The position numbers and the translations under genes are program-made. The notes under the pieces are model-generated. The model saw nothing but the letters and a program-made list of their open reading frames with translations, did not search any database and was not told the origin of the DNA. From Acidobacteriota bacterium (GTDB lineage Bacteria > Acidobacteriota > Terriglobia > Acidiferrales > UBA7541), in NCBI GenBank assembly GCA_003166795.1, contig PMUS01000014.1, positions 101,589 through 165,588 of the forward strand: DNA of 64,000 nucleotides, written 5' to 3'. This document shows, one piece after another, positions 1 to 64,000 of this stretch. Position 1 is the stretch's first letter. Each line of letters begins with the position of its first letter.

Positions 1-129
1 GGTCTCGACGTGTGGGAACACGCCTACTACCTCAAGTATCAGAACAAGCGCCCCGACTACATCGAAGCTTGGTGGAATACAGTCAACTGGGCGCAAGCCG
101 CCGACAACTACACCGCCGCGAAGAAGTGA
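1..129 (+). CDS. Fe/Mn superoxide dismutase, C-terminal fragment
   Basis: The window opens inside this gene; the last 42 codons are read in frame 1 to a TGA at 127-129. The peptide begins [20 protein letters not shown] and runs on through a WWNTVNW segment. DVWEHAYY is the C-terminal metal-ligand motif of Fe/Mn superoxide dismutases, giving the Asp and His ligands. The enzyme dismutates superoxide to oxygen and hydrogen peroxide in the cytoplasm or periplasm. The metal cannot be decided from this fragment because the N-terminal ligands lie outside the window. A convergent kinase gene ends at 348. Confidence 0.93.
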
Positions 130-145
130 CGATCCGACCAGGATC

Positions 146-187
146 GTCATCCCGAGGCGGACGCGCTATGCCCGCCGAGGGACCTCT
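146..187. repeat. Short dispersed repeat, GTCATCCCGA...GAGGGA type
   Basis: This stretch starts GTCATCCCGA and ends GAGGGACCTCT. A second stretch with the same ends lies at 11628-11678. I read them as members of one intergenic repeat family. The inner parts differ, so this rests only on the shared ends. Confidence 0.35.
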
Positions 188-252
188 CTTCGCGCTCGCG
201 TACGCATGCCCGTAGGGGCGCTTCTTGCTCCGCCCTTTTCGGTTTTTAGGGT

Positions 253-281
253 GCCCCATCCTCGTTTCGCGAGGGTGGGGC
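253..281. repeat. GCCCCA...TGGGGC inverted repeat, copy 1
   Basis: An almost perfect hairpin (GCCCCATCCTCG, a TTT loop, CGAGGGTGGGGC) lies between the convergent superoxide dismutase and kinase genes. Copies with nearly the same stem occur at 14704-14739 and 28181-28218. This copy has no clean T-tract. It could still act as a bidirectional terminator. Confidence 0.55.
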
Positions 282-347
282 TCCTGGCCTTTCTGGGCAT
301 TCGCTTCGGCGCGCCGCGCTGCTCTTTCATCCAACGCAAAGCGCGTC

Positions 348-3170
348 TCATTGCAATGGTATGCGGTAAAGATTGCGGTGCACGCCACTGCGTGAAAACG
401 CGTAAAGTCCCGGCGCCGGCCCCGGAATCACCTCGCCGTCCAGGAACTTCGCTCCCTTGATGTTGGACTTTTCCGCTTCAATCCCGGCGGGCGGCAGGGC
501 GGGCAGGTTCCCGTCGCTCGAAACCGGCAAGAGCCATGTCTTGTTACCCGCCATCCACGATTCCACCGATACGAAGAACAGTCGCTGGCCGGGAATCCAT
601 CCTGCCCTGCACACGCGACGACAGACCGGAACGGGAGCCCCACCCGCGACCGGGACGGCAGCCGTAGCAAACGACACGTTTTCATCCCCCGAGACGGCGC
701 GCGTTACGAGCACCCATTGCCCGTCGGGGGATACGGAGTCGTTCTCCATCTCAAGAATGGGATCGGGTGACACTTTTGTCCGCTCGCTGCCATCCTCTTT
801 CATGCGATACAGGAAGTTCAGCTGCCCCTCGGCCGCCCTGAAATACAAGTAACCCTTCGGGCCAAATACGGGCGAATCTTCGTCAGCGGACGATAGAAAC
901 TGCCGGGGAGACGAACGACTATCCAGCGAGGCCAGCCACAAGTGCGAATGCCCCTGTTCATCGGCCGCGGAGAATGCGATGCGACGCCCATCAACGGATA
1001 TATCGTAGGTGGACAACAGGAAGCCGGGGAGCAGGCGATCGCTTGTTCCTGTCTTGAGATCCACGACCCGGAGCTCTCCGCTCGAAAATTTGCCCGATGA
1101 CCCGTGAGGACTGTCCAGGTAATACAATTTCTTGCCGTCGGGAGAAAATCGCGGGTATTGCGCGAAACCCTCCGAGGAAATTTGCCGCTCGCCTTTGTCA
1201 TCGTGCACCCAGACAGTGCTTTCCGCCAGTCCGACGGAGGTAATCAGAGAACTCCCGTCGGGTGCGATTGTTATGCCTTCTTCTTCCGTGGCGCCGGAAG
1301 TCACTGGTTGTGGCTCGCCGTCCGGGAAGCGCTGCCGCCAGATGTGGAAACGCCCGCCTGAATCCGAACTCAAGTACATCCAGTTTCCGTCAGGAGACCA
1401 TGCGACATATGTACATCCCGCGTTTGGCGGTCCGACTTGCTTTCCGGCGGACTTGCCGTCGAAGGGAACGAGTCGGCAAGGCAGAAATCCGCCATTGTCC
1501 ATTTCGACTAGAAGCACCCACTTGTGATCCGGTGAAATGGCGGAACGATGGGCCATGCCCCGTTCTCGTGGAGGCACATAGACGTCGCGGAGATCGGCGC
1601 GGCTCTCATTCGACGTTACCAATGCCATGTGCATGCCCTCCTTGAGCTCGGAGAACAGCACATGCTGGCTGTCAACCCATGTCAACCCGGAGGCATTCGG
1701 TAACATCCGCTGCGGTTCACCGCCCAGCGTCGCCACCTGCCACGTATCCCAGATCCCCAGGAAGGTGGTATACGCGATGCGCGAGCCGTCGAGAGAAAAC
1801 TCCGGGCTCATCTTTTCCAGGTTGTCGCGCGTCAGCTGCACGGATTCGCCGTCCGGCAGAAGCTTGACGTAGATCTGGCCGGGACCGAAGAACGTGCTGG
1901 GTCCGCGGATGAAAGTCAGCATTCGGCCATCCGGCGAAAGCGCTGGCGAAACGGCTGAATCAACGAAATTGGTTATCTGCACCCAAGCCTGCTGCGATGG
2001 AGTTAGCGGAACGGATTGCTTCGACCGAAAAAATTCGACGGCGCCCGCGAGCAAAATCAGGAGGGCCACTAACCCGATGCCTGCGGCCAGCCAATGCCTG
2101 CGTGGGCGCGCGGCCGGAGCCACGATAGGCATCGCGGTGTCGGACCCCACCGCCTCCAGCGCCGCTCGCACCTCGGCGGCTCGCTGGTAGCGCTGCCCCA
2201 TTTCTTTCGCGAGGCAGCGTTGAACGATGGCCCTCAAGCCCGCGGGCACGTGCTGCGGCAACGGCGTCGGCGGCTCCCGCAGGATCGCCGAACTCAATTC
2301 GTAATGCGTTTGCCCGTTGAAAGGCAGCGCGCCCGTGGCCATCTCGTAGAGCACGATCCCAAACGCCCACAGGTCCGTTCGTGCGTCCGCGGGTTCACCC
2401 CGCAATACTTCCGGCGCCATGTACGGCAGCGTTCCCACGACCGTCCCGGCTTTTGTCACCGGTCCCAGCGAGCGCGTAACATCTGTGAGTTCCTCGGCGG
2501 ACAGGCGTTTCGCCAATCCAAAGTCCAGCACCTTCGCTTGACCATCTGCCGTGATCACCACGTTCGCCGTTTTCAGATCGCGGTGCACGATGTCGCGCTC
2601 ATGGGCGTGCGCCAGCGCCGCGGCGATCTGCATCCCGTAGCGCAAAACTGTCTCCAGCGCCATCCCGTCGCGCGGCACCATCTCCTTCAGCGGCCGCCCC
2701 TCCACCAGCTCCATCGCGATGTAAACTTGGCCGCTCTCTTCACCGGCTTCATAGATCGTGGCGATATTCGGGTGGTTCAGCGCGGAAGCGTTTTGCGCCT
2801 CGCGCTGCAGTCGGGTTCGAGCTGACTGGTCCGCCAGGGCGCCTTCTGGAAGGAACTTCAGTGCCACCAGACGGCCGAGCTTCGAGTCCCGTGCCTTGTA
2901 CACCACGCCCATTCCGCCCGCACCGATGCGCGCGAGGATTTCGTACGAACCCAGCTTTGTGCCGGGCTTCAACACCTCGTTGCTCCCTGCCACCGGACGC
3001 TCCATGAAACTGCTGTCCCCTTGTTCGTGCGCGGCGATTAGCGATTCGACCTCGCGACGTAAGGACGGTTCGCTGCACGTCTGGTCCAGGTAGGCGCTTC
3101 GCTGGTCAGGCGTCCGCTCCAGCGCGCCGGCGAGCACCTGCTTCACTTCTTGCCATCGCTCTCGGTTCAC
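348..3170 (-). CDS. Receptor-type Ser/Thr protein kinase with PD40 propeller
   Basis: This 940-residue protein is read from a GTG start. Residues 1-70 form a leader shared with the next two kinases. The kinase domain spans about 75-340: glycine loop GAGGMGVV (83-90), Lys105, HRDLK (197-201), DFG (216-218) and APE (252-254), so all catalytic residues are present. One membrane segment lies at about 361-380. The remaining 550 residues carry repeated SPDG and SLDGSRIAY-type motifs of PD40/TolB-like beta-propeller blades, expected outside the membrane. The likely job is phosphorylation of cytoplasmic targets in response to an outside signal. It is the last gene of an ECF-kinase array, 46 bp after its neighbour. 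The ligand is unknown. Confidence 0.9.
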   Translation of the reverse strand: MNRERWQEVKQVLAGALERTPDQRSAYLDQTCSEPSLRREVESLIAAHEQGDSSFMERPVAGSNEVLKPGTKLGSYEILARIGAGGMGVVYKARDSKLGRLVALKFLPEGALADQSARTRLQREAQNASALNHPNIATIYEAGEESGQVYIAMELVEGRPLKEMVPRDGMALETVLRYGMQIAAALAHAHERDIVHRDLKTANVVITADGQAKVLDFGLAKRLSAEELTDVTRSLGPVTKAGTVVGTLPYMAPEVLRGEPADARTDLWAFGIVLYEMATGALPFNGQTHYELSSAILREPPTPLPQHVPAGLRAIVQRCLAKEMGQRYQRAAEVRAALEAVGSDTAMPIVAPAARPRRHWLAAGIGLVALLILLAGAVEFFRSKQSVPLTPSQQAWVQITNFVDSAVSPALSPDGRMLTFIRGPSTFFGPGQIYVKLLPDGESVQLTRDNLEKMSPEFSLDGSRIAYTTFLGIWDTWQVATLGGEPQRMLPNASGLTWVDSQHVLFSELKEGMHMALVTSNESRADLRDVYVPPRERGMAHRSAISPDHKWVLLVEMDNGGFLPCRLVPFDGKSAGKQVGPPNAGCTYVAWSPDGNWMYLSSDSGGRFHIWRQRFPDGEPQPVTSGATEEEGITIAPDGSSLITSVGLAESTVWVHDDKGERQISSEGFAQYPRFSPDGKKLYYLDSPHGSSGKFSSGELRVVDLKTGTSDRLLPGFLLSTYDISVDGRRIAFSAADEQGHSHLWLASLDSRSSPRQFLSSADEDSPVFGPKGYLYFRAAEGQLNFLYRMKEDGSERTKVSPDPILEMENDSVSPDGQWVLVTRAVSGDENVSFATAAVPVAGGAPVPVCRRVCRAGWIPGQRLFFVSVESWMAGNKTWLLPVSSDGNLPALPPAGIEAEKSNIKGAKFLDGEVIPGPAPGLYAFSRSGVHRNLYRIPLQ

Positions 3171-3234
3171 GTGTCCGCTTCTCTGAATTTAACTCGCGAT
3201 TTATTCCTGCCGCAATTTATTGCAGCTTCGCGTA
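2984..3234. repeat. 251-bp direct repeat, copy 1
   Basis: This stretch covers the end of the kinase leader, the start codon, the 46-bp spacer and the last codons of the next kinase. It matches 6009-6259 with a single difference that I could find (3087 C, 6112 G). The offset is exactly 3025 bp, one kinase gene plus spacer. The match extends through non-coding bases, which points to recent duplication or gene conversion rather than protein constraint. Confidence 0.9.
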
Positions 3235-6195
3235 TTCGGCCTTGGCTTGCTTCAGAATGGGTAGGTCCGGATCGGCATCCTTCCAAAGCGTCAGGAAATC
3301 CTGGTACGCCTTGCGAGCCCTGGCGGTGTCGCCCCCAAGCGCATACGCGCGGCCGAGCCCAAGATGCGCGAGTGCCTCCTGGGGTTGATTTTGGACCACG
3401 CCGATATGGTCAATCATCAGTTGAAACTGTGCAGCCGCTTCCTTTCCCCGATGCGCGGCGAGGTGCGCCTGCCCACGCAGATAGATGGGCATCCCTTGGA
3501 ACGGATAGGCCAGATCGTAGGGAGTCGAGGGGCTCAAATTCTCAATTGCCTTTTGCGGATCGCCTTGGCCGAGCGCGAGGGCCGCTTCCGTTTCGGGTAT
3601 GTAGCCGTATCGAACCAATGTCGCCTCGGGAAAGTCTCGTTTCAATCCATCCGACACCTTTCGCGCGTCCTCGGGATCATTGCAGAGAGCGAAAATAACC
3701 CCCATCCAGCCGCGTGCGTCGAGATCCTTCGTTGACCTGACGACATCCTGAGCATCCGCTCGGGCGTCGTCGCAATTTCCGAGCATCGCCGTGCGAAACG
3801 CCAATTCTCCTTTGAGCTGCGCCACCTGGACGCTCGCCTTAGCCGACGTGGCCGCCGCGAGGCCGCGGCGGCTCCATTCACGGGAAAGAGACCACTGACC
3901 CAAGTAGCCGGCCGTGCCGGCTTGAGCATCCTCCTGAGTCCCTGGAGGCAGTTCCATCCATGGGCGCGCCAGTTGGTCCTTCATTCCGGTCTGATCGTTT
4001 TGGACAAAAGCCAAAAGATACAGCGTTACGGAGGCTTGGTACGGCTCGATGTGCTTCGCGCGGGCCTGTTGAATTGTTTCGCGCGCCTGTGGGAACAAAT
4101 TCTGAAGGTAATGGTTTATTGCCAGGAAACCGTAGGTAAATGCCGAAGGATTCAGCTCGACCGTTTTCTTGAGCGCACTGGATGCTTCGTCGTAACGCCC
4201 CACTACCTGGCACGTGATCCCAAGTCCGTTCCACGACGCTGCATCTCTCGGGTACAACTTGGCCCACTGCTCGAAGAACTGTATGGATTGCTCGTAGTCT
4301 CGCATAACGACTAAATTGTAGTCCGCGGAAATCTGAAGTCTTTCATACTCGCTCGCCCGGTCCCGAAGCTCGTAGGCTTTTTTGAGATTACTTACGGCGA
4401 GATCCCTTCTGTCCAGCGCGTCATATGCGAGTCCCAAGTTCGCGTGCGCTGCGGCGAAATTTGGGTCGAGATCAACGGCGTGCTGGTAGGAGGAGGCTGC
4501 AGCCGGAAAATCCGCCTGCCAGAATGCTTGGCCGCCCAGATTGTATGCTTGCAGGGCCTCGAGCGACGACGTCGTCGCTTGTGTGAGCGGCACATCGTAG
4601 GCTCTGAGCGAACTTCGTGACTCGCCAAGCGTTGAGCGCAGCGCCGCGGCAGCCTGGCTGAGCGCCGGCAACACCCTTTCCTTTCCGTCCGCCGTGACCT
4701 GCGCCTGTGCCAGCGATTCGCCGGTGGTGCAATTCACGCCGTTGAGCCCAAGCACATATTGATTCCCTAGCGCCGCGATCGATCCCTCGATTTCCATCGT
4801 CGCGTTCATCCGCTCGCAAACTTCTCGCGCCAGCTTGGGTGTTAGCTGTGCGTCCGGCGGCTGCTCCATCATCTTCATCGTCCGCGTAATCTGATCGCCC
4901 GAAACGACCGCGAGAAACGGCGTCTGCTGAAGCTGCACGAAGAGTCCCTGTCGCAGCGCGCCATCGAAGACTGGATCACCCGTCGTGTTCGTGAAATCCG
5001 CGACTACAATCGAATCTTTATCGGTGATCTTTGGCGCGCGATGAAAATAAAAATACCAGCCGGCCACCAGCGCGAGTGCGACCATCAGCGCTCCCGCAGC
5101 AGGAAGAGCTACGCGACGCCGCGATGCCGGGCGCGTAGTGGCAGCCGCCACTGCCGCATCCGATGAACCGCTCAGCCGGCGCAGGTCCACTCCTATTTCT
5201 TTCGCCGACTGATACCGGTTCTCCCGCTCCTTCTCCAAACACTTCAGAATGATCCGCTCCATCTCCGGCGACACCCGCGCATTCAGCGCCCGCGGCGTCA
5301 CCGGCTGCCGATGCAGAATCGCGTCCGTCAATTGGGGAACTGAGTCCTCGCGGTATGGGCGGCTGCCCGTAACGATTTCAAACAACACCGCGCCGAGCGC
5401 GTGTACGTCCGTGCGCGCGTCCGCCGGCTCGCCTCTCAATTGTTCGGGCGCCATGTACGGCAGCGTGCCCGCCATGTTGTCCGCCTGCGCGAAACTCTCT
5501 GTTGCGGACAAATCGCTCGCCGCCCGCAGAATCTTCGCCAGCCCAAAATCCAACACCTTCACCTGCCTCTTGGGCGTGACCATGATGTTTCCCGGCTTCA
5601 GGTCCCGGTGCACGACGCCCTGCTCATGCGCCTCTTCCAGTGCCGCCGCGATCTGCGTTCCGAGCGCCACCGCTTCCTTCTCCGGCTGCGAAGGCCGTTT
5701 CGCTTCTTCCGCGAGCGATTTGCCTGGCACGCACTCCATCACCAAATAATCCGTGCCTTCTTGTTCTCCCACGTCATACACCGCTGCAATGTTGGGATGA
5801 TTCAGCCTCGCCAAAGCGAGCGCTTCCTTGCGAAACCGTTTCCGCGTTGCTTTGTCCGCCAACAAACCCAGCGGCAGAACTTTGATCGCTACATCGCGCT
5901 CCAACCGCGCATCGCGCGCGCGATAAACCACTCCCATCCCGCCCGCTCCCAGGCGCGACAGGATCTCGTACGGCCCCAGCTTCGTGCCGGGCTTCAACGC
6001 CTCGTTGTTCCCTGCCACCGGACGCTCCATGAAACTGCTGTCCCCTTGTTCGTGCGCGGCGATTAGCGATTCGACCTCGCGACGTAAGGACGGTTCGCTG
6101 CACGTCTGGTCGAGGTAGGCGCTTCGCTGGTCAGGCGTCCGCTCCAGCGCGCCGGCGAGCACCTGCTTCACTTCTTGCCATCGCTCTCGGTTCAC
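3217..6195 (-). CDS. Receptor-type Ser/Thr protein kinase with TPR sensor region
   Basis: This 992-residue protein starts with GTG. The leader (1-70) is almost identical to that of the kinase at 348-3170. The catalytic domain has GAGGMGVV, Lys105 in AIKVLP, HRDLKPGN, DFGLAK and YMAPEQL. A membrane segment (ALPAAGALMVALALVAGWYF) follows at about residue 375. Next come a DFTNTTGDPVFDG segment, typical of acidobacterial and TolB-like kinases, and a long TPR array (motifs such as AAAHANLGLAYDALDRRDLA). The TPRs are predicted to be extracytoplasmic and to bind proteins. It resembles the kinase at 6242-9244 along its whole length, so the two are tandem duplicates. The signal and substrates are unknown. 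Confidence 0.9.
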   Translation of the reverse strand: MNRERWQEVKQVLAGALERTPDQRSAYLDQTCSEPSLRREVESLIAAHEQGDSSFMERPVAGNNEALKPGTKLGPYEILSRLGAGGMGVVYRARDARLERDVAIKVLPLGLLADKATRKRFRKEALALARLNHPNIAAVYDVGEQEGTDYLVMECVPGKSLAEEAKRPSQPEKEAVALGTQIAAALEEAHEQGVVHRDLKPGNIMVTPKRQVKVLDFGLAKILRAASDLSATESFAQADNMAGTLPYMAPEQLRGEPADARTDVHALGAVLFEIVTGSRPYREDSVPQLTDAILHRQPVTPRALNARVSPEMERIILKCLEKERENRYQSAKEIGVDLRRLSGSSDAAVAAATTRPASRRRVALPAAGALMVALALVAGWYFYFHRAPKITDKDSIVVADFTNTTGDPVFDGALRQGLFVQLQQTPFLAVVSGDQITRTMKMMEQPPDAQLTPKLAREVCERMNATMEIEGSIAALGNQYVLGLNGVNCTTGESLAQAQVTADGKERVLPALSQAAAALRSTLGESRSSLRAYDVPLTQATTSSLEALQAYNLGGQAFWQADFPAAASSYQHAVDLDPNFAAAHANLGLAYDALDRRDLAVSNLKKAYELRDRASEYERLQISADYNLVVMRDYEQSIQFFEQWAKLYPRDAASWNGLGITCQVVGRYDEASSALKKTVELNPSAFTYGFLAINHYLQNLFPQARETIQQARAKHIEPYQASVTLYLLAFVQNDQTGMKDQLARPWMELPPGTQEDAQAGTAGYLGQWSLSREWSRRGLAAATSAKASVQVAQLKGELAFRTAMLGNCDDARADAQDVVRSTKDLDARGWMGVIFALCNDPEDARKVSDGLKRDFPEATLVRYGYIPETEAALALGQGDPQKAIENLSPSTPYDLAYPFQGMPIYLRGQAHLAAHRGKEAAAQFQLMIDHIGVVQNQPQEALAHLGLGRAYALGGDTARARKAYQDFLTLWKDADPDLPILKQAKAEYAKLQ

Positions 6196-6259
6196 GTGTC
6201 CGCTTCTCTGAATTTAACTCGCGATTTATTCCTGCCGCAATTTATTGCAGCTTCGCGTA
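6009..6259. repeat. 251-bp direct repeat, copy 2
   Basis: Second copy of the repeat at 2984-3234. Recombination between the two copies would delete or amplify one 3025-bp kinase unit and leave the reading frames intact. Confidence 0.9.
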
Positions 6260-9244
6260 CTCGGCCTTGGCCTGCTGGAACACGGGAATATCGGTGTCGG
6301 CGTCCTGCCAAAGCGTCAGGAAATCCTTATACGCCGTGCGCGCCTTGGCGGTGTCGCCCTCAAGCGCATACGCCCGGCCGAGCCCCAGATGCGCGAGCGC
6401 TCCGATGGGTTCGTTGCCTACTATTCCGCGATGGTCGAGGATTTTCTGCAACTCAGCTGCTGCTTCGCTGGCCTGATGCGCCGCTAGATAAGCTTCGCCA
6501 CGCACGTAGATGGGATACAAAGCCCCCCAATAGATAGTGCCGCTGGCCTTGCCTAACTCATATGGGGCGGTAGCTCTTAGACTCTCAATGGCCTCAGAAG
6601 CATTTCCCCGGCTGACTGCCAGCTTTGCCCGAAGCGTCGGCAGATAATTGAACTGCACGATCGTGGATTCTGGAAATCTCTTGTCCAGATCGTCGATCAA
6701 CACTTGTACCTTGCGGTCGTCCCCCGCATATGCCAACGCTAGCGCCGCGGTGTATTCCGCATCGCGGCTTGTCGTTCTCCCCACTGCTAAAGCGACGCGC
6801 TGTCGTGCCTCGTCTGCGTTGCCGAACAGGGCTTCCCGCAGGCCAGACAGGGCAGAGTAAGTTGCGGCCGTTTCCGTCTTGTCCGCCCGGTCGGCGGAAT
6901 CCACCGCCTGGCGCGAAAACTCTCTCGCCGCACTCAGCCTCCCGGAATAGGCAGCGGTATCGGCATCCAGGGCCAACAGAACATCTTCCACTCCTGGCTT
7001 TCCAGCGCCCCATGCTACCTGTTGCGCCATCCCTGCCGCATCGTTCTGCAAGAACGCGATCATATACAGGCCAGTATGGAAGGTAGGGTGATTCAGTTCG
7101 TGTTCGAGAGCTTGCTGATACGTGGCCATCGCCTCGTCGAGGCGATTGACGGCAGTGTAGTGGTACATGAGGACGTAATAAGCGAGGGCAGCGTCCGGAT
7201 TCAGGCGCATTGCCTCCCTGCCTTCATCAACCGCTTTCTCATATTGCCCCAGGACCGGGTAAATTATCCCCCCCAAGAACATGTGCGGATCCGCGGAACG
7301 GGGATAAGCCTCCGCCCAAAGCTCGCAGGTTTGCGCGGCCTTTTCCATGTTTCCCGTCACCACCATATTGAACGAGGCGGCGATGAAATAATTCTCCCGT
7401 TCGCTGGTTCGGTCGCGGAGTTCGTATGCCCTTCGGGTGTAGTCCGCAGACATGCTCGTTTCTTTAATATCTCCATACATGCGGCCCAACAGTGCGTAGG
7501 CCATGGCAAAGTTCGGGTCGAGTTGGATCGCATGCTTGAAAAACGGAATCGCTGCCGCCGACCCTGACGTTCCCGCTACCTGATAACCTGAACTCAAAGC
7601 CTTGAGTGCCTCGAGCGATGACGTAGTGGCCTGACTGAGCGGCACGTCAAACTTTTCCAGGGACGCATGCGATTCGCCGAGCTTCGAGCGAAGCTCCGCC
7701 GCGCCGGTGGTCAGCGCCGCGAGAACTTTCTCCTTGCCGTTCGCGGTCACTTGCTCTCCGGCCAAAGTTTCGCCGCTAATGCAGTTGACGGCATTGAGGC
7801 CGAGCACGTACTGATTTCCCAGGGTGGCGATCGACCCTTCGATCTCAGTCGTCGCATTGGTGCGCTGGCACACTTCTCGCGCGACTTCCGGAGTGAGCCG
7901 CGTATCGGGCGGCTTCTCCATCAGGCGCAAAGTTTGGCCGATTTGATCGTCGGAGACGAGTTGAAGGAACGGTGTCTGTTCGAGTTGCACGGATAGCCCT
8001 TGGCGGAGCGTGCCGTCGAACACCGGATCGCCCGTCGTGTTCGTGAAATCCGCAAGGACAATGGAATCTTTCTCGGTCAACTTCGGCGCGCGATGAAAAT
8101 AGAAATACGCGCCGGCCGCCACTGCAAGCGCAACCACCAGCGCGGACGCAAGAGGAAGAACTACGCGGCGGCGTGACGCCGGGTGTACGGCAGTCGCAAC
8201 GGTCACCACCGACGGCGCGCTCAGCCGGCGCAGGTCCACTCCTATTTCTTTCGCCGACTGATACCGGTTCTCCCGTTCCTTCTCCAGACACTTCAGGATG
8301 ATTCGCTCAAGTTCCGGCGACGCCCGCGCGTTTATCGCCCGCGGTGTTACCGGCTGTCTATGAAGAATCGCCTCGGTTAGTTGGAAAACCGATTCCTCGC
8401 GATACGGTCGCTGGCCTGTCACGATCTCGAACAAAACCGCGCCGAGCGCGTGTACGTCCGTGCGCGCGTCCGCCGGCTCGCCTCTCAACTGTTCGGGCGC
8501 CATGTACGGCAATGTGCCCGCCATGTCCCGCGCCTGGGAGAAGCTCTCCGTCGAATAGGAATCATCGGCTGCCCGCAGGATCTTCGCCAACCCGAAATCC
8601 AGCACCTTCACTTGCCTCTTGGGCGTGACCATGATGTTCCCCGGCTTCAAATCCCGGTGCACGATGCCGTGTTCGTGCGCTTCCTCGAGAGCCGTGGCGA
8701 TTTGCAGCCCCAATTCCACGGCCTCCTTCTCGGGCAGCGACGACGATCCCGCCTCTTCCGCAAGCGACCTCCCGGGCACGCACTCCATCACCAGATAATC
8801 CGTGCCTTCTTGTTCTCCCACGTCGTACACCGCCGCAATATTGGGATGATTCAGCTTCGCAAGAGCGAGCGCTTCCTTGCGAAACCGTTTCCGCGTTGCT
8901 TTGTCCGCCAACAAACCCAGCGGAAGAACTTTGATCGCTACATCGCGTTCCAACCGCGCATCGCGCGCGCGATAAACCACTCCCATCCCGCCCGCTCCCA
9001 GGCGCGACAGGATCTCGTACGGCCCCAGCTTCGTGCCGGGCTTCAACGCCTCGTTGTTCCCTGCCACCGGACGCTCCATGAAACTGCTGTCCCCTTGTTC
9101 GTGCGCGGCAATCAGCGATTCAACTTCGCGCCGCAGGGAATCATCCGCACAAGCCTGATCCAGATACGCGCGCCTCTCTGCTGGTGTCCGTTCGAGCGCG
9201 CCGGCGAGCGCCTTCTTCACTTCTTGCCAGCGTTCCGGCGTCAT
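6242..9244 (-). CDS. Receptor-type Ser/Thr protein kinase with TPR sensor region
   Basis: I chose the ATG at 9244 (1000 residues, MTPERWQEVKK) because it matches the start of the two downstream paralogues and overlaps the stop of the ECF sigma gene as ATGA, a sign of translational coupling. The open frame runs on to 9298, but that extension is unlike the paralogues. Domains are the shared leader, a complete kinase (GAGGMG, AIKVLP, HRDLKPGN, DFGLAK, APE), one membrane segment (VVLPLASALVVALAVAAGAYFY), a DFTNTTGDPVFDG segment and a TPR array. It is the first kinase after the sigma factor, so it is the likeliest partner of that factor. Confidence 0.9.
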   Translation of the reverse strand: MTPERWQEVKKALAGALERTPAERRAYLDQACADDSLRREVESLIAAHEQGDSSFMERPVAGNNEALKPGTKLGPYEILSRLGAGGMGVVYRARDARLERDVAIKVLPLGLLADKATRKRFRKEALALAKLNHPNIAAVYDVGEQEGTDYLVMECVPGRSLAEEAGSSSLPEKEAVELGLQIATALEEAHEHGIVHRDLKPGNIMVTPKRQVKVLDFGLAKILRAADDSYSTESFSQARDMAGTLPYMAPEQLRGEPADARTDVHALGAVLFEIVTGQRPYREESVFQLTEAILHRQPVTPRAINARASPELERIILKCLEKERENRYQSAKEIGVDLRRLSAPSVVTVATAVHPASRRRVVLPLASALVVALAVAAGAYFYFHRAPKLTEKDSIVLADFTNTTGDPVFDGTLRQGLSVQLEQTPFLQLVSDDQIGQTLRLMEKPPDTRLTPEVAREVCQRTNATTEIEGSIATLGNQYVLGLNAVNCISGETLAGEQVTANGKEKVLAALTTGAAELRSKLGESHASLEKFDVPLSQATTSSLEALKALSSGYQVAGTSGSAAAIPFFKHAIQLDPNFAMAYALLGRMYGDIKETSMSADYTRRAYELRDRTSERENYFIAASFNMVVTGNMEKAAQTCELWAEAYPRSADPHMFLGGIIYPVLGQYEKAVDEGREAMRLNPDAALAYYVLMYHYTAVNRLDEAMATYQQALEHELNHPTFHTGLYMIAFLQNDAAGMAQQVAWGAGKPGVEDVLLALDADTAAYSGRLSAAREFSRQAVDSADRADKTETAATYSALSGLREALFGNADEARQRVALAVGRTTSRDAEYTAALALAYAGDDRKVQVLIDDLDKRFPESTIVQFNYLPTLRAKLAVSRGNASEAIESLRATAPYELGKASGTIYWGALYPIYVRGEAYLAAHQASEAAAELQKILDHRGIVGNEPIGALAHLGLGRAYALEGDTAKARTAYKDFLTLWQDADTDIPVFQQAKAEYAKLQ

Positions 9245-9825
9245 TTTTCCGCGTCCCTTTTCAATTCGCGCCGCAGCCACGCTCGCGCCGTCGCCCACTC
9301 GCGTTTCACCGTCGCCGGAGAAATGCTCATCACGACGGCCGTGTCCTCAATGGACAGCCCGCCGAAAAATCGCAGCTCGATCAGCCGCCCCTGTTCCGGA
9401 TCCAGTGCGGTGAGTTTGTTCAACGCGCTGTCGAGCGCGACGATGTCCAGTTCCTGCTTTTCCGCCGGCGCGACACCGATTTCAGGATCGAGACTCAAGC
9501 GCGGCGCGGCGCCTCCGCGCTTGGCGGCCACGCGGTTTCTCGCGTGATCCACCAGGATGTGGCGCATCATCTGCGCGGCGACGCCGAAAAAGTGCGCGCG
9601 ATTTTGCCACTGTGGCGGCTCCTGCCGGACCATACGAAGGTAGGCCTCGTTCACCAGCGCGGCGCTCTGCAGGGTGTGGTCGCGCCGCTCGTGCCCGAGG
9701 TGGCGCCGAGCGACGCGGCGCAGCTCACCGTAAATCAGCGGAATCAGCGCGTCCCGCGCCTCCTGATCCCCAAGGCCCCAGTTGACCAGCAGCTGGCTGA
9801 TCTCCGCGGAAGGTTCCGGGCACAC
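9241..9825 (-). CDS. ECF RNA polymerase sigma factor (TIGR02999-like)
   Basis: Read from the GTG at 9825 the protein has 194 residues. That start follows an AGGGGAG ribosome site by a few bases and gives a normal ECF length; the frame is open back to 10026, but the extra part looks non-coding. Region 2 is seen in LIYGELRRVARRHLG and ALVNEAYLRM, and region 4 in GLSIEDTAVVMSISPATVKR, both typical of the sigma group found beside acidobacterial kinases. It should direct RNA polymerase to a specific promoter set. Its stop overlaps the start of the next kinase by four bases. No separate anti-sigma gene is visible, so the coupled kinases may control it. Confidence 0.9.
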   Translation of the reverse strand: MCPEPSAEISQLLVNWGLGDQEARDALIPLIYGELRRVARRHLGHERRDHTLQSAALVNEAYLRMVRQEPPQWQNRAHFFGVAAQMMRHILVDHARNRVAAKRGGAAPRLSLDPEIGVAPAEKQELDIVALDSALNKLTALDPEQGRLIELRFFGGLSIEDTAVVMSISPATVKREWATARAWLRRELKRDAEK

Positions 9826-10046
9826 GTTCGCGCTCCCCTGTTGACTGATTTGCCACAGGTTCAACGTGAAGGTACCCCGCACCACATTGGAAGTAAAGCA
9901 CTTTGGCCATTCTTCGCGGCGCCGGAAATAACTTCGAAATTCGTGAGCCAGTTTCCCGGCCGTTCTCGCTCTAGATAGTGAAGGCACGATGCGGCGTTCG
10001 GAAGGCTCGAAACACGCACCGGCCAAAAATGAGGAGGACGACGACC

Positions 10047-10511
10047 ATGAAATCCAATATCACAGCAAATGCCAGGAGAATTACGTTGTTCGCGGCCGTG
10101 CTCGTGGCCGTTTTAATTTTCACCGGCAACGCCAACGCGCAAACCACGTATCGGGGCACCTTCACTCTGCAGCATTCCGCACGTTGGGGAAAAACCGTGC
10201 TCGGACCTGGCGATTACATCGTAAGGGTCAACCTCGAGGGCGGCAGCAGCCCCCTGATCGCCGAGATCACCTACGCGAAGAGCGGCAGGGTGGCCGCCCG
10301 CGAGTCGTGCACGAATGCGGACACCTTTAAGGCGAACGGCGAGAAGAGCGCGCTGTTGCTCGGCCACCGCGGAGCAGAACCTGTCATACATTCATTCCGA
10401 GTCGCGGAACTTGGTGAGACTTTCATCTTCGACCGCACGCTAGCCAGCCGGCAGGGAGCCGAGGAAGCGATGAACCAGGAAAACGTCCCGGTACTCGTCG
10501 TGAAGCGGTAA
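10047..10511 (+). CDS. Small secreted protein, unknown function
   Basis: The ATG at 10047 sits behind GAGGAGG (10031-10037); an in-frame ATG at 10029 is less likely because it overlaps that site. The 154-residue product has a signal peptide (residues 1 to about 31, LFAAVLVAVLIFTGNANAQ). The mature part has alternating beta-type segments, including GTFTLQHSARWGKTVLGPGDYIVRV. The LGPGDYIVRV stretch resembles LPAGTYTFAL in the LPXTG protein at 19753, so the two may share a fold. It lies divergent from the ECF-kinase array and is followed by a strong terminator. The function is not known. Confidence 0.8.
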   Translation: MKSNITANARRITLFAAVLVAVLIFTGNANAQTTYRGTFTLQHSARWGKTVLGPGDYIVRVNLEGGSSPLIAEITYAKSGRVAARESCTNADTFKANGEKSALLLGHRGAEPVIHSFRVAELGETFIFDRTLASRQGAEEAMNQENVPVLVVKR

Positions 10512-10542
10512 CGGCCGACCACGGGTTTCGATGCAGCGCACA

Positions 10543-10594
10543 TTCGGGGGCCAGTCGCGCCGGCAAAATCCGGCCCTGGCCCCCGAAGTTTTTT
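10543..10594 (+). terminator. Rho-independent terminator
   Basis: A 12-bp perfect outer stem (TTCGGGGGCCAG paired with CTGGCCCCCGAA) encloses an inner GCCGG/CCGGC stem and is followed by GTTTTTT. It lies 32 bp after the stop of the secreted protein gene. Confidence 0.85.
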
Positions 10595-10624
10595 CTCGCG
10601 GGATATCCTGCGTTGCCTTCGTAG

Positions 10625-10644
10625 CGGCCGCCTGGAGGCGGCCG
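10625..10644. repeat. GC-rich palindrome
   Basis: A perfect 8-bp stem (CGGCCGCC, TGGA loop, GGCGGCCG) stands alone between the terminator and the first REP element. It has no T-tract and probably belongs to the dispersed palindromes of this genome. Confidence 0.5.
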
Positions 10645-10669
10645 AATTTGTGTCGTAGCTTTTCGGTCA

Positions 10670-10770
10670 AGCGCCGGAGACGCGACACATGTCAGCCCCG
10701 TCCGGAAGGGCGGGGTAACTGGGAAACGCAGGAATGAGGTTCGCGAGCGCCGTAGGTGCGACACCTAGCC
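10670..10770 (+). repeat. REP-like elements on the 3' side of the transposase gene
   Basis: Two elements of one family are seen: a full copy at 10670-10718 (GCGCCGGAGACGCGACACAT, then a GCCCCGTCCGGAAGGGCGGGG hairpin) and a 5' half at 10747-10770 (GCGCCGTAGGTGCGACACCT). The half-copy overlaps the transposase stop codon. The layout, with repeats on both sides of the transposase, matches known RAYT loci. Confidence 0.75.
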
Positions 10771-11208
10771 GAACACAAATTTGGGATCAAATTCCACGCC
10801 GTGCTTTTTCAACAGCGCGACCAATTCCGCCTCGAAATTCATTTTCGCGTGATGTGATTCCTGATTCTGTACGTATCGAACGACCGCAGGAACGCTGGAC
10901 GAACTGACGCTGAATGCCGCATAGCCCTGTTGCCATGCGAATTTATTGCCTTGCTCGTTGGCCCATCGCGAGGAATTCGATTTGATGGCGAGGACGGCCT
11001 TGGCAACTGACAACGGCGCCGGAATCTGGATGAGGAGATGAATATGATCGTCCGTCCCGCCCACGGCATGGACGAAAATCCCGTGGTTCTTGCAGATGCC
11101 TGCGACGTATGCCCACAGCCGGGGCTGGAATTCCTTTGAGATGGATTTGGAACGATGTTTGGTGCTGAACGCCACGTGAATTACGTTCTGGACGTATGTG
11201 TGGGACAT
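10765..11208 (-). CDS. REP-associated tyrosine transposase (IS200-like, RAYT)
   Basis: The protein has about 147 residues from MSHTYVQN (an ATG three codons upstream is possible). It contains the HUH motif HIHLLIQ and a downstream catalytic tyrosine in VVRYVQNQESHH, both diagnostic of Y1 transposases of the IS200/RAYT class. These single-strand nucleases cut and rejoin at hairpins. The length is normal and no lesion is visible, so it may be active. Copies of a REP-type repeat flank it, inverted relative to each other across the gene. No second transposase subunit (TnpB) is present. Confidence 0.9.
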   Translation of the reverse strand: MSHTYVQNVIHVAFSTKHRSKSISKEFQPRLWAYVAGICKNHGIFVHAVGGTDDHIHLLIQIPAPLSVAKAVLAIKSNSSRWANEQGNKFAWQQGYAAFSVSSSSVPAVVRYVQNQESHHAKMNFEAELVALLKKHGVEFDPKFVFG

Positions 11209-11295
11209 CTGTCGCACCTACGGCGCTCGGCGTCCTATATATCACGGACTCAGCCCTCCCGGGCTGAGCTAACTCCTGGCGCACCTACGGTGCTC
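11204..11295 (-). repeat. REP-like elements on the 5' side of the transposase gene, inverted
   Basis: Two inverted members of the family occur: 11204-11231 (reverse complement starts CCGAGCGCCGTAGGTGCGAC) and 11251-11295, which contains a CAGCCCTCCCGGGCTG hairpin followed by GCGCACCTACGGTGCTC. They face the copies beyond 10670, so the transposase gene is bracketed by inverted repeats. Confidence 0.75.
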
Positions 11296-11305
11296 AACGT
11301 CAAAA

Positions 11306-11771
11306 GCGCCGTAGGCGCGAAACACGTTAGCCCCACCCGGAAGGGCGGGTTCAGGAGGCGCGAAAGAAGCTAGCCCGGTCCGCAAGGGCCGGGAAACTCG
11401 GCCGTAAGGGCGGTTTTGTAGCGCCGTAGGCGCGACACATGTTAGCCCCGCCCGGAAGGGCGGGGATTCTGTAAATGATTCGAATCGCCACCTCGCTGCC
11501 GCAGGCCGTCGCGAAGGCCGCATGGCCGCAGCGACTGAACCCGAACGCTTTCAGCGAAGCGCCGTAGGCGCGAAAGACGTTACCCCGGCCCGGCTGGACC
11601 GGGAAACTGTTCTTGTTTTTCTACGTTGTCATCCCGAACCCATTCGCGCCCTTCGCGGATGGCGTGAGGGATCTGCTTCTGCCGTTGCCGTTGCCTTCGT
11701 ATCGCAAGCGCGGAGACCCGGTCCCGAGCGCGGGAGGCGCGAAAGAAGTTAGCCCAGTCCGGCAGGGCTGG
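11306..11771 (+). repeat. Array of five REP-like palindromic elements
   Basis: Five direct copies can be aligned by eye at 11306-11349, 11353-11394, 11421-11465, 11559-11603 and 11728-11771. Each has a GCGCCGTAGGCGCGA-type head (partly degenerate in the second and last), a short ACACGTTAG or AAGAAGTTAG link, and a GCCCCGCCCGGAAGGGCGGG-type hairpin whose arms change together, so pairing is kept. Compensatory changes in the arms show that the hairpin, not the sequence, is conserved. The stretch 11296-11883 holds no credible gene. Confidence 0.8.
11628..11678. repeat. Short dispersed repeat, GTCATCCCGA...GAGGGATCT type
   Basis: It starts GTCATCCCGA and ends GAGGGATCTGCTT, like 146-187, and sits between two REP-like elements. 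Confidence 0.35.
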
Positions 11772-11883
11772 GAAATCTTTTCAGATGTAAATGTGGCGCC
11801 GCGGTCTTTAGCGCGGCAGACTCCCTTGCGAACTCGGCGCGAAAAAATCATTTAGAGGCGAAGGGGTTGGCCACCGGCGACAT

Positions 11884-13017
11884 TCAAAATGGAATATCGG
11901 AGAGACCATCCTTTATCTCACGTACGATCGCGGCCGTTTCGACGTTCTCCAGCTTCTCGAAATGGACGACCCAGTCTTGAAGGCGATCGGTGACGACGTG
12001 ATCGAGGCCATCTGAACCGCCCGGCAATCCCATCCACAGATCGTTCAGGTACTTGCGAGCGGCTATTTTTAAGAGGCTTGAACCCTTCGAAACGCATGGC
12101 CTTAGTAGCGAATCGACAAGATCAGGTATGTCTTTCGCTTCGAGAAAAGCGGGTAGTCCATCGATGGCGTTTATGAGTTCGGCGGAAATATCCTTGTCAA
12201 TTCGAGATAGAAGATGATGCTTTACTAATTTGGCCTGCGCGGCTGAAAGATATTGCAGGTCCCCGGCCCTAAAGAAAGCCGTTTCGTAGGTAAATACCTT
12301 GTGCTGATGTTCCTCCTTCAGTATGGATAGGAAGCTCAGCGTTACCCTCTTCTTCGTCTCCTCCGAGGCCAATGAAAAAGCGGAACGAAAACAGATCGAC
12401 AGGCGGCTCTGCCCTTCGAAATCGGGTTCCGGTTCGTAGTCCCCCGCGGCAGTGTCAAGTTCGAAGTATCTACTTGGAATTACGCTTAACAGCAGGCGTT
12501 CAAGCTCGAACGCGGATACTTCTTTCAATAGATGCGTATGAATGGACATCGCCGATTCATCACGCTCAAGATTCTTGACGATCTGCTCCGCGGTATAACC
12601 GCATTTTTCTCTTCTACTTGCAGCTATCTCGTCAACGATCAGCTGGAGTAGCTCTCCCGCAACGATCGCTGCGCTCTTGCTCGCCGTCTCTCCTAAACGG
12701 ATGGTACGCCCCGGATGAATCAGATTCCTATATTCCCGAACTACGGTCGAAAGGGCAGCCGTCTTGGTCGAGATGATCTTCTCCTTCTCGCAAGCTGCAA
12801 TAAGGTCCGCGAGCTGCATCTTGAGCGGGTCGGCTCCGGTTCGTTTCTGGTACATGGTCGCCAACAGGTGGTCGACTAAAAGAGCTTCAACAATACTTCC
12901 GAGTAGGACCAATGCGGCCTTCCACGCTTCGCCGGACAGCGAGGCCTGGAATTCAACGTAATCCTTCATCAAAGATTCGCGAAACCTAGCGTCAACGATG
13001 AAGTCAAATTCGATCAT
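11884..13017 (-). CDS. HEPN/DUF4145-like protein, unknown function
   Basis: I start it at the ATG at 13017 (377 residues, MIEFDFIVDARF); the frame is open to 13164, but the extra 49 residues look non-coding. No clear ribosome site is visible. Residues 30-135 are helical and contain REYRNLIHPGR (94-104). An R-N-x-x-H followed by P/G and R is what DUF4145 and other HEPN-like proteins show, a superfamily with many RNases in toxin and defence systems. The remaining 240 residues are helical and unassigned. The gene is more AT-rich than its surroundings (26 of 60 bases are G or C at 12181-12240). It is divergent from a soluble kinase gene. RNase function is inference only. Confidence 0.75.
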   Translation of the reverse strand: MIEFDFIVDARFRESLMKDYVEFQASLSGEAWKAALVLLGSIVEALLVDHLLATMYQKRTGADPLKMQLADLIAACEKEKIISTKTAALSTVVREYRNLIHPGRTIRLGETASKSAAIVAGELLQLIVDEIAASRREKCGYTAEQIVKNLERDESAMSIHTHLLKEVSAFELERLLLSVIPSRYFELDTAAGDYEPEPDFEGQSRLSICFRSAFSLASEETKKRVTLSFLSILKEEHQHKVFTYETAFFRAGDLQYLSAAQAKLVKHHLLSRIDKDISAELINAIDGLPAFLEAKDIPDLVDSLLRPCVSKGSSLLKIAARKYLNDLWMGLPGGSDGLDHVVTDRLQDWVVHFEKLENVETAAIVREIKDGLSDIPF

Positions 13018-13232
13018 GAGTCGTTTGCTGCAGCTCAGTGCCGCTTCAGCTAGCAGGTTCTGGACCCTTGAGGCGCACTTCCAGGACCGACAAAACGGCG
13101 GTCGAGTCTTTAGCGCTAACGATCCCGCGCGCCAACTTATACACGTAAATACAACTCTACACAATTAATTGATTGGCAATTATAGCCGCCGTGAACGCGC
13201 GTTGCACGGCGAACAACTGGTGTAGGATTGGC

Positions 13233-14654
13233 ATGAAGCCATTAGATAGTTCGCCAAACGCGCGCCTCGCATCAAGGTCGCTGACCGCGACGGACGAGAT
13301 ATCGTCGGAGCCAGAATTCATGTTCGATCCAGGCGACATAATTGACGGCAAGTATCGAGTCGACGGTCTCTGCAGCGACAGCGGCGGCATGGGAGCAATC
13401 CTTTTCGTTACGCCGATGGGGCAAAGGCACGTACTCGAAGTGGTCCTAAAGTACTGCAAAGACAATAACGACGAGCAACTCAAGAGATTCTGCCGTGAGG
13501 TTCGCCTCCTCGGAACGTTTGCGGGTAATTCGAAGGTCGTTCAAATCGTTGATCGGAACCTGGACCACGTTCCGCCATACTTTGTGATGAAGTACTACCC
13601 TGAGGGTGATCTCTCAAAGCTCGCGCCCACCCTCCAAGGATCTCACGAGACTCAGGAACGAAGTTTTCTGCAAATGATCGATTGCCTGCAAGAGCTGCAT
13701 TCAAGAAATGAGTTTCACCGTGACATTAAGCCCCATAATTTTCTTCTCGAAGATGGCCAGATCATTGTCTCGGACTTCGGACTGACAACCGAAGTCGGTT
13801 CGGAGACGGCCTTCACCCGCAGGTCCATGTATTGGGGAACACACGGCTATATCCCGCCAGAGTTTTTAGACGGCGGATTCAAGTACGCCGATGCATCCGG
13901 GGACATCTTTATGCTAGGCAAGACCATGTATGTCTTGCTCACCGGTAGGGAGCCGATGTACATCGTCGGAAACGATTTACCGCCTCCGATTTTCCACATC
14001 ATCGAACGTTGTTGCAGCATTTCGAAGACAAACCGTTATCAAACACTCGCTGAGCTGAAGCAATCGCTTGTGGCCGCGTACGACGTCTTGCTCGGAAGAG
14101 CCGGAAGTCTTGGCAAGGTAAGACAACTCCTTTCAGCCATTCAAGATGGTATTGAACAGAATCACACACACAGAGCTGAAGACCTGTCGGAATTTATCGA
14201 ACAGCTCGGATTGCTGGACCAATCCGACCAAATTCATATTTGCCACGAACTGTCGAGCGGATTTTTCACCGTGATCGCACAACAACCTTTCGTCGATCAA
14301 CTTCCAACCTTTCTAACCATATACGACAGACTTGTTGAGGGTTGCAACTACGCTTGGAGTTACGCTGAGACTATTGCAAACAATATGCGCGCGATATTCG
14401 ACGGCGACGGTGTTCCGTTTAGCGAAAAAGCGCGCGCATTGGACTTAGCTATACGCGCCGCATTTCACATGAACCGATTTGCTGCTATGGGCACCTGTCG
14501 TTCGATGATCATGTCGATACGGGACGAAGCACTGGGCCTGCACGCAGCTTCCGTGCTCTTGAAAAATCGCGACACTTTCGCCTCAGAGATCGAGGCAAGC
14601 GAGTGTCAGAGTGACACAGTTCGAAATGCCCTGCGTCAGATTCAGAAGCCATGA
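13233..14654 (+). CDS. Soluble Ser/Thr protein kinase with helical C-terminal domain
   Basis: The ATG at 13233 follows AGGA by five bases and gives 473 residues; an upstream start at 13173 and a downstream ATG at 13320 are alternatives. The kinase domain spans about residues 35-285, with Lys73, Glu89, HRDIKPHN (162-169), DFG (181-183) and PPE (208-210), so catalysis should be intact. The glycine loop is unusual (CSDSGGMG; the first glycine is lost). No membrane segment or sensor domain follows, unlike the kinases at 348-9244; instead there are about 190 helical residues of unknown type. It lies divergent from a HEPN-like gene and is followed by a terminator. Confidence 0.85.
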   Translation: MKPLDSSPNARLASRSLTATDEISSEPEFMFDPGDIIDGKYRVDGLCSDSGGMGAILFVTPMGQRHVLEVVLKYCKDNNDEQLKRFCREVRLLGTFAGNSKVVQIVDRNLDHVPPYFVMKYYPEGDLSKLAPTLQGSHETQERSFLQMIDCLQELHSRNEFHRDIKPHNFLLEDGQIIVSDFGLTTEVGSETAFTRRSMYWGTHGYIPPEFLDGGFKYADASGDIFMLGKTMYVLLTGREPMYIVGNDLPPPIFHIIERCCSISKTNRYQTLAELKQSLVAAYDVLLGRAGSLGKVRQLLSAIQDGIEQNHTHRAEDLSEFIEQLGLLDQSDQIHICHELSSGFFTVIAQQPFVDQLPTFLTIYDRLVEGCNYAWSYAETIANNMRAIFDGDGVPFSEKARALDLAIRAAFHMNRFAAMGTCRSMIMSIRDEALGLHAASVLLKNRDTFASEIEASECQSDTVRNALRQIQKP

Positions 14655-14703
14655 TTCCCAATCGCGGCAGGTGGCCCGGGCTTTAGCCTTTGATTTTTCG
14701 GGT

Positions 14704-14739
14704 GCCCCACTCTTTGCGTAGCAAAGGTTGGGGATTTTT
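14704..14739 (+). terminator. Terminator built from the GCCCCA...TGGGGC repeat, copy 2
   Basis: The hairpin pairs CCCCA with TTGGGG and CTTTGC with GCAAAG around a GTA loop and is followed by ATTTTT. It lies 50 bp after the kinase stop. The stem is a diverged copy of those at 253-281 and 28181-28218. Confidence 0.75.
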
Positions 14740-15201
14740 CCCCGCCCCTTACCCTCGCCCCTCATCAAAAAAGTCCACAGGCTCACATCCACCATCCCCC
14801 TTGACATCCTGCTAGCGTCCAATGAGGGCCGGCACCATCTCTCGCGGCCCCAAAGGAGCTACTCATCATGATCAGAGGCAGAGGCTACCGACCCAATGAG
14901 CCGGCGCAGTCGCGGTCCAATCGCGATCCCGAGCGAATCCGCAGTGGAGAAGTAGTCGAGGGGCACCTTCTGAGCGTTTTGCCGGCCGCTCTTGCCGCGC
15001 CGGTTTCTGGCGGGCCGCCACCCGAAAAATCTCGCACCAGGAATTGGAAGTTACCCGTCACTGCGTGCCGAGTAGAAAGGGACGTAAATGATTGAAAACA
15101 CACGATTGCGACCGTCGCTACCCGTCACTGGAACGAGGGTGCTCCGAACACAAGGCTGCCCGCCTAAAGGCGTGCGCTACGCAGGCAAAAGCCGCGCGAA
15201 T
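14740..15201. other. Intergenic stretch with one weak short reading frame
   Basis: Between two genes of known strand lies 460 bp with little to support. A 75-codon frame at 14868-15095 on the plus strand has an AAAGGAG nine bases before its ATG, but the product is low in hydrophobic residues, rich in Arg and Pro, and resembles nothing I know. I leave it uncalled. No RNA gene is recognised. Confidence 0.4.
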
Positions 15202-16035
15202 TTAATGCGCCCAGACTTTGTCGGGGTCTGTCTCGTAGGGGTAGACGTGGACCATCCAGCCGAAGATTTGCTTGATCCAGCGGCCGCCGGCCTGGGCGCA
15301 GGCGTCCTGGGTGACGATGGAGCCGGCGAGGCCGAATTCTTTCGAGCTGCGCTGCTGCGCGGTCGCGCCCCTGGGCGCGAGACAGAAATTGACGTGCTCG
15401 TGCCAGCGCGCCACGCTGAGCGGAACGCGTTCGTTCAACTGCTGCTCGGTGGCGCTTTTCGGAGCGGTGAACATCGCGCCCTGGAGCTCGTAGCCGTCCT
15501 TCGTTTTCGTGTAGAGCAGCGAAGTGGGATGCGCGGGATTGAAAACGAATCCCGCGACGAACGCGTTGTGATAATTCGTGAAGTGATACTGCTTTTGCGG
15601 GTAGTTGGGCAGAAAGATCCGATAGCCGTCCGCAAGGGCCACGCGGTAGTCCTTGTACTTGGCGATGGACTTGCCGAGAATTTCGACGATTTCCTCGGCG
15701 CGTTGAGCGTCGCCGGGCTGCTTCGGCTGCAGCTCGGTCATGAACATGTGCGGGTTCATGTCCATGCCGCCCATGTCCATATCGTGGCCGGACATGGCGT
15801 CGTTGGCGTCGCGCGCGGCCTCGGGATTCTGGTCGGCGTCGTGCTGCATGTCGTTCATGTCCATGCCGGGCATGGAGCCGGGATTTTGCGGCGCGGCGCC
15901 CTGCGGCGGTTTCGGGGATTGCTGCGCGCGCGCGGCGGGCGCGGAAAAAATCAGCGCCGCAGCAGCAAGAAATATGGCCGCGCGGGTTTTCGCTTTCGCG
16001 ATTGGGTTGATGCCGGAGTTACTGTGTGCGCTCAT
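15202..16035 (-). CDS. Secreted Met/His/Asp-rich protein, unknown function
   Basis: The ATG at 16035 follows AGAGAGG and gives 277 residues; the frame is open to 16341 but the extension lacks sense. Residues 1-36 are a signal peptide ending in APAARAQ. Residues 45-100 are rich in Met, Asp and His (MPGMDMNDMQHD, MSGHDMDMGGMDM), like copper-binding segments. The rest is a compact domain with HFTNYHNAFVAGF, SLLYTK and ARWHEHVNFCLAP, which contains two cysteines and several histidines. I do not know a function for this family. Metal binding at the cell surface is an inference from composition. Confidence 0.8.
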   Translation of the reverse strand: MSAHSNSGINPIAKAKTRAAIFLAAAALIFSAPAARAQQSPKPPQGAAPQNPGSMPGMDMNDMQHDADQNPEAARDANDAMSGHDMDMGGMDMNPHMFMTELQPKQPGDAQRAEEIVEILGKSIAKYKDYRVALADGYRIFLPNYPQKQYHFTNYHNAFVAGFVFNPAHPTSLLYTKTKDGYELQGAMFTAPKSATEQQLNERVPLSVARWHEHVNFCLAPRGATAQQRSSKEFGLAGSIVTQDACAQAGGRWIKQIFGWMVHVYPYETDPDKVWAH

Positions 16036-16521
16036 AACTGCCTCTCTAAATAGATTACGCCGGGCGCAGGGAAAATATTTCAGCGCGGAAGCGGCGATGC
16101 GCGAAACGTCAATGGATTCGCGGCCGGGAGCTTCAGCGGCTGAAGCCGGCATTATGCTGCGAACTTTGCGTCGTGCCTGAGGGCACAATCCACGAGAATT
16201 CGCTCGACGCCCGAGGATCGGCGAAAGGGGTGGAGGCCCGGATAGCCGGGCCTCCGCTTGGGGTACGTCCGGAATACAGCTGGGCCGGGCCACACGGCGC
16301 GTGTCCCGCGCACCGCGGTGCCAGCCATGCTGATGAAACACGGGAGGATGCGAAAAGTTGCGGCGCCGGAAATGCTGATTTTGAGGTCCAGTACCGATGG
16401 TGATGGGCGCCGAAAGCGACGCGTGACATTGGCAATTCAGTTGCAGCAGATTGGTTATCTCACCTTAGACGCCGCGAACTCTTGACGGCGTCTGCGAAAT
16501 GTGTAAACTGCATTTTCTGAC
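16036..16521. other. Intergenic region with two palindromes, no gene seen
   Basis: The 486 bp hold a CTTCAGCGGCTGAAGCCG palindrome at 16131-16148, repeated at 31742-31759, and a strong hairpin at 16232-16255. Short frames on both strands show no start signal or protein character. The region should contain the promoters of both flanking genes. Confidence 0.5.
16232..16255. other. Strong GC hairpin
   Basis: A perfect 10-bp stem (GGAGGCCCGG, ATAG loop, CCGGGCCTCC) has no T-tract on either side. It may be a repeat or a transcription barrier. Confidence 0.5.
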
Positions 16522-16806
16522 ATGGCGACACAGGCCAATCCGCTGGACGAGACGCTGCAGGATTTCCAGTTCCCGCAGCGAGAGGCCGCGTTTTTCTACG
16601 GCCTGTTTCTGCGCGGCCATTCGGCCGACGAGCTGCGCCGGGACATCGCCGTTCCCGCGCCGGTGCTGGCGAAATGGGACAAGGAAACCGTGCGCGAGCC
16701 GCGGCTGCGGCCGTTGCTGGAGCGCGTGGTGCAGTACCGGCAGCACGTGCTGGCGATTTTCGAGAACTTGATCGTGCACGACTCCGCGAAACAGAGACTT
16801 CAGTAG
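16522..16806 (+). CDS. Small conserved-looking protein, unknown function
   Basis: This 94-residue protein begins MATQANPLDETLQDFQFPQR. It is probably helical and contains a helix-turn-helix-like stretch (GHSADELRRDIAVPAPVLAKWDKE, residues about 36-59), in which DELRRDI and VLAKW sit as the two helices would. This could be a small DNA-binding or adaptor protein, but that is inference. The start codon follows a weak ribosome site. It lies just upstream of the tRNA-Asn promoter. Confidence 0.65.
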   Translation: MATQANPLDETLQDFQFPQREAAFFYGLFLRGHSADELRRDIAVPAPVLAKWDKETVREPRLRPLLERVVQYRQHVLAIFENLIVHDSAKQRLQ

Positions 16807-16841
16807 CCGGCGATTTCAGCCGCTTGAAATTTTCCGCCGCG

Positions 16842-16870
16842 TTGACTCCTCTGCGCAGGTCATCTACACT
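16842..16870 (+). promoter_or_regulatory. Sigma-70-type promoter of tRNA-Asn
   Basis: TTGACT (16842-16847) and TACACT (16865-16870) are separated by 17 bp, close to consensus. Transcription would begin near 16877, 36 bp before the mature tRNA. Confidence 0.7.
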
Positions 16871-16912
16871 TTTTCAGGTTTGGTTGCCGCTGCAGATGCA
16901 GATGCAGGCTAC

Positions 16913-16987
16913 TCCCCGGTAGCTCAACGGTAGAGCGTTCGGCTGTTAACCGAAATGTTGCTAGTTCGAATCTAGCCCGGGGAGCCA
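16913..16987 (+). tRNA. tRNA-Asn (anticodon GTT), CCA encoded
   Basis: The cloverleaf can be folded by hand: acceptor TCCCCGG with CCGGGGA, D arm GCTC...GAGC, anticodon stem TTCGG/CCGAA with loop CTGTTAA (anticodon GTT at the centre), T arm GCTAG/CTAGC with loop TTCGAAT, discriminator G and an encoded CCA at 16985-16987. It decodes AAC and AAT. All stems are perfect. Confidence 0.97.
16963..16987 (+). repeat. att-like direct repeat, copy inside tRNA-Asn
   Basis: These 25 bases, the T loop through CCA of the tRNA gene, recur exactly at 17089-17113. A duplicated tRNA 3' end is the usual footprint of tyrosine-recombinase integration. Confidence 0.8.
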
Positions 16988-17088
16988 ATTTCCAGAAACG
17001 CCGGCGCCGCAGCTCGAGACAGATCCCTCGCTTCGCTCGGGATTTCGCCTGCGGACTTCCGCTTCGCTCACGCCCGCATACCGGCTCA

Positions 17089-17113
17089 AGTTCGAATCTA
17101 GCCCGGGGAGCCA
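17089..17113 (+). repeat. att-like direct repeat, downstream copy
   Basis: This exactly repeats 16963-16987. The 101 bp between the copies hold no gene, so if an element was present it has been lost. No complete second tRNA can be folded here: the 5' half is missing. Confidence 0.8.
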
Positions 17114-17405
17114 TTCTTTACGTCCTCGCAGGAACCGATAATCTTCCATCGAAGTGTGACCCTCCGCGAAAATCGACTCAGCCAGAATCACGTTTGTCGC
17201 GTTCCACTTTGGGCCCGTGCTGCGATGGAAACACGGGTTTGGTGTGTATCGTTGTGCACAGACTGCGATCTTGGCTGCGGACACACTGAAGGTGCAATTG
17301 CTTCCTCACCAAGCACCTTCAGTTCGAGGTAATCGAGCGTTTTGCGAAAGGCATCAATGAATCGCGGCTGACCGAGGTCAAATTGCAACAGCGGAGATCA
17401 AGCAA
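17114..17405. other. Intergenic stretch upstream of the diguanylate cyclase gene
   Basis: About 290 bp hold no credible gene or folded RNA. The stretch should contain the promoter of the downstream response regulator; I see no near-consensus one. Confidence 0.4.
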
Positions 17406-18398
17406 ATGAGGAAAGACTCGATCGAAACCCTACTCCTGGTCGAAGACAACCCGGGAGACGCTCGTTTGCTACATGAGATGTACAACGAACAAGGCACGCA
17501 GCTTGCCGAATTGACGCATGTAGAGAGCATGGCTGACGCCGAAAAGCATCTTTCCGAGTTTCCGGTGGACATCGTCGTGCTGGACCTGGGGCTTCCGGAT
17601 GTACAAGGACTGGACGCGGTTCGGCGGGCTCGCGCAGCTGCGCCCGGCGCAGCATTGGTGGTAGTTACAGGCCTGGACGACGAGGATCTTGCGGGGCGGG
17701 CGTTGCGAGAAGGCGCGCAGGACTACCTCGTCAAGGGACAAATCGACGCGCGCGGGCTGATGCGAGCCCTGCAATTTGCTATCAAACGAAAAACTCTGGA
17801 TGATGTCTCGATCATCGAGAAAAAATTGATGGTCCACTCAGCCCAGCACGATTTTCTGACCGGCTTACCCAATCGAATGCTGCTGAACGACCGCGTGAGC
17901 CAGGCTATTGCCTGGGCTCCGCGCCACCAGAAAAAAGTCGCGGTGCTATTTCTGGATTTGAATGGCTTCAAAGTGATCAACGATTCCAAGGGCCACCTGG
18001 CAGGCGACAAACTTCTCCAATCCGTCACCAGGCGCCTGGTTGATTGCGTGCGCAGCTCAGACACCGTCAGCCGCCAGGGAGGCGATGAATTCGTCGCCCT
18101 GCTGGCGGAGGTGGGACATTACGAGGATGCCGCCATTACGGCGCGACGCATGCTGGATGCCGTGGCGGAGGTTCATTCGATCGACCAGCACGAGGTTCAC
18201 ATCACCGCCAGCATCGGCATAGCCATATATCCCGATGACGGGGTTGATGCGAAGACATTGATGAAGAACGCGGACAGGGCGATGTATCACGCCAAGAAGG
18301 ACTTGAACCCGAGTTACCGTTTCTTCGAGGCAGCCATGAACTCCGCCGGCGAGCAGCGAGAAACCTTCGACCTGGGAAGGCCGGGTCTCCTAAACTAA
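17406..18398 (+). CDS. Response regulator with GGDEF domain (diguanylate cyclase)
   Basis: This 330-residue protein has an N-terminal receiver domain (about 8-125) with acidic residues Glu13-Asp14, phospho-acceptor Asp60 (VVLDLGLPD), Thr88 and Lys110. A GGDEF domain follows (about 150-310) with the intact motif GGDEF at 225-229 and an inhibitory I-site RSSD five residues upstream. It should make cyclic di-GMP when phosphorylated, with product feedback. No EAL domain is present. No histidine kinase gene lies next to it, so its partner is elsewhere. The output would affect motility, surface attachment or development. Confidence 0.95.
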   Translation: MRKDSIETLLLVEDNPGDARLLHEMYNEQGTQLAELTHVESMADAEKHLSEFPVDIVVLDLGLPDVQGLDAVRRARAAAPGAALVVVTGLDDEDLAGRALREGAQDYLVKGQIDARGLMRALQFAIKRKTLDDVSIIEKKLMVHSAQHDFLTGLPNRMLLNDRVSQAIAWAPRHQKKVAVLFLDLNGFKVINDSKGHLAGDKLLQSVTRRLVDCVRSSDTVSRQGGDEFVALLAEVGHYEDAAITARRMLDAVAEVHSIDQHEVHITASIGIAIYPDDGVDAKTLMKNADRAMYHAKKDLNPSYRFFEAAMNSAGEQRETFDLGRPGLLN

Positions 18399-18769
18399 TC
18401 GAATTGTCCAAGAGGCTCGGGACCGCGCATCGTGCTGCCGTTTCGCTCCCGAAACACCGGTCCCGCCATGGTCCGCTGGCTTACCGGCCGGGGACTTAAC
18501 TCTTTGGAAATCCGATCAAAATTGCACAGCCGGCAAAAGCGGCTCCAGCGATTGTAGTCCGATATGAGAGACAGTTTCTTCTATGTGCGGGAATCGATCT
18601 CACGCCTGACGAACACCAGGGCTCCGCACCCCCGACTCCTGATAAACAGCCGTTCCTACACGGCTGGGCCTGACGGTTGGCGCGCCGCCTGGGTTTCTTG
18701 GCAGGTGCTGGCCTGTTGGTTCAAGTGTGCGTTGGTCGCTGTACACCCGTATTTAAACTACTTTTTCAG
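18399..18769. other. Intergenic region with one nested hairpin
   Basis: After the cyclase stop a structure can be folded at 18419-18464: outer GGGACCG/CGGTCCC and inner GTTTCG/CGAAAC around CTCC. There is no T-tract. The rest shows no gene; the short frame at 18564-18773 has no protein character. Confidence 0.4.
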
Positions 18770-18958
18770 GTGAGTCACACGAACGAGATCAACGTAGCGG
18801 TAGACAAGCTGCAGCTCATCCAGCAGTCGTGGATCGAGCTCGGACGCACGAGAATGAACACCGCGGAGTACCAGGCTCTCATAAACAGGATTCGGGTCCT
18901 GTCGGCTGAATTTCAGGCGCTCGTTAACTCGCCTCAGAAGCCCGAGAAATCGAAATGA
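18770..18958 (+). CDS. Short helical protein, unknown function
   Basis: The frame from the GTG at 18770 gives 62 residues; it is open further upstream, but that part (Arg/Trp/Cys rich) looks non-coding. The product (NEINVAVDKLQLIQQSWIEL and EYQALINRIRVLSAEFQALV) has regular heptad-like leucines and should form helices. I recognise no family. A weak CAGG precedes the start. Confidence 0.45.
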   Translation: MSHTNEINVAVDKLQLIQQSWIELGRTRMNTAEYQALINRIRVLSAEFQALVNSPQKPEKSK

Positions 18959-18966
18959 AAAAGAAG

Positions 18967-19356
18967 CTACGGCTTGGAATCGTCGTTGTCGCCGTGGGCG
19001 CTTGAGTTGGTCTCTGCTTTTACCGGGGCCGACCTCAGGAGCAGATTGTCGGATAGTTCTAATACACCTTCAGCCCAGTCGGAGACAAAGTGACCCCATC
19101 GCAATAGATTTGGACTCGCGGGGAGCCACACTTTGTACATGGTGACGCCATCCATCTCGTATATCTGCCTGACCAAGCCGTGTTCTTTTGTGTTCCGGTT
19201 GTAAACGCAGTCCTCCACACGGAACTGACAGTTCGCTGCCGCAGGTGTTCCGGGAGTTTTCCGAACGGGCGCGGCCGTGCGAGACGCGGCCATTTCCTCT
19301 GCGACGCCGCCAAATGCCACGTCATCCAGGTTGTTCCTGTGGCTCTCATCCGCCAT
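18967..19356 (-). CDS. Hypothetical protein
   Basis: I start it at ATG 19356 (129 residues, MADESHRNNLDD); a TTG at 19386 is possible. After a low-complexity N-terminus, residues about 40-110 form a compact domain (FRVEDCVYNRNTKEHGLVRQ, KVWLPASP, FVSDWAEGVLELSDN), likely a small beta-rich fold. It is convergent with the preceding short gene. No function can be named. Confidence 0.55.
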   Translation of the reverse strand: MADESHRNNLDDVAFGGVAEEMAASRTAAPVRKTPGTPAAANCQFRVEDCVYNRNTKEHGLVRQIYEMDGVTMYKVWLPASPNLLRWGHFVSDWAEGVLELSDNLLLRSAPVKAETNSSAHGDNDDSKP

Positions 19357-19386
19357 TTGGTCATAGTAAAACCAAGGTGGAAACAA

Positions 19387-19752
19387 CGCTGTTCAATCCT
19401 GCTCACATGTCGTGGCTGTGGAACGGGGACCGGGTAGCCCCTGGTTAACCGGTCAGGCCGAGTGCCCGGTATGAAGTTCACTGCCGTTAGCAAGTTGGGG
19501 CAATCTCCCCTAAGTCAGCTCCGTTCCAAATTTACTCTGTTTAGTGTATCGACGACCCAAGCGGGCGCACCGTAGCATCGGTTGCTGCGCCGGAGGATCA
19601 GGCGTCCGGCTCATGGCATGCGTTCGATGCCTGGGCGCCGGGTTGCAATTAAAACCCTGGAGTGTGCACAACGGGACAGACCCTTATCTTGCCGCCGCTT
19701 AACATGGGCCTTCGGAATCCATGCGCTTCCAAACTCTCAGGAGGTAATTAGT
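19387..19752. other. Intergenic region upstream of the LPXTG gene
   Basis: The 366 bp hold no convincing gene. The frame of the LPXTG gene is open back to 19582, but a consensus ribosome site (CAGGAGG at about 19739-19745) fixes the start at 19753. A promoter is expected here; none is clear. Confidence 0.4.
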
Positions 19753-20469
19753 ATGAAGATCGTAAAGACAATTCTCGCAGTACTGGCACTGGCACTGCTC
19801 GGCGCTACGTTCGCTCCCGGCGCTCGGGCTGATGAATGGAGCAAGAAGACCGTTATGACGTTCGATCAACCGATCGAGATCCCCGGCCAGATTCTACCCG
19901 CCGGCACTTACACGTTTGCGCTGGTCGAGTCGCATTCCGACCGGAACATCGTGCGCATTTTCAAGGCGGACGGAACGACGGTGGTCGCCACAATCCTGGC
20001 GATTAACAATTATCGGCTTCACTCAACCGACAACACATCGGTCAAGTTCGCCGAGCGGTCGGGCGATAACCCGGAAGCTCTTAAGGCCTGGTTTTACCCT
20101 GGCGACAACTTCGGTCAGGAGTTCGTGTATCCGAGGCAGCGGGCGGCTCAACTAGCCATTGCAGAAAAGGAACCCGTACCCGCGACGGACACCACTGATC
20201 TGAATACTGCTTCAATCGTCGCGATCACCCCAGAGCAACAGGACGAGCCAATTGCCCAGGCTGTGCAGGCCAATCCGGAAGTAGCACCGACACCGGCTCC
20301 CGCTCCGGCTGCGGCTGCGGTCGCCGCTCCTGTCGCACAGGACACAACTCCCGTGACCGTGGCACAGAACGAACAATTGCCGAAGACGGGCAGCCCGATT
20401 CCTTTGATCGCGCTGCTGGGCCTCGGATCCATCGGCGTCGCGTTCACACTGAAGCGATTCGCCAGGTAA
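19753..20469 (+). CDS. Secreted protein with LPXTG sorting signal
   Basis: This 238-residue protein has a signal peptide (1 to about 26, ILAVLALALLGATFAPGARA). A globular part follows (about 27-140, with IPGQILPAGTYTFALVE and VVATILAINNYRL), then an Ala/Pro-rich linker (APTPAPAPAAAA). The C-terminus is a complete sorting signal: LPKTG (209-213), a hydrophobic stretch IPLIALLGLGSIGVAFTL and KRFAR. Such signals are cut between Thr and Gly by sortase and joined to an amine on the cell surface. A class D sortase gene lies 1.1 kb downstream on the same strand. The role of the globular domain is unknown. Confidence 0.9.
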   Translation: MKIVKTILAVLALALLGATFAPGARADEWSKKTVMTFDQPIEIPGQILPAGTYTFALVESHSDRNIVRIFKADGTTVVATILAINNYRLHSTDNTSVKFAERSGDNPEALKAWFYPGDNFGQEFVYPRQRAAQLAIAEKEPVPATDTTDLNTASIVAITPEQQDEPIAQAVQANPEVAPTPAPAPAAAAVAAPVAQDTTPVTVAQNEQLPKTGSPIPLIALLGLGSIGVAFTLKRFAR

Positions 20470-20495
20470 CATTCATAACGCAACGAAACTCCGGT

Positions 20496-20533
20496 GCGCC
20501 GCGGGCTGATACATTATGCTCAACCCGCGGCGC
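20496..20533 (+). other. Hairpin between the LPXTG gene and the VWFA gene
   Basis: A perfect 10-bp stem (GCGCCGCGGG paired with CCCGCGGCGC) with an 18-base loop ends just before the ribosome site AAGGAG of the VWFA gene. There is no T-tract. It could stabilise the upstream message or lower the expression of the downstream genes. Confidence 0.55.
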
Positions 20534-20547
20534 AAGGAGACTTGCCA

Positions 20548-21546
20548 GTGACTTCGAACATCCGATCGCATCGGTTCGGTCTCATTCGTGGATGCTATCG
20601 CCTCACTTCCCTTCTGCTCGTCTGCGGCTTCGCGGCGTATTCGCAGTCACCGGCGCCGGGTGCTGTTGCTTCAGGCCAATCCGCGATTTCGGTGAAGACG
20701 GAACTGGTCGTGCTGCCCGTTCGAGTGACCGACTCGCACGACGATTTCGTTGCCGGGCTTAATCTGGAAAACTTCCAAGTGTACGAGGACGGACGACTGC
20801 AAAAAATCGCCCTGTTTCAGCGCGGCGACACGCCGGTGACCGTGGGCCTGGTGGTTGACCACAGCCGCAGCATGGGCCCCGAGCTCACGGAAGTGGCCGC
20901 AGCGGTTTCGTCCTTTGCTCAATCCAGCAATCCTCAAGACGAGATGTTCGTCGTGGATTTCAACGATCAAGTCTGGTTCCAACTGCTCGATGGAAAACCT
21001 TTCTCGAACGACCCCGCGGAACTTGAGAAAGCCGTCTCGGCCGTTACCGCAAGGGGACGAACCTCGCTTTACGACGCGGTGGCGGAGGGACTCAACCATT
21101 TGCGGCTTGGCCATTGGGACAAAAAAGCGCTGATTATCGTCAGCGACGGCGGCGACAACGCCAGCCAGCACACCTATTCGCAGATCCTCGCCCTGGCCCA
21201 GCGATCGCAGACCTTAATTTACTCGATCGGTTTGCTCGGCGCGCTCGACGAGGACGAGAACCCGAACGCTCTCAAACGGCTCTGCAAGAATACGGGCGGG
21301 ATCGCTTATTTTCCCGGCTCCGAGGTGCACGTGAAGGATATTTCGACCCAGATCGCCCGCGATCTGCGCGAACAATACACACTCGGATTTACGCCGGAGC
21401 AGACCAACAACTCCCGTTCCTTTCGAAAAATCGAAGTGAAGGTTGCCGCTGCCGGCCGAGGCAAACTTCACGCGCGATCGCGGCCCGGCTATTTCGGCGG
21501 GCAGGAGAATCCGCCGGCCGCGGCGGCCGGAAAGAGCGCGTCATGA
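20548..21546 (+). CDS. Secreted VWFA-domain protein (TIGR03436-like)
   Basis: I start it at the GTG at 20548, which lies 8 bases after AAGGAG (332 residues; the frame is open back to 20494). A signal peptide occupies about 1-33 (LTSLLLVCGFAAYSQS). The von Willebrand A domain shows the metal site: DHSRS (104-108), then TSLYD and SDGGDN further on. The N-terminal part (VVLPVRVTD, NLENFQVYEDG) and the C-terminal part (EQYTLGFTP, FRKIEVKV) match the acidobacterial VWFA-related family. Such proteins bind other proteins outside the cytoplasm. The stop overlaps the sortase start by four bases. Confidence 0.9.
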   Translation: MTSNIRSHRFGLIRGCYRLTSLLLVCGFAAYSQSPAPGAVASGQSAISVKTELVVLPVRVTDSHDDFVAGLNLENFQVYEDGRLQKIALFQRGDTPVTVGLVVDHSRSMGPELTEVAAAVSSFAQSSNPQDEMFVVDFNDQVWFQLLDGKPFSNDPAELEKAVSAVTARGRTSLYDAVAEGLNHLRLGHWDKKALIIVSDGGDNASQHTYSQILALAQRSQTLIYSIGLLGALDEDENPNALKRLCKNTGGIAYFPGSEVHVKDISTQIARDLREQYTLGFTPEQTNNSRSFRKIEVKVAAAGRGKLHARSRPGYFGGQENPPAAAAGKSAS

Positions 21547-22181
21547 ATCTCGGTGGCTACGCGCTGAAAAAAGACCGGCGAATGAGCGCGCTCACCCTTC
21601 GTGGAGCGTGCTTTTTTTTCCTGGCGGCGGGAATTCTGGCGCTCGGTTACGCGGGCTACGTCGTCGCGGACGCACATGCGTATCAGGCGGTTGAGAAATC
21701 GAAATTTGAAAACGTGAGCCGGAGTCAGGTGTTGCAACCCGTGACCGAGGGCGGCGTGATTGGCGAGATGGATGTCCCCCGCCTGGGGATCCAGACCATG
21801 GTCGTACAAGGCGATTCGGCCAAGATTTTGCGGCGCGCCGTGGGCCACATGCCTGAGACGCCTTTGCCCTGGGAATCCGGCAATGCGGCTCTCGCCGGCC
21901 ATCGCGACAGTTTCTTTCGCCCACTGCGAAATATCCGGGCAGGTGACGCGATCACGTTCAAGACGGTCAATGGCGATTTTCAGTACGAAGTGGAATACAC
22001 CGAGGTGGTTCCCGCGAGCGACGTGGAGGTGCTAGACGCATCGAGCGGGCGCACGTTGACGCTGATCACATGCTTCCCGTTTTATTACGTCGGCTCGGCG
22101 CCCAATCGGTTTGTCGTTCGCGCTCGGGAAGTTGGATCGCCAGCGCGGTTCGCCGAACATCCTGACGCGGCTAGCTTCTAG
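21543..22181 (+). CDS. Class D sortase
   Basis: This 212-residue protein has an N-terminal membrane anchor (about 20-42, FFFLAAGILALGYAGYVVADA). The catalytic His is His120 (AGHRD), the catalytic Cys is Cys177 (TLITC), and the likely Arg is Arg189 (NRFVV). YYVGSAPNRF is the class D signature. It should cut LPXTG-type signals and transfer the protein to a surface amine. It is coupled (ATGA) to the VWFA gene, and the LPXTG protein at 19753 is the obvious substrate. Sortases are uncommon in organisms with an outer membrane. Confidence 0.93.
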   Translation: MNLGGYALKKDRRMSALTLRGACFFFLAAGILALGYAGYVVADAHAYQAVEKSKFENVSRSQVLQPVTEGGVIGEMDVPRLGIQTMVVQGDSAKILRRAVGHMPETPLPWESGNAALAGHRDSFFRPLRNIRAGDAITFKTVNGDFQYEVEYTEVVPASDVEVLDASSGRTLTLITCFPFYYVGSAPNRFVVRAREVGSPARFAEHPDAASF

Positions 22182-22402
22182 AAGCTCCGGCACGTTGGCT
22201 GACGGTTGCAGCACGGCGAGTCGCCGCACTCCACAAGGCATCGCAACCTGCCGCTTTTCCGCCATCCAGCAGGAGCTTCGTAGCGGCCCCCACTGCCGAA
22301 TCGAATCACCAGGTGTCCATAAGTGAACAGACACCCGCCTGCGCGCCCACTAAGATGCGGCTCTGTGGGTGCTGTAAAAGACCCAAAGGAGTTAGAAAAT
22401 TC

Positions 22403-22594
22403 ATGCCTTTACTTCAAATCGTAATGGTTTTGGTTGTAGTGGGGGTCTTGCTTTGGCTGGTCAATCGTTTCATACCAATGCAGGGAACGATCAAATCAAT
22501 CCTGAACGCGGTGGTGGTGATTTGCGTGGTCCTGTGGCTTCTGAACATTTTTGGACTCTTTAGTTCGTTCTCCCGGATCCACATCGGGGCGTAG
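22403..22594 (+). CDS. Thivi_2564-like two-helix membrane protein
   Basis: The ATG at 22403 follows AAAGGAG (63 residues). Two membrane segments are visible (IVMVLVVVGVLLWLVNRF and AVVVICVVLWLLNIFGLF) separated by IPMQGTIKSIL, the pattern of the Thivi_2564 family. No biochemical function is known. It opens a run of small membrane proteins of the kind often induced by stress. Confidence 0.8.
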   Translation: MPLLQIVMVLVVVGVLLWLVNRFIPMQGTIKSILNAVVVICVVLWLLNIFGLFSSFSRIHIGA

Positions 22595-22630
22595 CATTTC
22601 ACGCTAAACGCAGAACAGAAGGAGCAAACG

Positions 22631-22786
22631 ATGCTTGGAACAATATTGGTAGTGATTTTGATTCTCGCGCTCGTGGGTGCGCTGCCACGATGGTCCCATA
22701 GCAGGAACTGGGGCTATTACCCGACCGGCGGCGTAGGGCTCGTGCTCCTCATCATCGTCATCCTGCTGGTTCTCGGCCGCCTCTAA
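22631..22786 (+). CDS. DUF3309 family small membrane protein
   Basis: Translation of this short frame gives 51 residues: MLGTILVVILILALVGALPR, then WSHSRNWGYYPTGGVG and a second membrane helix ending LLVLGRL. The pattern ALPxWxHSRxWGYxPxGGxG is that of DUF3309. GGAG precedes the start (22621-22624). The function is unknown. It is probably cotranscribed with the Thivi_2564-like gene 36 bp upstream. Confidence 0.85.
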   Translation: MLGTILVVILILALVGALPRWSHSRNWGYYPTGGVGLVLLIIVILLVLGRL

Positions 22787-22941
22787 GTTATCTCCGTGCC
22801 GCCCATGCGCGGCACGGAGTTCCTTGTCCCTTCAAAGACCAGGTTCGCCAAACTGTCGAACACTTCGCCGGGTTTTACAACTTCAGCGGCTGCGTGATAT
22901 AAGAGGCGAATAGCGAAGCTTTCCAGGGATGCGCGTGTCAC

Positions 22942-23721
22942 ATGATGATGGACGCAATCGCATTTCGCCGATCCCGTAGTTTGATTTGCACTTTTGTCGC
23001 ATCTCTCGTGGCCGTACTCAGCTTCGGCCAGACCAGCCCCGCACAGACTCTTATCGTCGCAGGTGCGCGCACGATGCCGCCAACGATCGTCGTCGGCTTC
23101 GTCGGCGGGTTCATCAAGCACGATAATCTGATCCACAGCGAGGTGCAGCTGGCGGCGCGGCTGCGCGAGGCATACCCGCTGGGTGTGGACGTGGAAACCT
23201 TTGAGAATCACGGCGGGGAGATTGCGCTGAAGAAAGTTCTGGGCCTGCTGGACACGAACCACGACGGGACGCTGGCTCCGCAGGAGAAACAGGATGCCCG
23301 CATCATCATTTACGGGCATAGCTGGGGCGCATCGGAAGGCATCGCGCTGGCGCGGGAGCTGCAAACGAATGGCATTCCCGTGCTGCTCACCATTCAAGTG
23401 GACAGCGTTTCCAAGATGCACCAAAACGACGCGGTGATCCCCGCGAACGTCGCGCGGGCCGCCAATTTCTATCAGCCGGACGGACTGATCCACGGCCAAC
23501 CCAGCATTCGCGCCGCCGATCCGACGCGCACGAATATCATCGGAAATTTCCGGTTCGACTATAAAGCGAGCGCTTATAACTGCGCCGGGTATCCGTGGTT
23601 CGACCGGCTCTTCATGAAATCTCACATCCAGATTGAATGCGATGCAAATGTATGGAAGCAAGCGGAGTCGCTGATACGTTCGGCGCTGCCTTCATCAATC
23701 AGAAGCGGAACGCAAGAATGA
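22942..23721 (+). CDS. Secreted alpha/beta-hydrolase-like protein
   Basis: This 259-residue protein has a signal peptide ending near SPAQT (about 35). The core shows VVGFVGGF, then a nucleophile elbow GHSWG (125-129, Ser127), as in lipases and serine esterases. A DTNHDGTLAPQE stretch (104-115) looks like a calcium-binding EF-hand loop inserted before the elbow. A candidate catalytic His lies in FMKSHIQIEC near residue 224. The substrate is not known. The gene is convergent with a Crp/Fnr gene 20 bp away. Confidence 0.7.
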   Translation: MMMDAIAFRRSRSLICTFVASLVAVLSFGQTSPAQTLIVAGARTMPPTIVVGFVGGFIKHDNLIHSEVQLAARLREAYPLGVDVETFENHGGEIALKKVLGLLDTNHDGTLAPQEKQDARIIIYGHSWGASEGIALARELQTNGIPVLLTIQVDSVSKMHQNDAVIPANVARAANFYQPDGLIHGQPSIRAADPTRTNIIGNFRFDYKASAYNCAGYPWFDRLFMKSHIQIECDANVWKQAESLIRSALPSSIRSGTQE

Positions 23722-23741
23722 TGCTCTCCGCGCGCGGCCGA

Positions 23742-24413
23742 TCAATCGTGCAGGACGACACTGAGAAGAGAATCGTTTACGTGCAGCCCGCCGTTATATT
23801 TGATAAATCCCAGCCTCTTGAATTTGTTCATGAAAAAATTGACGCGTGACCGCGTGGTGCCGATCATTTCCGCCAGCGTCTCCTGCGATACTTTGGGGAC
23901 GTCCCACTGAGGCTTTTCTTCCTTGCCGTAGCGGGCGAGCAATAAGAGAGTTCGCGCCAGGCGTTTCTCGCTGGAATTAAAGAGCTGATCTATCAAATCC
24001 TCTTCAATCCGGATGTTGCGCTCCAGCATATAGGCGATGAAGCGATCCGAAAGCGTGTGTTCCGCGTGGAGTACGCGGATCATTTCCTTCAAGCCGATCA
24101 CGAGCAGCGTGGCAGACGACGCCGCGGTAGCCGTTGCGATGCGCAGCGGCTGTCCCGCCAAACCGCCTTCGCCGACGAAGTCACCGGGTTTCAATATCGC
24201 GACGACGGCCTCCTTGCCGGTCTGCGACACGACGGAGAGCCTCACCTCGCCTTTTTGGATGTACATCACATCCTTGCAGAGATCTCCCTGCGAGAATATG
24301 GTGTCCTTCGGTTTGTACTCGACGATTGTCCTAGCGAGGCCTGCGGAATCGAGGAAGGCCTGAGCATCGAATGTGCCGATCCTCCCGTTCTTCGTCCTTT
24401 TCTTTGTCTTCAT
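23742..24413 (-). CDS. Crp/Fnr-family transcription regulator
   Basis: I start it at ATG 24413 (223 residues, MKTKKRTKNG); an upstream ATG at 24458 is less likely. A cyclic-nucleotide-binding-type domain spans about 25-140 (GDLCKDVMYIQKGEVRLSVV, GDFVGEGGLAG). The C-terminal winged helix (about 150-220) contains ETLAEMIGTTRSRVNFFMNKF. The Cys cluster of Fnr is absent. The effector is unknown. It may control the small stress-type genes on either side, and a palindrome in its own leader suggests self-regulation. Confidence 0.88.
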   Translation of the reverse strand: MKTKKRTKNGRIGTFDAQAFLDSAGLARTIVEYKPKDTIFSQGDLCKDVMYIQKGEVRLSVVSQTGKEAVVAILKPGDFVGEGGLAGQPLRIATATAASSATLLVIGLKEMIRVLHAEHTLSDRFIAYMLERNIRIEEDLIDQLFNSSEKRLARTLLLLARYGKEEKPQWDVPKVSQETLAEMIGTTRSRVNFFMNKFKRLGFIKYNGGLHVNDSLLSVVLHD

Positions 24414-24419
24414 AGTGTT

Positions 24420-24434
24420 AGAACCCCTAGTTCT
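24420..24434. promoter_or_regulatory. Palindrome in the leader of the Crp/Fnr gene
   Basis: AGAAC and GTTCT arms flank a 5-bp centre seven bases upstream of the start codon. A TATAAT element (24450-24455, minus strand) lies just upstream of it, so a protein bound here would block transcription. This is a candidate self-operator. Confidence 0.4.
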
Positions 24435-24679
24435 CGAATCTTGCCTCATATTATACATCTCTTCCTACGAAATGACCTATACCACGCAGGCTAGAAAGTA
24501 CCTCCACATTCGCGGATACGTGCAAAAGAGCACAGACGCTCGCCCGCGCTGCGCCTAGCATATCTCTTGTAACAGGTGAGACAGGTACGGCAGTGCCGTT
24601 GCCGAGGCTGGTCAGGCTCCCCGACACTTTCCGGCGTACCGAGAGACAAAATCGCAGAGTGCCTTTGGAGGATTCGAAC

Positions 24680-24961
24680 ATGCGCCATACACATCGCTAC
24701 ATCGGTTCGCTATTCCTGGCCGCCGTCCTTTCGGCGCCGGTGGCTATCATGGCGGCACCCGTGCCGCAAGACGCCAGCGTACAAGTTCGAGTCTACGACC
24801 GCGACCACAAGGACTACCACAACTGGGATGACAACGAAAACCGGCAGTGGGGAATATTCCTGACCAACAATCACAGGAAGTCTCACGAGTTTGCGAAGGC
24901 AAACAGGAAAGAGCAGTCGGAATACTGGAATTGGCGCCACGCCCATCCCGACAACAATTAG
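24680..24961 (+). CDS. Small secreted basic protein, unknown function
   Basis: The ATG at 24680 follows TTTGGAGG (93 residues). Residues 1-27 are a signal peptide (FLAAVLSAPVAIMAA). The mature part is rich in charged and aromatic residues (VYDRDHKDYHNWDDNENRQW, then NHRKSHEFAKA and EYWNWRHAHPD). I know similar small secreted proteins from this phylum by pattern only; no function is assigned. It stands in a run of stress-type genes. Confidence 0.75.
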   Translation: MRHTHRYIGSLFLAAVLSAPVAIMAAPVPQDASVQVRVYDRDHKDYHNWDDNENRQWGIFLTNNHRKSHEFAKANRKEQSEYWNWRHAHPDNN

Positions 24962-25045
24962 CCAAAGCATGCGGCCGGCGACGAAATGCGGCGCGCGGCG
25001 CAACACATGCGGATTGATTGCAATCGCTTTGGAAAGAGACCCTGA

Positions 25046-25198
25046 ATGCTCGGCACAGTTTTTGCGGGTTTGCTGATCTTGTGGCTCCTAGGGATGGTGA
25101 CCGCCTACACGATGGGCGGGTTCATTCACATCCTGCTCGCTTTGGCGATTATCGTCCTGGTGGTTCGCGTGATTCAGGGGCGAAGGATCGCCTCCTGA
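25046..25198 (+). CDS. lmo0937-type small membrane protein (DUF5670-like)
   Basis: This 50-residue product (MLGTVFAGLLILWLLGMVTA, then YTMGGFIHILLALAIIVLVV and RVIQGRRIAS) has two membrane helices and the GGFIHILLxLAxIxxxxR pattern of the lmo0937 family. An AAAGAGA lies upstream. The function is unknown. A DUF3185 gene starts 16 bp after its stop, so they probably form one unit. Confidence 0.85.
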   Translation: MLGTVFAGLLILWLLGMVTAYTMGGFIHILLALAIIVLVVRVIQGRRIAS

Positions 25199-25214
25199 TG
25201 AAGGAGTTGCACAC

Positions 25215-25439
25215 ATGAAAGCCATGTCGATGGCGGGAATGCTGCTGGTGGTTGTGGGCGTCCTGGCCTTGATCTATCAAGGATTCAGCTATACCCACCG
25301 GGAAAACCTCTTCGACGTGGGTCCGATTCACGCGACGACCGACGAACGGAAGCAAATTCCAATTCCTCCGATCTTCGGCGGCCTGGCCCTGGCGGGAGGA
25401 GTTGCTTTGCTCGCCTTCGGTGCGAAACAAAAATCTTAG
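25215..25439 (+). CDS. DUF3185 family membrane protein
   Basis: This 74-residue protein has two membrane segments (MAGMLLVVVGVLALIYQGF and IFGGLALAGGVALLAFG) around a polar loop (YTHRENLFDVGPIHATTDER). The YQG...T.R......GP........K.IP.PPI.GG pattern is that of DUF3185. The start follows AAGGAG. No function is known. Confidence 0.85.
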   Translation: MKAMSMAGMLLVVVGVLALIYQGFSYTHRENLFDVGPIHATTDERKQIPIPPIFGGLALAGGVALLAFGAKQKS

Positions 25440-25517
25440 CGGAAGCCTTCGGCTGGTGAAATTTCAAGAGCAATCCGCACAACTTCCGCAGGCGCAATTC
25501 CGATCGTGGAGGTCAGC

Positions 25518-26228
25518 ATGCTGCGTAAATCAATTCTCATCGCCGGTCTGGCGCTCGCCACAGCAACAATTTGCGCGGCAAATAATAAGGAGCAAAGGCG
25601 CCTGGAGAATTCCGGCGTGGTGATGCAGGAAATCATGAATACGCCGGAAAACATTCCCCAAGAGGTTTTGGAGAAGGCGGAGTGCGTCATCGTGTTCCCG
25701 TCCGTTCTGAAGGCGGCGTTCGTGTTCGGCGCAAGCTACGGCCGCGGCGCGATGGTTTGCCGAACGGGCGAACATTTCAGAGGACCTTGGGGCGCGCCGG
25801 CGATGTTTGCGCTGGAGGGCGGAAGCTTTGGGTTTCAAATCGGCGGACAAGCGACCGATCTCGTCCTGCTCATCATGAACGAGAGAGGCGCATCCTCGAT
25901 ACTCGAGAGCAAGATCAAATTGGGGGGAGACGCCTCCGTTGCGGCAGGGCCCGTGGGGCGCGACGCAGCGGCAAACACAGATGCGTACATGCGCGCCGAG
26001 ATTCTCAGCTACTCGCGGACACGCGGCCTCTTTGCGGGCATTTCCCTCGAGGGCTCCACGCTTCGCCCGGATAACGATGCCACCGCGGACGTCTATGGAC
26101 GCAAGCTGACGGCCAGGGAAATCGTGCTGGACGGAAACTTTCGAGTTCCGGCGTCGGGGCGCCACCTAGTTGCCGTACTACAGAGGGGTTCACCGCACAA
26201 CGAATCGAAACAATCCGCAAGCAACTAG
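25518..26228 (+). CDS. SYLF/YSC84-domain lipid-binding protein, secreted
   Basis: I start it at ATG 25518 behind GTGGAGG (236 residues). A signal peptide covers about 1-21 (ILIAGLALATATICAA). The remainder is one SYLF domain: IPQEVLEKAECVIVFPSV, FVFGASYGRGAMVCR, GGSFGFQIGGQATDLVLLIM, LGGDASVAAGPVGRDA and YSRTRGLFAGISLEGS are its conserved blocks. These domains bind phospholipids; bacterial secreted forms are thought to act in the cell envelope. It ends a run of envelope or stress-type genes. Confidence 0.9.
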   Translation: MLRKSILIAGLALATATICAANNKEQRRLENSGVVMQEIMNTPENIPQEVLEKAECVIVFPSVLKAAFVFGASYGRGAMVCRTGEHFRGPWGAPAMFALEGGSFGFQIGGQATDLVLLIMNERGASSILESKIKLGGDASVAAGPVGRDAAANTDAYMRAEILSYSRTRGLFAGISLEGSTLRPDNDATADVYGRKLTAREIVLDGNFRVPASGRHLVAVLQRGSPHNESKQSASN

Positions 26229-26321
26229 CGATTCCATATTTAAATTCAGCATTTCACGATGACCGGTTTGGGATTTTGCCAGAAATTGAATCAGCGAACT
26301 CTTGTTCCGGCCGCATCGCTT

Positions 26322-27932
26322 TCAGAGCGCCATCGAATTGGGGAAGACGTAGTAGAAAAGCAGAGCGATCAGGATCAGGTACGCGAGGACGATCAGAGTC
26401 CAGCCCATATTGTGGCGAATCACCTGGCCTTCGCTGCGGACGAATTTGCTGGTTGAAACGCCGACGCTGGCCGTCTGGGGCGCGATCGGCTTTCCCACCT
26501 CCGCTCCGACCGAATTCAGCGTCGGGAGCAGGAGCACGGGAAAATTCAAGAGCTTGCCGGTAACAGCCTGCACCGGACCGAACATCGCATTCGTGGAGGT
26601 GTTGCTGCCGGAGAGCGCAACGCCAATCCAGCCAAGAATCGGCGCCAGAACCACAAAGAAAACGCCGATCTTCGAAAGCCCGTATGCCAGCGAATTCGCC
26701 ATCCCCGCGTACACGAAGATGTAAGCCAGCGCGAAAACAAAAAAGGCGACCAGCAGCGCGCCCCACATCTGCTTGAACGTCTTGGCAAAGACCTGCCCTA
26801 AAATCCGGCGGCTGGGCCGCAGGATCGCCAAAATCACGAGCCATGAAGCGAGAATCGAACTGCCACCATTCAGCGGAGTAAAGTTGAAGACGGACGTGAT
26901 CGCTTTCTGCGTGATCGAGGATCTGGCGGCGATTGACAGCTTGAACAGACTCCTGGCAGGAAGCGTGGACCACGGCCCAGTCCACGCGACGACGACGACG
27001 ATCAGCACGATGTAAGGCACCCACGAGATAAATGCTTCGCGGACCGAGCCTAGTTCGATCGAATTCGAAGGCGCGGCCGCGGCGGGAGCGAGAGGAGCGC
27101 CGCCAAATCCGCGAATCGTCTTGGGACGCCAAATTTTGACGAACAGGAAAAGAATCCAGAAGGAAACGAGCGCGCCGCTGAGGTCCGGAAGATACGGGCC
27201 CAGGAAATGCGCAACCGGCCACTGGCCCGCGATGTAGGAAAGCGAGCCGACAATCGCGAGAGGCCACGCCTCGACGACGCCGTCCCACCCGCTGACGAGA
27301 TAGATCAGCACCCACGGCGGAAGCAGCGCGAGAATCGCGACGACGTTGCCAATGGAAGCAGAAAGCGCCAGCAGCGGAAGGCCGGTCACCGCAGCCAGTC
27401 CGATAATCGGCGCACCGAGCGCGCCGTAGGATACCGGCGCGTTGTTGGCGAGCGCGGCGACACGAATCGCGTCGAGATCGGCGATCCCGAGTCCCACCAG
27501 AATCGGAACCACCACGGCCCACGGGTAGCCGAATCCGACGAGACCTTCCAGAAGCGCGCCGAAAGCCCACGCCAGCATGATGGTCTGGATGCGAATGTCC
27601 GCGGTTGCGTGATGGACCATCCAGGTCTTGAATCGCCCGAAATTTCCGGTGAGGACCAGCGTGTTGAAAATGATCAGGCCCCAGAACGTGATCCAGTCAA
27701 TGGACCAGATTCCTGTAAGGCCGCCGTATAAATACGATTTCAGCGTGCTGGAGAGAGGCGCGTGCCAAACGAAAACGGCGACCGGCACGGTGATGATGCC
27801 CGCGAGGATGGTGGCCAGCCAGGCGGTGACGCGAAAAACGGCGAGCATCAAGATCAACGCCGCGAGGGGAATCAACGCGACGAGGATGGTCAACCACAGG
27901 TGTCCAGTGGGATTAAGAGTTTGCTCAAACAT
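26322..27932 (-). CDS. lldP: L-lactate permease family transporter
   Basis: The ATG at 27932 follows AGGGTG (536 residues; the frame is open to 27950). At least twelve hydrophobic segments are visible. Family blocks include AWAFGALLEGLVGFGYPWAV, LANNAPVSYGALGAPI, FNFTPLNGGSSILASW and GSNTSTNAMFGPVQ. It should import lactate (or glycolate, which close homologues also carry) with protons. No lactate dehydrogenase gene is adjacent, so the substrate is not confirmed by context. Confidence 0.92.
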   Translation of the reverse strand: MFEQTLNPTGHLWLTILVALIPLAALILMLAVFRVTAWLATILAGIITVPVAVFVWHAPLSSTLKSYLYGGLTGIWSIDWITFWGLIIFNTLVLTGNFGRFKTWMVHHATADIRIQTIMLAWAFGALLEGLVGFGYPWAVVVPILVGLGIADLDAIRVAALANNAPVSYGALGAPIIGLAAVTGLPLLALSASIGNVVAILALLPPWVLIYLVSGWDGVVEAWPLAIVGSLSYIAGQWPVAHFLGPYLPDLSGALVSFWILFLFVKIWRPKTIRGFGGAPLAPAAAAPSNSIELGSVREAFISWVPYIVLIVVVVAWTGPWSTLPARSLFKLSIAARSSITQKAITSVFNFTPLNGGSSILASWLVILAILRPSRRILGQVFAKTFKQMWGALLVAFFVFALAYIFVYAGMANSLAYGLSKIGVFFVVLAPILGWIGVALSGSNTSTNAMFGPVQAVTGKLLNFPVLLLPTLNSVGAEVGKPIAPQTASVGVSTSKFVRSEGQVIRHNMGWTLIVLAYLILIALLFYYVFPNSMAL

Positions 27933-27950
27933 TGGCACCCTATACCTCAC

Positions 27951-28180
27951 ATTTGAGTCACAACTGTCAACGGAGATTTGCTGGGCGGCGGTTTCGTCTC
28001 ACAGTGCGCAAGAGCCTGAACTCACAATTCACAGCAGAGAACGCAGAGACTGCAAAGAGAAAGGTTTAAGACTTGCCTCAGAGGACACAGAGTAGGCACA
28101 GAGAGCACAGAGTAAATTTGAGCTCAAATCCGCACCCTTCGGCAAGGCACTCCCGGGGAGAGGCGGAGAGATCGAGCATA
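27951..28180. other. Intergenic region with CACAGAG-rich repeats
   Basis: Around 28029-28113 CAGAG or CACAGAG words recur at irregular spacing, a low-complexity pattern. Together with the terminator at 28181-28218 this separates the helicase from the permease gene. No gene is seen. Confidence 0.45.
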
Positions 28181-28218
28181 AATAAAAAAGCCCCACCCTC
28201 GCAAAGCGAGGATGGGGC
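28181..28218 (-). terminator. Terminator of the helicase gene, GCCCCA...TGGGGC repeat copy 3
   Basis: Read on the minus strand, GCCCCATCCTCG, a CTTTG loop and CGAGGGTGGGGC form the stem, followed directly by TTTTTTATTT. It lies 39 bp after the helicase stop and is a textbook intrinsic terminator made from the dispersed repeat. Confidence 0.88.
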
Positions 28219-28256
28219 ACCCGAAACACCGGGCAACCCTGCGGATCGGGAATGGG

Positions 28257-29477
28257 TTAGGACATTGTTTGTGCCTGCAGAAATTCGCCGGGAAGCCGGC
28301 TGATTCTGGAGGTTGCCGGAGCAAGAGCGCGATGCGAGGCCGGCTTCCGGTCTTTTCGTTCCGGAAGATCCGCCGCCTTCATCCGCTCCATCTTGATGCC
28401 CAGCGTGCGTTCGAGCGCGAGCAATTCACCTCGCTGGTCAATTCCGAAGAGAGTCGAAGCAAGGCCTTGCGCGCCCATTCGCCCGGATCGTCCCACGCGA
28501 TGGATGAAGTTCTCGGCGATGTCCGGCAGATCGTAGTTGATGACCTGGGCTATATCGTCCACGTGAATTCCGCGCGCGGCCAAATCGGTCGCCACGAGGA
28601 TGCGGACACGCCCTTGCTGGAATCCGGTCAGGGCCGCGGTGCGCTGCGATTGCGAGCGCCCGCCGTGAATCAACGATGCGGCGAAACCCTCGCGGGTCAG
28701 GCTTAGAGCCAGGCGTTCGGCTCCGCGCTTGGTTCGCGCGAAGACGAGGCATCGGCCCTTATCCTGAGCGAGCAAGCGGCACAGCACATCGAGCTTACGA
28801 TCGGTGGAGACTTCGAAAGCCTGCACGCGAACGTTTTCGGAAGCTTTCAGCACCGAGCCAAGCTCGACGCGAACCGGATGCCGCATGTAGTCGTGAACCA
28901 AATGCGCAACCGAGGCTTCGAGCGTGGCCGAGAAACAAAGCGTCTGGCGATCTTTCGGCAGGATGGATGCAATCCTGCGAATCGCGGGAAGAAATCCCAT
29001 GTCCAGCATGCGATCGGCTTCGTCGAGAATGAGCACGCGCAGAGCGCGGAAATTCACGAGCTTGCGATCGAGAAAATCCTCCAGCCGTCCGGGCGTAGCC
29101 ACCACGATGCGAGCTCCCTGACGCAATGCGGTCAGTTGGCCCCCTTCGGCCAAGCCGCCGACCACGAGAGCCGCGGGCGACAATTGCTTCCCTCTCAAAT
29201 CGTTGTACTGCTCCACGACCTGCATGGCGAGTTCGCGCGTAGGAACGAGAACGAGCGCTGCGATTCCGGGAGTCTTATCCTGGAGCAACCGCTCGATTAC
29301 CGGGATCAGGAACGCCAGCGTCTTGCCGGTGCCTGTCTGCGCGGTCGCGAGCACGTCCTTGCCTGCAAGCGCTGTCGGAATGGCAGCTGCCTGCACCGGA
29401 GTCGGAATCGAGAAACCAGCCGACGATAGCCGCTCCTTTGTGTAATCTGAAATTGCTAGTTCTGAAAAATTCTGCAT
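28257..29477 (-). CDS. DEAD-box RNA helicase (RhlE-like)
   Basis: This 406-residue protein carries the DEAD-box motifs in order: Q motif (FSIPTPVQ), AQTGTGKT (46-53), PTREL, DEAD, SAT, and the C-terminal RecA-like domain with VFARTKRGAE, ATDLAARGIHV and HRVGRSGR. It should unwind short RNA duplexes in ribosome assembly or mRNA decay. The short C-terminal tail is Arg/Lys-rich, as in RhlE. A leader of up to 300 bp upstream has no gene, which fits the long regulated leaders of cold-shock helicases. Confidence 0.95.
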   Translation of the reverse strand: MQNFSELAISDYTKERLSSAGFSIPTPVQAAAIPTALAGKDVLATAQTGTGKTLAFLIPVIERLLQDKTPGIAALVLVPTRELAMQVVEQYNDLRGKQLSPAALVVGGLAEGGQLTALRQGARIVVATPGRLEDFLDRKLVNFRALRVLILDEADRMLDMGFLPAIRRIASILPKDRQTLCFSATLEASVAHLVHDYMRHPVRVELGSVLKASENVRVQAFEVSTDRKLDVLCRLLAQDKGRCLVFARTKRGAERLALSLTREGFAASLIHGGRSQSQRTAALTGFQQGRVRILVATDLAARGIHVDDIAQVINYDLPDIAENFIHRVGRSGRMGAQGLASTLFGIDQRGELLALERTLGIKMERMKAADLPERKDRKPASHRALAPATSRISRLPGEFLQAQTMS

Positions 29478-29775
29478 GATCTAAGTGTTTTTTTATCTGG
29501 TAGATGCGGCGGGCGGCGCGCTGAAAGGTACTCAAGCGGGCACGGCAACCTGCATATCCAGTCCTTTTTTTAATTACGCAAAAGACTTTGGAAGGAACTG
29601 ACGGCGGGGTATTCTCAGCAGTTATTCGACGAGAGCAACCACACCACACAACCGCGGTATTAAGCGCAAAGTGAGTATACCACAGTTGCGGGCGGGCGAG
29701 TAAGTTGATAAGCAGTGTTTCTCAACATACAATACGCCCCATTGGCTACCACAGGATGGCAGCGATCGGGGGAAT

Positions 29776-30153
29776 ATGCCAGCCACATCGCAGAAGGTGT
29801 TCGTAGGCGCGGGTGAGCGCGTGCCGGAAGGCGGGCGCCTGGTTGTGGACATCGGTGAAATCACCATCGGCATTTTTCGCGTGGACGGAAATCTCTACGC
29901 CTATCTCAATAGGTGCGCGCACCAGAGAGGACCCGTCTGCCAGGGAAAAATTATCCCGCGAGTAACAGAGGTCATTGACTCGGGCGGGGAAAGTCACGGA
30001 TTCGCTTTCGACGAGACGCACCTGCACATCGTGTGCCCATGGCACGGCTTTGAATACGACATCAAGACGGGCGCGCATCCCGGGCGGCGCTCGGCGCGGT
30101 TGATTCCGGTGACGGTGGAAGAAGCCGCCGATGGGATTTATGTCACCGTCTGA
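29776..30153 (+). CDS. Rieske [2Fe-2S] ferredoxin-type protein
   Basis: This 125-residue protein is a single Rieske domain with both cluster motifs: CAHQRG (Cys and His ligands, about 47-52) and CPWHGF (about 88-93). It is shaped like the small soluble ferredoxins that feed oxygenases, or like the N-terminal domain of an oxygenase. No oxygenase catalytic subunit is present nearby. It overlaps the next gene by 23 bp and opens a probable catabolic operon. Confidence 0.92.
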   Translation: MPATSQKVFVGAGERVPEGGRLVVDIGEITIGIFRVDGNLYAYLNRCAHQRGPVCQGKIIPRVTEVIDSGGESHGFAFDETHLHIVCPWHGFEYDIKTGAHPGRRSARLIPVTVEEAADGIYVTV

Positions 30154-30448
30154 GGAAGCAACGAAGTTATCGAGTCTCCTCGCTGAGTTGCGGGCGCAGA
30201 TCGAACGGACCATGCTGGCAGGAGAATTGGCCGGCGTGCCGCGCGAAGACGTGACGAATCTCGTGACCGGAGCGGTGAAGCTTTACGCAGCGTTCGCGGA
30301 AGAACTCGAGAGCGACGTTCCCGCAATTGACTCCACGGTTTCGACCACGGAGGCGATGGTGGTGGCATGCGCGCTGCTGCGAGCGCAGCACATGAACCCT
30401 TTCGATCTGGCGCTGTGGTTTTCGCGGACGGCGCCAAAAGCACTGTGA
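30131..30448 (+). CDS. Hypothetical helical protein
   Basis: The 105-residue product begins MGFMSPSEEA; the second ATG (30140) is an alternative. It is helical throughout (LLAELRAQIERTMLAGEL, NLVTGAVKLYAAFAEEL, EAMVVACALLRAQHMNPFDL) and resembles nothing I can name. It overlaps the Rieske gene and precedes an amidohydrolase gene by 44 bp, so it probably works with them as a small accessory subunit. Confidence 0.7.
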   Translation: MGFMSPSEEATKLSSLLAELRAQIERTMLAGELAGVPREDVTNLVTGAVKLYAAFAEELESDVPAIDSTVSTTEAMVVACALLRAQHMNPFDLALWFSRTAPKAL

Positions 30449-30492
30449 GCTTTTTTTGAGCGCCAAGTGAGTTTGCGGATAAGGACACGACG

Positions 30493-31713
30493 ATGAGTAA
30501 AGTAGAAGTTGTGAACGGCGTTAGCAGCGCGACCGAGCATAAAGTACAGCAGATTACGACGCGCACCGACTCGCGCGAAATTCTCGCCAACGCGCACCGC
30601 GATATCGCCCGCCTGCATCTCGACGACTACTTCATCGTGGATGTGGACGCGCATCACGTGGAATTCGATTCCTGGTCCGAGATTCTGGACCACCTCGAGA
30701 ATCCCGTCCTGCGGCACAACGCCAAGTCCATGACGCAGAATTGGCCGAACGCAAAACAATTGGCGTTCAGCAACCATCCGGTTGGGCTGACGTTTCAGGA
30801 CGTATTTGGGCGCATCCCGCACCAGGCGGAACTCGGCGAGCATGTGGAGAAGACGGAGGAGCATCGCGATCTGACGCTGGTGCGGCGCGCCATGGATTCG
30901 ATGGGAATCAAGATGCAGGTCGTGTTCCCGCAGCCGATGCTCGAAATGGGTTTGCATCCGGAGCCGGACATCGTCACGGCGATGACGTTCGCCTACAACC
31001 GCTGGTTTACGAGGACGATTCTGCCGCGCGAGAAGCGCGTGAAGACCTTGCTCTGCCTGCCGTTTCACGATCCCGAGGCGAGCTTGAAGATGATCAAGGA
31101 ATTCGGCGAAACGCCGGGCGTCGTCGGATTCATGATCACCAGCCAGCGGCACGCGGGCGTTCACAAGAACATGTTCATGCGCATCTATCGCGAGCTCGAG
31201 GAGCGCGGCCTGCCGCTGGCGTTCCATGCCGGGCCAACCTGGGGCGACACGATGACGTCCACGATGAACCGCTTCCTATCGGTTCACTCGATGTCGTTCG
31301 TCACCTGCAACATGATGCACATGACGAACTGGATCGTGAACGGACTGCCGGAACGCTTTCCGAAGCTGAAAGTGATATGGATCGAAAGCGGGCTGGCATG
31401 GGTTCCCTTCATGATGCAGCGGCTCGATCACGAATACCTGATGCGCCAGTCCGATGCTCCGCTGCTGAAGAGGCTGCCGAGCGAATACATACAGGAGATG
31501 TTCTTTACCTCGCAGCCGCTCGAGGTAACCATGCCACACATGCTCGAAGCGACTTTCAAGGCCGTGCATGCGGATACGCAGCTGATGTACTCCTCCGATT
31601 GGCCGCATTGGGATTTCGATGTGCCGGCGCGCATCGCGGGACTGCCGTTTCTGGACGAGCAGGCCAAGCGCAATATTCTGGGCGAAAACGCGCGCAAGCT
31701 GTTTCGCTTGTAG
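30493..31713 (+). CDS. Amidohydrolase-2 family hydrolase or decarboxylase
   Basis: This 406-residue protein belongs to the ACMSD-like amidohydrolase family. The N-terminal metal motif is seen as DVDAHHVEF, the central His in LAFHAGPTWG, and the terminal Asp in YSSDWPHWDFD, followed by NILGENARKLF, the usual ending. Members hydrolyse or decarboxylate aromatic or ring-cleavage acids with a zinc or manganese ion. The substrate is unknown. Neighbours (Rieske, EthD-CMD fusion, 3-hydroxyisobutyrate-type dehydrogenase) suggest aromatic or lignin-like catabolism. Confidence 0.88.
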   Translation: MSKVEVVNGVSSATEHKVQQITTRTDSREILANAHRDIARLHLDDYFIVDVDAHHVEFDSWSEILDHLENPVLRHNAKSMTQNWPNAKQLAFSNHPVGLTFQDVFGRIPHQAELGEHVEKTEEHRDLTLVRRAMDSMGIKMQVVFPQPMLEMGLHPEPDIVTAMTFAYNRWFTRTILPREKRVKTLLCLPFHDPEASLKMIKEFGETPGVVGFMITSQRHAGVHKNMFMRIYRELEERGLPLAFHAGPTWGDTMTSTMNRFLSVHSMSFVTCNMMHMTNWIVNGLPERFPKLKVIWIESGLAWVPFMMQRLDHEYLMRQSDAPLLKRLPSEYIQEMFFTSQPLEVTMPHMLEATFKAVHADTQLMYSSDWPHWDFDVPARIAGLPFLDEQAKRNILGENARKLFRL

Positions 31714-31741
31714 AGATTTTGCGGGGACTGCAAGAGCGGAA

Positions 31742-31800
31742 CTTCAGCGGCTGAAGCCGCTCTGAATTTGCAGCGATGATGTCGTGGCTAAAGCCACGAC
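31742..31800. repeat. Two palindromes between catabolic genes
   Basis: CTTCAGCGGCTGAAGCCG (31742-31759) recurs at 16131-16148. A second hairpin at 31781-31800 has a 9-bp stem, GTCGTGGCT paired with AGCCACGAC. They lie between two genes of one strand and may be repeats with a message-stabilising role. Confidence 0.6.
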
Positions 31801-31874
31801 CTACAAAGATTCTCGATTTTTCACACGGGCAATGTAGCCCGAGCGTAGTTCATAGAAAAGGACAAACGACCGCC

Positions 31875-32576
31875 ATGCACAAAGTTCTCGCGCTCTACCC
31901 TGCACCGAAGGATCCAGCCCATTTCAAGAAATACTACGAAGGGACTCACCTTCCGCTTGCGCAACAGATGCCGGGACTGATCTCCAGCCGGCACAGCTTC
32001 GCAATCGAGGGCGTGGGCGCTCCTTCACCCTATTTCTGCATATGGGAAGGCGCGTTTGCCGATGCGGCGGCGATGGGCGCGGCGATGGAGTCGCCGATCG
32101 GCCAGAAAGTGGCCGCCGACGTGGCGAACTACGCAACCGGCGGAGTGACGCTTCTTCATTTCGACGAACAAATGCCTCCGCAGAGCACGAACGGCGCGAA
32201 AGCCGATGCGTTCAACGCGGGAATGCAGATCCGGCGCGACATGTTCGGACCGGCAAATTCCGACAAGGTGATCGAATCAGCGACGGATTTCAACCGCACG
32301 CTGCAAGAGCTGGTGACGAGCTATTGCTTCGGCGAGGTTTGGGTGCGGCCACAACTCGATCGCAGGACACGGAGCATGTTGACCATGGCGCTGCTGGTCG
32401 CGCTGAACCGGCCCAATCAACTGAAGGGACACGTGCGGGGCGCGGTGAAAAACGGCGTGACCAAGGACGAGATTCGCGAAGTGCTGCTGCACGCCATGAT
32501 TTATGCGGGAGTGCCGGCAGGCGTGGACAGCTTCAACCACGCGACAGACGTGCTGAAGGAAATGGGACTCGAGTAA
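31875..32576 (+). CDS. EthD-carboxymuconolactone decarboxylase fusion protein
   Basis: The ATG at 31875 gives 233 residues. Residues about 1-100 are an EthD-type domain (YPAPKDPAHFKKYYEGTHLP, AMESPIGQKVAADVANYATGG). Residues about 120-230 are a carboxymuconolactone decarboxylase domain (RTLQELVTSYCFGEVWVRPQ, GHVRGAVKNGVTKDEIREVL, YAGVPAGVDSFNHA). The second domain has the HVRGA..NG.T..EI.E motif of the 4-carboxymuconolactone group. A ring-cleavage lactone is a likely substrate. The fusion may put a small aromatic-binding domain next to the catalytic one. Confidence 0.88.
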   Translation: MHKVLALYPAPKDPAHFKKYYEGTHLPLAQQMPGLISSRHSFAIEGVGAPSPYFCIWEGAFADAAAMGAAMESPIGQKVAADVANYATGGVTLLHFDEQMPPQSTNGAKADAFNAGMQIRRDMFGPANSDKVIESATDFNRTLQELVTSYCFGEVWVRPQLDRRTRSMLTMALLVALNRPNQLKGHVRGAVKNGVTKDEIREVLLHAMIYAGVPAGVDSFNHATDVLKEMGLE

Positions 32577-32591
32577 AGGGGCGCCAACATC

Positions 32592-33485
32592 ATGCGCGTA
32601 GGATTTATCGGAATCGGAAACATGGGCTGGCCGATGGCCAGCCATATCGCAGGGGCCGGGCACGAACTGATGGTGTTCGACGTGGACGCGGCACGGAGCG
32701 CCCGCTTTGCGCAGGAATTCAAATGCAAGGCGGCCGCGGGACTTGCGGAAGTTGCGGCCAACGAAATTACCGTCACCATGCTGCCGACGGGAAAAATCGT
32801 GCGCGAGGCGCTGCTGGAGGATCAAGGCGGCGCGTTCGCGAAGGCGTTGAAGCCCGGCGCGCTGGTCATTGATATGAGCTCGTCAGAACCGGTTGGGACT
32901 CGCGAGCTTGGCGTGGAAATCGCAAAGCGCGGAGCGGTCCTGATTGACGCGCCTGTATCGGGCGCTGTACCGCGCGCGAAGGCGGGCACGCTCGCCATCA
33001 TGATTGGCGGCGATGACAAGGCGGCGATCGAGCGCGCGAAGCCTTTGCTGCTGGCCATGGGCAAGCAACTTTTCGAAACGGGGCCGCTCGGCACCGGTCA
33101 TGCGATGAAGGCGTTGAACAACTATATTGCGGCGGCGGGATATACCGCGGTTGTGGAATCGCTGCTGATCGGCGAGCGGTTTGGCCTGGACCAGGGAACG
33201 ATGGTGGACATTCTGAACGTGTCCACGGGCCGCAACTTTACGACCGAAGTGATGATCAAGGAGCAAGTGCTGGGCGGCAAATTCGCCACGGGTTTCGCGC
33301 TGGGCCTGATGGCTAAGGACGTGAAGATCGCCGCCGATCTGGGCGAGGCGGTGAAGCTCGACGCGCCCGTGTCGCGGCTGATTCGAGATCGCTGGGCGCT
33401 GGCCCGCGAACGGCTGGGCGCTACGCGCGATACTTCGGAGGCGATTTTGAGCTGGAAAGACGATTTGCCGGCGAGCAAGAAATAA
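32592..33485 (+). CDS. NAD-dependent beta-hydroxyacid dehydrogenase (3-hydroxyisobutyrate type)
   Basis: This 297-residue protein has the Rossmann motif GFIGIGNMGWPMA (residues 4-16), the substrate loop DAPVSGAVPRAKAGTL and the catalytic Lys in GHAMKALNN. These place it with 3-hydroxyisobutyrate, tartronate-semialdehyde and related dehydrogenases. It ends the operon that begins at 29776. The true substrate cannot be read from sequence; a product of the preceding decarboxylase or hydrolase is a reasonable guess. Confidence 0.92.
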   Translation: MRVGFIGIGNMGWPMASHIAGAGHELMVFDVDAARSARFAQEFKCKAAAGLAEVAANEITVTMLPTGKIVREALLEDQGGAFAKALKPGALVIDMSSSEPVGTRELGVEIAKRGAVLIDAPVSGAVPRAKAGTLAIMIGGDDKAAIERAKPLLLAMGKQLFETGPLGTGHAMKALNNYIAAAGYTAVVESLLIGERFGLDQGTMVDILNVSTGRNFTTEVMIKEQVLGGKFATGFALGLMAKDVKIAADLGEAVKLDAPVSRLIRDRWALARERLGATRDTSEAILSWKDDLPASKK

Positions 33486-33491
33486 ACTTCT

Positions 33492-36400
33492 TCAGTGAAA
33501 ATCGTGCGAGGTGACTTCGGCGCGCGATATATCCAGGGGCAGCACGCGTTCCACCTTCACCGACACCACGTTGTCCTGATTTTGGAGCGTGCCTTCGATC
33601 AGCAAAAATGGATGATGGACGACCACGGTGTGGTCGCGCTCGAACAACTGCGGCGTGATGATGGCGTTCGCGATTCCCGTTTCGTCTTCCAGGCTGAGAA
33701 AGACAAAACCTTTCGCCGTGCCGGGGCGCTGGCGGGCAATCACCGCTCCGGCCACTCGCACGCGCGTTCCGTCGGGAAGTTTGGCAAGCTCGATGGCGGC
33801 GCGGACTCCGCGTTGTTTTAATTCCGCGCGGCGATAGGTCATCGGGTGAGGCCCGACGGTCAAGCCCGTGCCGCGAAAATCGGCGACCAATCTTTCTTCG
33901 TCGGTCATGCGCGAAAGCGGCGAATCCGGAATGGCGGCAGGCTCGTCCGGCGAAGATTCTTCCTGCGTCTCCAGAAGCGGGCCGGGGCGGCGGGCGGCGC
34001 GCTCGACCTGCCAGAGCGCGTCGCGGCGATGGAAGCCGTGCCGGCCGGAAACAAAATTCAAAGCGCCGACTGCGGCGAGCGCCGTCAGCTCGGATTTTTG
34101 TATTTCAGGGACGCGCTGCTTCAAATCGTCCACGGATACGAATGCACGCGGAGCGCGCTGGCGCATGATTTCAAGCGCGGTTTCCTGGCGCAGGCCTTTG
34201 ACGTAGCGCATTCCCAGCCGCACCGCGAAGCCTTCAGGAATCTTTTCGAGCGTGCAATTCCAATCCGAGCGCGTGAGGTCAATGGGCTTGCATTTCAATC
34301 CGTGGCGCTGCGCGTCCTTCACAAGAGTTGCCGGGCGGTAGAAGCCCATCGGCTGGTTATTCAGCATCGCGGCCGTAAACGCCGCCAGATAATGGCATTT
34401 CAAATAGGCGCTGGCATACGCGAGAAGCGCAAAACTGGCTGCGTGAGATTCCGGAAACCCGTAGAGAGCGAAAGACGTGATGGACTGAACGATCTTGTCC
34501 TGCGTTTCTCCGATGATTGCGTTCGCCTGCATTCCGCGCCGGAGTTTTATTTCGATTTCTTTCATGCGCTGCTCGGAACGCTTGAATCCCATGGCGCGCC
34601 GCAATTCCTCGGCTTCCCCGCCCGTGAATCCAGCGGCGACCATGGCCATGCGCAACAACTGCTCCTGAAAAAGAGGCACCCCCAGCGTGCGCGCCAGGAC
34701 AGGCTCGAGCGAAGGGTGAAGGCACTCCGGCGGCTCCCGCTTCTGGCGGCGCTTTAAATATGGATTAACCATTTTCCCGACGATGGGCCCGGGGCGAATA
34801 ATCGCGACCTGGACGACAATATCGTAGAAGCATATTGGGTAAAGGCGAGGCAGGCACGACATCTGCGCGCGGCTTTCCACTTGAAACATCCCGACCGTGT
34901 CCGCCTTTTGCAGCGCCGCATAAACGGCGGAGTCATTCGCGGGCAGATGGCCGAGATCAACCTCTTCTCCATGATGCTCGCGAATAATTTGAAGTGAGTC
35001 TTCGAGCACGGCCATCATTCCGAGGCCGAGCAGATCTACTTTCACGATGCCCATGTCCGCGCAATCTTCCTTGTCCCATTGCACGACCACGCGGCCCGGC
35101 ATCGTGGCCGGTTCGAGAGGCACGACGGAATCCAATTGCCCCTGGCACACCACCATTCCGCCGGAATGCTGCCCCAGATGGCGCGGCAAATCTTGCACAG
35201 CTTTGCAAAGCTCGAAAAATTTCCGAATGCGCCGATGCTGGAGGTCGAGACCCGCGTCGCGGAACTGGCGGGCCAGCGTGTCGCCGGGGTCTCTGTATTC
35301 CCACGCTCCCACGAGGGCGGACAAGCGATCGAGCGTTTCCGGATCGAACGACAGGGCCTTGCCGATTTCGCGTGCGGCCGAGCGGCCGCGATAGCTGATG
35401 ACGTTCGCGGTCATGGCCGCACCCAATTTTCCATAGCGTTCGTAGACATACTGAATGGCGCGCTCCCGCTGGTCGCCGCTCGGGAGGTCGAGGTCAATGT
35501 CCGGCCACTCGCCGCGCTCTTCGGACAAAAATCGTTCGAAGAGAAGATCCATTCCCACGGGATCCACCGCGGTGATGCCGAGCGCGTAGCAAACGGCGCT
35601 ATTGGCCGCGGAGCCGCGCCCCTGCACCAGAATATTTTTTTCGCGGCAAAAGCGGACAATGTCCCAGACGATCAGAAAGTAGCCGGAGAGGTTGAGTTTT
35701 TCGATCAGGGCGAGCTCGCGGTCAATCTGACGCCGCGCGCGTTCGTCGCTCGGGCCGTAGCGGAAAATCATTCCTTCGTGCGAGCGCTGGCGAAGGAATT
35801 CCATCTGCGACCCGCCGCCGGGAACCGGATAGGCGGGAAATTGATAGCCGAGGTCGTTCAGGCTAAATTGCAGGCGACCGGAAAGAACTTCCGTGGCGGC
35901 AATGGCCTCGGGAAAATCGGAGAAAAGCGACGCCATTTCCGCGTGCGCCTTGAAATGGCGCTCGGAATTGCGGCTCAGCAAGCGGCCGGCGTTCGCGAGC
36001 ACACGGTGATGGCGAATGCAGGTGAAGACATCCAGCAGCTCGCGTTGCTCGGGCAGCGCGTGCGAGACGCCATTAGCAGCCAGCAAAGGCAGCTTCAGCT
36101 TTCGCGCGATGGCCACCGCAGCCTGGTTGCGCGCTTCCTCTTCGCGGCAGAGATGGCGCTGCAGTTCGACGTAAACATTTTCCCGGCCGAACGCGCGGCA
36201 AAGCTGCTGCACGCATTCGATGGCGGCGTCGAGCCCGCCCTGCGACAAAGCGTGCGCGAGCGGACCTTCGTCGCCCCCCGTCAAGCAGATCAGGCCGCCA
36301 CCCATCGCGGCGATTTCCTCGTGCTGGACGCTTCCCTCCCCTTTGCGCGCGCGAAGCTTCATCCGCGTGATCAGACGGCACAAATTCTGATAGCCCTCGC

Positions 36401-36641
36401 GCGATTCGACCAGCAAGGGATAGCGCCAGCCCGCCGTGGACGTGACTTCCGCGCCGATATGCGCGCGAATGGAAAGTTTTTTCGCCGCCAGATGAAAACG
36501 GGGCGAGCCGTACACGCCGTCCCGATCGAGCAGCGCCATGGCGGGCATATTGTGTTCCGCGCACATGCGGGCCAATTCTTCGGGCGAGGAAGCGCCTTCG
36601 AGAAAACTGAATGCGGATCGCGCGTGCAGCTCGACGTACAT
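33492..36641 (-). CDS. dnaE2: Error-prone DNA polymerase DnaE2
   Basis: The start is ATG 36641, which shares its A with the stop of imuB; a TTG one codon upstream is less likely (1049 residues). An N-terminal PHP domain opens with LHARSAFSFLEGASSP. The polymerase carries the active-site aspartates in WPDIDLDLPSGDQRER and a C-terminal OB fold near the end. With ImuA and ImuB it forms the mutasome for lesion bypass and damage-induced mutation in many bacteria without PolV. All three genes lie in one operon. Length and motifs are normal. Confidence 0.97.
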   Translation of the reverse strand: MYVELHARSAFSFLEGASSPEELARMCAEHNMPAMALLDRDGVYGSPRFHLAAKKLSIRAHIGAEVTSTAGWRYPLLVESREGYQNLCRLITRMKLRARKGEGSVQHEEIAAMGGGLICLTGGDEGPLAHALSQGGLDAAIECVQQLCRAFGRENVYVELQRHLCREEEARNQAAVAIARKLKLPLLAANGVSHALPEQRELLDVFTCIRHHRVLANAGRLLSRNSERHFKAHAEMASLFSDFPEAIAATEVLSGRLQFSLNDLGYQFPAYPVPGGGSQMEFLRQRSHEGMIFRYGPSDERARRQIDRELALIEKLNLSGYFLIVWDIVRFCREKNILVQGRGSAANSAVCYALGITAVDPVGMDLLFERFLSEERGEWPDIDLDLPSGDQRERAIQYVYERYGKLGAAMTANVISYRGRSAAREIGKALSFDPETLDRLSALVGAWEYRDPGDTLARQFRDAGLDLQHRRIRKFFELCKAVQDLPRHLGQHSGGMVVCQGQLDSVVPLEPATMPGRVVVQWDKEDCADMGIVKVDLLGLGMMAVLEDSLQIIREHHGEEVDLGHLPANDSAVYAALQKADTVGMFQVESRAQMSCLPRLYPICFYDIVVQVAIIRPGPIVGKMVNPYLKRRQKREPPECLHPSLEPVLARTLGVPLFQEQLLRMAMVAAGFTGGEAEELRRAMGFKRSEQRMKEIEIKLRRGMQANAIIGETQDKIVQSITSFALYGFPESHAASFALLAYASAYLKCHYLAAFTAAMLNNQPMGFYRPATLVKDAQRHGLKCKPIDLTRSDWNCTLEKIPEGFAVRLGMRYVKGLRQETALEIMRQRAPRAFVSVDDLKQRVPEIQKSELTALAAVGALNFVSGRHGFHRRDALWQVERAARRPGPLLETQEESSPDEPAAIPDSPLSRMTDEERLVADFRGTGLTVGPHPMTYRRAELKQRGVRAAIELAKLPDGTRVRVAGAVIARQRPGTAKGFVFLSLEDETGIANAIITPQLFERDHTVVVHHPFLLIEGTLQNQDNVVSVKVERVLPLDISRAEVTSHDFH

Positions 36642-38251
36642 CAATCGTAGATTCCCCGCACGAACCAGCTTGCGCGCAGCGAGTCATAGTAAAAGCGGTA
36701 GAGGCCGCAATCGGGACGCAATGCAGCCGCTGCATCACGGCCTCCCGAGGAAGAATGAAAATGAATCTCCAGATCCCATTCATCCTGCTGCCAGGGATCT
36801 TCCCGCCACCAGTCGCCGGATGTGCGCCATGGACCGGAGGCGGCCAGCACTTGTCCGCGCAGCCCCTGAAAAACAACGCGAGTGGGACGCCCCGCATGCA
36901 GTTCGAGCGTGGCGGGAACGGGCGGGCGAAAGATTCGAAAGCTTGTCGAGGCTTTGAAGCTTTTGTGCGGCCTTCCCGGATGAGCCACGCCGCCGCGGCT
37001 GTGGCCTGCTCCCGCGGCCTCCAGAGGAGCCAGAAACCGCCGCATCTGAAACTCTCCCGGGCGCCAGGTATCCACCAGAGCGGGCGAGCCGATATTTCCT
37101 TCGCCGACTACGTTCGCAATGCGCGCGATGGTGAGCTCCAGCTTTTCGGGATCGGGAAAACTGGGAAGAAATAAACCGCCCTGCGTGGCGCGCGGGCGAG
37201 CGGATTCCGCTCCAATCGTGATTTTTCGAATGGGAGCCGCGGGCGGATTCGATTGCAAACGCAGGCGCAACAATTTCAAAAGCATTTTTGAATCGCGCGC
37301 CGGAACAGGGAGCTGCAGCTCTTTTTCATACACGCCGGGCGGATGGATTTGGCGAAACATCTCTTTTCGACGGTCCAGCGCATTTTCAAAAGAAGGCTGC
37401 AGCTCAAAACGCACGCGAAGGGAGGCGGCCGCCAGGGAGCGCGCCGCCAAACGCGCGCAAAGCTGATCGAGCAACCGGCCCAGGAGAAACGAAAGCGGGT
37501 CGAGTTCCTCGACGGGATCGTCCAACTCCATCTCTTCCTCAAACAAATGGCCGGGCTCGGCGATCGCGAGCGAGCGCGAAGTGGCGCCGCGCGCCAGGGC
37601 GTGTAGGCGAACTCCTTCCTGCCCGAGGCGTTCAGAAAGCTGCAAAACCGGCAGATTGGCAAAGACAGAGCAGGTGCGCACGCCCCAGCGGCTCAATGTT
37701 TCGGCGGTCTCGACCGATGGGGAAAGGACGCTGACGGGCAAATCGCCCAGACACTGCGATTCCCGCCCGGGCGGAATGACAGTGATTCCCTGAAAACCGC
37801 GGGCGGCGATCAGGGTCGTATCCACGTTCGAGGCGATGGCGACGTTGGGCAGCAAGCCGCATTCGCAGGAACGCTGCGCAAGGTGCGCGCCGATATCTTT
37901 TTCCGCGCCGAACAGGTGAGTCAGGCCGGAAAGGTCGAGCACGATCGTGTCCTGCGCGGTATCTTCGATTCGCGGGGAGACCGACCAGCCGATATCAAGC
38001 AATACGGCGTGGGCTATTTTTTCCTGCGGCCGGGAGCGAGAGCGCATTTCCAAACCGGCGAATTGCGCCGCATTCATTTTCGTCATCCCGAACTCGATTC
38101 CGGTTTGAGCGGCTTTTTCGTTGATGGCCACCACGCTGCACAACGGCGGGTTGCCATCTATCAGGGCAATGGCGCGCTCGCGGAGCGCGGGTTCGGCGCG
38201 GACAACCGCCTGCAGCATAAAATTGGGAACGAAAATGGAAGCGAATCTCAT
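36641..38251 (-). CDS. imuB: ImuB, catalytically dead Y-family polymerase homologue
   Basis: This 536-residue protein has the Y-family fold, but the first catalytic acidic motif is replaced by IFVPNFMLQ, the mark of ImuB. SSGGRDAAAALRPDCGLYRFYYD near the end shows the C-terminal part used for clamp and partner contact. ImuB links DnaE2 with the beta clamp. It overlaps dnaE2 by one base (TGATG) and follows imuA by 39 bp. Confidence 0.95.
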   Translation of the reverse strand: MRFASIFVPNFMLQAVVRAEPALRERAIALIDGNPPLCSVVAINEKAAQTGIEFGMTKMNAAQFAGLEMRSRSRPQEKIAHAVLLDIGWSVSPRIEDTAQDTIVLDLSGLTHLFGAEKDIGAHLAQRSCECGLLPNVAIASNVDTTLIAARGFQGITVIPPGRESQCLGDLPVSVLSPSVETAETLSRWGVRTCSVFANLPVLQLSERLGQEGVRLHALARGATSRSLAIAEPGHLFEEEMELDDPVEELDPLSFLLGRLLDQLCARLAARSLAAASLRVRFELQPSFENALDRRKEMFRQIHPPGVYEKELQLPVPARDSKMLLKLLRLRLQSNPPAAPIRKITIGAESARPRATQGGLFLPSFPDPEKLELTIARIANVVGEGNIGSPALVDTWRPGEFQMRRFLAPLEAAGAGHSRGGVAHPGRPHKSFKASTSFRIFRPPVPATLELHAGRPTRVVFQGLRGQVLAASGPWRTSGDWWREDPWQQDEWDLEIHFHSSSGGRDAAAALRPDCGLYRFYYDSLRASWFVRGIYD

Positions 38252-38290
38252 CGAAATCCGGCGGAGAGGCCAAGGGGCTGAAGAAATTCC

Positions 38291-39121
38291 TCACCTTTGT
38301 CCGGGCCCTCCTCCCAAGCGGCGTGTGCCGGATAATGCGCGGGAATAAATCTCCATGGCTTCTGTTTCAAACTCGGCGCCGTTGCCGCCATCGTGCATGA
38401 AAACTTCCTGCTGAATCTGCCGGTCCCCTTCCCTCTTCGTCCGGGAACGAATCATTTCCGCATGGCTCTTCGAGCCTTCGAGCAGATATCCCGGTGAATG
38501 ATGCGAAAGGATTTCTTCGGCCATCCCGGATGTCCGCGACCAACGCGCTTGCTGCATGTGGAGTTGAAGGACCAGAGAGGCGCACGTCTTGGCGTTCGAT
38601 TCCTGCTCCAGCACGACAAGAATCGTGGGCGTGGATTCCACGGCGCGGCGAAAACGAAACCACACCTGGAGGGGAACGTAACGGACAGCCTGCGCAGGCG
38701 TGTCGCCGAAATCGAGGGCGATCAAGCCGAATCCGCCGCCCTGTATCAGCAGATCGGTCGAGCGAAGAGCCTGGTCAACATTGCGGCAGCGCACCCAGAG
38801 CAGATGTTTCAATTTCACGCCGGCTGCCTCCGCGGAAGTGGGATCGAAGGCGTCGCGCGCGTCAACGAGCGCGCACACCTCCGACGCCGCGGTTCGCGAC
38901 GCCAGCGCGGAAATCAACAGGCTGGTTCTCCCGGAACAGGGAGGGCCATAAATTTCCGTCAAGCTGCCTCGAGGAAATCCTCCCGTAAGAAAATCCACGG
39001 GGCCAATGCCGGCCGGAACGGTTTCCACGACCGGGCGGTCGCGATATTCAAAGGGACTCGCGACACGCGCAGCGAGCGCGGATGCGACGTGCAAACGCAA
39101 AGCGGCAGCTTTTGAGCTCAT
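38291..39121 (-). CDS. imuA: ImuA, RecA-like mutasome protein
   Basis: This 276-residue RecA-like protein has a P-loop variant GPPCSGRTSL (Walker A) and a GLIALDFG strand at the Walker B position. The catalytic Glu used by RecA is not evident. ImuA genes head the imuA-imuB-dnaE2 cassette. The tail (about 200-276) is Arg-rich and diverged. A strong promoter lies 62 bp upstream of the start. Confidence 0.9.
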   Translation of the reverse strand: MSSKAAALRLHVASALAARVASPFEYRDRPVVETVPAGIGPVDFLTGGFPRGSLTEIYGPPCSGRTSLLISALASRTAASEVCALVDARDAFDPTSAEAAGVKLKHLLWVRCRNVDQALRSTDLLIQGGGFGLIALDFGDTPAQAVRYVPLQVWFRFRRAVESTPTILVVLEQESNAKTCASLVLQLHMQQARWSRTSGMAEEILSHHSPGYLLEGSKSHAEMIRSRTKREGDRQIQQEVFMHDGGNGAEFETEAMEIYSRALSGTRRLGGGPGQR

Positions 39122-39182
39122 GGGCGAACGCGAAGGGCGAAAAAGAGGAGGCTTTAGTTTTCGCTTTTTCTTCGCCTACGTG

Positions 39183-39212
39183 ATTTTAGGTTTTCAGGAG
39201 AAGGATTGTCAA
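39183..39212 (-). promoter_or_regulatory. Sigma-70-type promoter of imuA-imuB-dnaE2
   Basis: On the minus strand TTGACA (39212-39207) and TAAAAT (39188-39183) are separated by 18 bp. No LexA box of the common types is visible between them. SOS control is therefore likely by family but not shown by the sequence. Confidence 0.7.
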
Positions 39213-39681
39213 GCGTGGCGTGCGGCCGTGGCGGGTCCCGTTTGAAAAACCCAGCTGTCGCCAGCAAGCACTTGGAAGGAAAGACCGTCAGGCAAGGGCG
39301 GTTGTGGAACGCATCGCTTCGAGCAAGGGCGAAGAAATGCGCCGCCTGCAAGGCATCCTCTTTCTGCAAGCGACCCAATTTTGTTTGTTCGACGGCCTAA
39401 TTGGAAAAATGTAAATTCGCTAATTTTTCGGCGCAGGGACTGCCCGGGGAGCGCCTTCCGGTTATTCATCGGCAGGCGGTGCAGTGGCGTTAGCGGAATC
39501 TGTTGCTTGCAGCTGCGACCTTGCAAGGCTTAGGGCTGCTTAGTCAGCCGATGCGATGGGAACGAGCGAAAGAAAGGAGGAAAAGTCACGGAGGGGAGTT
39601 CAACTTCTTTCGAGAGGCTTTCCTAATGTTGGCTACTGCATTCGACGCGATGCGCAGAGGCGAGGTCGTGATCCCGCCGCG
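39213..39681. other. Intergenic region without a recognisable gene
   Basis: About 470 bp hold several short overlapping frames on both strands, none with a start signal and protein-like composition. One (39206-39400, plus) encodes a Cys- and Lys-rich peptide but has no ribosome site. The region could hold an untranslated RNA; no fold stands out by eye. Confidence 0.4.
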
Positions 39682-40401
39682 CTAGACACCCGCTTCGGCC
39701 CGCCACTCGCGAATAATGTTCACGCCGCTGCTGGTGCCGAGACGGTTCGCGCCCGCCTCGATCATCTTGCGGGCGTCGCTCGCGGTTCGAATTCCGCCAG
39801 ACGCCTTCACTCCGATCGTCACGGCGCGGCGCATAAACGCCACGTCTTCCACGGTCGCGACTCCTCCGAGAAATCCCGTCGAAGTCTTCACAAAATCGGC
39901 GCCGGCCTTTTCGCTGATCTCGCACGCGGCCAGTTTTTCATCGTCCGTGAGAAGGCCCGTTTCCAGGATGACCTTGAGCAGCGATTTCTGCGCGTGGACA
40001 ACCTCGGCGACGGCGCGGATGTCCGATAGGACGAGTTCGCGATCGCCGGCCTTAAGCGCTCCAATATTGATGACCATATCAATTTCGCGTGCGCCCAGTT
40101 TCATCGCCTCGGCAGCCTCAAACACTTTGACGCTGGTCAGCGCCGCTCCGAGCGGGAATCCGACAACAGCTCCGACTGTAACGTCGCTGCCTTGCAGATT
40201 CGACGTCGCGAGCGCAACGTGGCAGGAATTCACCATTACCGCGCCGAGGCCGAACTCGCGCGCTTCCTCGCAGAGACGCACAATCTGATTCGCAGTGGCT
40301 TCAGGACGAAGATTCGTGTGGTCAATGATCTTCGCGAGATCGTGCCAGCTGCGAATGACCGTCTTTTTGTCGGCGGCTGAGTTTTGGCTCGACATGGGCA
40401 A
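39682..40401 (-). CDS. deoC: Deoxyribose-phosphate aldolase
   Basis: This 239-residue protein (start 40401; a second Met lies two codons in) is a class I aldolase with [31 protein letters not shown] (Schiff-base Lys) and VKASGGIRT (second Lys). It cleaves deoxyribose-5-phosphate to glyceraldehyde-3-phosphate and acetaldehyde. It lies divergent from cdd-deoA, which feed the same route: cytidine deaminase, nucleoside phosphorylase, then DeoC after a phosphopentomutase that is not in the window. Confidence 0.97.
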
Positions 40402-40481
40402 TAGATGTTACTACGCTAGCTGCTGCTTTTCGATGCTGGCTGACCCGATCGGCGGCGGCCGCGCCTATTTCGAATTCACCT

Positions 40482-40892
40482 ATGCCACAACGCAAACCCA
40501 AAACCGAGGTGCGAAAGCGGCTGCTCGCAGCAGCCCGGCGCGCAATGAAGAATGCTTACGCTCCTTACTCGAAATTCAAGGTGGGCGCGGCGCTGCTGAC
40601 CACCAGCGGCAAACTTTTTCTCGGCTGCAATATTGAAAACGCATCGTATGGCATGACGAACTGCGCCGAACGCACCGCGATTTTTTCCGCGGTGGCACAA
40701 TTGGGACCGAAAACGAAAATTCGAGCAATCGCCGTGGTAAACAACCAAAACGTGCCGTGCTCTCCCTGCGGGGCCTGCCGCCAGGTGATTTTTCAATTCG
40801 GGCCCGAGGCGGTCGTTTTCTTTCGCGGAGCTTCGGAGTGGAAGGAAATGCCCATCGCGGAGCTCTTGCCGGAGGGATTCCGCCTACAGTGA
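40482..40892 (+). CDS. cdd: Cytidine deaminase
   Basis: This 136-residue protein is the short tetrameric type. It has NCAERTAIFS (Zn-binding Cys and catalytic Glu) and PCSPCGACRQV (two more Zn-binding Cys), plus the substrate motif NIENASYG. It deaminates cytidine and deoxycytidine to uridine and deoxyuridine. The stop overlaps the deoA start by three bases. Confidence 0.97.
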   Translation: MPQRKPKTEVRKRLLAAARRAMKNAYAPYSKFKVGAALLTTSGKLFLGCNIENASYGMTNCAERTAIFSAVAQLGPKTKIRAIAVVNNQNVPCSPCGACRQVIFQFGPEAVVFFRGASEWKEMPIAELLPEGFRLQ

Positions 40893-42244
40893 GCGACGTC
40901 GGCGAAGCCTCTGGCGGCAGCGCGATCCGCGCCGTTGACGTAATTCGCAAGAAGCGTGACGCCCACGAACTTTCCCGCGCGGAAATTGATTATCTGGTCC
41001 GCGGCTATACGCGTGGGCAGATTCCGGACTACCAGATTTCCGCGTGGCTGATGGCTGCCCTGCTGAACGGCCTGAGCCGCGCGGAGACGGCAAATCTAAC
41101 GGACGCCATGTTGCATTCGGGCGAGGTGTTGGACCTCGCCGAATTTCCGGCGGCGAAAGTTGACAAGCACTCGACCGGCGGCGTGGGCGACAAAACTTCT
41201 CTCGTTTTGGCGCCGCTCGCTGCCGCGGGAGGGCTGGTCGTTCCGATGATCAGCGGCCGCGGCCTGGGTCACACGGGCGGCACGCTCGATAAACTCGAAG
41301 CCATCCCGGGCTTCGACGTGAATCTTTCCGTCAGCCGCTTCCGGGAGGTACTGCGCGCGTGCGGCTGCGCGATGATCGGCCAGACTGCGGAAATTGCTCC
41401 CGCCGACCGGCTGTTTTATTCCCTGCGCGACGTCACCGGCACCGTCGAAAGCCCCTACCTGATTTGCGCTTCCATCATGAGCAAAAAGCTGGCGGAAGGC
41501 ATTGACGGGCTGGTGCTGGACGTGAAGACAGGCTCGGGCGCATTCATGAAAACGGATGAAGACGCCGCATTCCTAGCCGGACTCATGGTCGAGACCGGAC
41601 AGAGGATGGGCAAAAAGATGGTGGCGCTCATCACCGATATGGACCAGCCGCTGGGGTTGCGCGTGGGCAATGCGCTCGAGGTGGAGGAAGTCCTCGAAGT
41701 GCTGCGCGGCGGGGGTCCGGAAGATTTGCGCGAACTTTGCCTGGAGTTGGCAGCCTGGATGCTTCATCTCGGAGGGCGCGCCGCCACGATTGCGGAGGCA
41801 AAAAAACTTGCCGGCGAATTAATTCAGTCCGGAAAAGCACTGAGGAAATTTCGCGAAATGGTGGCGCTGCAAGGCGGCGATACCGGCGCAATTGACGACC
41901 CGACACGGCTGCCGCGCGCCAAACATTCGCTGGAAATCAGGAGTCCGAGAAGCGGCTACGTCGGCGCCATCCGCTGCGAGGATGTGGGCACGGCCTGCGT
42001 GATTCTCGGCGGCGGCCGCGAAAAGAAGGAAGATTCCGTGGACCCGGCGGTCGGCATCATTCTGCATAAGAAAGTTCACGATCGAGTCGTGGCGGGCGAG
42101 GCTCTGTGCACCTTGATGTATAACTCCGAGGCTCGCGCAGGCCGCGCAAAAACGCTGATGGAACAAAGCTACCAGATCGCCGATTCGGCTCCTGCTCCGA
42201 GGAAACTCGTTCACCGGATTATTCCCGCGACGCAGAAAAGCTGA
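40889..42244 (+). CDS. deoA: Thymidine/pyrimidine-nucleoside phosphorylase
   Basis: I start it at the GTG at 40889, which overlaps the cdd stop (GTGA); the frame is open back to 40757. The 451-residue product has DKHSTGGVGDKTSL (phosphate-binding loop), SGRGLGHTGGTLDKLEAIPG, and the C-terminal GYVGAI and DPAVGI blocks of family 2 nucleoside phosphorylases. It splits thymidine, deoxyuridine or uridine with phosphate. Whether it is thymidine-specific (DeoA) or broad (Pdp) cannot be told. It is convergent with the purine operon, 18 bp away. Confidence 0.95.
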   Translation: MSDVGEASGGSAIRAVDVIRKKRDAHELSRAEIDYLVRGYTRGQIPDYQISAWLMAALLNGLSRAETANLTDAMLHSGEVLDLAEFPAAKVDKHSTGGVGDKTSLVLAPLAAAGGLVVPMISGRGLGHTGGTLDKLEAIPGFDVNLSVSRFREVLRACGCAMIGQTAEIAPADRLFYSLRDVTGTVESPYLICASIMSKKLAEGIDGLVLDVKTGSGAFMKTDEDAAFLAGLMVETGQRMGKKMVALITDMDQPLGLRVGNALEVEEVLEVLRGGGPEDLRELCLELAAWMLHLGGRAATIAEAKKLAGELIQSGKALRKFREMVALQGGDTGAIDDPTRLPRAKHSLEIRSPRSGYVGAIRCEDVGTACVILGGGREKKEDSVDPAVGIILHKKVHDRVVAGEALCTLMYNSEARAGRAKTLMEQSYQIADSAPAPRKLVHRIIPATQKS

Positions 42245-42262
42245 AACGAACTCCCCGCTGGA

Positions 42263-43501
42263 TCAGGCGGACAGGCTCGCCAGCGTTTCGGCGAGCACGA
42301 GCGTGCCGCGCGCGATGTCCTCGGGGGACGCGTACTCGTCGGGACGATGGCTGTATCCGTTGCGGCAGGGGATGAAAAGCATTGCAACCGGAGCGATGCG
42401 CGAAATAAATAGTGAATCATGGTAAGCGCGGCTGATCATGCGCCGCGAGCTCAGCTGGTGCTTTTCGCAAGCACGCGAGAGAGCCTCGACGACCACAGCG
42501 GCGCAATCGGCAGGCGCGTCCGCGTTCAGCAATTCGCTGCGAATCGAGACGTTCCGCTTCCGTGAGATTTCCTGCGAGGCATGGTCTACGGCTTGCATCG
42601 CCGCATCACGACGGGCAAGGTCCGTATCGCGGACGTCAAGGCTTAGTCGAACGCGGCTCGGGATGCTGTTGACCGCGCCCGGAAACACGTCGCAAATCCC
42701 CACCGTCGCCACTGTATCGATTGATCCGCTGGTTCGAGCTGCATCTTCCACCGCCAGAATCAGTTCAGACGCGGCACAGAGCGCGTCGCGCCGGTCGGGC
42801 ATCAGAACACCCCCGGCGTGTCCGCCCGCACCTTCGATTGAAATCCGCGAGCTGGCCGGCGCCGCAATTTTGGTGACAATTCCCAGAGGGACTTTTTCGC
42901 GTTCCAGCATCGGACCCTGCTCGATGTGCAATTCCACCCATGCCTTGTAATAGCCGCGCGGCAATTGCACTTCCTCGAGTTCACCGGCCAGCCCCGCGGC
43001 GCGGCGAACTTCGTCCATCGATTTTTCCTCGGAGTCCTTCAGCTTTCGAGCGGATTCCGGAGAAAGAGTGCCGGAAAGCAAACGGCTGCCAATGCAGCCG
43101 ATTCCGAAGCGCGTGGGCTCTTCCGAAGTGAGCAGCAGCAACTCGACTGAATTTCTCGGGCGAAATCCGTCGCGTTGCAACGCGCGAATCGCCTCGAGTC
43201 CTCCGAGCACTCCCACGACGCCGTCGTATTTTCCGGCGTTGGGAATCGCATCAATGTGCGAGCCGGTGCCGACAGCCGGCGCTGCGGGTTCGGAGCCGTT
43301 CCAGCGCGCGAACGTGTTTCCGATGGCGTCCTGTCGCACGGAAAGTCCGGCTTCCTTGCAACGCTCGATCAGCCACGCGCGAGCCTTCAGATCCGTGGGA
43401 GTAAAAACGATTCTCGTCACCGCCGGAGGTTCCGCATCCGAAATGGAAGCGAGCGCTTCGATCTCGGAAGACAGACGCGCGGAATCAATGGCGAGGGTCA
43501 T
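42263..43501 (-). CDS. Ureidoglycolate amidohydrolase (plant UAH type)
   Basis: I start it at ATG 43501, which overlaps the stop of the upstream gene (ATGA); 412 residues. Metal-site motifs of M20 amidohydrolases are present: GSHIDAIPNAGKYDGVVG, SEEPTRFGIG, HIEQGP and RAYHDSL. The string GSHIDAIP...GKYDGVVGVLG and SEEPTRFGI.C.GSRLL match plant ureidoglycolate amidohydrolase more closely than allantoate amidohydrolase, from memory of those sequences. It would release glyoxylate, two ammonia and CO2 from ureidoglycolate, the last step. The paralogue at 44237-45490 then takes the allantoate step. Confidence 0.85.
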   Translation of the reverse strand: MTLAIDSARLSSEIEALASISDAEPPAVTRIVFTPTDLKARAWLIERCKEAGLSVRQDAIGNTFARWNGSEPAAPAVGTGSHIDAIPNAGKYDGVVGVLGGLEAIRALQRDGFRPRNSVELLLLTSEEPTRFGIGCIGSRLLSGTLSPESARKLKDSEEKSMDEVRRAAGLAGELEEVQLPRGYYKAWVELHIEQGPMLEREKVPLGIVTKIAAPASSRISIEGAGGHAGGVLMPDRRDALCAASELILAVEDAARTSGSIDTVATVGICDVFPGAVNSIPSRVRLSLDVRDTDLARRDAAMQAVDHASQEISRKRNVSIRSELLNADAPADCAAVVVEALSRACEKHQLSSRRMISRAYHDSLFISRIAPVAMLFIPCRNGYSHRPDEYASPEDIARGTLVLAETLASLSA

Positions 43502-44244
43502 CGTTGCTTTGGGGGCAGCGGATGCCGGTTCCAATCCTTATAAATCAGATACTTCGCGGGCGCCTTGCCGATCGCGCCAAACCATTGCGGGCACCACGGC
43601 CCCATCCAGATGAAGTCGCCGGCTGTGACCGGATACCAGGAATCGCCGAGCCTGTAAATTCCTCCGCCTTCGAGCATCAGCAGGCCATGCTCCATCACGT
43701 GCATTTCGACCATGCTGAGCGCGGCACCGGGCTGATACACCATCGTGTTCACGGCGAAATCGAAGCTCATCGTGTCCGGAAGCAGGCACTTCACCTGCAG
43801 GTCCGGGTCGTCGCCGAGCGCATGCGATTCGACGGCATCTTCGTTCGACAAAATTGCGGACGGCCGCTTCACCGAATCGAGCGGCTGGTACGATTTTTCG
43901 AACACAGCGACGCGGCTCGTTTGCGCCGCTACCACGCGGTGAGCCGGGCCTTCGGGGAAATAAGCGTAACCGCGCGCGGCGAGCTGATGCGACTTCCCTT
44001 CCCCTTCCACCTTGACGCTACCTTCCAGCACGTAGAGGAAGCGCTGCGCGTCCGTGGCGCCCAATTCGCCGCCGCTTTCGAACTCAGCCGTGTACTGCGT
44101 GAAAGCCGCGCCCAATGCTGGGCCCACATGCACAACCGCGCTGCAATTCTTCATGCCCGGCAGCGCGGTGCGCACGAAAGTGTCCGGCGTGAGCAGCAGG
44201 TGATTGGGTTGTTGGGAGCTTCGCGTGCGGCCAAGGTTATGCAA
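43498..44244 (-). CDS. allE: (S)-ureidoglycine aminohydrolase
   Basis: The best start is TTG 44244, eight bases after AAAGGAG, overlapping the allC stop by eight bases (248 residues, LHNLGRTRSSQQPNHLLLTP); the frame is open to 44325. It is a bicupin: one cupin with YVLEGSVKV, another with VMEHGLLMLEGGGIYRLG, which holds metal-binding Glu and His residues, and QWFGAIG near the end. It deaminates (S)-ureidoglycine to ureidoglycolate and ammonia. It lies between the allantoate and ureidoglycolate hydrolases, matching the pathway order. Confidence 0.93.
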   Translation of the reverse strand: MHNLGRTRSSQQPNHLLLTPDTFVRTALPGMKNCSAVVHVGPALGAAFTQYTAEFESGGELGATDAQRFLYVLEGSVKVEGEGKSHQLAARGYAYFPEGPAHRVVAAQTSRVAVFEKSYQPLDSVKRPSAILSNEDAVESHALGDDPDLQVKCLLPDTMSFDFAVNTMVYQPGAALSMVEMHVMEHGLLMLEGGGIYRLGDSWYPVTAGDFIWMGPWCPQWFGAIGKAPAKYLIYKDWNRHPLPPKQR

Positions 44245-45490
44245 GGTGCGTTCTCCTTTGAATGGCGGGTGAAGAAGCGAGCAGCGCGAGCAAGTGCGAG
44301 CCGGCGGCGATCGCTTTCGCCACATCCTCGACTCGTACGCTTTCCGCCGGATCGTGACTGATACCGCGCGGCGTCCGCAAGAAAATCATTGATGCGGGAA
44401 CTTTCTCGGCCAGGATCATCGCGTCGTGGCCCGCGCCGCTGACCATCACGTGCGGTTCGCAGCCTGTCCGCCGGATCGCTTGTTCGATTTGACGCGCGAG
44501 CGGCCGGTCCATGGCAACCGACGGCTGAGTCAAAAGCGTGGTATGCCGCACCGACAAGCCACGCCGCGCCGCGATTGTTTCGGCCAATCGCATTAGAGTC
44601 TCGACCGCACGGTCCCGGCTATCGTCCACACCGTGGCGCACGTCAAGAGTGAGACGGGTTTCTCCGGCAATCACGTTCGGCGCTCCCGGTTTGGCTGTAA
44701 TGCTGCCGATTGTTGCCACGAGGCCTTCAACGCGTTGCGCCTCGCGTTCGACGGCAGTGATCCACTCCGCGGCTGCGGCGATCGCGTCACGGCGCTGATT
44801 CATGGGAGTCGTGCCCGCGTGATTCACGCTGCCGATAAAAATGAATTCGAGCCTGCTCTGGCCGGCGATGGCCTCGACCACACCGAGCGGACGCTCCAAT
44901 CCGTCCAGAATCGGCCCTTGCTCGATGTGAAATTCCACGAAGCCGAGCGTGTCGCCCTTCAGAGCAGCTTCGGGAATCTCGCGCGGGTCCAGGCCGAAGT
45001 CCTGAATCGCCTGCCGGACGCAAACGCCATTTTCGTCCTTGCGGCTCAGCAATTCGTCATCGAGACGTCCCACAAGCGCGCGGCTTCCGATGAACGGCGT
45101 TCCGAAACGCTGTCCTTCTTCCTCGGAAAAGCCGATCACTTCGATTCCAAATGGCAGCCGCTTACCGTCCAATGCCTCAAGCAAAGCCACGCCAAGAACC
45201 ACTCCCAGAACGCCATCGAACGCTCCGGCGTTGGGCACTGTATCGAGATGCGATCCAATTAACAATCGCGGCGCGATCGCTTCCGCGGCGGGATAGAAGC
45301 CGCGCAGATTGCCGGCGGCGTCTATTCTTACCTTGGCTCCCAGCGGTTTTAGCCACGCCGCAATTTCGCGGTGGCATTCCCGCATGGGGGGCGAAAGAAA
45401 TGTCCTGCGCGTGCTGCCGTGGTCCTGGCTGAAACTCGCCAGCTTCCGGCAGCGCTCGATCGCCGTTCGCGCTCTGCTCTCGTCGCTCAT
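44237..45490 (-). CDS. allC: Allantoate amidohydrolase
   Basis: This 417-residue M20 amidohydrolase has GSHLDTVPNAGAFDGVLGV, SEEEGQRFG, HIEQGPILDG and SGAGHDAM, with all metal-binding residues in place. SEEEGQRFG in the catalytic Glu region is typical of AllC and distinguishes it from the paralogue downstream. It splits allantoate to ureidoglycine, CO2 and ammonia. It follows the uricase gene by 13 bp. Confidence 0.93.
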   Translation of the reverse strand: MSDESRARTAIERCRKLASFSQDHGSTRRTFLSPPMRECHREIAAWLKPLGAKVRIDAAGNLRGFYPAAEAIAPRLLIGSHLDTVPNAGAFDGVLGVVLGVALLEALDGKRLPFGIEVIGFSEEEGQRFGTPFIGSRALVGRLDDELLSRKDENGVCVRQAIQDFGLDPREIPEAALKGDTLGFVEFHIEQGPILDGLERPLGVVEAIAGQSRLEFIFIGSVNHAGTTPMNQRRDAIAAAAEWITAVEREAQRVEGLVATIGSITAKPGAPNVIAGETRLTLDVRHGVDDSRDRAVETLMRLAETIAARRGLSVRHTTLLTQPSVAMDRPLARQIEQAIRRTGCEPHVMVSGAGHDAMILAEKVPASMIFLRTPRGISHDPAESVRVEDVAKAIAAGSHLLALLASSPAIQRRTHLA

Positions 45491-45503
45491 GATTATGGGA
45501 AAT

Positions 45504-46352
45504 TCATCCGTTCCGCCGGATGCGCGCTTCGATGTAGCCGTGGGGTTCGTCGGTGGGCACGAATATTTCGTTCGGATTGTCCTGCCCGAAGCGCGAGAGG
45601 TCCACCAGCAGGCAATGCATGTTCGGCATCGTCAATTCGATCTCGTCAACCTCCGCGACGCTTTTGAGAACAGCCTCGCCCATCGCATACAGCGTGTGCT
45701 GCACGGACTTGCTTTCGTGCGCCGCAAATACCGCGAGCAGCACCTCGCGGATTTTGGGCCGCAGCGCAACGAATGCCAGATTATCCGCGGTGTAATTCCA
45801 TTGGGCGCGAAGCGCTGTGCCGAACAAGCGATCCGCGGTGGGCGGCAAGGTTGTGAGCGAATCCTTAACATAGCCTTCGAACCCCGATCCTGCCGTCTTC
45901 ATGATCACCAGATTTTCGAGTCCTGAAGTGACGGAGCATTTGCCGCCCGGTGCGCGAGTCAGTTTGGCAGTCCGTCGCTCGCCGCCCGTTTGCACGAAAG
46001 CGGTTGGATGCGGCTTTCCGCCCGCGACGAGATGCTCCCAGGCCTTTTCCGCAATCGTTACTTCCGCGCGCGACACTTGTGGATTTCGGCGCAGCAGGAA
46101 ATCAACCAGCTCCTTGCCGAAATCCTCCATGCACGCGGCGGATGAATCGCGCGCCAGCGAATAGACCGTGTTCTTCATCGTGTCCGTGGCGAGAATCTTG
46201 CTGTTGTCGCCATCCGTGAAGCAGGTCTCGAAATCGCCCTCGAGCAGTATCTCCAGAGTCCACTCGACAAAATCGTGCCGGTCGCGATGCCGCTTCACGC
46301 GCACCAGGCGGATACGCGATTTGCCGTACCGATTTTCGCCCAGCCCAATCAT
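45504..46352 (-). CDS. Urate oxidase (uricase)
   Basis: This 282-residue protein has the uricase catalytic Lys (YGKSRIRL), ATDTMKNTVYSLA with the essential Thr, and NPNEIFVPTDEPHGYIEA near the C-terminus. It oxidises urate to 5-hydroxyisourate with oxygen and without a cofactor. It sits between the HIU hydrolase and AllC genes. It is a complete single-domain form, unlike the Bacillus fusion with OHCU decarboxylase. Confidence 0.95.
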   Translation of the reverse strand: MIGLGENRYGKSRIRLVRVKRHRDRHDFVEWTLEILLEGDFETCFTDGDNSKILATDTMKNTVYSLARDSSAACMEDFGKELVDFLLRRNPQVSRAEVTIAEKAWEHLVAGGKPHPTAFVQTGGERRTAKLTRAPGGKCSVTSGLENLVIMKTAGSGFEGYVKDSLTTLPPTADRLFGTALRAQWNYTADNLAFVALRPKIREVLLAVFAAHESKSVQHTLYAMGEAVLKSVAEVDEIELTMPNMHCLLVDLSRFGQDNPNEIFVPTDEPHGYIEARIRRNG

Positions 46353-46356
46353 CGGA

Positions 46357-46704
46357 TCAGCTCCCCCGGTACGTCGTGTACCCGAATGGCCCCAAGAGCA
46401 GCGGAATGTGAAAGTGCGCTTCGCCCTCTCTTACCGTGAACGTGATTTGCACCAGAGGATAAAGTCCCGCGATTTTCTGCGCCGCGAAGTAATGCTCGGC
46501 ATCAAAACTCAAACGGTAATTTCCCGCGCGCAGGCTTTCGCCCGCCGGCAACAACTGGCCGCACCGGCCGTCCTGATCGGTGCGCGCCGAAGCGATCAAA
46601 CGCCAGCGGTCCGGGGCTTCTTGCCAATGGAGGCTGATCGGCACATCGCTTGCCGGCTTGCCTCGGGCCGTGTCGAGCACATGCGTTGAGATTTTTCCGC
46701 TCAT
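46357..46704 (-). CDS. uraH: 5-Hydroxyisourate hydrolase (transthyretin-like)
   Basis: I start it at ATG 46704, which overlaps the preceding stop (ATGA); 115 residues. The N-terminal STHVLDTARGKPA and the C-terminal tetrapeptide YRGS are diagnostic of HIU hydrolases and absent from vertebrate transthyretin. Active-site His residues are seen in HVLD and AHFHIPLLL. It hydrolyses the uricase product to OHCU. Confidence 0.96.
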   Translation of the reverse strand: MSGKISTHVLDTARGKPASDVPISLHWQEAPDRWRLIASARTDQDGRCGQLLPAGESLRAGNYRLSFDAEHYFAAQKIAGLYPLVQITFTVREGEAHFHIPLLLGPFGYTTYRGS

Positions 46705-48086
46705 CCCTGCAACCACTTTCCCAAGCGAATTTGGCTGATCTGCCGCTGCTGCTCGGCTGCTTCGCGCATTTCTGTACGATCATCATTCTGCAACCGATGC
46801 CGCAAAATCTGCAGGATTTCGGAGCCACTCTTGCCGCTTGCGCAAACGATAAAGATTCTCCCAAACCGCCGCTCGTAATCTCGGTTCGCCTCCTGCATGG
46901 CGGTCCTGACATTGTCATCTGCTGCATCCGCGTCTCGCTGCTCTTGCGAGGACCAGGCCGCGGACCGGGCCGTCGCGGATTCTGGTGCGCGCGATTCGCC
47001 GATCCTGGGGTGACTGGCGAAAGCCTCCATCCAATCCGGCTCGCTCAAATTCCGCCACGTTTCATCGGATGCGGCGAGCACGGACGCTTCGTCCTGAAAC
47101 GGCCTCCGAGCGGCCATGCCGCGAGCCCACGCGCGCGAGCCGCAACACGGCAAAATCTCGTTTTCGGCATCGTCCGCCGGCGAGCTATTCCAGCGCAACA
47201 ACACGGTGCTTCTCGCTCGCTGCGTTCCGCCAAGTTTTCCGAGGAACTCGGCAACCAGATTCGAGACGATCGCCGACCGGTATCTCGCGGTGGATCGAAT
47301 GTCGTCAATCGGTTGCACCTCAGCCGCCGCTGTCCTGCTCGCCAGTAGCACGAGCGACGGATCGAGCCGCTTTCGATCGAGCATGCGTTCGGTTTCCATC
47401 AAACGAATGGGCGTCGGAGCGACGCTTCCGAGCGCGATGCGCGCGTCGTAGACCTTTCCATCCTCCACTCGCGCCAGCGCCGCTATGCACACCTTGGAGA
47501 CAGCCTGCGCGTTGCGCGTTCCGACTTTTCGCATGTGGGAAATATATCCGCCGAATCGCCTTGGCAGGCACACCGCGCGAATCAGCTCGTCCGGCTTCAG
47601 CGTCATCTTCTTGTATCCCGTGTGAAAGGTCGAATACGGCACGCGACGTTCGCCACGGACGGAGACAAGAATCAGCTCCGCGTCGTACGCCAACAGCGCC
47701 GGCAGCGAATCCGCCGCGGGCGACGCGTTGACAATATTGCCGCCGAGCGTCCCTCGATTCTGATTCGAAACTCCGCCGGTCCAGCTTGCCGCCTTCGCGA
47801 GCATGGGAAATTCGCGCTGCACGGATTCGTGCTTGCGAAGATCGGTGTACGTGCAGCCCGCGCCAATCTGAATTTCTTCCGCGAACATCTCGATACGCCG
47901 CAGCTCCGGAAGGCGCGAGATGCTTACCAGCTTGCGCGCTCGTAGCGTGCCCGCGGCGAACTGCACCATCAGGTCCGTGCCGCCCGCGATCGGGAGCCAC
48001 CGGTCAGGCCCGCTCGCCAGCAGCGACACCGCGGCCTGCAGATTTGCGGGCGCGACCAGATCGAACTCCGCGGGATCGGACCTCAT
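46701..48086 (-). CDS. Xanthine dehydrogenase FAD subunit fused to OHCU decarboxylase
   Basis: This 461-residue protein joins two enzymes. Residues 1-285 are the FAD-binding subunit of a xanthine dehydrogenase (PIAGGTDLMVQ, SNQNRGTLGGNIVNASPAAD). Residues about 298-461 are an OHCU decarboxylase (CCGSRAWARGMAARRPF, the catalytic His in SHPRIGE at 358-364, FIVCASGKS). The linker shows no stop or frameshift. The two domains act at steps one and four of the pathway, so the fusion may tie flavin oxidation to the late decarboxylation, or merely co-express them. It overlaps both neighbours by four bases. Confidence 0.93.
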   Translation of the reverse strand: MRSDPAEFDLVAPANLQAAVSLLASGPDRWLPIAGGTDLMVQFAAGTLRARKLVSISRLPELRRIEMFAEEIQIGAGCTYTDLRKHESVQREFPMLAKAASWTGGVSNQNRGTLGGNIVNASPAADSLPALLAYDAELILVSVRGERRVPYSTFHTGYKKMTLKPDELIRAVCLPRRFGGYISHMRKVGTRNAQAVSKVCIAALARVEDGKVYDARIALGSVAPTPIRLMETERMLDRKRLDPSLVLLASRTAAAEVQPIDDIRSTARYRSAIVSNLVAEFLGKLGGTQRARSTVLLRWNSSPADDAENEILPCCGSRAWARGMAARRPFQDEASVLAASDETWRNLSEPDWMEAFASHPRIGESRAPESATARSAAWSSQEQRDADAADDNVRTAMQEANRDYERRFGRIFIVCASGKSGSEILQILRHRLQNDDRTEMREAAEQQRQISQIRLGKWLQG

Positions 48087-48574
48087 CTTGCGACGCCGCG
48101 CCGCGCGGCCGCGGCCACCGCCTCAAAAATCTGGACGTACCCTGTGCAGCGGCAAAGATTGCCCGCAAGCCCCTGCCGGATGTCGTCCGTCGTCGGCTCG
48201 GGTTTCTCGCGCAACAGATGAACGGCGGCGAGAATCATTCCCGGCGTGCAGATGCCGCATTGCGCGCCGCCATATTCCAGAAATGTCTCCTGCAGCGCGC
48301 AGGCTCGCGCGTCCCCGCCGAGCCCCTCGATCGTGACGACATCCGCCCCTTGCGCCTGAAGAACCGGCACGAGGCAGCTATCAACAAGCGCGCCATCCAT
48401 CAATACCGAGCACGCTCCACACTCGCCTTCTCCGCATCCTTCCTTCGTGCCCGTCAAACCGAGTTGTTGCCGCAGCACGTCCAGCAATCGGTCCATTGGA
48501 TACGCGCGCACGGTCCTGGGTTCGCCATTCACGGTCAGGGAAATTTCGCATTGGACGCCGCCTGTCTTCGTCAT
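48083..48574 (-). CDS. Xanthine dehydrogenase 2Fe-2S subunit
   Basis: The ATG at 48574 overlaps the Mo-subunit stop; 163 residues. Two [2Fe-2S] clusters are marked by EGCGEGECGACSV with SC nearby, and by CGICTPG and CRCTGY. This subunit carries electrons from molybdopterin to FAD. Names differ between species (xdhC in Escherichia coli, pucE in Bacillus), so none is given. Confidence 0.96.
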   Translation of the reverse strand: MTKTGGVQCEISLTVNGEPRTVRAYPMDRLLDVLRQQLGLTGTKEGCGEGECGACSVLMDGALVDSCLVPVLQAQGADVVTIEGLGGDARACALQETFLEYGGAQCGICTPGMILAAVHLLREKPEPTTDDIRQGLAGNLCRCTGYVQIFEAVAAAARRGVAR

Positions 48575-50838
48575 CGCACTCCGGCCGGAAAATGAGCGTC
48601 GCTTTCGCGCTTCGATGCGGAAGCCATCGCGTCGAAAATATCCTCCGGAAGCAGGGGGATCGAATCCATCGGAACCCCGAGCGCGTCTTCGATGGCATTC
48701 ACGATCGCGGGCGCGGGACCATCCATCGGAAGCTCGCCGATACCCTTTGCGCCGTATGCGCCGTGAGTGTTGCCCAGCTCCTCGAAGAAAACGCGGATGG
48801 GAGGCACGTCCGCCGAAGTCGGCATGATGTAATTCGTCATCTGGCCATTCTGCATGCGGCCGTCGCGCCATTCCACTTTTTCGTACAGAGCGAATCCGAT
48901 TCCTTGCGCGACGCCGCCGATGATTTGTCCCCGCGCGAGAACCGGATTCAACACCCTGCCAATTTCCTGCAGCGCGACGAAATCGTCCACCGTGACGCTG
49001 TATGTCGTCAGATCAACCGCGACTTCCGCCACGTAGACCGCCCACGCGAACGCCGAGTACGCTTCGCCGCGGTAGTTCTTATCGTCCCAGAAAATATTGG
49101 CCGGCTGATCGTAACGCGCGAGCGATCGAAATTGGCCGTGCGCGGCAACATACGCGCGGCATGCCGTGCGGAATTCTTCCGGCGTGTGATTCGCCGCGAG
49201 CGTCCCGGAAGCCGTCAGCGTCTGCTCCAGCCCCCGGGCGGCGGACGCCACCAGCTTCCCAACGACCATCGCCGTGCGCGATGCGACCGTGGGACCGCTG
49301 TTGGGCACGTCGCCGGTGTCGGGCTGCGCGATTTCGATATCGTCGTATGGCAGGCCAAGAGTCTCGGACGCAATCTGAGAAAGAACGGTGTTGGTTCCCT
49401 GCCCGAATTCGGTGCTGGAGACCAGTACGCGGACGCGACCCTCCGCCGTTCCCTCGACTCCCACGACGGATCTCAGATACCGCTCCCCCGATCCTGTAAA
49501 TCCCGCGCCGTGCAGAAAAGCGGCAATGCCCATTCCCTTTTTGGTGTTGCCGGACTCGTTCTCGCGCGCAAAACGCTGCTTCTTCTCTCGATACGACGAA
49601 TTTTCGAGTGCCCTGTCGAGCATGCCGCCAAGATCAATCGGTTCATTGATGGTTTGTTCCGTGATCGTTGTCTGCCCCTGCTTCAGAAAATTGACGCGCC
49701 GGATTTCAACAGGCGACAACCTCACAGCGCGCGCGATCCGATCCATGTGCCGCTCCATCGCAAAAAGGCTTTGCGGCGCGCCAAAGCCGCGAAACGCTCC
49801 GTGCGGCGGCGCGCTCGTGGCCACCGCCTTCGCTCGCACGCGAATGGCGGGCCATTCGTACGGGCCGCCGGCATGAATCGTGGCTCGCGAAAGAACGACG
49901 GGCGACAGCGTCAAATACGCGCCGCCATCAATCGTCAGATCAATTTCGCCGCCGAGAATTTTGCCGTCTTTGCGAACGGCGGTGCGATGCCGCGTCCGCG
50001 AGGGGTGCCGTTTTGTCGTCGCAACCATGTCCTCCGCGCGGTCGTAGATGATTTTCACGGGCCGCCTGGACTTCATCGCCAGCAGCGCCGCGTGTGCCGC
50101 AAGCATGGAGGGATATTCCTCCTTGCCGCCAAACGCGCCGCCCGTTTCCGTTTGCACCACGCGAATTTTGGTTTCTGGCAGATTGAAAAGCGCCATCAGC
50201 GCCTTGTGGACGTAATAAGGGCACTGCAGCGAGCCCCACACGGTGACACCGCGTTCCGAATCGAACGCCGCGATCATCCCGTTCGTTTCGATATAGAGCT
50301 GCTCTTGGGCACCCGTGGTGTATTCGCCCTCGACGATGTAGTCGGCCTTGTTCCAAACCTCGTCCACATTTCCTTTTTGAATTAAGAACGTCTTGAAGGT
50401 ATTGTCCGCGCCCCAGATGATTTCACTTTGCCGCTCGCTTGCTTCGATGGTGAACACAGGCGGCAGAGCATCGTATTCGATGGAAACCGCTTCGACGGCT
50501 TTCGGCAGCGCATGACGGTCGGGATGGGCCAGCAATAGGATCGGCTCCTCCGGATGATTGACGACCCCATCCGCAAGGCAGGGCTGATCGTTTTCAATCA
50601 GCGCGATATGGTTTTTTCCCGGAATGTCCTGCGCGGTGACGACCACGAAATCGTTCCAATTGATTCCGGGACCGAAGGTTATCTTTTTGATTTTGCCCCG
50701 CGGGATTCGGCTGCGCACCGTGGCCCCGTAGAGCATGCCCGGCATCGAGATGTCGTCAATGTACCGTGCTCGTCCCGTGACTTTGTCGCGCCCTTCCTTG
50801 CGCGGCGCGGACAGGCCGACGATGCGATCGTCTTTCAC
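48571..50838 (-). CDS. Xanthine dehydrogenase molybdopterin-binding subunit
   Basis: This 755-residue protein has the aldehyde/xanthine oxidase N-domain (KVTGRARYIDDISMPGMLYG), the molybdopterin-binding motifs (GGAFGGKEE, GAFRGFGAP) and the catalytic Glu region (AKGIGELPMDG). It hydroxylates hypoxanthine and xanthine to urate. The accessory insertion factor (XdhC/PucA type) is not in the window. Allantoinase lies 120 bp upstream on the same strand. Substrate choice follows from context. Confidence 0.94.
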   Translation of the reverse strand: MKDDRIVGLSAPRKEGRDKVTGRARYIDDISMPGMLYGATVRSRIPRGKIKKITFGPGINWNDFVVVTAQDIPGKNHIALIENDQPCLADGVVNHPEEPILLLAHPDRHALPKAVEAVSIEYDALPPVFTIEASERQSEIIWGADNTFKTFLIQKGNVDEVWNKADYIVEGEYTTGAQEQLYIETNGMIAAFDSERGVTVWGSLQCPYYVHKALMALFNLPETKIRVVQTETGGAFGGKEEYPSMLAAHAALLAMKSRRPVKIIYDRAEDMVATTKRHPSRTRHRTAVRKDGKILGGEIDLTIDGGAYLTLSPVVLSRATIHAGGPYEWPAIRVRAKAVATSAPPHGAFRGFGAPQSLFAMERHMDRIARAVRLSPVEIRRVNFLKQGQTTITEQTINEPIDLGGMLDRALENSSYREKKQRFARENESGNTKKGMGIAAFLHGAGFTGSGERYLRSVVGVEGTAEGRVRVLVSSTEFGQGTNTVLSQIASETLGLPYDDIEIAQPDTGDVPNSGPTVASRTAMVVGKLVASAARGLEQTLTASGTLAANHTPEEFRTACRAYVAAHGQFRSLARYDQPANIFWDDKNYRGEAYSAFAWAVYVAEVAVDLTTYSVTVDDFVALQEIGRVLNPVLARGQIIGGVAQGIGFALYEKVEWRDGRMQNGQMTNYIMPTSADVPPIRVFFEELGNTHGAYGAKGIGELPMDGPAPAIVNAIEDALGVPMDSIPLLPEDIFDAMASASKRESDAHFPAGVR

Positions 50839-50960
50839 GTCAAGCTCGGCAAGAACATATGGAGATAATCGAAGTTTGACCCGAAAGATTTTTTCGGGCT
50901 GGCAATATTGTGAACGAAAACTGGCGGGATTTGTATACCTGATTTCCGCCGGCGGCGCTG

Positions 50961-52310
50961 CTACGACCGATATTCCCGGCCCGTCGGCTCGCCGGGGAAT
51001 TTGCCCTCGGCGAAGATTCGCTTCCCTCTCAGGTAGGTCGCCTTGACGACGCCGCGAAGTTTTTCACCCATGTACGCAGAAACTGCGTGCCGATAGTGCA
51101 GGCGCTCCGGCGTGACCGTGAATTCCGCCTCCGGCTCGAATACGACGAAATCCGCGTCGCACCCCGCCGCGATTCGCCCTTTGCGCGAACCGTATCCGGC
51201 CAATTCGGCGGGCCCTTCGGCCATCCACCGCGCGATATCTCGCAGCGTGAATCCTCTTTGGCTTGCGTCGGTCCACATCACCGGCAGCGCCATGGAGAGA
51301 CTCGCAATACCGCCCCATGCAGTTTTGAAATTTCCATTTTCCAGCTGCTTCATGGACGGAGGGCAAGGAGAATGATCTGTCGCGACAAAATCGATCACTC
51401 CTTCGCGCAGTCCCTGCCACAATTTCTCGCGGTTTTCGCGGCTTCGAATTGGCGGAGCGCATTTGCGGAGCGTCGCACCGTCCGCGATCGTTTCGGCGGT
51501 GAAATGCAAATAGTGCGGGCACGTTTCCACGCTCACCGGAAGCCCCTCCGCGCGCGCGTTGCGCAGCTCGTCCAGCGCCTGCCACGTCGCCAGATGAACG
51601 ACGTGCAGACGAAACTGATACTCCCCGCAGAGCAATAGCAGCAGCCGAATCGCCGATAGCTCCGCTTCGTCCGGGCGCGATTGGAGGTACGTCGCATACG
51701 ATTTCCAATCGGCGTCTGCCAAACCTGCCGTGGCTGCTTCGATAGGTCCGGCGAGCTCCGCGTGAACCAGCAGCGGCAGACCCGTTCGCGCCACGTGAGG
51801 GAGCGCGGCGCGCAGCTCCGATTCGGTGACCATCGTGAAGCCGTCAATGCCGGGATGAATCAAAAAACATTTGAAACCCAGCACGCCCGCGCCGGCGAGT
51901 TTTTCAATGTCCCGTTGATTGTCGGCAACCACGCTGCCCCACGCCGCCCAATCCACTCGACATCTGCCGCGCGCTGCTTCACGCTTCGCTTCGAGCGCAG
52001 CCACGGTGCTCGTGGCCGGCAGGCAATTCAGCGGCATGTCCACGAGCATGGTGTAACCGCCTGCCGCGGCAGCGCGCGTTGCCGTCTCGAATCCCTCCCA
52101 CTCCGATCTTCCGGGATCGTTGATGTGCACGTGCGAATCTACGAGCCCCGGCAGAATCGCTGCGTCGCCGAAATCCTGAATTTGCGCGCCCGCCGGCGCC
52201 TGTTCGATGGGCACAATCGCCTGGATCTTTTCGCCCTCGACGAGCACCGCAGCCTCCCGTATTCCTTCCGGGGCCACGACACGTTTCGAGAGAAAAGCTT
52301 GTAGAGTCAT
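50961..52310 (-). CDS. allB: Allantoinase
   Basis: I start it at ATG 52310 (449 residues, MTLQAFLSKR), although a GTG at 52349 is open. Metal-site motifs of cyclic amidohydrolases are complete: DSHVHINDPGRSEWEG, FKCFLI (carboxylated Lys), HVVHLAT and ATDHSPC. It opens the hydantoin ring of allantoin to allantoate. It should head the purine operon, divergent from guanine deaminase. Confidence 0.94.
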   Translation of the reverse strand: MTLQAFLSKRVVAPEGIREAAVLVEGEKIQAIVPIEQAPAGAQIQDFGDAAILPGLVDSHVHINDPGRSEWEGFETATRAAAAGGYTMLVDMPLNCLPATSTVAALEAKREAARGRCRVDWAAWGSVVADNQRDIEKLAGAGVLGFKCFLIHPGIDGFTMVTESELRAALPHVARTGLPLLVHAELAGPIEAATAGLADADWKSYATYLQSRPDEAELSAIRLLLLLCGEYQFRLHVVHLATWQALDELRNARAEGLPVSVETCPHYLHFTAETIADGATLRKCAPPIRSRENREKLWQGLREGVIDFVATDHSPCPPSMKQLENGNFKTAWGGIASLSMALPVMWTDASQRGFTLRDIARWMAEGPAELAGYGSRKGRIAAGCDADFVVFEPEAEFTVTPERLHYRHAVSAYMGEKLRGVVKATYLRGKRIFAEGKFPGEPTGREYRS

Positions 52311-52421
52311 TGGATCAGTCGCTGCGCCGGCAAAGAATAGCTCCTGCACGAGCGTATCTTAGGAGTTTCAGTCTTTCAACACGCCCGCATCTTTAATAAG
52401 GGGCCGCTTTCCAATCCAGCT

Positions 52422-52427
52422 TATACT
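52422..52427 (+). promoter_or_regulatory. -10 element immediately before guaD
   Basis: TATACT ends seven bases before the guaD ATG, which has no ribosome site. Transcription would start at or near the A of the ATG, so a leaderless message is likely. No good -35 is present. Confidence 0.4.
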
Positions 52428-52433
52428 TTTCCA

Positions 52434-52901
52434 ATGAGCAGCACCTTCATGGCGCGCGCGATCCAGCTCTCAATTGAGAACGTGCGCACGGGTCGCGGCG
52501 GACCTTTCGGCGCAGTGGTCGCGAAAGGCGGCAAAATCATCGCCGAGGGCGTGAATTGCGTGACCGCGACGAATGATCCGACCGCGCACGCCGAAATCAT
52601 CGCCATCCGCGAGGCTTGCAGGAAGCTCGGCGCCTTCGAACTCGACGGTTGCGAAATTTACACGTCTTGCGAGCCCTGCCCGATGTGCCTGGGAGCGATT
52701 TACTGGACGCGGCCCGATCGCGTGTACTTCGGCAATACCGCCGCGGACGCGGCGGACGCCGGATTTGACGATTCCCTGATCTACAGTGAAATTCAGCAGC
52801 CGCATTCGCAGCGCAAGATACCCATGGTTCCGATGATGCGGGAAGAGGCTCTCGAAGGCTTTCGCACCTGGAAAAAGCAGATCAACAAAGTCCCCTATTG
52901 A
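52434..52901 (+). CDS. guaD: Guanine deaminase
   Basis: This 155-residue protein is of the nucleoside-deaminase fold, with PTAHAEIIAIREACR (Zn His and catalytic Glu) and TSCEPCPMCLGAIYW (two Zn Cys). The pattern GGPFGAVV..G, NDPTAHAE, CEPCPMCLGAIYW.RP, DAA.AGFDDS.IY.EI is that of Bacillus GuaD, distinct from tRNA adenosine deaminase. It makes xanthine from guanine, feeding the purine operon that starts divergently 123 bp away. Confidence 0.92.
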   Translation: MSSTFMARAIQLSIENVRTGRGGPFGAVVAKGGKIIAEGVNCVTATNDPTAHAEIIAIREACRKLGAFELDGCEIYTSCEPCPMCLGAIYWTRPDRVYFGNTAADAADAGFDDSLIYSEIQQPHSQRKIPMVPMMREEALEGFRTWKKQINKVPY

Positions 52902-52935
52902 CGCCTCCATCCGGCGTGCAGTTAGTTTTTCGCAG

Positions 52936-52955
52936 GGGCGCAGCGTGCTGCGCCC
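52936..52955. other. GC hairpin between guaD and the permease gene
   Basis: A perfect 8-bp stem (GGGCGCAG, CGTG loop, CTGCGCCC) lies between convergent genes; no T-tract follows. Confidence 0.45.
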
Positions 52956-53027
52956 GGCGAACATCCTTGGCGTGATGTAGACGATCCACCCCGCTTGCAC
53001 ACGCGCCGGAGGCACCTTAATGACGCG

Positions 53028-54341
53028 CTATTGCCCGGAACCGAGAAAAGCGTAACGAAGAAGAAACAGAACGCTGAGCACCCAGATCAGCGGGCTGATT
53101 TCACGGTGCCGCCCGGTAAAAACTTTCAGGAAAGTAAACGACAAAAGTCCCAGGCTCAGGCCCGTGGCGATGCTGAACGTGAGCGGCGTGGCGATAAGAG
53201 TGAGAAACGCAGGAACCGAGTCGGTGTAGTCGTCCCACTTCACCTTGGCGACGGAGCCGCACATCAGCGCGCCAACGAGAATCAACGCCGGCGCTGTCGC
53301 GTAAGATGGAATCGCGGACACGAGCGGCGCGCAAAACATCGCCGCGCCAAATAATCCCGCGATCACCAGATTGCCCAGGCCCGTACGCGCTCCCGCCGCA
53401 ACGCCCGCCGCGCTTTCGATGTAGCTTGTGACCGTGGACGTGCCCGTCAGCGCGCCAATGATTGTGCCGACGGCGTCCGCCAGCAGGGCGCGGCTCGCGC
53501 GCGGCAGTTTGCCGTTCCGCAGAAATCCGCCCTGCTCGCAAACGCCGACGAGCGTTCCCACGTTGTCGAAGAGGTCAACGAAGAAAAAAACAAAAATGAG
53601 TTCGCCAAGTCCGAGCTTCGTGGCCGAGCGGAGATCCAGCTTCAAAAACGTCCCGGAAGGATGCGGCAGCGAGAAAAGATGCGTCGGCCAATGGCTCACT
53701 CCCAATGGAATTCCCACCAGCGTGATGGCGACGATGCCGATCAGGATCGCGCTGCCGACGCGCCGGACCATCAGGATCGCGATCAGCATCACGCCGAGCG
53801 CCGCCAGGATCACCTGCGGATCGGAGGCTTTCCCGAATGCCACAAACGTGGAAGCGTTCGCAACGATGATGTTCGCGTTGCGGAATCCCACAAACGCGAT
53901 GAAGAGGCCGATTCCGGCGGCGGTGCCGTGTTTCAGGCAATCAGGTATGCCATTGACGATCTGCTCGCGAACATTCGTGAGGGTCAGGATCAGGAAAAGC
54001 ACGCCGGAAAGAAAAACAACTCCAAGAGCCGTCTGCCATGGCACACCACGTCCGATTACGATCGAATAAGTGAAGTACGCGTTCAGTGACATGCCGGGCG
54101 CGAGCGCGATCGGATAATTCGCCCAGATTCCCATCACCAGCGTCGCGAGCGCCGCCGAAATGCACGTGGCGAAAAGCACGCCCTCGACGGGCATGCCCGC
54201 TTCGGACAGAATCCGCGGGTTCACCACGACCACGTACGCCATGGTCATGAACGTCGTCAGCCCGGCGAGAAGCTCCCGGCGGACCGTGGTTTCGTGCTCC
54301 CGGAGCTGAAAGACGCGTTCGAGCAATCCAAAATCTCCCAT
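53028..54341 (-). CDS. NCS2-family purine permease (AzgA/PbuG-like)
   Basis: I start it at ATG 54341 (437 residues; the frame is open to 54356). About twelve membrane segments are visible. Family blocks are TTFMTMAYVVVVNPRIL, ALAPGMSLNAYFTY, FFFVDLFDNVGTLVGV and the GTSTVTSYIESAAGVAAGARTGL motif. Proteins of this branch take up adenine, guanine or hypoxanthine with protons. Its place beside guanine deaminase and the xanthine-urate genes supports purine uptake. Confidence 0.92.
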   Translation of the reverse strand: MGDFGLLERVFQLREHETTVRRELLAGLTTFMTMAYVVVVNPRILSEAGMPVEGVLFATCISAALATLVMGIWANYPIALAPGMSLNAYFTYSIVIGRGVPWQTALGVVFLSGVLFLILTLTNVREQIVNGIPDCLKHGTAAGIGLFIAFVGFRNANIIVANASTFVAFGKASDPQVILAALGVMLIAILMVRRVGSAILIGIVAITLVGIPLGVSHWPTHLFSLPHPSGTFLKLDLRSATKLGLGELIFVFFFVDLFDNVGTLVGVCEQGGFLRNGKLPRASRALLADAVGTIIGALTGTSTVTSYIESAAGVAAGARTGLGNLVIAGLFGAAMFCAPLVSAIPSYATAPALILVGALMCGSVAKVKWDDYTDSVPAFLTLIATPLTFSIATGLSLGLLSFTFLKVFTGRHREISPLIWVLSVLFLLRYAFLGSGQ

Positions 54342-54409
54342 GCAAAAAGTGAGCAACTATAGGGTGCGCGTCGCCACGGCGTCAATGGAAGAAACGGAAG
54401 AGCAGCCGG

Positions 54410-54775
54410 TCAGGTCGCGGTTTCGGGCAGGGGAAGACCGTAGAGCCCGAGAAAAGTCAGCTTGTCCCAGTATCCGCGTTGAAACACGATCTTGCCGTCG
54501 AGGATGTGAAAGAAACCGCAGCCCCGGAGGCCTTTAGGGTCGCGCCACTCAAGAATGGCCCATTCGCCGTCCTCGAAAATGTGCTCCACGATGCACACCA
54601 TATCCGCCGCCGCAAAACCGGTCGCGAACATTTCACGGATTGCATCGCGCCCTTCGACCGGTTGCTCGGCAACCTGGTGGTTGATCGCATCGTCGCGATA
54701 GAAGCTCGTCAGGGCTTCGACGTCGGCGCGATTGAACGCTTCGACCCATGCTTTCACGATTTCCCTGGGACTCAT
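54410..54775 (-). CDS. NTF2/SnoaL-like protein
   Basis: The ATG at 54775 (or 54784) gives about 121 residues. The single domain has an alpha-beta cone pattern (AWVEAFNRADVEALTSFY, EGRDAIREMF, GCGFFHILDGKIVFQRGYWD). This fold serves small hydrolases, isomerases and binding proteins alike, so no reaction can be named. It lies just upstream of the purine permease on the same strand, with a 68-bp gap. Confidence 0.85.
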   Translation of the reverse strand: MSPREIVKAWVEAFNRADVEALTSFYRDDAINHQVAEQPVEGRDAIREMFATGFAAADMVCIVEHIFEDGEWAILEWRDPKGLRGCGFFHILDGKIVFQRGYWDKLTFLGLYGLPLPETAT

Positions 54776-54887
54776 GCGCGCCATTGTAACAGTTCAACTT
54801 TCATCGCCCGAAAACCGTTCGCGCGGCGATAGCGCTGGGGCGCGAGAAGAGTGCGCCCCTGTCCACCTTGCGTCACCATGGCGGCAA

Positions 54888-55232
54888 TCACGCCGGTCGT
54901 GCGAGTGTCGAGGGAAGTCCAAACGTTCCCTCAACTAGTTCCACGAAGTTCCTTTCTTCGCGGAGGATAAGGCGCTTGGTCTGCGCCATCTCAAAATTCT
55001 CACGCGCTTCAGGATCCGACCTCAACCGCGCCCGATATGCCTCATATGAGGCGAGGTTATCAAATGCAATCAAACCCCAAGCCACATCGTTCGTGCCTTC
55101 ATACGGGAGAAAATACCCGATCAGGTGGCCGCCGCATCGAGGAATGATGCGGCCCCAATTCTCGGCGTACTTCTTGAAGCCGTCCCTCTGAAACGGATCG
55201 ATTTGGTAGCGGATAACGCAGGTCACGCTCAT
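54888..55232 (-). CDS. NIPSNAP-family protein
   Basis: This 114-residue protein is a dimeric alpha-beta barrel-type domain: [37 protein letters not shown] and [14 protein letters not shown] are NIPSNAP-like. The function is unknown. It lies on the same strand as the NTF2-like gene, 112 bp upstream. Confidence 0.82.
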
Positions 55233-55301
55233 TGATATTCTCCTCTTGATGGATGGACCGCCGCGGTGGAGCGCCGGGACGAGACGCGCTTTCGCGTCCG
55301 A

Positions 55302-56225
55302 CTATTTCCCCTTGCGCGGAATGAACACCGGCACGGGCGGCGAAACGTGATATTTCTTCGAGAAATCGCCCTGATTCACCGCGATGCCCACTCGGCCGCG
55401 CGAGTCAATGTAAACCAGCGGCTGGCCGACCGGCACGCCCATGAAAGTTTTCTCGAACGGAAATGTGTACTGCGTCTTGTCAACCTTTAGCGTGACTTTA
55501 TCGCCGACCTGATATCCCAGCTTCTTGAAATCTACGCCCTCGATGTCCGTGATCAGGCTCCCGAAAGGGTCGTCCAGACCGATCACGGTGCCGGTAATGC
55601 CATTTGCCTCCACGGTTGCGGTGCGCGGGCTTAGCCGCACGAGGTCGCCTACTTCCGGTCCCGCGAGCGTCCAATCCTCTCCCGCGGCCAGGTGCGCGGC
55701 GGCGGGCGAGAAAATATCGCGGCCGTGAAACGTGGACGAAATGTTGTCCCCAATCATCCACGCGGTGTTCGTGATTTCATGCGCGCCTTCCAGTCCGTCG
55801 CGATCCGTCACGGGAGTGATGATGCCGTTATCCGGCAACACGAAATATTGTCCCTTCTTGGATTTCACGATCACCGCCTTTCGGGACGTGCCCACGCCGG
55901 GATCCACCACTACAAGAAAAACCGTGCCCGAAGGATAGTAGGGCGTCACGCCCGCCAGGAACCTGGAGCCCTCTTCGATCGAAAAAGGCGTCACCTGATG
56001 CGTGATGTCCATGATCCGCGCGTCCGGCTCGATTCCGAGGATCACCGCCTTGCAGATTGCCACCGCGTCATTCGCCGTGCCGAAATCCGTCATGAAGACA
56101 ATTGTCGGCCGGCTCGGACCCTCTTCCGCCTTCTCCTGATTCGACCAAGAGTTGCAGCCGGCCAACGAAGCGGCGATCCAGAACGCCGAAAGAATCTGCG
56201 CCAAACGCCTACGCGGGAATTGCAT
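55302..56225 (-). CDS. SAM-hydroxide adenosyltransferase (DUF62) with lipoprotein signal
   Basis: The ATG at 56225 follows GGAGG (307 residues). Residues 1-24 form a signal peptide with a lipobox (SLAGC, Cys24). The rest is a full DUF62 enzyme: VFMTDFG, VDPGVGTSRK, VLPDNGI, TFHGRDIFSPAAAHLA and DPFGSLITDIE. Characterised members cleave S-adenosylmethionine to adenosine and methionine. An exported form is odd because SAM is a cytoplasmic metabolite. An outer-membrane or periplasmic lipoprotein with another substrate is possible. It is divergent from an APC permease. Confidence 0.85.
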   Translation of the reverse strand: MQFPRRRLAQILSAFWIAASLAGCNSWSNQEKAEEGPSRPTIVFMTDFGTANDAVAICKAVILGIEPDARIMDITHQVTPFSIEEGSRFLAGVTPYYPSGTVFLVVVDPGVGTSRKAVIVKSKKGQYFVLPDNGIITPVTDRDGLEGAHEITNTAWMIGDNISSTFHGRDIFSPAAAHLAAGEDWTLAGPEVGDLVRLSPRTATVEANGITGTVIGLDDPFGSLITDIEGVDFKKLGYQVGDKVTLKVDKTQYTFPFEKTFMGVPVGQPLVYIDSRGRVGIAVNQGDFSKKYHVSPPVPVFIPRKGK

Positions 56226-56304
56226 TTTGCCTCCGATGAAATAAATATGGCTTCGGCTTGCGCGGGTATCTTGCGCGCACTCCGCGAGCCCTGTATGGTA
56301 CGCC

Positions 56305-57741
56305 ATGGCTCCGCCGATACAACCTGCCGAAGGAAAAGAATCTCTGCCCGCTGAAAGCCCAACGCAAGCACAGAGCGAATCATCGGGCTATGGATTGCGG
56401 CGCGGAGTTCTTTCTCCGATGGAGACGCTCGCGCAGTCCGTCTCCACGATTGCGCCAACCACCACGCCCGTCGCAACGATTCCGCTCGTCTGCGCTCTGG
56501 CTGGTAACGGCACCTGGCTCGCGTACGTTCTCGCCACCGTCGCGATTCTACTGGTCGCCTGGTGCATAGGGCGCTTCGCGCGCTACACGTCCTCGCCCGG
56601 CTCGCTCTATACGTATGCGACCATGATACTTCCGCCATGGCTCGGCGCCGCCACCGCCTGGAGCCTGCTCCTCGCCTACGTTGCCACGGCCTCCAGCGTG
56701 ATCGGCGGCTTCTATCAGTATGCCAACTTGCTCCTGCGCGACGCCACCGGCCACGCGACCTCGACCGTTCTTCTCGCACTCTTCTGCGCCGGCGTTTCCA
56801 TGTGGATCGCCTGGCGCGACGTGAAAATCTCCGCGCGCTTGATGCTTTGGATCGAAGCCGTTTCCGTCTTCGTCATCGTAACCGTCATCGTGCTGGTGCT
56901 CGCGCGCCACGGCTCGCACCTGGATTACAGCCAGCTCCGTCTACGCGGCGTGACGGGCAGCGGCCTGCGCCTCGGCCTCGTGCTCGCGCTTTTCAGCTTC
57001 GTCGGATTCGAAAGCGCCACCACGCTCGGCTCCGAGGCTCGCAATCCCCTGAAGACAATTCCTCGCGCCGTGATTCAAAGTTCCATTCTCGGCGGCGCGT
57101 TCTTCACTCTTTGCGCTTATACCGAAGTGCTCGGCTTCCGCGTCGTCGGCCAGGATCTCGGCGCGAGCGATGCGCCAATGCACGTCCTGGCGCGCGTGGG
57201 CGGCGCACCCCTGCTGGGCTTGCTCATAGACATCGGCGCGCTGGTCAGCTTGTTCGCGGGAACGCTCGCCTGCATCACGGCGGCGGCGCGCGTGCTGATG
57301 CTCATGGCTCACAACGGCCTGGCGCACCGCGCGTTGGGCGCGACGCACGCGCGCAACGAAACGCCGCATTTCGCGGTTCTGGTCACCGGCATTGCGGCCG
57401 TGGCGCCCGTCGCTGTCCTGGCAGCCCGCGGCTCGACGGGCCTGGACGTCTACGGCTGGATGGGCTCGCTCGCCACCTATGGCTTCATCGTGGCGTATGC
57501 GCTGGTATGCGTCGCGCTCCCGCGTTACTTGCGCGACCACGGCGCGGCGCGGCCGACCGCGCGGGTCATATCCTTGTTCGCATTTTTCGCCATGCTGCTC
57601 GCGCTCGTCGGAAATTTGTATCCGGTCCCCGAGGGTCCCTACGGCAGGCTGCCCTACATTTACCTCGTGTACCTTGCGGCAGGCTTGCTTTGGTTCGCTT
57701 TCGCCAGCCGCGGTCAGAAATCTCCGCGCGAGCAAATCTAG
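56305..57741 (+). CDS. APC-family amino acid permease
   Basis: This 478-residue protein has twelve hydrophobic segments after a 30-residue polar N-terminus. The family motifs are SPMETLAQSVSTIAPTTTP, SPGSLYTYA, FSFVGFESATTLGSEA and MLMAHNGLAHRALG. It should import an amino acid or amine with protons or sodium ions. No associated catabolic gene marks the substrate. It runs into the convergent DUF2165 gene with a four-base overlap of the ends. Confidence 0.9.
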   Translation: MAPPIQPAEGKESLPAESPTQAQSESSGYGLRRGVLSPMETLAQSVSTIAPTTTPVATIPLVCALAGNGTWLAYVLATVAILLVAWCIGRFARYTSSPGSLYTYATMILPPWLGAATAWSLLLAYVATASSVIGGFYQYANLLLRDATGHATSTVLLALFCAGVSMWIAWRDVKISARLMLWIEAVSVFVIVTVIVLVLARHGSHLDYSQLRLRGVTGSGLRLGLVLALFSFVGFESATTLGSEARNPLKTIPRAVIQSSILGGAFFTLCAYTEVLGFRVVGQDLGASDAPMHVLARVGGAPLLGLLIDIGALVSLFAGTLACITAAARVLMLMAHNGLAHRALGATHARNETPHFAVLVTGIAAVAPVAVLAARGSTGLDVYGWMGSLATYGFIVAYALVCVALPRYLRDHGAARPTARVISLFAFFAMLLALVGNLYPVPEGPYGRLPYIYLVYLAAGLLWFAFASRGQKSPREQI

Positions 57742-58232
57742 TTGCGTTCGTCGCTTTCGGGCTGCGCCAGCAACAACAGCACGATCCCAACGACCGTGAA
57801 CATTCGGAAAGCCGCCATCTGCCCGTTCCCGGTGGCTGACTGCCACATCAGGAACCATTCGGCGCCAACGGCCAGAAAGGCGACAAGCCACATCAGCAGG
57901 CTCAGCGTCAGTCCCGCCACCGCGACGCTTTTCGCCCGCTCAAATTCGGCGGCAGTGCTTCGACGCGCCTTCAGCAGCCGGAATCCTCCCCACCAGCACA
58001 GCGCCATCGTCAGCGCTTCCCACGCGATGATGGCCACATAAAACGCCGTGTGCGCGGCTGGCGCATTGATCGCGCGCCACATGCCGTGATTCCCGGGAAA
58101 CGTCGTGTCCATCGTCAGAGTGTGGCGCACGAACTCGTAGTTCGAGTTGTAATCGGTCAGGTTGTTGAACACGACGAAGCTGTAATAAATCGCGACGGCA
58201 AAAACGAGCGCGATTTTGGCGGCGCGGAGCAT
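57738..58232 (-). CDS. DUF2165 family membrane protein
   Basis: This 164-residue protein has four membrane segments (LVFAVAIYYSFVVFNNL, FYVAIIAWEALTMALCWWG, VAGLTLSLLMWLVAFLAVG, MFTVVGIVLLLLAQP) and the NYEFVRHTLTMDTTFPGN loop of DUF2165. The function is unknown. It starts one base after the stop of the cytochrome gene (TAATG), so it may be a membrane partner of it. Confidence 0.85.
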   Translation of the reverse strand: MLRAAKIALVFAVAIYYSFVVFNNLTDYNSNYEFVRHTLTMDTTFPGNHGMWRAINAPAAHTAFYVAIIAWEALTMALCWWGGFRLLKARRSTAAEFERAKSVAVAGLTLSLLMWLVAFLAVGAEWFLMWQSATGNGQMAAFRMFTVVGIVLLLLAQPESDERN

Positions 58233-59146
58233 TAGTGCGCCTCCCTCGGCGCGAACAACTGGAAGTAGGTGATCAGCGCGCGCATGGTCGCGTCATCGTA
58301 CTCCGGGCTCGCTGCCATCTGCGTTTTCGGGTTCTTCGCCTGGGGATCGCGCACGTATTCTGCGAAAAAGTCCGGCGAGTTCGCGGCCATTGCAGCGAGC
58401 ACCGTCCACGTCACTCCGGATTTCAAGCCGCCCTCGGCGCCACTGTTGTGACATCGAAAGCAATTCTGCTGCGCGATCTTGAAACCGTCCTGCACAGCCT
58501 CGCCGCTGGCGTGTGTACCGTGAGGCGCAATCGCGCCAACAACCGACTCCTCGTCGCGGAATTCCAGGCGCACGACACCCCACGGAATCTGCGGTTCATC
58601 GCGGGCTGCTAAAATCATGAATGCCGGCTTGAAATTCTCATGCGCGATCTCATACGGTCCCGGATCATTCCCCTCATCATCTTTGGGCCAGTCCGAAAGC
58701 GCTCGCCCGTTCAACTCCATCACCAGTGCAGGATGATGCGCCGCCAAATAAGCGCGGGAATAGTGGGCCCGATACTCATCCTTGCAGATCGCGATCACCA
58801 TATCGCCCGCCGGCACGCCGAGCGCGGTGGTCAAATCCTCGAGCGGCACGGCCTTCACATGCGCGGGCACAGTATAGTTCCCGTCGCCAGGCTTGATGGT
58901 CATCGCCTGCGAAACGCCCAGCAAATCTTCGCGCGTGAGAAAGCGTGTCTCGCCAGGGCCAACTCCCGCGAGATCGCCGCTCACTTCCAGATCGCTCGGC
59001 GATGTTCGCGAGGTATGCAATTTCGCTACAAGCGAACTAGCGTTGACCTGCGAGTGGGCTGCTGGGGCCACGCAGACCGCGGCCACCGCCAGCATGAAAA
59101 CGGCGCTCACGCGCGCAAAATTCCGGGTCCATCGCATCGCGCACAT
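58232..59146 (-). CDS. Secreted c-type cytochrome with an N-terminal oxidoreductase-like domain
   Basis: The ATG at 59146 (or 59137) gives 304 residues. A signal peptide ends near AAHSQ (about 32). Residues about 50-200 contain RFLTREDLLGVSQ, VKAVPLEDLTTALG and HPALVMELNGRALSDWP, which resemble molybdopterin-domain oxidoreductases without an obvious cofactor site. Residues about 215-304 carry a single heme c motif CFRCH. It should pass electrons in the periplasm. The partner and substrate are unknown. Confidence 0.78.
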   Translation of the reverse strand: MCAMRWTRNFARVSAVFMLAVAAVCVAPAAHSQVNASSLVAKLHTSRTSPSDLEVSGDLAGVGPGETRFLTREDLLGVSQAMTIKPGDGNYTVPAHVKAVPLEDLTTALGVPAGDMVIAICKDEYRAHYSRAYLAAHHPALVMELNGRALSDWPKDDEGNDPGPYEIAHENFKPAFMILAARDEPQIPWGVVRLEFRDEESVVGAIAPHGTHASGEAVQDGFKIAQQNCFRCHNSGAEGGLKSGVTWTVLAAMAANSPDFFAEYVRDPQAKNPKTQMAASPEYDDATMRALITYFQLFAPREAH

Positions 59147-59301
59147 GGTAACTCAACGCCGTTCATCCGCGTAGTGGCCCAGCTGAAATTCAACGCCGGA
59201 AAAATCCGGCCGAAAAGCCTCACCCCAACGATTCGGCGTGAGCTACATGTGCTAAAGTTGCGTTCTTCCCGCACCAAGATCAACGGAGGCTGCGCACATC
59301 A

Positions 59302-59766
59302 ATGGCTCCCGAAACGCACGCGCGATTCACAAAACTGGGCTGGGTTCTGCCCGAGCCGCCGAAGGCCGGTGGCAATTACGTCCCGGCCAAAACTGTCGGC
59401 CGCATCGTATATCTGGCGGGCGTGATTTCAACCATTGATGGAGCGGTCGTGACCGGGACGGTTGGTCTGGATCGCACCGTAGAGGAAGGCTATGCGGCGG
59501 CCCGCGCTTGCGCGCTGACGCAGTTGGCAGTGCTGAAGCAGCACCTCGGATCGTTCGACGCGGTGAAGCAAATCGTCACGGTGAACGGCTATGTGAACGC
59601 CGTTGCCGGCTTTGACGACTCGCCGAAAGTAATCAACGGCGCGTCGGATCTTTTTGTCGAGCTGTTGGGCGAAGCGGGCCGCCACGTGCGCGCCGCCATC
59701 GGAGTCTCCGCGCTGCCGCGCAATGCGCTCGTCGAGCTGCAAATGACGGTCGAGCTGGAAACCTGA
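59302..59766 (+). CDS. RidA/YjgF-family protein
   Basis: This 154-residue protein is a RidA-type trimer subunit: LAGVISTIDGAVVTGTVG, SFDAVKQIVTVNGYVNAVAG and GVSALPRNALVELQMTVE include the conserved Arg near the C-terminus that binds the substrate imine. It deaminates reactive enamine or imine products. It lies next to an acetamidase gene, 7 bp away, so they probably act together in nitrogen recovery. Confidence 0.9.
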   Translation: MAPETHARFTKLGWVLPEPPKAGGNYVPAKTVGRIVYLAGVISTIDGAVVTGTVGLDRTVEEGYAAARACALTQLAVLKQHLGSFDAVKQIVTVNGYVNAVAGFDDSPKVINGASDLFVELLGEAGRHVRAAIGVSALPRNALVELQMTVELET

Positions 59767-59773
59767 GCACGCC

Positions 59774-60709
59774 ATGTCGGAACATTCTCTTTCCGCAGCG
59801 CCCACGCACTCTCGCTGGAACCGCGATTTGAAGCCGCGCCTCGTCATCGCGCCGGGCGACACAGTTCACCTTGAATGCCAGGACGCCAGCGGCGCGCAGG
59901 TGCGTCCGGGAATGACGGTTGCCGAATACTTGAAAATCGACCGCGAGCGTATCCACGCGCTCACGGGACCGATCTTCGTCGAAGGCGCCGAGCTAGGCGA
60001 CGTCCTCGAAATCAAAGTGCTGGAGGTGGCGCACAAAGGCTGGGGATGGTCCAGCGTGATCGCCGGGCTCGGTTTTCTCAAGGAGCGCTTCGCCGAGCCG
60101 TTCCTTTTTCACTGGAAGCTGGAAGGCGATCTCAGCCGTTCGCTGGCTCCAGCCGTCGTGCCGCTTCGCCCGTTCTGCGGCGTGATGGGCGTCGCTCCGG
60201 CTGAAGCCGGTGAATTCCGCACGCGGCCTCCCGGCGTCTTCGGCGGCAATATGGACGTACGCGAGCTATCCAGCGGCGCCACTCTCTACCTGCCTGTGCT
60301 GAATCGCGGCGCGCTGTTCTCCGCGGGCGACGCGCACGCCGCCCAAGGCGACGGAGAGGTATGCATCAATGGCATCGAATGCCCGGCGGACGTCACGCTG
60401 CGGTTCCAACTGCATAAGCGCCAAGCCTTGGCAGGGCCGCTGATCGAATCAACCGCCCATCAGGAAATTCAGGCGGCCGAGGCTTGGATCGTGGTCGAGT
60501 CGGGAAACGATGCCGTCGCCGCCGCCCGCGCGGCCACCTCGCGGATGATTGACCTGCTGGTCGCCCGCTGGGGCTTCTCCGATGTTCACGCGTATCTTCT
60601 TTGCAGCGTGGCGATGAATCTGCGGCTGAGCCAGGTCGTGAACGAGCCGATGTATACCGTCAGCGCCGCTGTGCCAAAGCACGTTCTTCCGCCAGGAAAA
60701 TTCTTCTAA
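59774..60709 (+). CDS. Acetamidase/formamidase family protein
   Basis: This 311-residue protein belongs to the FmdA/AmdA family. Blocks seen are VIAPGDTVHLECQDASGAQV, TGPIFVEGAELGDVLEIKVL, PFCGVMGVAPAE, GNMDVRELSSGATLYLPV and GDAHAAQGDGEVCINGIE. It hydrolyses short amides such as formamide or acetamide to ammonia and acid. It follows a RidA gene with a 7-bp gap. No urea or amide transporter is adjacent. Confidence 0.92.
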   Translation: MSEHSLSAAPTHSRWNRDLKPRLVIAPGDTVHLECQDASGAQVRPGMTVAEYLKIDRERIHALTGPIFVEGAELGDVLEIKVLEVAHKGWGWSSVIAGLGFLKERFAEPFLFHWKLEGDLSRSLAPAVVPLRPFCGVMGVAPAEAGEFRTRPPGVFGGNMDVRELSSGATLYLPVLNRGALFSAGDAHAAQGDGEVCINGIECPADVTLRFQLHKRQALAGPLIESTAHQEIQAAEAWIVVESGNDAVAAARAATSRMIDLLVARWGFSDVHAYLLCSVAMNLRLSQVVNEPMYTVSAAVPKHVLPPGKFF

Positions 60710-61046
60710 CCGCGAGGTCCGTGGTTTCTGCGGATTTACGCCAGCCCCATCCGTATCTTTGCGGTCCAGAACGACTTCGCCACAAACAAACCGCGTCATA
60801 ATCCGCATATCTTTATGAAATCCTTATTACAGCGGGCATACATCCCGGACCGATCGCATTGTTCGGTCTCATCAAAATATTTGATCTAAGTAATCAGAAA
60901 GTTCCTCTTCCCTTTCGGCCGAGACTGGCATAAATTCCCCCGCATAATCTGCAATTCAGAGCTCAGGTTCAGGCCGGGCCACCGTGGCCGCGGCGAAGCA
61001 GCACCGTTTTTTGACATCGGATAATTTCTCTTTTGGAGGAATTGAA
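60710..61046. other. Intergenic region upstream of the TonB-receptor gene
   Basis: The 337 bp hold no gene. A consensus ribosome site GGAGGA (61034-61041) precedes the receptor start. No near-consensus promoter is clear; TTTTTTGACATCGGATAATTT at 61009-61029 has a -35-like and a -10-like word, but they are too close together. Confidence 0.4.
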
Positions 61047-64000
61047 ATGATGAAGAGAATCAGGATCACAGCCATTTTCGCGGCGGCGACTTTTGCGTTC
61101 TTCTTGGCCTTTCTGCTGCCCGCGCAAGCCCAGGAAACCTTGGGCGGCATTACGGGGGCAGTCACGGATCCTACTGGCGCAGCGGTGCCGGACACGAGTG
61201 TCTCGTTAGTTGGCGATCAAACCGGCCTGACGCGAACACAGACAACCGATGCGACCGGCGTCTACCTCTTCGTCAACCTGCCCATCGGAACCTATACGAT
61301 AACCTTCAAACACGACTCCTTCGAGGCCCAGAAAATTCCTTCGATCGGAGTTCAGGCGAATCGCACCGTCACGGTAAACGTCTCCCTGAAGGTAGGCGCA
61401 GTCAGTACAACTGTCACAGTCGAGGAAACGCCGCTGATCAACTCCGTGGACACCACGAATGGATACGTTCTCGATAAAGTTCAGATGGAATCCGTGCCTC
61501 TGCCCACCGGCAGCTTCACCGGCCTCGCCATTCTGGCGCCCGGAATTAACGCCGAACTCCCGAGCGGCACCGGCGTGAACGCAGGGTTGGGCAATCAAGC
61601 CATCTGGGCCAATGGACAACGCGACACCAGCAACACTTTCCTTCTGAACGGCGTGGATGCCAGCAACCTGTTTAACGGCAAAAGTACCAGTTCGGTCGCG
61701 TCAGCCCGCGTCGTTAACAATACCGGCATCGGCGGCGCCGCTAGCATTTCCAGCACGACTGCGGAGCCGATTCAGGCCACGGCTTCTCCCTACCTGGCCA
61801 TCGGGGAAGCACTGCCGAGCCCGCCGCCCGAAACGATTCAGGAGTTCCGCACGAATACCTCGATGTATGGCGCCGAGCAGGGGTCCACCAGCGGCGCGCA
61901 CATTGACATGAGCACTACCTCCGGCACCAACCAAATTCACGGCAGCGCGTATATTCACCACGGCACAAACTGGATCAATGCGGATCCTTATTTTTACAAG
62001 CTCAATGGGAACATCCCGGAAGCGGACAAGAATCCCGGGCTCCATCGGGAGGTTCCGGGCGGTGAGGTAGGGTTCCCGGTCATCAAGAACAAGCTTTTCA
62101 TGTTTGTTTCCTATCAGCACGTCCACGATTCCGATGAGGAAATTGGAAGCTCGCGCGTCTCCGTGCCCGCTAATCTGACGAACGATCGGAGCCCCGCGGG
62201 ACTGGCGAGTGCCGCCGAGCAAACCACGGGAACGTGCGTCTCCCGTGATTTTGCGGAGCCTCCGATTCCGGCGGGGCCGGCACCATGCCCTTACTTTGGA
62301 GGCGGCGCGGTCACCCCGACGGTGGGCACGGGGGCCGGTGAAATCAACCCAATCGCTTACGGGCTGCTGAACTATAAACTGCCCAACGGCCAGTTCCTGA
62401 TTCCGTCGGCTAGCTCGTTTACACCCACGATCAATTTTCCGGAAAACACGTTCACGCCCGGCACGGCATATTTCCTGGCCAACCAAGCTGTGGGGAATTT
62501 GGACTTCATCGCGACATCCAAGGACACCCTTGCGCTGAAATATTATTATCAGCACGATCCGAGCATCGCCCCCTTCGCTTACTCCGGCGCTCCCGGCTTC
62601 ACGCAGAACCTGGACGCCGGCAGCCAGGTAGCGTCAATCACGAATACGCAGACGCTGACGCCGAATTTCAACGTCGAGGAGGTGTTTGGGTTCATTCGAG
62701 AGAAAGTCTACAGCACGATTCAGCAGCCCTTCTCGCCGCAAACCTTTTCCACGTACGTGCAGACCCTCCTCACCAGCCAGGGCATTCCCTTCGCGCCGGG
62801 CGACACCTTGATCGACACGTTCGGCTCGCATTTCTTCCCCGGCATTTCCATTGTCGATGACTTCGGAAACCCCCTGAGTAACGTCTACTCCGACGATGCC
62901 CCAGCCCCCGGCGGCTACAACGTGAATGCGGTTTACAACGCGGCCAACAACATCGGCGACGGCGCCAACTCGCAGGGCGCATTCACCGGTGTCTTTCAGA
63001 ATCGTTTCCAGCCGTCTGCTCAGGCGATCTGGATCAAGGGTCGGCATACGATTACCTTCGGCGGCAGCTTCTCCTACACGCAGCTCAATGCCCGCGACGA
63101 TAGAACCGACAAGGGCACCATCGCGTTCAACGACTTCTCCGATTTCCTTCAGGGCGAGGCGGAAACGTATTCCGCCAACGGGTTCGTCACCACAAACTTC
63201 CTGAACGGAAATGCCGACCGTTACTATCGCAGCCGCGAGACCGGCGAATTTATCTCCGACAAGTTTCAACTTCGCACGAACCTGAGCGTGAGCCTCGGCG
63301 TGCGCTTCGATTACCACGGCGGATTCACTGAGAAAAACGGCGCGCTATTTAATTTCGATCCCAGCCGCTACGTTTTCTGTCCGGGCGTGGACGTAACCGC
63401 GTCGTGTCCCGATCCGGGCGGGATCGCGGTGGATTCAAGCGGCAATCCGGAAAACGGCTTCATCATTGCCGGCAACAACAAACTGTTTCCCACGAAGGGT
63501 GTTAGCGCTTCCACTCTTACCGGACGGCAATGGGGTATTGCGCCGCGCATCGGCCTGGCCTGGAGTCCCAAAATGTTCAACAGCAAGATCGTGGTGCGCG
63601 CCGGCTGGGGCATTTACTACGACCGCGGCGAGCTATTCACCTATCTGTCACCGGGATTCGCTGCCGGCGTGATCGCGGGCGGTCCATTCGGCGTTGCGCA
63701 ATCGCCGCCTTACGTGAACGAAACACAGTGCAGTCCGTTTGCGTATACGACTTGCACGTTTGAAGAACCCTTTGGTTCGACGCTACCCGCTACCCCGACG
63801 GGCAATCCTGCCACTCTAGCCCTGCCCGACAGCGCGACGATTGAGAGCGGCATACCACTATTCTCATTCGCGGTGTACAACCGCAAGAACAAGCTGCCCT
63901 ACACCATGAATCAAACGCTCGACATCCAGTGGCAGCCGCGGAACGATCTGGCGATTGATATTGGCTACGTGGGCAACCTGGGGCGCCACGAGGTCATTCC
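61047..64000 (+). CDS. TonB-dependent receptor with carboxypeptidase-regulatory-like domain, 3' truncated
   Basis: The frame starts at ATG 61047 and stays open to the window end (984 codons seen). A signal peptide (1 to about 30, FAFFLAFLLPAQAQ) is followed by a carboxypeptidase-regulatory-like fold (about 33-115, GGITGAVTDPTGAAVPD, GVYLFVNLPIGTYTIT). Next come plug-type segments (GVNAGLGNQAIWANGQRDTS, FLLNGVDASN) and barrel strands (GFAWSPKMFNSKIVVRAGWG-type and GYVGNLGRHE near the edge). This is the large Oar-like outer-membrane family common in acidobacteria. The ligand is unknown; the C-terminus lies beyond the window. Confidence 0.93.
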   Translation, partial: MMKRIRITAIFAAATFAFFLAFLLPAQAQETLGGITGAVTDPTGAAVPDTSVSLVGDQTGLTRTQTTDATGVYLFVNLPIGTYTITFKHDSFEAQKIPSIGVQANRTVTVNVSLKVGAVSTTVTVEETPLINSVDTTNGYVLDKVQMESVPLPTGSFTGLAILAPGINAELPSGTGVNAGLGNQAIWANGQRDTSNTFLLNGVDASNLFNGKSTSSVASARVVNNTGIGGAASISSTTAEPIQATASPYLAIGEALPSPPPETIQEFRTNTSMYGAEQGSTSGAHIDMSTTSGTNQIHGSAYIHHGTNWINADPYFYKLNGNIPEADKNPGLHREVPGGEVGFPVIKNKLFMFVSYQHVHDSDEEIGSSRVSVPANLTNDRSPAGLASAAEQTTGTCVSRDFAEPPIPAGPAPCPYFGGGAVTPTVGTGAGEINPIAYGLLNYKLPNGQFLIPSASSFTPTINFPENTFTPGTAYFLANQAVGNLDFIATSKDTLALKYYYQHDPSIAPFAYSGAPGFTQNLDAGSQVASITNTQTLTPNFNVEEVFGFIREKVYSTIQQPFSPQTFSTYVQTLLTSQGIPFAPGDTLIDTFGSHFFPGISIVDDFGNPLSNVYSDDAPAPGGYNVNAVYNAANNIGDGANSQGAFTGVFQNRFQPSAQAIWIKGRHTITFGGSFSYTQLNARDDRTDKGTIAFNDFSDFLQGEAETYSANGFVTTNFLNGNADRYYRSRETGEFISDKFQLRTNLSVSLGVRFDYHGGFTEKNGALFNFDPSRYVFCPGVDVTASCPDPGGIAVDSSGNPENGFIIAGNNKLFPTKGVSASTLTGRQWGIAPRIGLAWSPKMFNSKIVVRAGWGIYYDRGELFTYLSPGFAAGVIAGGPFGVAQSPPYVNETQCSPFAYTTCTFEEPFGSTLPATPTGNPATLALPDSATIESGIPLFSFAVYNRKNKLPYTMNQTLDIQWQPRNDLAIDIGYVGNLGRHEVI

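Follow-up and report, generated by a model that had tools for sequence, protein, structure and literature searches.

The two genes and the region that holds them

The window (the whole 64-kb stretch of DNA analysed here) contains two divergent genes, both intact in the sequence and in its translations: one for a predicted HEPN protein, P0001, and one for a Ser/Thr kinase, P0003. Their features are as follows.

128..15190, no strand: variable region holding the pair (flank comparison with sister genomes)
11884..13017, minus strand: P0001, 377 aa, predicted HEPN domain and helical-solenoid C-terminal part (translation, relatives, model)
11887..12600, minus strand: C-terminal helical solenoid (HEAT/TOG-like), residues 140-377 of P0001, candidate sensor or scaffold (model, structural neighbours)
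12610..13002, minus strand: predicted HEPN domain, residues 6-136 of P0001 (VIA-align of the model)
12706..12738, minus strand: motif REYRNLIHPGR, residues 94-104 of P0001 (sequence comparison)
13018..13319, no strand: intergenic region, 302 bp between the two starts (sequence)
13320..14654, plus strand: P0003, 444 aa, soluble Ser/Thr kinase belonging to a mobile family with full-length relatives (Pfam, relatives, alignment)
13320..14099, plus strand: kinase domain, residues 1-260 of P0003 (Pfam, alignment, model)
14106..14645, plus strand: all-helical C-terminal domain, residues 263-442 of P0003 (model, family alignment)
14705..14739, plus strand: terminator-like hairpin and T-run, 3' of the kinase gene (fold -20.5 kcal/mol, z -3.1)

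Both genes of the open reading frame list behind the preliminary description exist, but its starts are too early when judged by relatives. They place the start of the HEPN gene at the ATG at 13017, where the relative at L053 aligns from its own Met1; the kinase gene, placed by the starts of its relatives, begins with the ATG at 13320. Together they occupy a block (11884-14654) with a G+C content of 51.3%, versus 59.5% over the full window. Of all stretches of 2.77 kb in the 64 kb, the one lowest in GC begins at 11882, 2 bases from this block. A recount by hand at 12181-12240 again gave 26 of 60 bases as G+C. The genes have G+C contents of 51.1% (P0001; GC3 57.7%) and 50.8% (P0003; GC3 57.5%). 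A terminator had been proposed beyond the kinase gene, and the hairpin and T-run found there bear this out; the hairpin is absent from the pattern-scan listing, which likewise holds no promoter-like site within the intergenic region.

The pair lies in approximately 15 kb that are absent from two sister genomes, in which only 57 and 80 bp separate the sequences matching window positions 1-127 and 15191/15201 onward. A third sister genome carries a different insert of 7.6 kb, with a gene resembling DUF1156/DNA methylases at borderline scores. The suspicion that this is foreign, defence-type DNA is supported.

The HEPN-type protein

The preliminary description had taken P0001 for a HEPN-type protein from the motif REYRNLIHPGR, which we confirm, and had left room for the N-terminal part folding as something else; the AlphaFold model matches HEPN structures instead. 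Under VIA-align it superimposes on 1ufb, which we take to be a HEPN protein (Z 10.1, rmsd 2.9, 115 aligned), and on 1wol, titled as an archaeal HEPN homologue (Z 9.8, rmsd 3.6, 116 aligned), in both cases over residues 5-136, these scores of about 10 being below the Z of about 13 under which a match between helical folds may reflect a common arrangement alone. Because Foldseek gave no match for the model at E <= 0.001 in PDB or BFVD, the assignment rests on this second look at the Foldseek candidates with VIA-align, together with the motif. The model has the helical fold by which membership of the HEPN superfamily is judged, and the RNxxH motif and a match to DUF4145 (PF13643) concur; the latter is the sole Pfam match (residues 32-104) and falls short of its cut-off (14.6 bits against 23.1, E 0.034), so P0001 is not a DUF4145 member by that measure. 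Judging from the model, the N-terminal part of P0001 most likely has the HEPN fold.

RNxxH is kept in 10 of the 10 sequences compared, six of which came from a scan using that motif. P0001 fits the catalytic pattern Rx4-6H through R94-x6-H101, but position 94 is a lysine in three of the 10 relatives, whereas R97-x3-H101 occurs in all 10 (with the same six picked by motif); the strict pattern is thus only partly present. The loop carrying the motif has a pLDDT of ~46-65. The structural neighbours of the C-terminal solenoid reach a Z of ~8-11 in VIA-align, which reflects a common helical arrangement, and the single weak PDB match by sequence (0.053) also falls in this part; profile A4 had no PDB match, and PADLOC had none for P0001. 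The maximum of the 19-residue Kyte-Doolittle profile (1.98, from residue 34) lies in the HEPN part, within a predicted helix.

Near-full-length relatives were found on only three viral contigs (L053-L055; 370-381 aa), none with the kinase, and repeat viral scans added no contigs to those already found. On L053 the relative lies antisense between the genes for a phage portal and a head maturation protease. Matches to the HEPN part only were found in two Streptomyces records (plasmid search) and in Komagataeibacter phage phiKM1 (the one record of the phage search), while the C-terminal part had no match in plasmids. In a collection of genome contigs (genome_contigs), 29 stretches fit a pattern and none was a relative.

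Among known systems, Tha of S. aureus prophages is similar in that a single protein joins a HEPN domain to another part; it is carried by prophages and activated by phage structural proteins, whereupon its HEPN domain is reported to cut RNA (PMC11087260). The descriptions set the two apart: the HEPN domain of Tha-1 is C-terminal (residues 184-296 of 301, with RNSIMH), whereas that predicted for P0001 is N-terminal, with RNLIH. HEPN/MNT toxin-antitoxin modules have an adjacent minimal nucleotidyltransferase, and the partner enzyme modifies the HEPN toxin (PMC7641770); P0001, whose divergent neighbour is a protein kinase, falls outside this class.

The kinase and its family

P0003 was described beforehand as a soluble Ser/Thr kinase with intact catalytic residues, and this holds. 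It scores 98.3 bits against Pkinase (PF00069), above the gathering cut-off of 31.7; K44, E60, HRD 133-135, N140 and D152 are invariant in 21 of the 21 aligned family members; and the maximum 19-residue Kyte-Doolittle mean is 1.13, with no membrane-like segment. The glycine loop, which had been called broken, is so only at its first glycine, and the residue that stands there instead is for the most part conserved as well (C18 in 19 of 21). All 21 members retain G22, G23 and G25 of GGMG, and the loop segment exceeds that of L033, the most distant member, by one residue. The C-terminal half is helical and nameless, as had been proposed, and is nevertheless conserved along the family. Its model is all-helical, with a pLDDT of 74-97 in blocks of ten. 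It received no name from any library tried. Taken alone it had no match in PADLOC, and of ten family C-termini given to PADLOC nine had no match and one a weak match that is probably due to chance. The best 50 Foldseek matches listed for the whole kinase model are kinase entries, so the fold of this half was barely probed.

Full-length relatives have 41-67% identity, with one more at 28%, and occur in Thiocapsa, Azonexus, Lentisphaerae, Microcystis, Burkholderiales and Planctomycetota MAGs, on plasmids of Acinetobacter, Variovorax and Cupriavidus, and on viral contigs. Among 100 other relatives of the source genome, the best match scored 92 bits, versus 769, and covered the kinase domain only. 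We compared 28 loci. These include L034 (kinase domain only), L029 (cut by a contig end) and L040 (frame split), which were kept out of alignment A3, as were the plasmid kinases and L031, a duplicate of L027. The near-duplicates L027/L031 and L023/L030 count both among the 28 loci and among the 20 kinase-bearing genomes considered below; L011 and L012, with the same A. pittii kinase as L010, were not counted, and L035-L037, with weak or partial kinase-domain matches, were left out. In loci without annotation, genes were taken as open reading frames picked by length and GC pattern.

At several loci the kinase has defence-type neighbours: at L019 these are Gabija-like GajA/GajB, at L021 a C5 DNA methylase and a type I restriction subunit, at L026 an EVE-HNH type IV-like nuclease, at L027 a QatC-like and an XRE-M78 protein, and at L018 a SIR2-like protein. 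On L038 it lies between the genes for a phage terminase and a head-tail adaptor and has a DUF4145 protein as neighbour (Pfam, 1.2e-18). The neighbour at L014 is a 429-aa protein that looks like HEPN by its FRHGILHG motif, read by eye, with nothing found by Pfam. The relatives at L015 and L033 appear to sit among housekeeping genes. Because the scan was selective (Pfam covered 16 of the 28 loci and PADLOC 10 proteins from seven loci, four of which gave matches) and had no random-locus control, these neighbours give no figure for enrichment. The segment 4314-4820 of L024 was rejected as a HEPN candidate: it scores 4.6e-4 against a HEPN profile, but the match spans just 34 positions, and Pfam identifies the segment as eCIS_core.

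Two stand-alone kinases in PADLOC resemble P0003. PD-T4-6 is its best match (106.6 bits, with no curated cut-off applied); of the matches listed, all but one end at residues 212-218 of 444, within the kinase domain, and one ends at 303, and the C-terminal half alone has no match. Stk2 (PDLC02375), the Staphylococcus anti-phage Ser/Thr kinase, is a single-gene system too (PMC11341870). Its model matches 21 of the 21 aligned members (P0003: 63.6 bits, residues 50-396), but, in a comparison made through the PADLOC model only, not the C-terminal half alone. The KKP module (PfkA/PfkB kinases and a phosphatase) shares with P0003 the GGM, HRD and DFG motifs and the location of a kinase on mobile DNA; KKP kinases are reported to phosphorylate host proteins, halting growth or killing the cell (PMC11341870). 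Unlike them, P0003 has no FHA (PfkB) or cold-shock (PfkA) domain among Pfam matches to E 10. KKP clusters a second kinase and a phosphatase gene; the gene on one side of P0003 is that of the predicted HEPN protein.

One system or two

The preliminary description had proposed a single system in which the kinase may switch the HEPN protein, and had named recurrence as neighbours in other genomes as its test. The recurring pair is not supported, as the two were never together in the limited sets searched, and a switch between them is left unsupported on the same grounds. Specifically, the sequence available for the 28 kinase loci, whose flanks are unequal and in some cases shorter than 1 kb on one side, contains no relative of P0001; none of the 20 kinase-bearing genomes has full-length P0001, and one has a match to the HEPN domain only; the kinase is in none of five HEPN viral records, which may be fragments; and no kinase-family match occurs in 23 HEPN loci (163 kb, with overlaps). 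Profile comparison found no domain common to both families (probability 0.2%, E 0.26), and the block has no DNA-level relatives in plasmids or E. coli genomes. Among open-access titles and the beginnings of abstracts, none dealt with these two genes together or with a phage protein of the HEPN-solenoid type, which is a weak absence.

Because the pair was not seen together elsewhere, two separate defence-type genes are likelier than one system. Our preferred reading, to which we give a probability of roughly 0.55, is that P0001 and P0003 were acquired independently, each as a single-gene cargo protein with a most likely anti-phage role, and are chance neighbours in a variable chromosomal site. 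The computed support consists of the likely HEPN fold in the model, the kinase catalytic residues, family conservation and mobility, including one case for each family (L053 and L038) of carriage in a phage head-gene module, and the lack of recurrence as a pair in the sets searched. We infer an anti-phage role for both proteins, exerted through kinase activity of P0003 and RNase activity of P0001, and a sensor role for both C-terminal parts. In P0003, the family-specific helical domain would probably sense an infection signal and release the N-terminal kinase, which would phosphorylate host proteins and bring about growth stop or cell death by analogy with KKP and with Stk2, which phosphorylates host proteins to the same effect. 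In P0001, the HEAT/TOG-like part would be a sensor or scaffold that binds a phage component, upon which a dimer of the N-terminal HEPN domain would cut RNA, as Tha does.

Both genes may instead be regulatory or selfish cargo without a role in defence, with the kinase as regulator of a mobile element or prophage, the HEPN protein as an inactive binding module. Prophages, and not defence alone, are under the control of KKP kinases (PMC11341870), some HEPN families have no catalytic motif (PMC3710099), and P0001 has RNxxH and no clean Rx4-6H; still, we consider this unlikely, since unrelated hosts carry such genes, at some loci next to restriction and Gabija-like genes. A less probable arrangement would put the conserved kinase at the hub of a set of exchangeable partners (HEPN, SIR2, XRE-M78, REase-like proteins, DUF3800 and more), P0001 being one effector of many. 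The kinase is indeed conserved over its full length while the adjacent gene varies by locus, and L008, L009, L010 and L014 have it 120-281 bp upstream and on the strand of the kinase; but any island gene has varied neighbours, their orientation is not fixed, and at L015 the kinase has, by our reading, no cargo-type neighbour. That the kinase phosphorylates the HEPN protein, activating or silencing a toxic RNase, is very unlikely given the failure of the families to occur together at any of the loci, genomes and records above or to share a domain, even though the genes are divergent at a short distance, have the same foreign base composition and share a variable region, HEPN/MNT provides a precedent for a modified HEPN toxin, and HEPN-type or HEPN-looking proteins of other families adjoin the kinase at L038 and L014. 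Least probable of all is a kinase-to-RNase relay, in which a conserved infection sensor with swappable effectors here switches the HEPN-solenoid RNase by phosphorylation.

The kinase family, present in several phyla, on plasmids and on viral contigs, is a clean, testable single-gene anti-phage candidate. The HEPN-solenoid family, of which one member sits among phage head genes, offers a Tha-like candidate whose domains come in the opposite order. Two island neighbours of one composition need not form one system.

The gene pair and its variable region

The divergent genes of P0001, the HEPN-type protein, and P0003, the soluble Ser/Thr kinase, are separated by a gap of 302 bp. The preliminary description placed them in an AT-rich block, and rightly so: both genes are intact, and the G+C content of the block is 51.3% versus 59.5% for the whole window. 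The lowest-GC window of the block's length starts 2 bases from the block. The two genes are similar in G+C and in GC3 (57.7% and 57.5%); for six further genes analysed, GC3 is 67-81%.

Features of the region:
348-9298, three tandem giant Ser/Thr kinase genes (940-1018 aa) with Pkinase matches
9241-10026, sigma-factor-like gene (by reading), adjoining the giant kinases
10670-11772, 46-nt REP-like repeat in six copies, left of the pair
10765-11217, ORF left of the pair beside the repeats, by reading presumably a REP-type transposase
11884-13017, minus strand, P0001 gene, 377 aa
13320-14654, plus strand, P0003 gene, 444 aa
3' of the kinase gene, terminator-like hairpin, found by folding and absent from the pattern-scan list

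We compared the window with six sister stretches around the right-flank gene (L082-L087). In L083 and L086, the matches to window positions 1-127 and to 15191/15201 onward lie only 57 and 80 bp apart, and synteny goes on further left of the first match; thus approximately 15 kb (128-15190), including the pair, the giant kinases and the sigma-factor-like gene, is present here but missing from these two sisters. Acquisition of this variable region is the simplest reading, with loss in the sisters as the alternative. In L082, the same two flanks are matched 7.6 kb apart with another insert between them, one gene of which has borderline-scoring matches to models of DUF1156 and of DNA methylase. 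The left flank is unmatched within 4 kb of sequence in L085 and 12 kb in L087, too little for a verdict, and L084, which stops about 0.6 kb past the right-flank gene, gives none. The N-termini of the giant kinases are closely similar. Among the matches listed from a search of 20 genomes of the genus, many of these genomes contain short pieces of the repeat region.

The HEPN-type protein and its relatives

The only Pfam match of P0001 is to DUF4145, at 14.6 bits, under the 23.1-bit cut-off. The earlier assignment to the HEPN type is most likely correct, as indicated by an AlphaFold model (built from four sequences, mean pLDDT 79.8) and by an RNxxH motif. Residues 5-136 of the model match 1ufb and 1wol, the latter titled as an archaeal HEPN homologue, at a Z of about 10; below a Z of about 13, the structure tool cautions, helical folds can resemble each other merely through a shared arrangement. 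Matches with comparable Z to long helical-repeat proteins (importin, CLASP TOG, PP2A B56), which cover the C-terminal part, stand alongside these two. RNxxH is found in 10 of the 10 sequences compared, 6 of which came from a scan whose pattern included the motif; its presence in all four found without that scan (P0001, L003, L041 and L042) lends the HEPN fold some support independently of the model. The usual HEPN motif, as given in PMC3710099, is Rx4-6H. P0001 fits it only with R94 as the arginine, and position 94 is a lysine in 3 of the 10.

Three viral contigs (L053-L055) encode P0001 relatives of 370-381 aa, with 31-34% identity along most of the length and 23-26% in the C-terminal part alone. 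In L053, the relative is antisense and flanked by the genes for portal and head maturation protease, and a terminase lies beyond; this is the place of a phage cargo gene. The P0001 family profile matches 7 of 396 phylum genomes, its own included, the other six in the HEPN part only. Two further proteins carry a C-terminal HEPN-type domain: an unannotated 257-aa ORF of Komagataeibacter phage phiKM1 (L041, 5662-6435), adjoining HicAB-like and RelA/SpoT-like genes, and a 773-aa viral-contig protein (L059, 1808-4126), repeat-like by eye, whose domain is related to that of P0001.

The kinase family and its neighbourhoods

The kinase domain call for P0003 holds, with a Pkinase match of 98.3 bits and catalytic residues invariant across A3, the full-length family alignment (21 rows including the query, two of them near-identical). 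GGMG, K44, E60, HRD, N140 and D152 are invariant; the C-terminal half, all-helical in the predicted model (mean pLDDT 87.4, pTM 0.59), is also conserved (A349, E350, A353, A373, L374, R386 and A388-M390 invariant). Plasmid-borne relatives, 8 records at a coverage of at least 80%, come from Variovorax, Cupriavidus and Acinetobacter. Others occur at 24 loci in genome contigs, 20 of which (L014-L033) matched over most of the length, and in three viral contigs, with the reading frame split in one (L040). Among the other 100 relatives of its own genome that were searched, the best match to the kinase family (92 bits versus 769) lies inside the kinase domain.

The PADLOC models PD-T4-6, mad6, MkoA and Stk2 match 21 of 21 A3 members. 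For P0003 most of these matches stay inside the kinase domain, but those of MkoA, Stk2 and a single PD-T4-6 model extend to residues 295-396. The C-terminal half alone matches neither PD-T4-6 nor Stk2, of which P0003 is thus only a possible member. Among the C-terminal halves of 10 kinase members, 9 had no PADLOC match; a weak Csn2 match in the other (0.013) was taken as chance.

Genes were picked around 28 kinase loci; neighbours at 16 were scanned with Pfam, and 10 proteins from 7 loci with PADLOC. PADLOC matched 6 of these proteins, at 4 of the 7 loci. The neighbourhoods as a whole serve as context and are not a measure of enrichment over random loci.

Neighbours of the kinase gene (defence-type at L018, L019, L021, L026 and L027; other families or no match at the remaining loci listed):
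L014, no match; next gene, metallo-beta-lactamase fold
L018, SIR2_2 (Pfam only; no PADLOC match)
L019, Gabija-like GajA and GajB
L020, PIN
L021, C5 methylase and type I restriction subunit
L022, transposase
L026, EVE-HNH, type IV-like
L027, QatC-like and XRE-M78
L028, DUF2971
L032, methyltransferase-like
L039, Tae4
L008 (small gene), L009, L016, no match or other families

At L038, terminase lies upstream of the kinase and a head-tail adaptor downstream, and the gene separating the adaptor from the kinase encodes a DUF4145 protein (1.2e-18); at L024, terminase is about 3.4 kb away. The kinases of L015 and L033 lie among genes that by reading look housekeeping. Toxin-antitoxin genes are near the relative on Acinetobacter plasmids, and on those of Acinetobacter pittii (L010, L011) a carbapenemase gene and VapBC are a few genes away. 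A 1066-aa protein directly upstream of the Cupriavidus relative (L009, 4649-7849) matches nothing in Pfam or PADLOC.

Pairing and possible action

The proposal that the two genes form one system was not borne out. A search with P0001 over 1,981 ORFs, taken from the window and the 28 kinase loci, found only P0001 itself; the flanks of these loci differ in length, with less than 1 kb on one side in some. Full-length P0001 relatives were found in 0 of 20 kinase genomes; in one, the Acinetobacter schindleri genome of L030, the HEPN domain alone is matched, on a different contig. Conversely, the kinase-family domain was found in none of 23 HEPN loci (163 kb, overlaps included), where the positive control matched, and the kinase in none of five HEPN viral records, possibly fragments. 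Across the kinase loci, kinase genomes and HEPN records searched, the pair was thus seen once, at this locus, and its adjacency is most likely a coincidence within the island.

The rival explanation is a single system in which the kinase acts on the HEPN protein. Counted in its favour are the DUF4145 neighbour at L038 and, at L014, the closest kinase relative (67%), a 429-aa upstream neighbour without a Pfam match that contains FRHGILHG, by our reading a HEPN-looking motif; the P0001-type HEPN profile finds neither protein. A single partial match of the HEPN profile among ORFs within 6 kb of a kinase was dropped. The 429-aa protein (L014, 6591-7880) is one of a family carried by plasmids, with 8 matching records, and in Acidovorax the family member adjoins a type I restriction gene.

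The libraries used put no name to either full-length family, and each looks like a variant of something already known. Stk2, one analogue for P0003, reportedly stops growth by phosphorylation. KKP, as described in PMC11341870, is another; P0003 differs from KKP in having no FHA or cold-shock domain by Pfam. Tha, according to PMC11087260, is a prophage protein of 301 aa that contains RNSIMH and is switched on by phage tail proteins; P0001 differs from Tha in that its HEPN part is N-terminal. By analogy, as for all functions suggested here, the C-terminal half of P0003 may be a sensor whose N-terminal kinase would stop growth by phosphorylation, as in KKP and Stk2, and in P0001 the solenoid part may be the sensor and the HEPN part would act as an RNase, as in Tha.

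What the first reader, a model, noticed from the sequence alone, without database searches (positions are those of the whole stretch)
19753..22181. LPXTG substrate, VWFA protein and class D sortase in an apparent Gram-negative
Seen: an LPKTG sorting signal with hydrophobic helix and Arg/Lys tail, a secreted VWFA protein, and a class D sortase with His120, Cys177 and Arg189, all on one strand in 2.4 kb, the last two coupled by ATGA. Known: sortases anchor proteins to peptidoglycan or build pili in Gram-positives and are rare in diderms. Inference: a surface-display or adhesion system with the LPXTG protein as substrate.
Basis: partly seen in the sequence, partly recalled or inferred. Interest (0 to 1): 0.65.

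Follow-up and report, generated by a model that had tools for sequence, protein, structure and literature searches.

The report
One-substrate sortase cassette in diderm Acidobacteriota
A bacterium with an outer membrane carries a three-gene cassette in which a protein-anchoring enzyme of the kind best known from Gram-positive bacteria (a sortase) appears to serve a single partner protein encoded beside it; the pairing recurs across the phylum Acidobacteriota, so it looks like a real but unstudied way of fixing a periplasmic protein to the cell wall.

Summary
The window encodes a secreted protein with a C-terminal LPKTG signal (19753-20469), a secreted VWFA protein (about 20548-21546) and a membrane sortase (21543-22181) with His120, Cys177 and Arg189. 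The genome has LptD, so it is diderm; it has one sortase and one such signal (8e-14; next 0.5). In 399 class genomes signal and sortase occur together in 140, apart in 33 (Fisher 2.5e-70); in a phylum sample all 55 signal genomes have a sortase. Of 100 sortase loci, 93 match the substrate profile. Related copies away from sortases lack the signal, except three at contig ends. The signal consensus is LPxT(A/G)SxxPx5G, mostly LPxTA. The VWFA gene lies beside the sortase in only about half the loci, so it is accessory. Best explanation: a dedicated class-D-like sortase joins a small beta-domain protein to peptidoglycan, probably at meso-diaminopimelate. Surface display or adhesion is unsupported, since peptidoglycan lies beneath the outer membrane. 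A covarying hairpin pairs with the VWFA Shine-Dalgarno, perhaps keeping enzyme below substrate. The sortase misses the curated cut-offs for class D and class GN. No work on it was found in the open-access library. New variant of a known kind.

The parts
19739..19745 (+). Shine-Dalgarno of the substrate gene (AGGAGGT)
   Evidence: read
19753..20469 (+). Sortase substrate, 238 aa: signal peptide (1-26), conserved beta domain (about 28-170), disordered Pro/Ala-rich linker, LPKTG sorting signal, membrane helix, basic tail
   Evidence: AlphaFold2: helix 2-23, strands 29-166, pLDDT below 50 at 203-209, helix 216-237
20377..20466 (+). Sorting signal LPKTGSPIPLIALLGLGSIGVAFTLKRFAR; family consensus LPxT(A/G)SxxPx5G
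   Evidence: only such signal in the genome, E 8e-14
20489..20539 (+). Intercistronic hairpin (4 + 11 bp) whose 3' arm includes GGAG, the likely Shine-Dalgarno of the VWFA gene
   Evidence: fold -35.9 kcal/mol, z -4.2; 17 related loci: 90.6% of cells paired, 6 pairs with changes on both sides, no shuffle reaches the covariation score
20548..21546 (+). Secreted VWFA protein (TIGR03436) with complete MIDAS motif; longest reading starts at 20494
   Evidence: MIDAS D122, S124, S126, T190, D218 (numbering of the long reading) conserved in 49 linked homologues apart from 3 Thr for Ser
21543..22181 (+). Sortase, 212 aa: N-terminal membrane helix and sortase barrel; H120, C177, R189; starts in an ATGA overlap with the VWFA stop

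Best explanation
It is a dedicated, one-enzyme one-substrate sortase system of a diderm. The substrate is exported by Sec, its signal peptide is removed, and its C-terminal helix holds it in the inner membrane with LPKTG on the periplasmic side. The neighbouring membrane sortase cuts between Thr and Gly (Ala in most relatives) through Cys177, with His120 and Arg189, and passes the acyl enzyme to an amine of peptidoglycan or lipid II, most likely the meso-diaminopimelate side chain. The product is a small beta-domain protein tied to peptidoglycan by a flexible linker within the periplasm. The MIDAS-bearing VWFA protein is an accessory, possibly a metal-dependent binding partner. An RNA hairpin pairing with the VWFA Shine-Dalgarno would hold VWFA and sortase output below substrate output. 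Shown: gene order, catalytic residues, the signal, its conservation, its co-occurrence with the sortase, the RNA covariation. Inferred: cleavage, acceptor, location of the product, role of the VWFA protein, effect of the hairpin.
For: One sortase and one signal in the genome. Signal and sortase co-occur in 399 class genomes 140/26/7/226, p 2.5e-70, and 55 of 55 signal genomes of a phylum sample have a sortase. 57 of 70 signals found in that sample lie within 4 kb of a sortase. 93 of 100 sortase loci match the substrate profile. Of 21 family members unlinked or in sortase-less genomes, 18 lack the signal and the 3 that have it sit at contig ends. His, Cys and Arg are kept in all complete sortases compared. 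Closest solved structures are class D sortases of C. perfringens (4d70) and B. anthracis (2ln7), by sequence; by fold 4d70 ranks first. In B. anthracis, sortase C (solved as SrtD in 2ln7, an equation made from my own knowledge) cleaves LPNTA and uses meso-diaminopimelate as acceptor (PMC3297441), which fits the LPxTA majority here. Diderm envelope: LptD.
Against: No biochemical evidence. Catalysis could end in hydrolysis instead of transfer. The acceptor is inferred from distant relatives. 26 of 166 sortase genomes of the class show no signal by this profile, and some sortases stand beside family members without a signal (L286, L294, L141). The function of the beta domain is unknown and it has no solved relative.
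Confidence: 0.75

Rival explanations
1. Processing sortase: the enzyme cuts the C-terminal anchor and releases a soluble periplasmic protein without attaching it.
For: Related copies with the same beta domain and no anchor exist as free secreted proteins, so a soluble form is workable.
Against: A sortase of the nearest class is known to transfer to an amine (PMC3297441). A cell needing a free form could simply lack the anchor, as its paralogues do.
Confidence: 0.12
2. Pilus polymerase: the sortase links substrate copies through a lysine into a fibre, with the VWFA protein as tip adhesin.
For: Gram-positive pilus operons often hold VWFA tip proteins and class C sortases (own knowledge); class C structures are also among the fold matches.
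Against: No lysine is invariant in the substrate family; the nearest, K128, is Arg in the window protein. The VWFA protein has no sorting signal. There is one substrate and one sortase, and a fibre would have to cross the outer membrane.
Confidence: 0.04
3. Surface display or adhesion: the protein is exposed outside the outer membrane.
For: Gram-positive precedent only.
Against: Peptidoglycan is beneath the outer membrane in this LptD-bearing cell; no adhesive domain is recognised in the substrate.
Confidence: 0.05

Closest known systems
Class GN sortase (TIGR03784) with its adjacent LPXTG target in Proteobacteria
   Same: Gram-negative host, one dedicated sortase, one LPXTG target in an adjacent gene (PMC3237569).
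   Different: The window sortase is far below that family's cut-off (95.6 of 158.25 bits). There the target is related to vault protein; here the target is a different small beta-domain protein, and a VWFA protein without a signal is a separate product.
Bacillus anthracis sortase C (structure 2ln7, called SrtD there) with BasI and BasH, and Clostridium perfringens SrtD
   Same: Closest solved sortases by sequence, with 4d70 also first by fold; LPNTA motif resembles the LPxTA majority here.
   Different: Monoderm hosts, different substrates, spore-related function in B. anthracis (PMC3297441); window enzyme is just below the SrtD cut-off.
PEP-CTERM/exosortase and GlyGly-CTERM/rhombosortase
   Same: C-terminal motif, membrane helix and basic tail paired with a sorting enzyme in Gram-negative bacteria (PMC1569441, PMC3237569).
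   Different: Enzymes of unrelated folds; many targets per genome as a rule.
Braun's lipoprotein and OmpA-type tethers
   Same: A periplasmic protein tied to peptidoglycan; one relative in a genome without a detected sortase (L283) has the same beta domain followed by an OmpA domain.
   Different: Different attachment chemistry; no outer-membrane anchor seen in the substrate here.

Membership tests
Sortase superfamily (PF04203, TIGR01076) | Sortase barrel with His, Cys and Arg in the active site, over curated cut-off | tested here: met
   106.3 bits against 26.6 and 75.5 against 39.35; H, C, R in all complete homologues; fold matches
Class D sortase (NF033746, NF058671) | Score over the curated cut-off | tested here: not met
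   122.8 of 165 and 133.6 of 140 bits, although these are the best-scoring classes; all 59 relatives match both models at 1e-10 or better
Class D sortase (NF033746, NF058671) | Cleavage of LPxTA-type signals and transfer to meso-diaminopimelate | not testable with these tools
   needs enzyme assay and mass spectrometry
Class GN sortase (TIGR03784) | Score over the curated cut-off | tested here: not met
   95.6 of 158.25 bits
LPXTG sorting signal (TIGR01167) | LPXTG-like motif, membrane helix, basic tail at the C-terminus, in a protein with a signal peptide | tested here: met
   16.2 bits against 15.9, a bare pass; helix 216-237; family profile E 8e-14
Sortase-built pilus | Conserved lysine acceptor in the pilin and more than one anchored subunit | tested here: not met
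   no invariant Lys; single substrate
Acidobacterial VWFA family (TIGR03436) | Score over the curated cut-off | tested here: met
   191.6 of 81.25 bits; 18 matches of this family in the genome, 17 flagged over the cut-off

The most novel reading that the evidence does not exclude
A phylum-wide covalent tether of the diderm envelope: sortase-anchored beta-domain proteins join peptidoglycan to a partner on the outer membrane or in the periplasm, a sortase-made counterpart of Braun's lipoprotein and OmpA, with the VWFA protein as metal-dependent partner and RNA-set stoichiometry.
Probability: 0.15. Interest if true: 0.75.

Novelty: new variant of a known kind. Interest (0 to 1): 0.5.

Why it matters
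Sortases are taught as Gram-positive tools. Here a sortase and a matching signal track each other across Acidobacteriota, abundant soil diderms with little known envelope biology. It offers a testable case of covalent protein anchoring to peptidoglycan beneath an outer membrane, a new unnamed substrate family, and a simple one-to-one enzyme-substrate pair.

Tried and rejected
Generic LPXTG model TIGR01167 on the genome: weak hits, missed the cassette, and rings in all 14 control genomes, so a family-specific profile was built. PDB sequence and fold searches for the substrate domain gave nothing usable. Conserved neighbours beyond the three genes: none of wide occurrence; malic enzyme and Ysc84 genes recur in a minority. 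The hairpin as intrinsic terminator: no T run follows it. Rfam: no match in 19400-22600. The OmpA fusion was sought in the genus of G019 and was found in that one genome only. Pilus hypothesis: no conserved lysine.

Full report
Observation. The substrate (19753-20469) has a signal peptide, a conserved domain, a Pro/Ala-rich linker and LPKTGSPIPLIALLGLGSIGVAFTLKRFAR at its end. The VWFA ORF can be read from GTG 20494, but GTG 20548 is better placed after GGAG. Its stop overlaps the sortase start in ATGA. The sortase has H120, C177 and R189. Pfam and NCBIfam support sortase and VWFA strongly; the substrate has no Pfam family, only weak DUF2911 similarity.

Host. The window is one contig stretch of a 3.9 Mb, 93% complete genome. 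Named relatives are Acidobacteriota MAGs, many titled Terriglobia or Bryobacterales. LptD is present, so the cell is diderm. There is one sortase in the genome.

Conservation. In 399 genomes of the class 166 have a sortase and 164 a relative of the substrate; 143 have both (Fisher 4e-59). A hundred sortase loci were fetched, taken from the top of the score list and so not a random sample. Ninety-three match the substrate profile within the fetched stretch; the window protein alone finds 73 by phmmer. Forty-nine have a VWFA gene directly beside the sortase; in 36 of these the VWFA stop reads ATGA and in 5 GTGA, the form that allows an overlapping start. Of 80 named loci, 62 show a sortase in the held flank, and 46 hold substrate, VWFA and sortase in that order.

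Signal. From 137 non-identical C-termini the pattern is LPxT, then Ala (109) or Gly (24), then Ser, with Pro at position 9 and Gly at position 15 in 136 of 137. The L/M, P and small-residue positions were required by the search expression used to collect them; Thr 4, Pro 9 and Gly 15 were not. A profile of 46 of these (A2) finds one match in the own genome at 8e-14, the next at 0.5. In the class sample signal and sortase are together in 140, sortase alone in 26, signal alone in 7, neither in 226 (Fisher 2.5e-70). In a phylum sample of 386, 55 of 55 signal genomes have a sortase, 42 of them outside the class. Relatedness of genomes is not corrected for, so p-values overstate the evidence.

Control with paralogues. 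Twenty stretches with family members away from sortases or in genomes without one hold 21 such ORFs; 18 end without a signal, and the three with a signal (L178, L187, L188) lie at contig ends where the sortase would be missing. In some genomes of one other family the sortase stands beside a signal-less member while signal-bearing ones lie elsewhere (L284, L286, L294, L299), so the one-to-one rule is not universal.

Structure. The AlphaFold2 model of the substrate has mean pLDDT 81.5, with a beta domain, a disordered linker and a C-terminal helix; no convincing PDB match. The sortase model has mean pLDDT 90.8 and its best fold match is C. perfringens SrtD 4d70. The catalytic His, Cys and Arg are present in every complete homologue compared; one sequence is truncated. 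The VWFA MIDAS residues are kept in the linked homologues.

RNA element. Between substrate and VWFA genes lies a hairpin (20489-20539) that pairs CUCC with GGAG of the likely VWFA Shine-Dalgarno; z -4.2. In 17 related loci 90.6% of cells are paired, six pairs show changes on both sides, and no shuffle or slide matches the covariation score. The loci were picked for having a similar hairpin (from the list), so this shows conserved pairing among them, not its frequency. The outer CUCC-GGAG pairs fail in part of the sequences. Masking of the Shine-Dalgarno is an inference.

Mechanism and literature. A sortase paired with a single LPXTG target in an adjacent gene is known in Gram-negative bacteria for TIGR03784 (PMC3237569). 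B. anthracis sortase C with LPNTA and meso-diaminopimelate (PMC3297441) is the closest biochemical model. Searches for Acidobacteria with sortase or LPXTG returned no paper on this system; one 2011 genome paper counts sortase genes in Candidatus Solibacter (PMC3174227). Subscription papers are not held, so novelty is not proven.

Noticed in passing
window 20489-20539: Covarying hairpin that pairs with the likely Shine-Dalgarno of the VWFA gene; similar hairpins precede the VWFA gene in related loci; no Rfam family.
   Followed up: yes
L283:1501-2424 (same locus as L189:1305-2228): In a genome without a detected sortase, the substrate's beta domain is followed by a coiled-coil-like stretch and an OmpA domain (PF00691), which binds peptidoglycan in known proteins; seen in one genome only.
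   Followed up: partly
L137:7739-9475 and similar loci: A gene of the malic enzyme family (PF00390, PF03949) lies on the same strand near the sortase in 13 of 100 loci, in L137 between substrate and VWFA gene.
   Followed up: no
L286, L294, L141: Sortase with full active site next to a family member that lacks the sorting signal.
   Followed up: partly
L097, L105, L112: Other N-terminal regions carrying a similar sorting signal beside sortases; in L097 and L105 the gene lies downstream of the sortase.
   Followed up: partly
L201 (CAJCHZ010000106.1): Record titled Betaproteobacteria holds a cassette 61% identical in the substrate to the window's; probably a mislabelled acidobacterial MAG.
   Followed up: no
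window 25506-26228: Ysc84 family gene (PF04366); relatives occur near the sortase in 9 of 100 loci.
   Followed up: no
window 22313-22594: Small membrane protein of the Thivi_2564 family (NF041949) downstream of the sortase; not a conserved neighbour.
   Followed up: no
G000, several contigs: Eighteen matches to the acidobacterial VWFA family in one genome, some in tandem.
   Followed up: no
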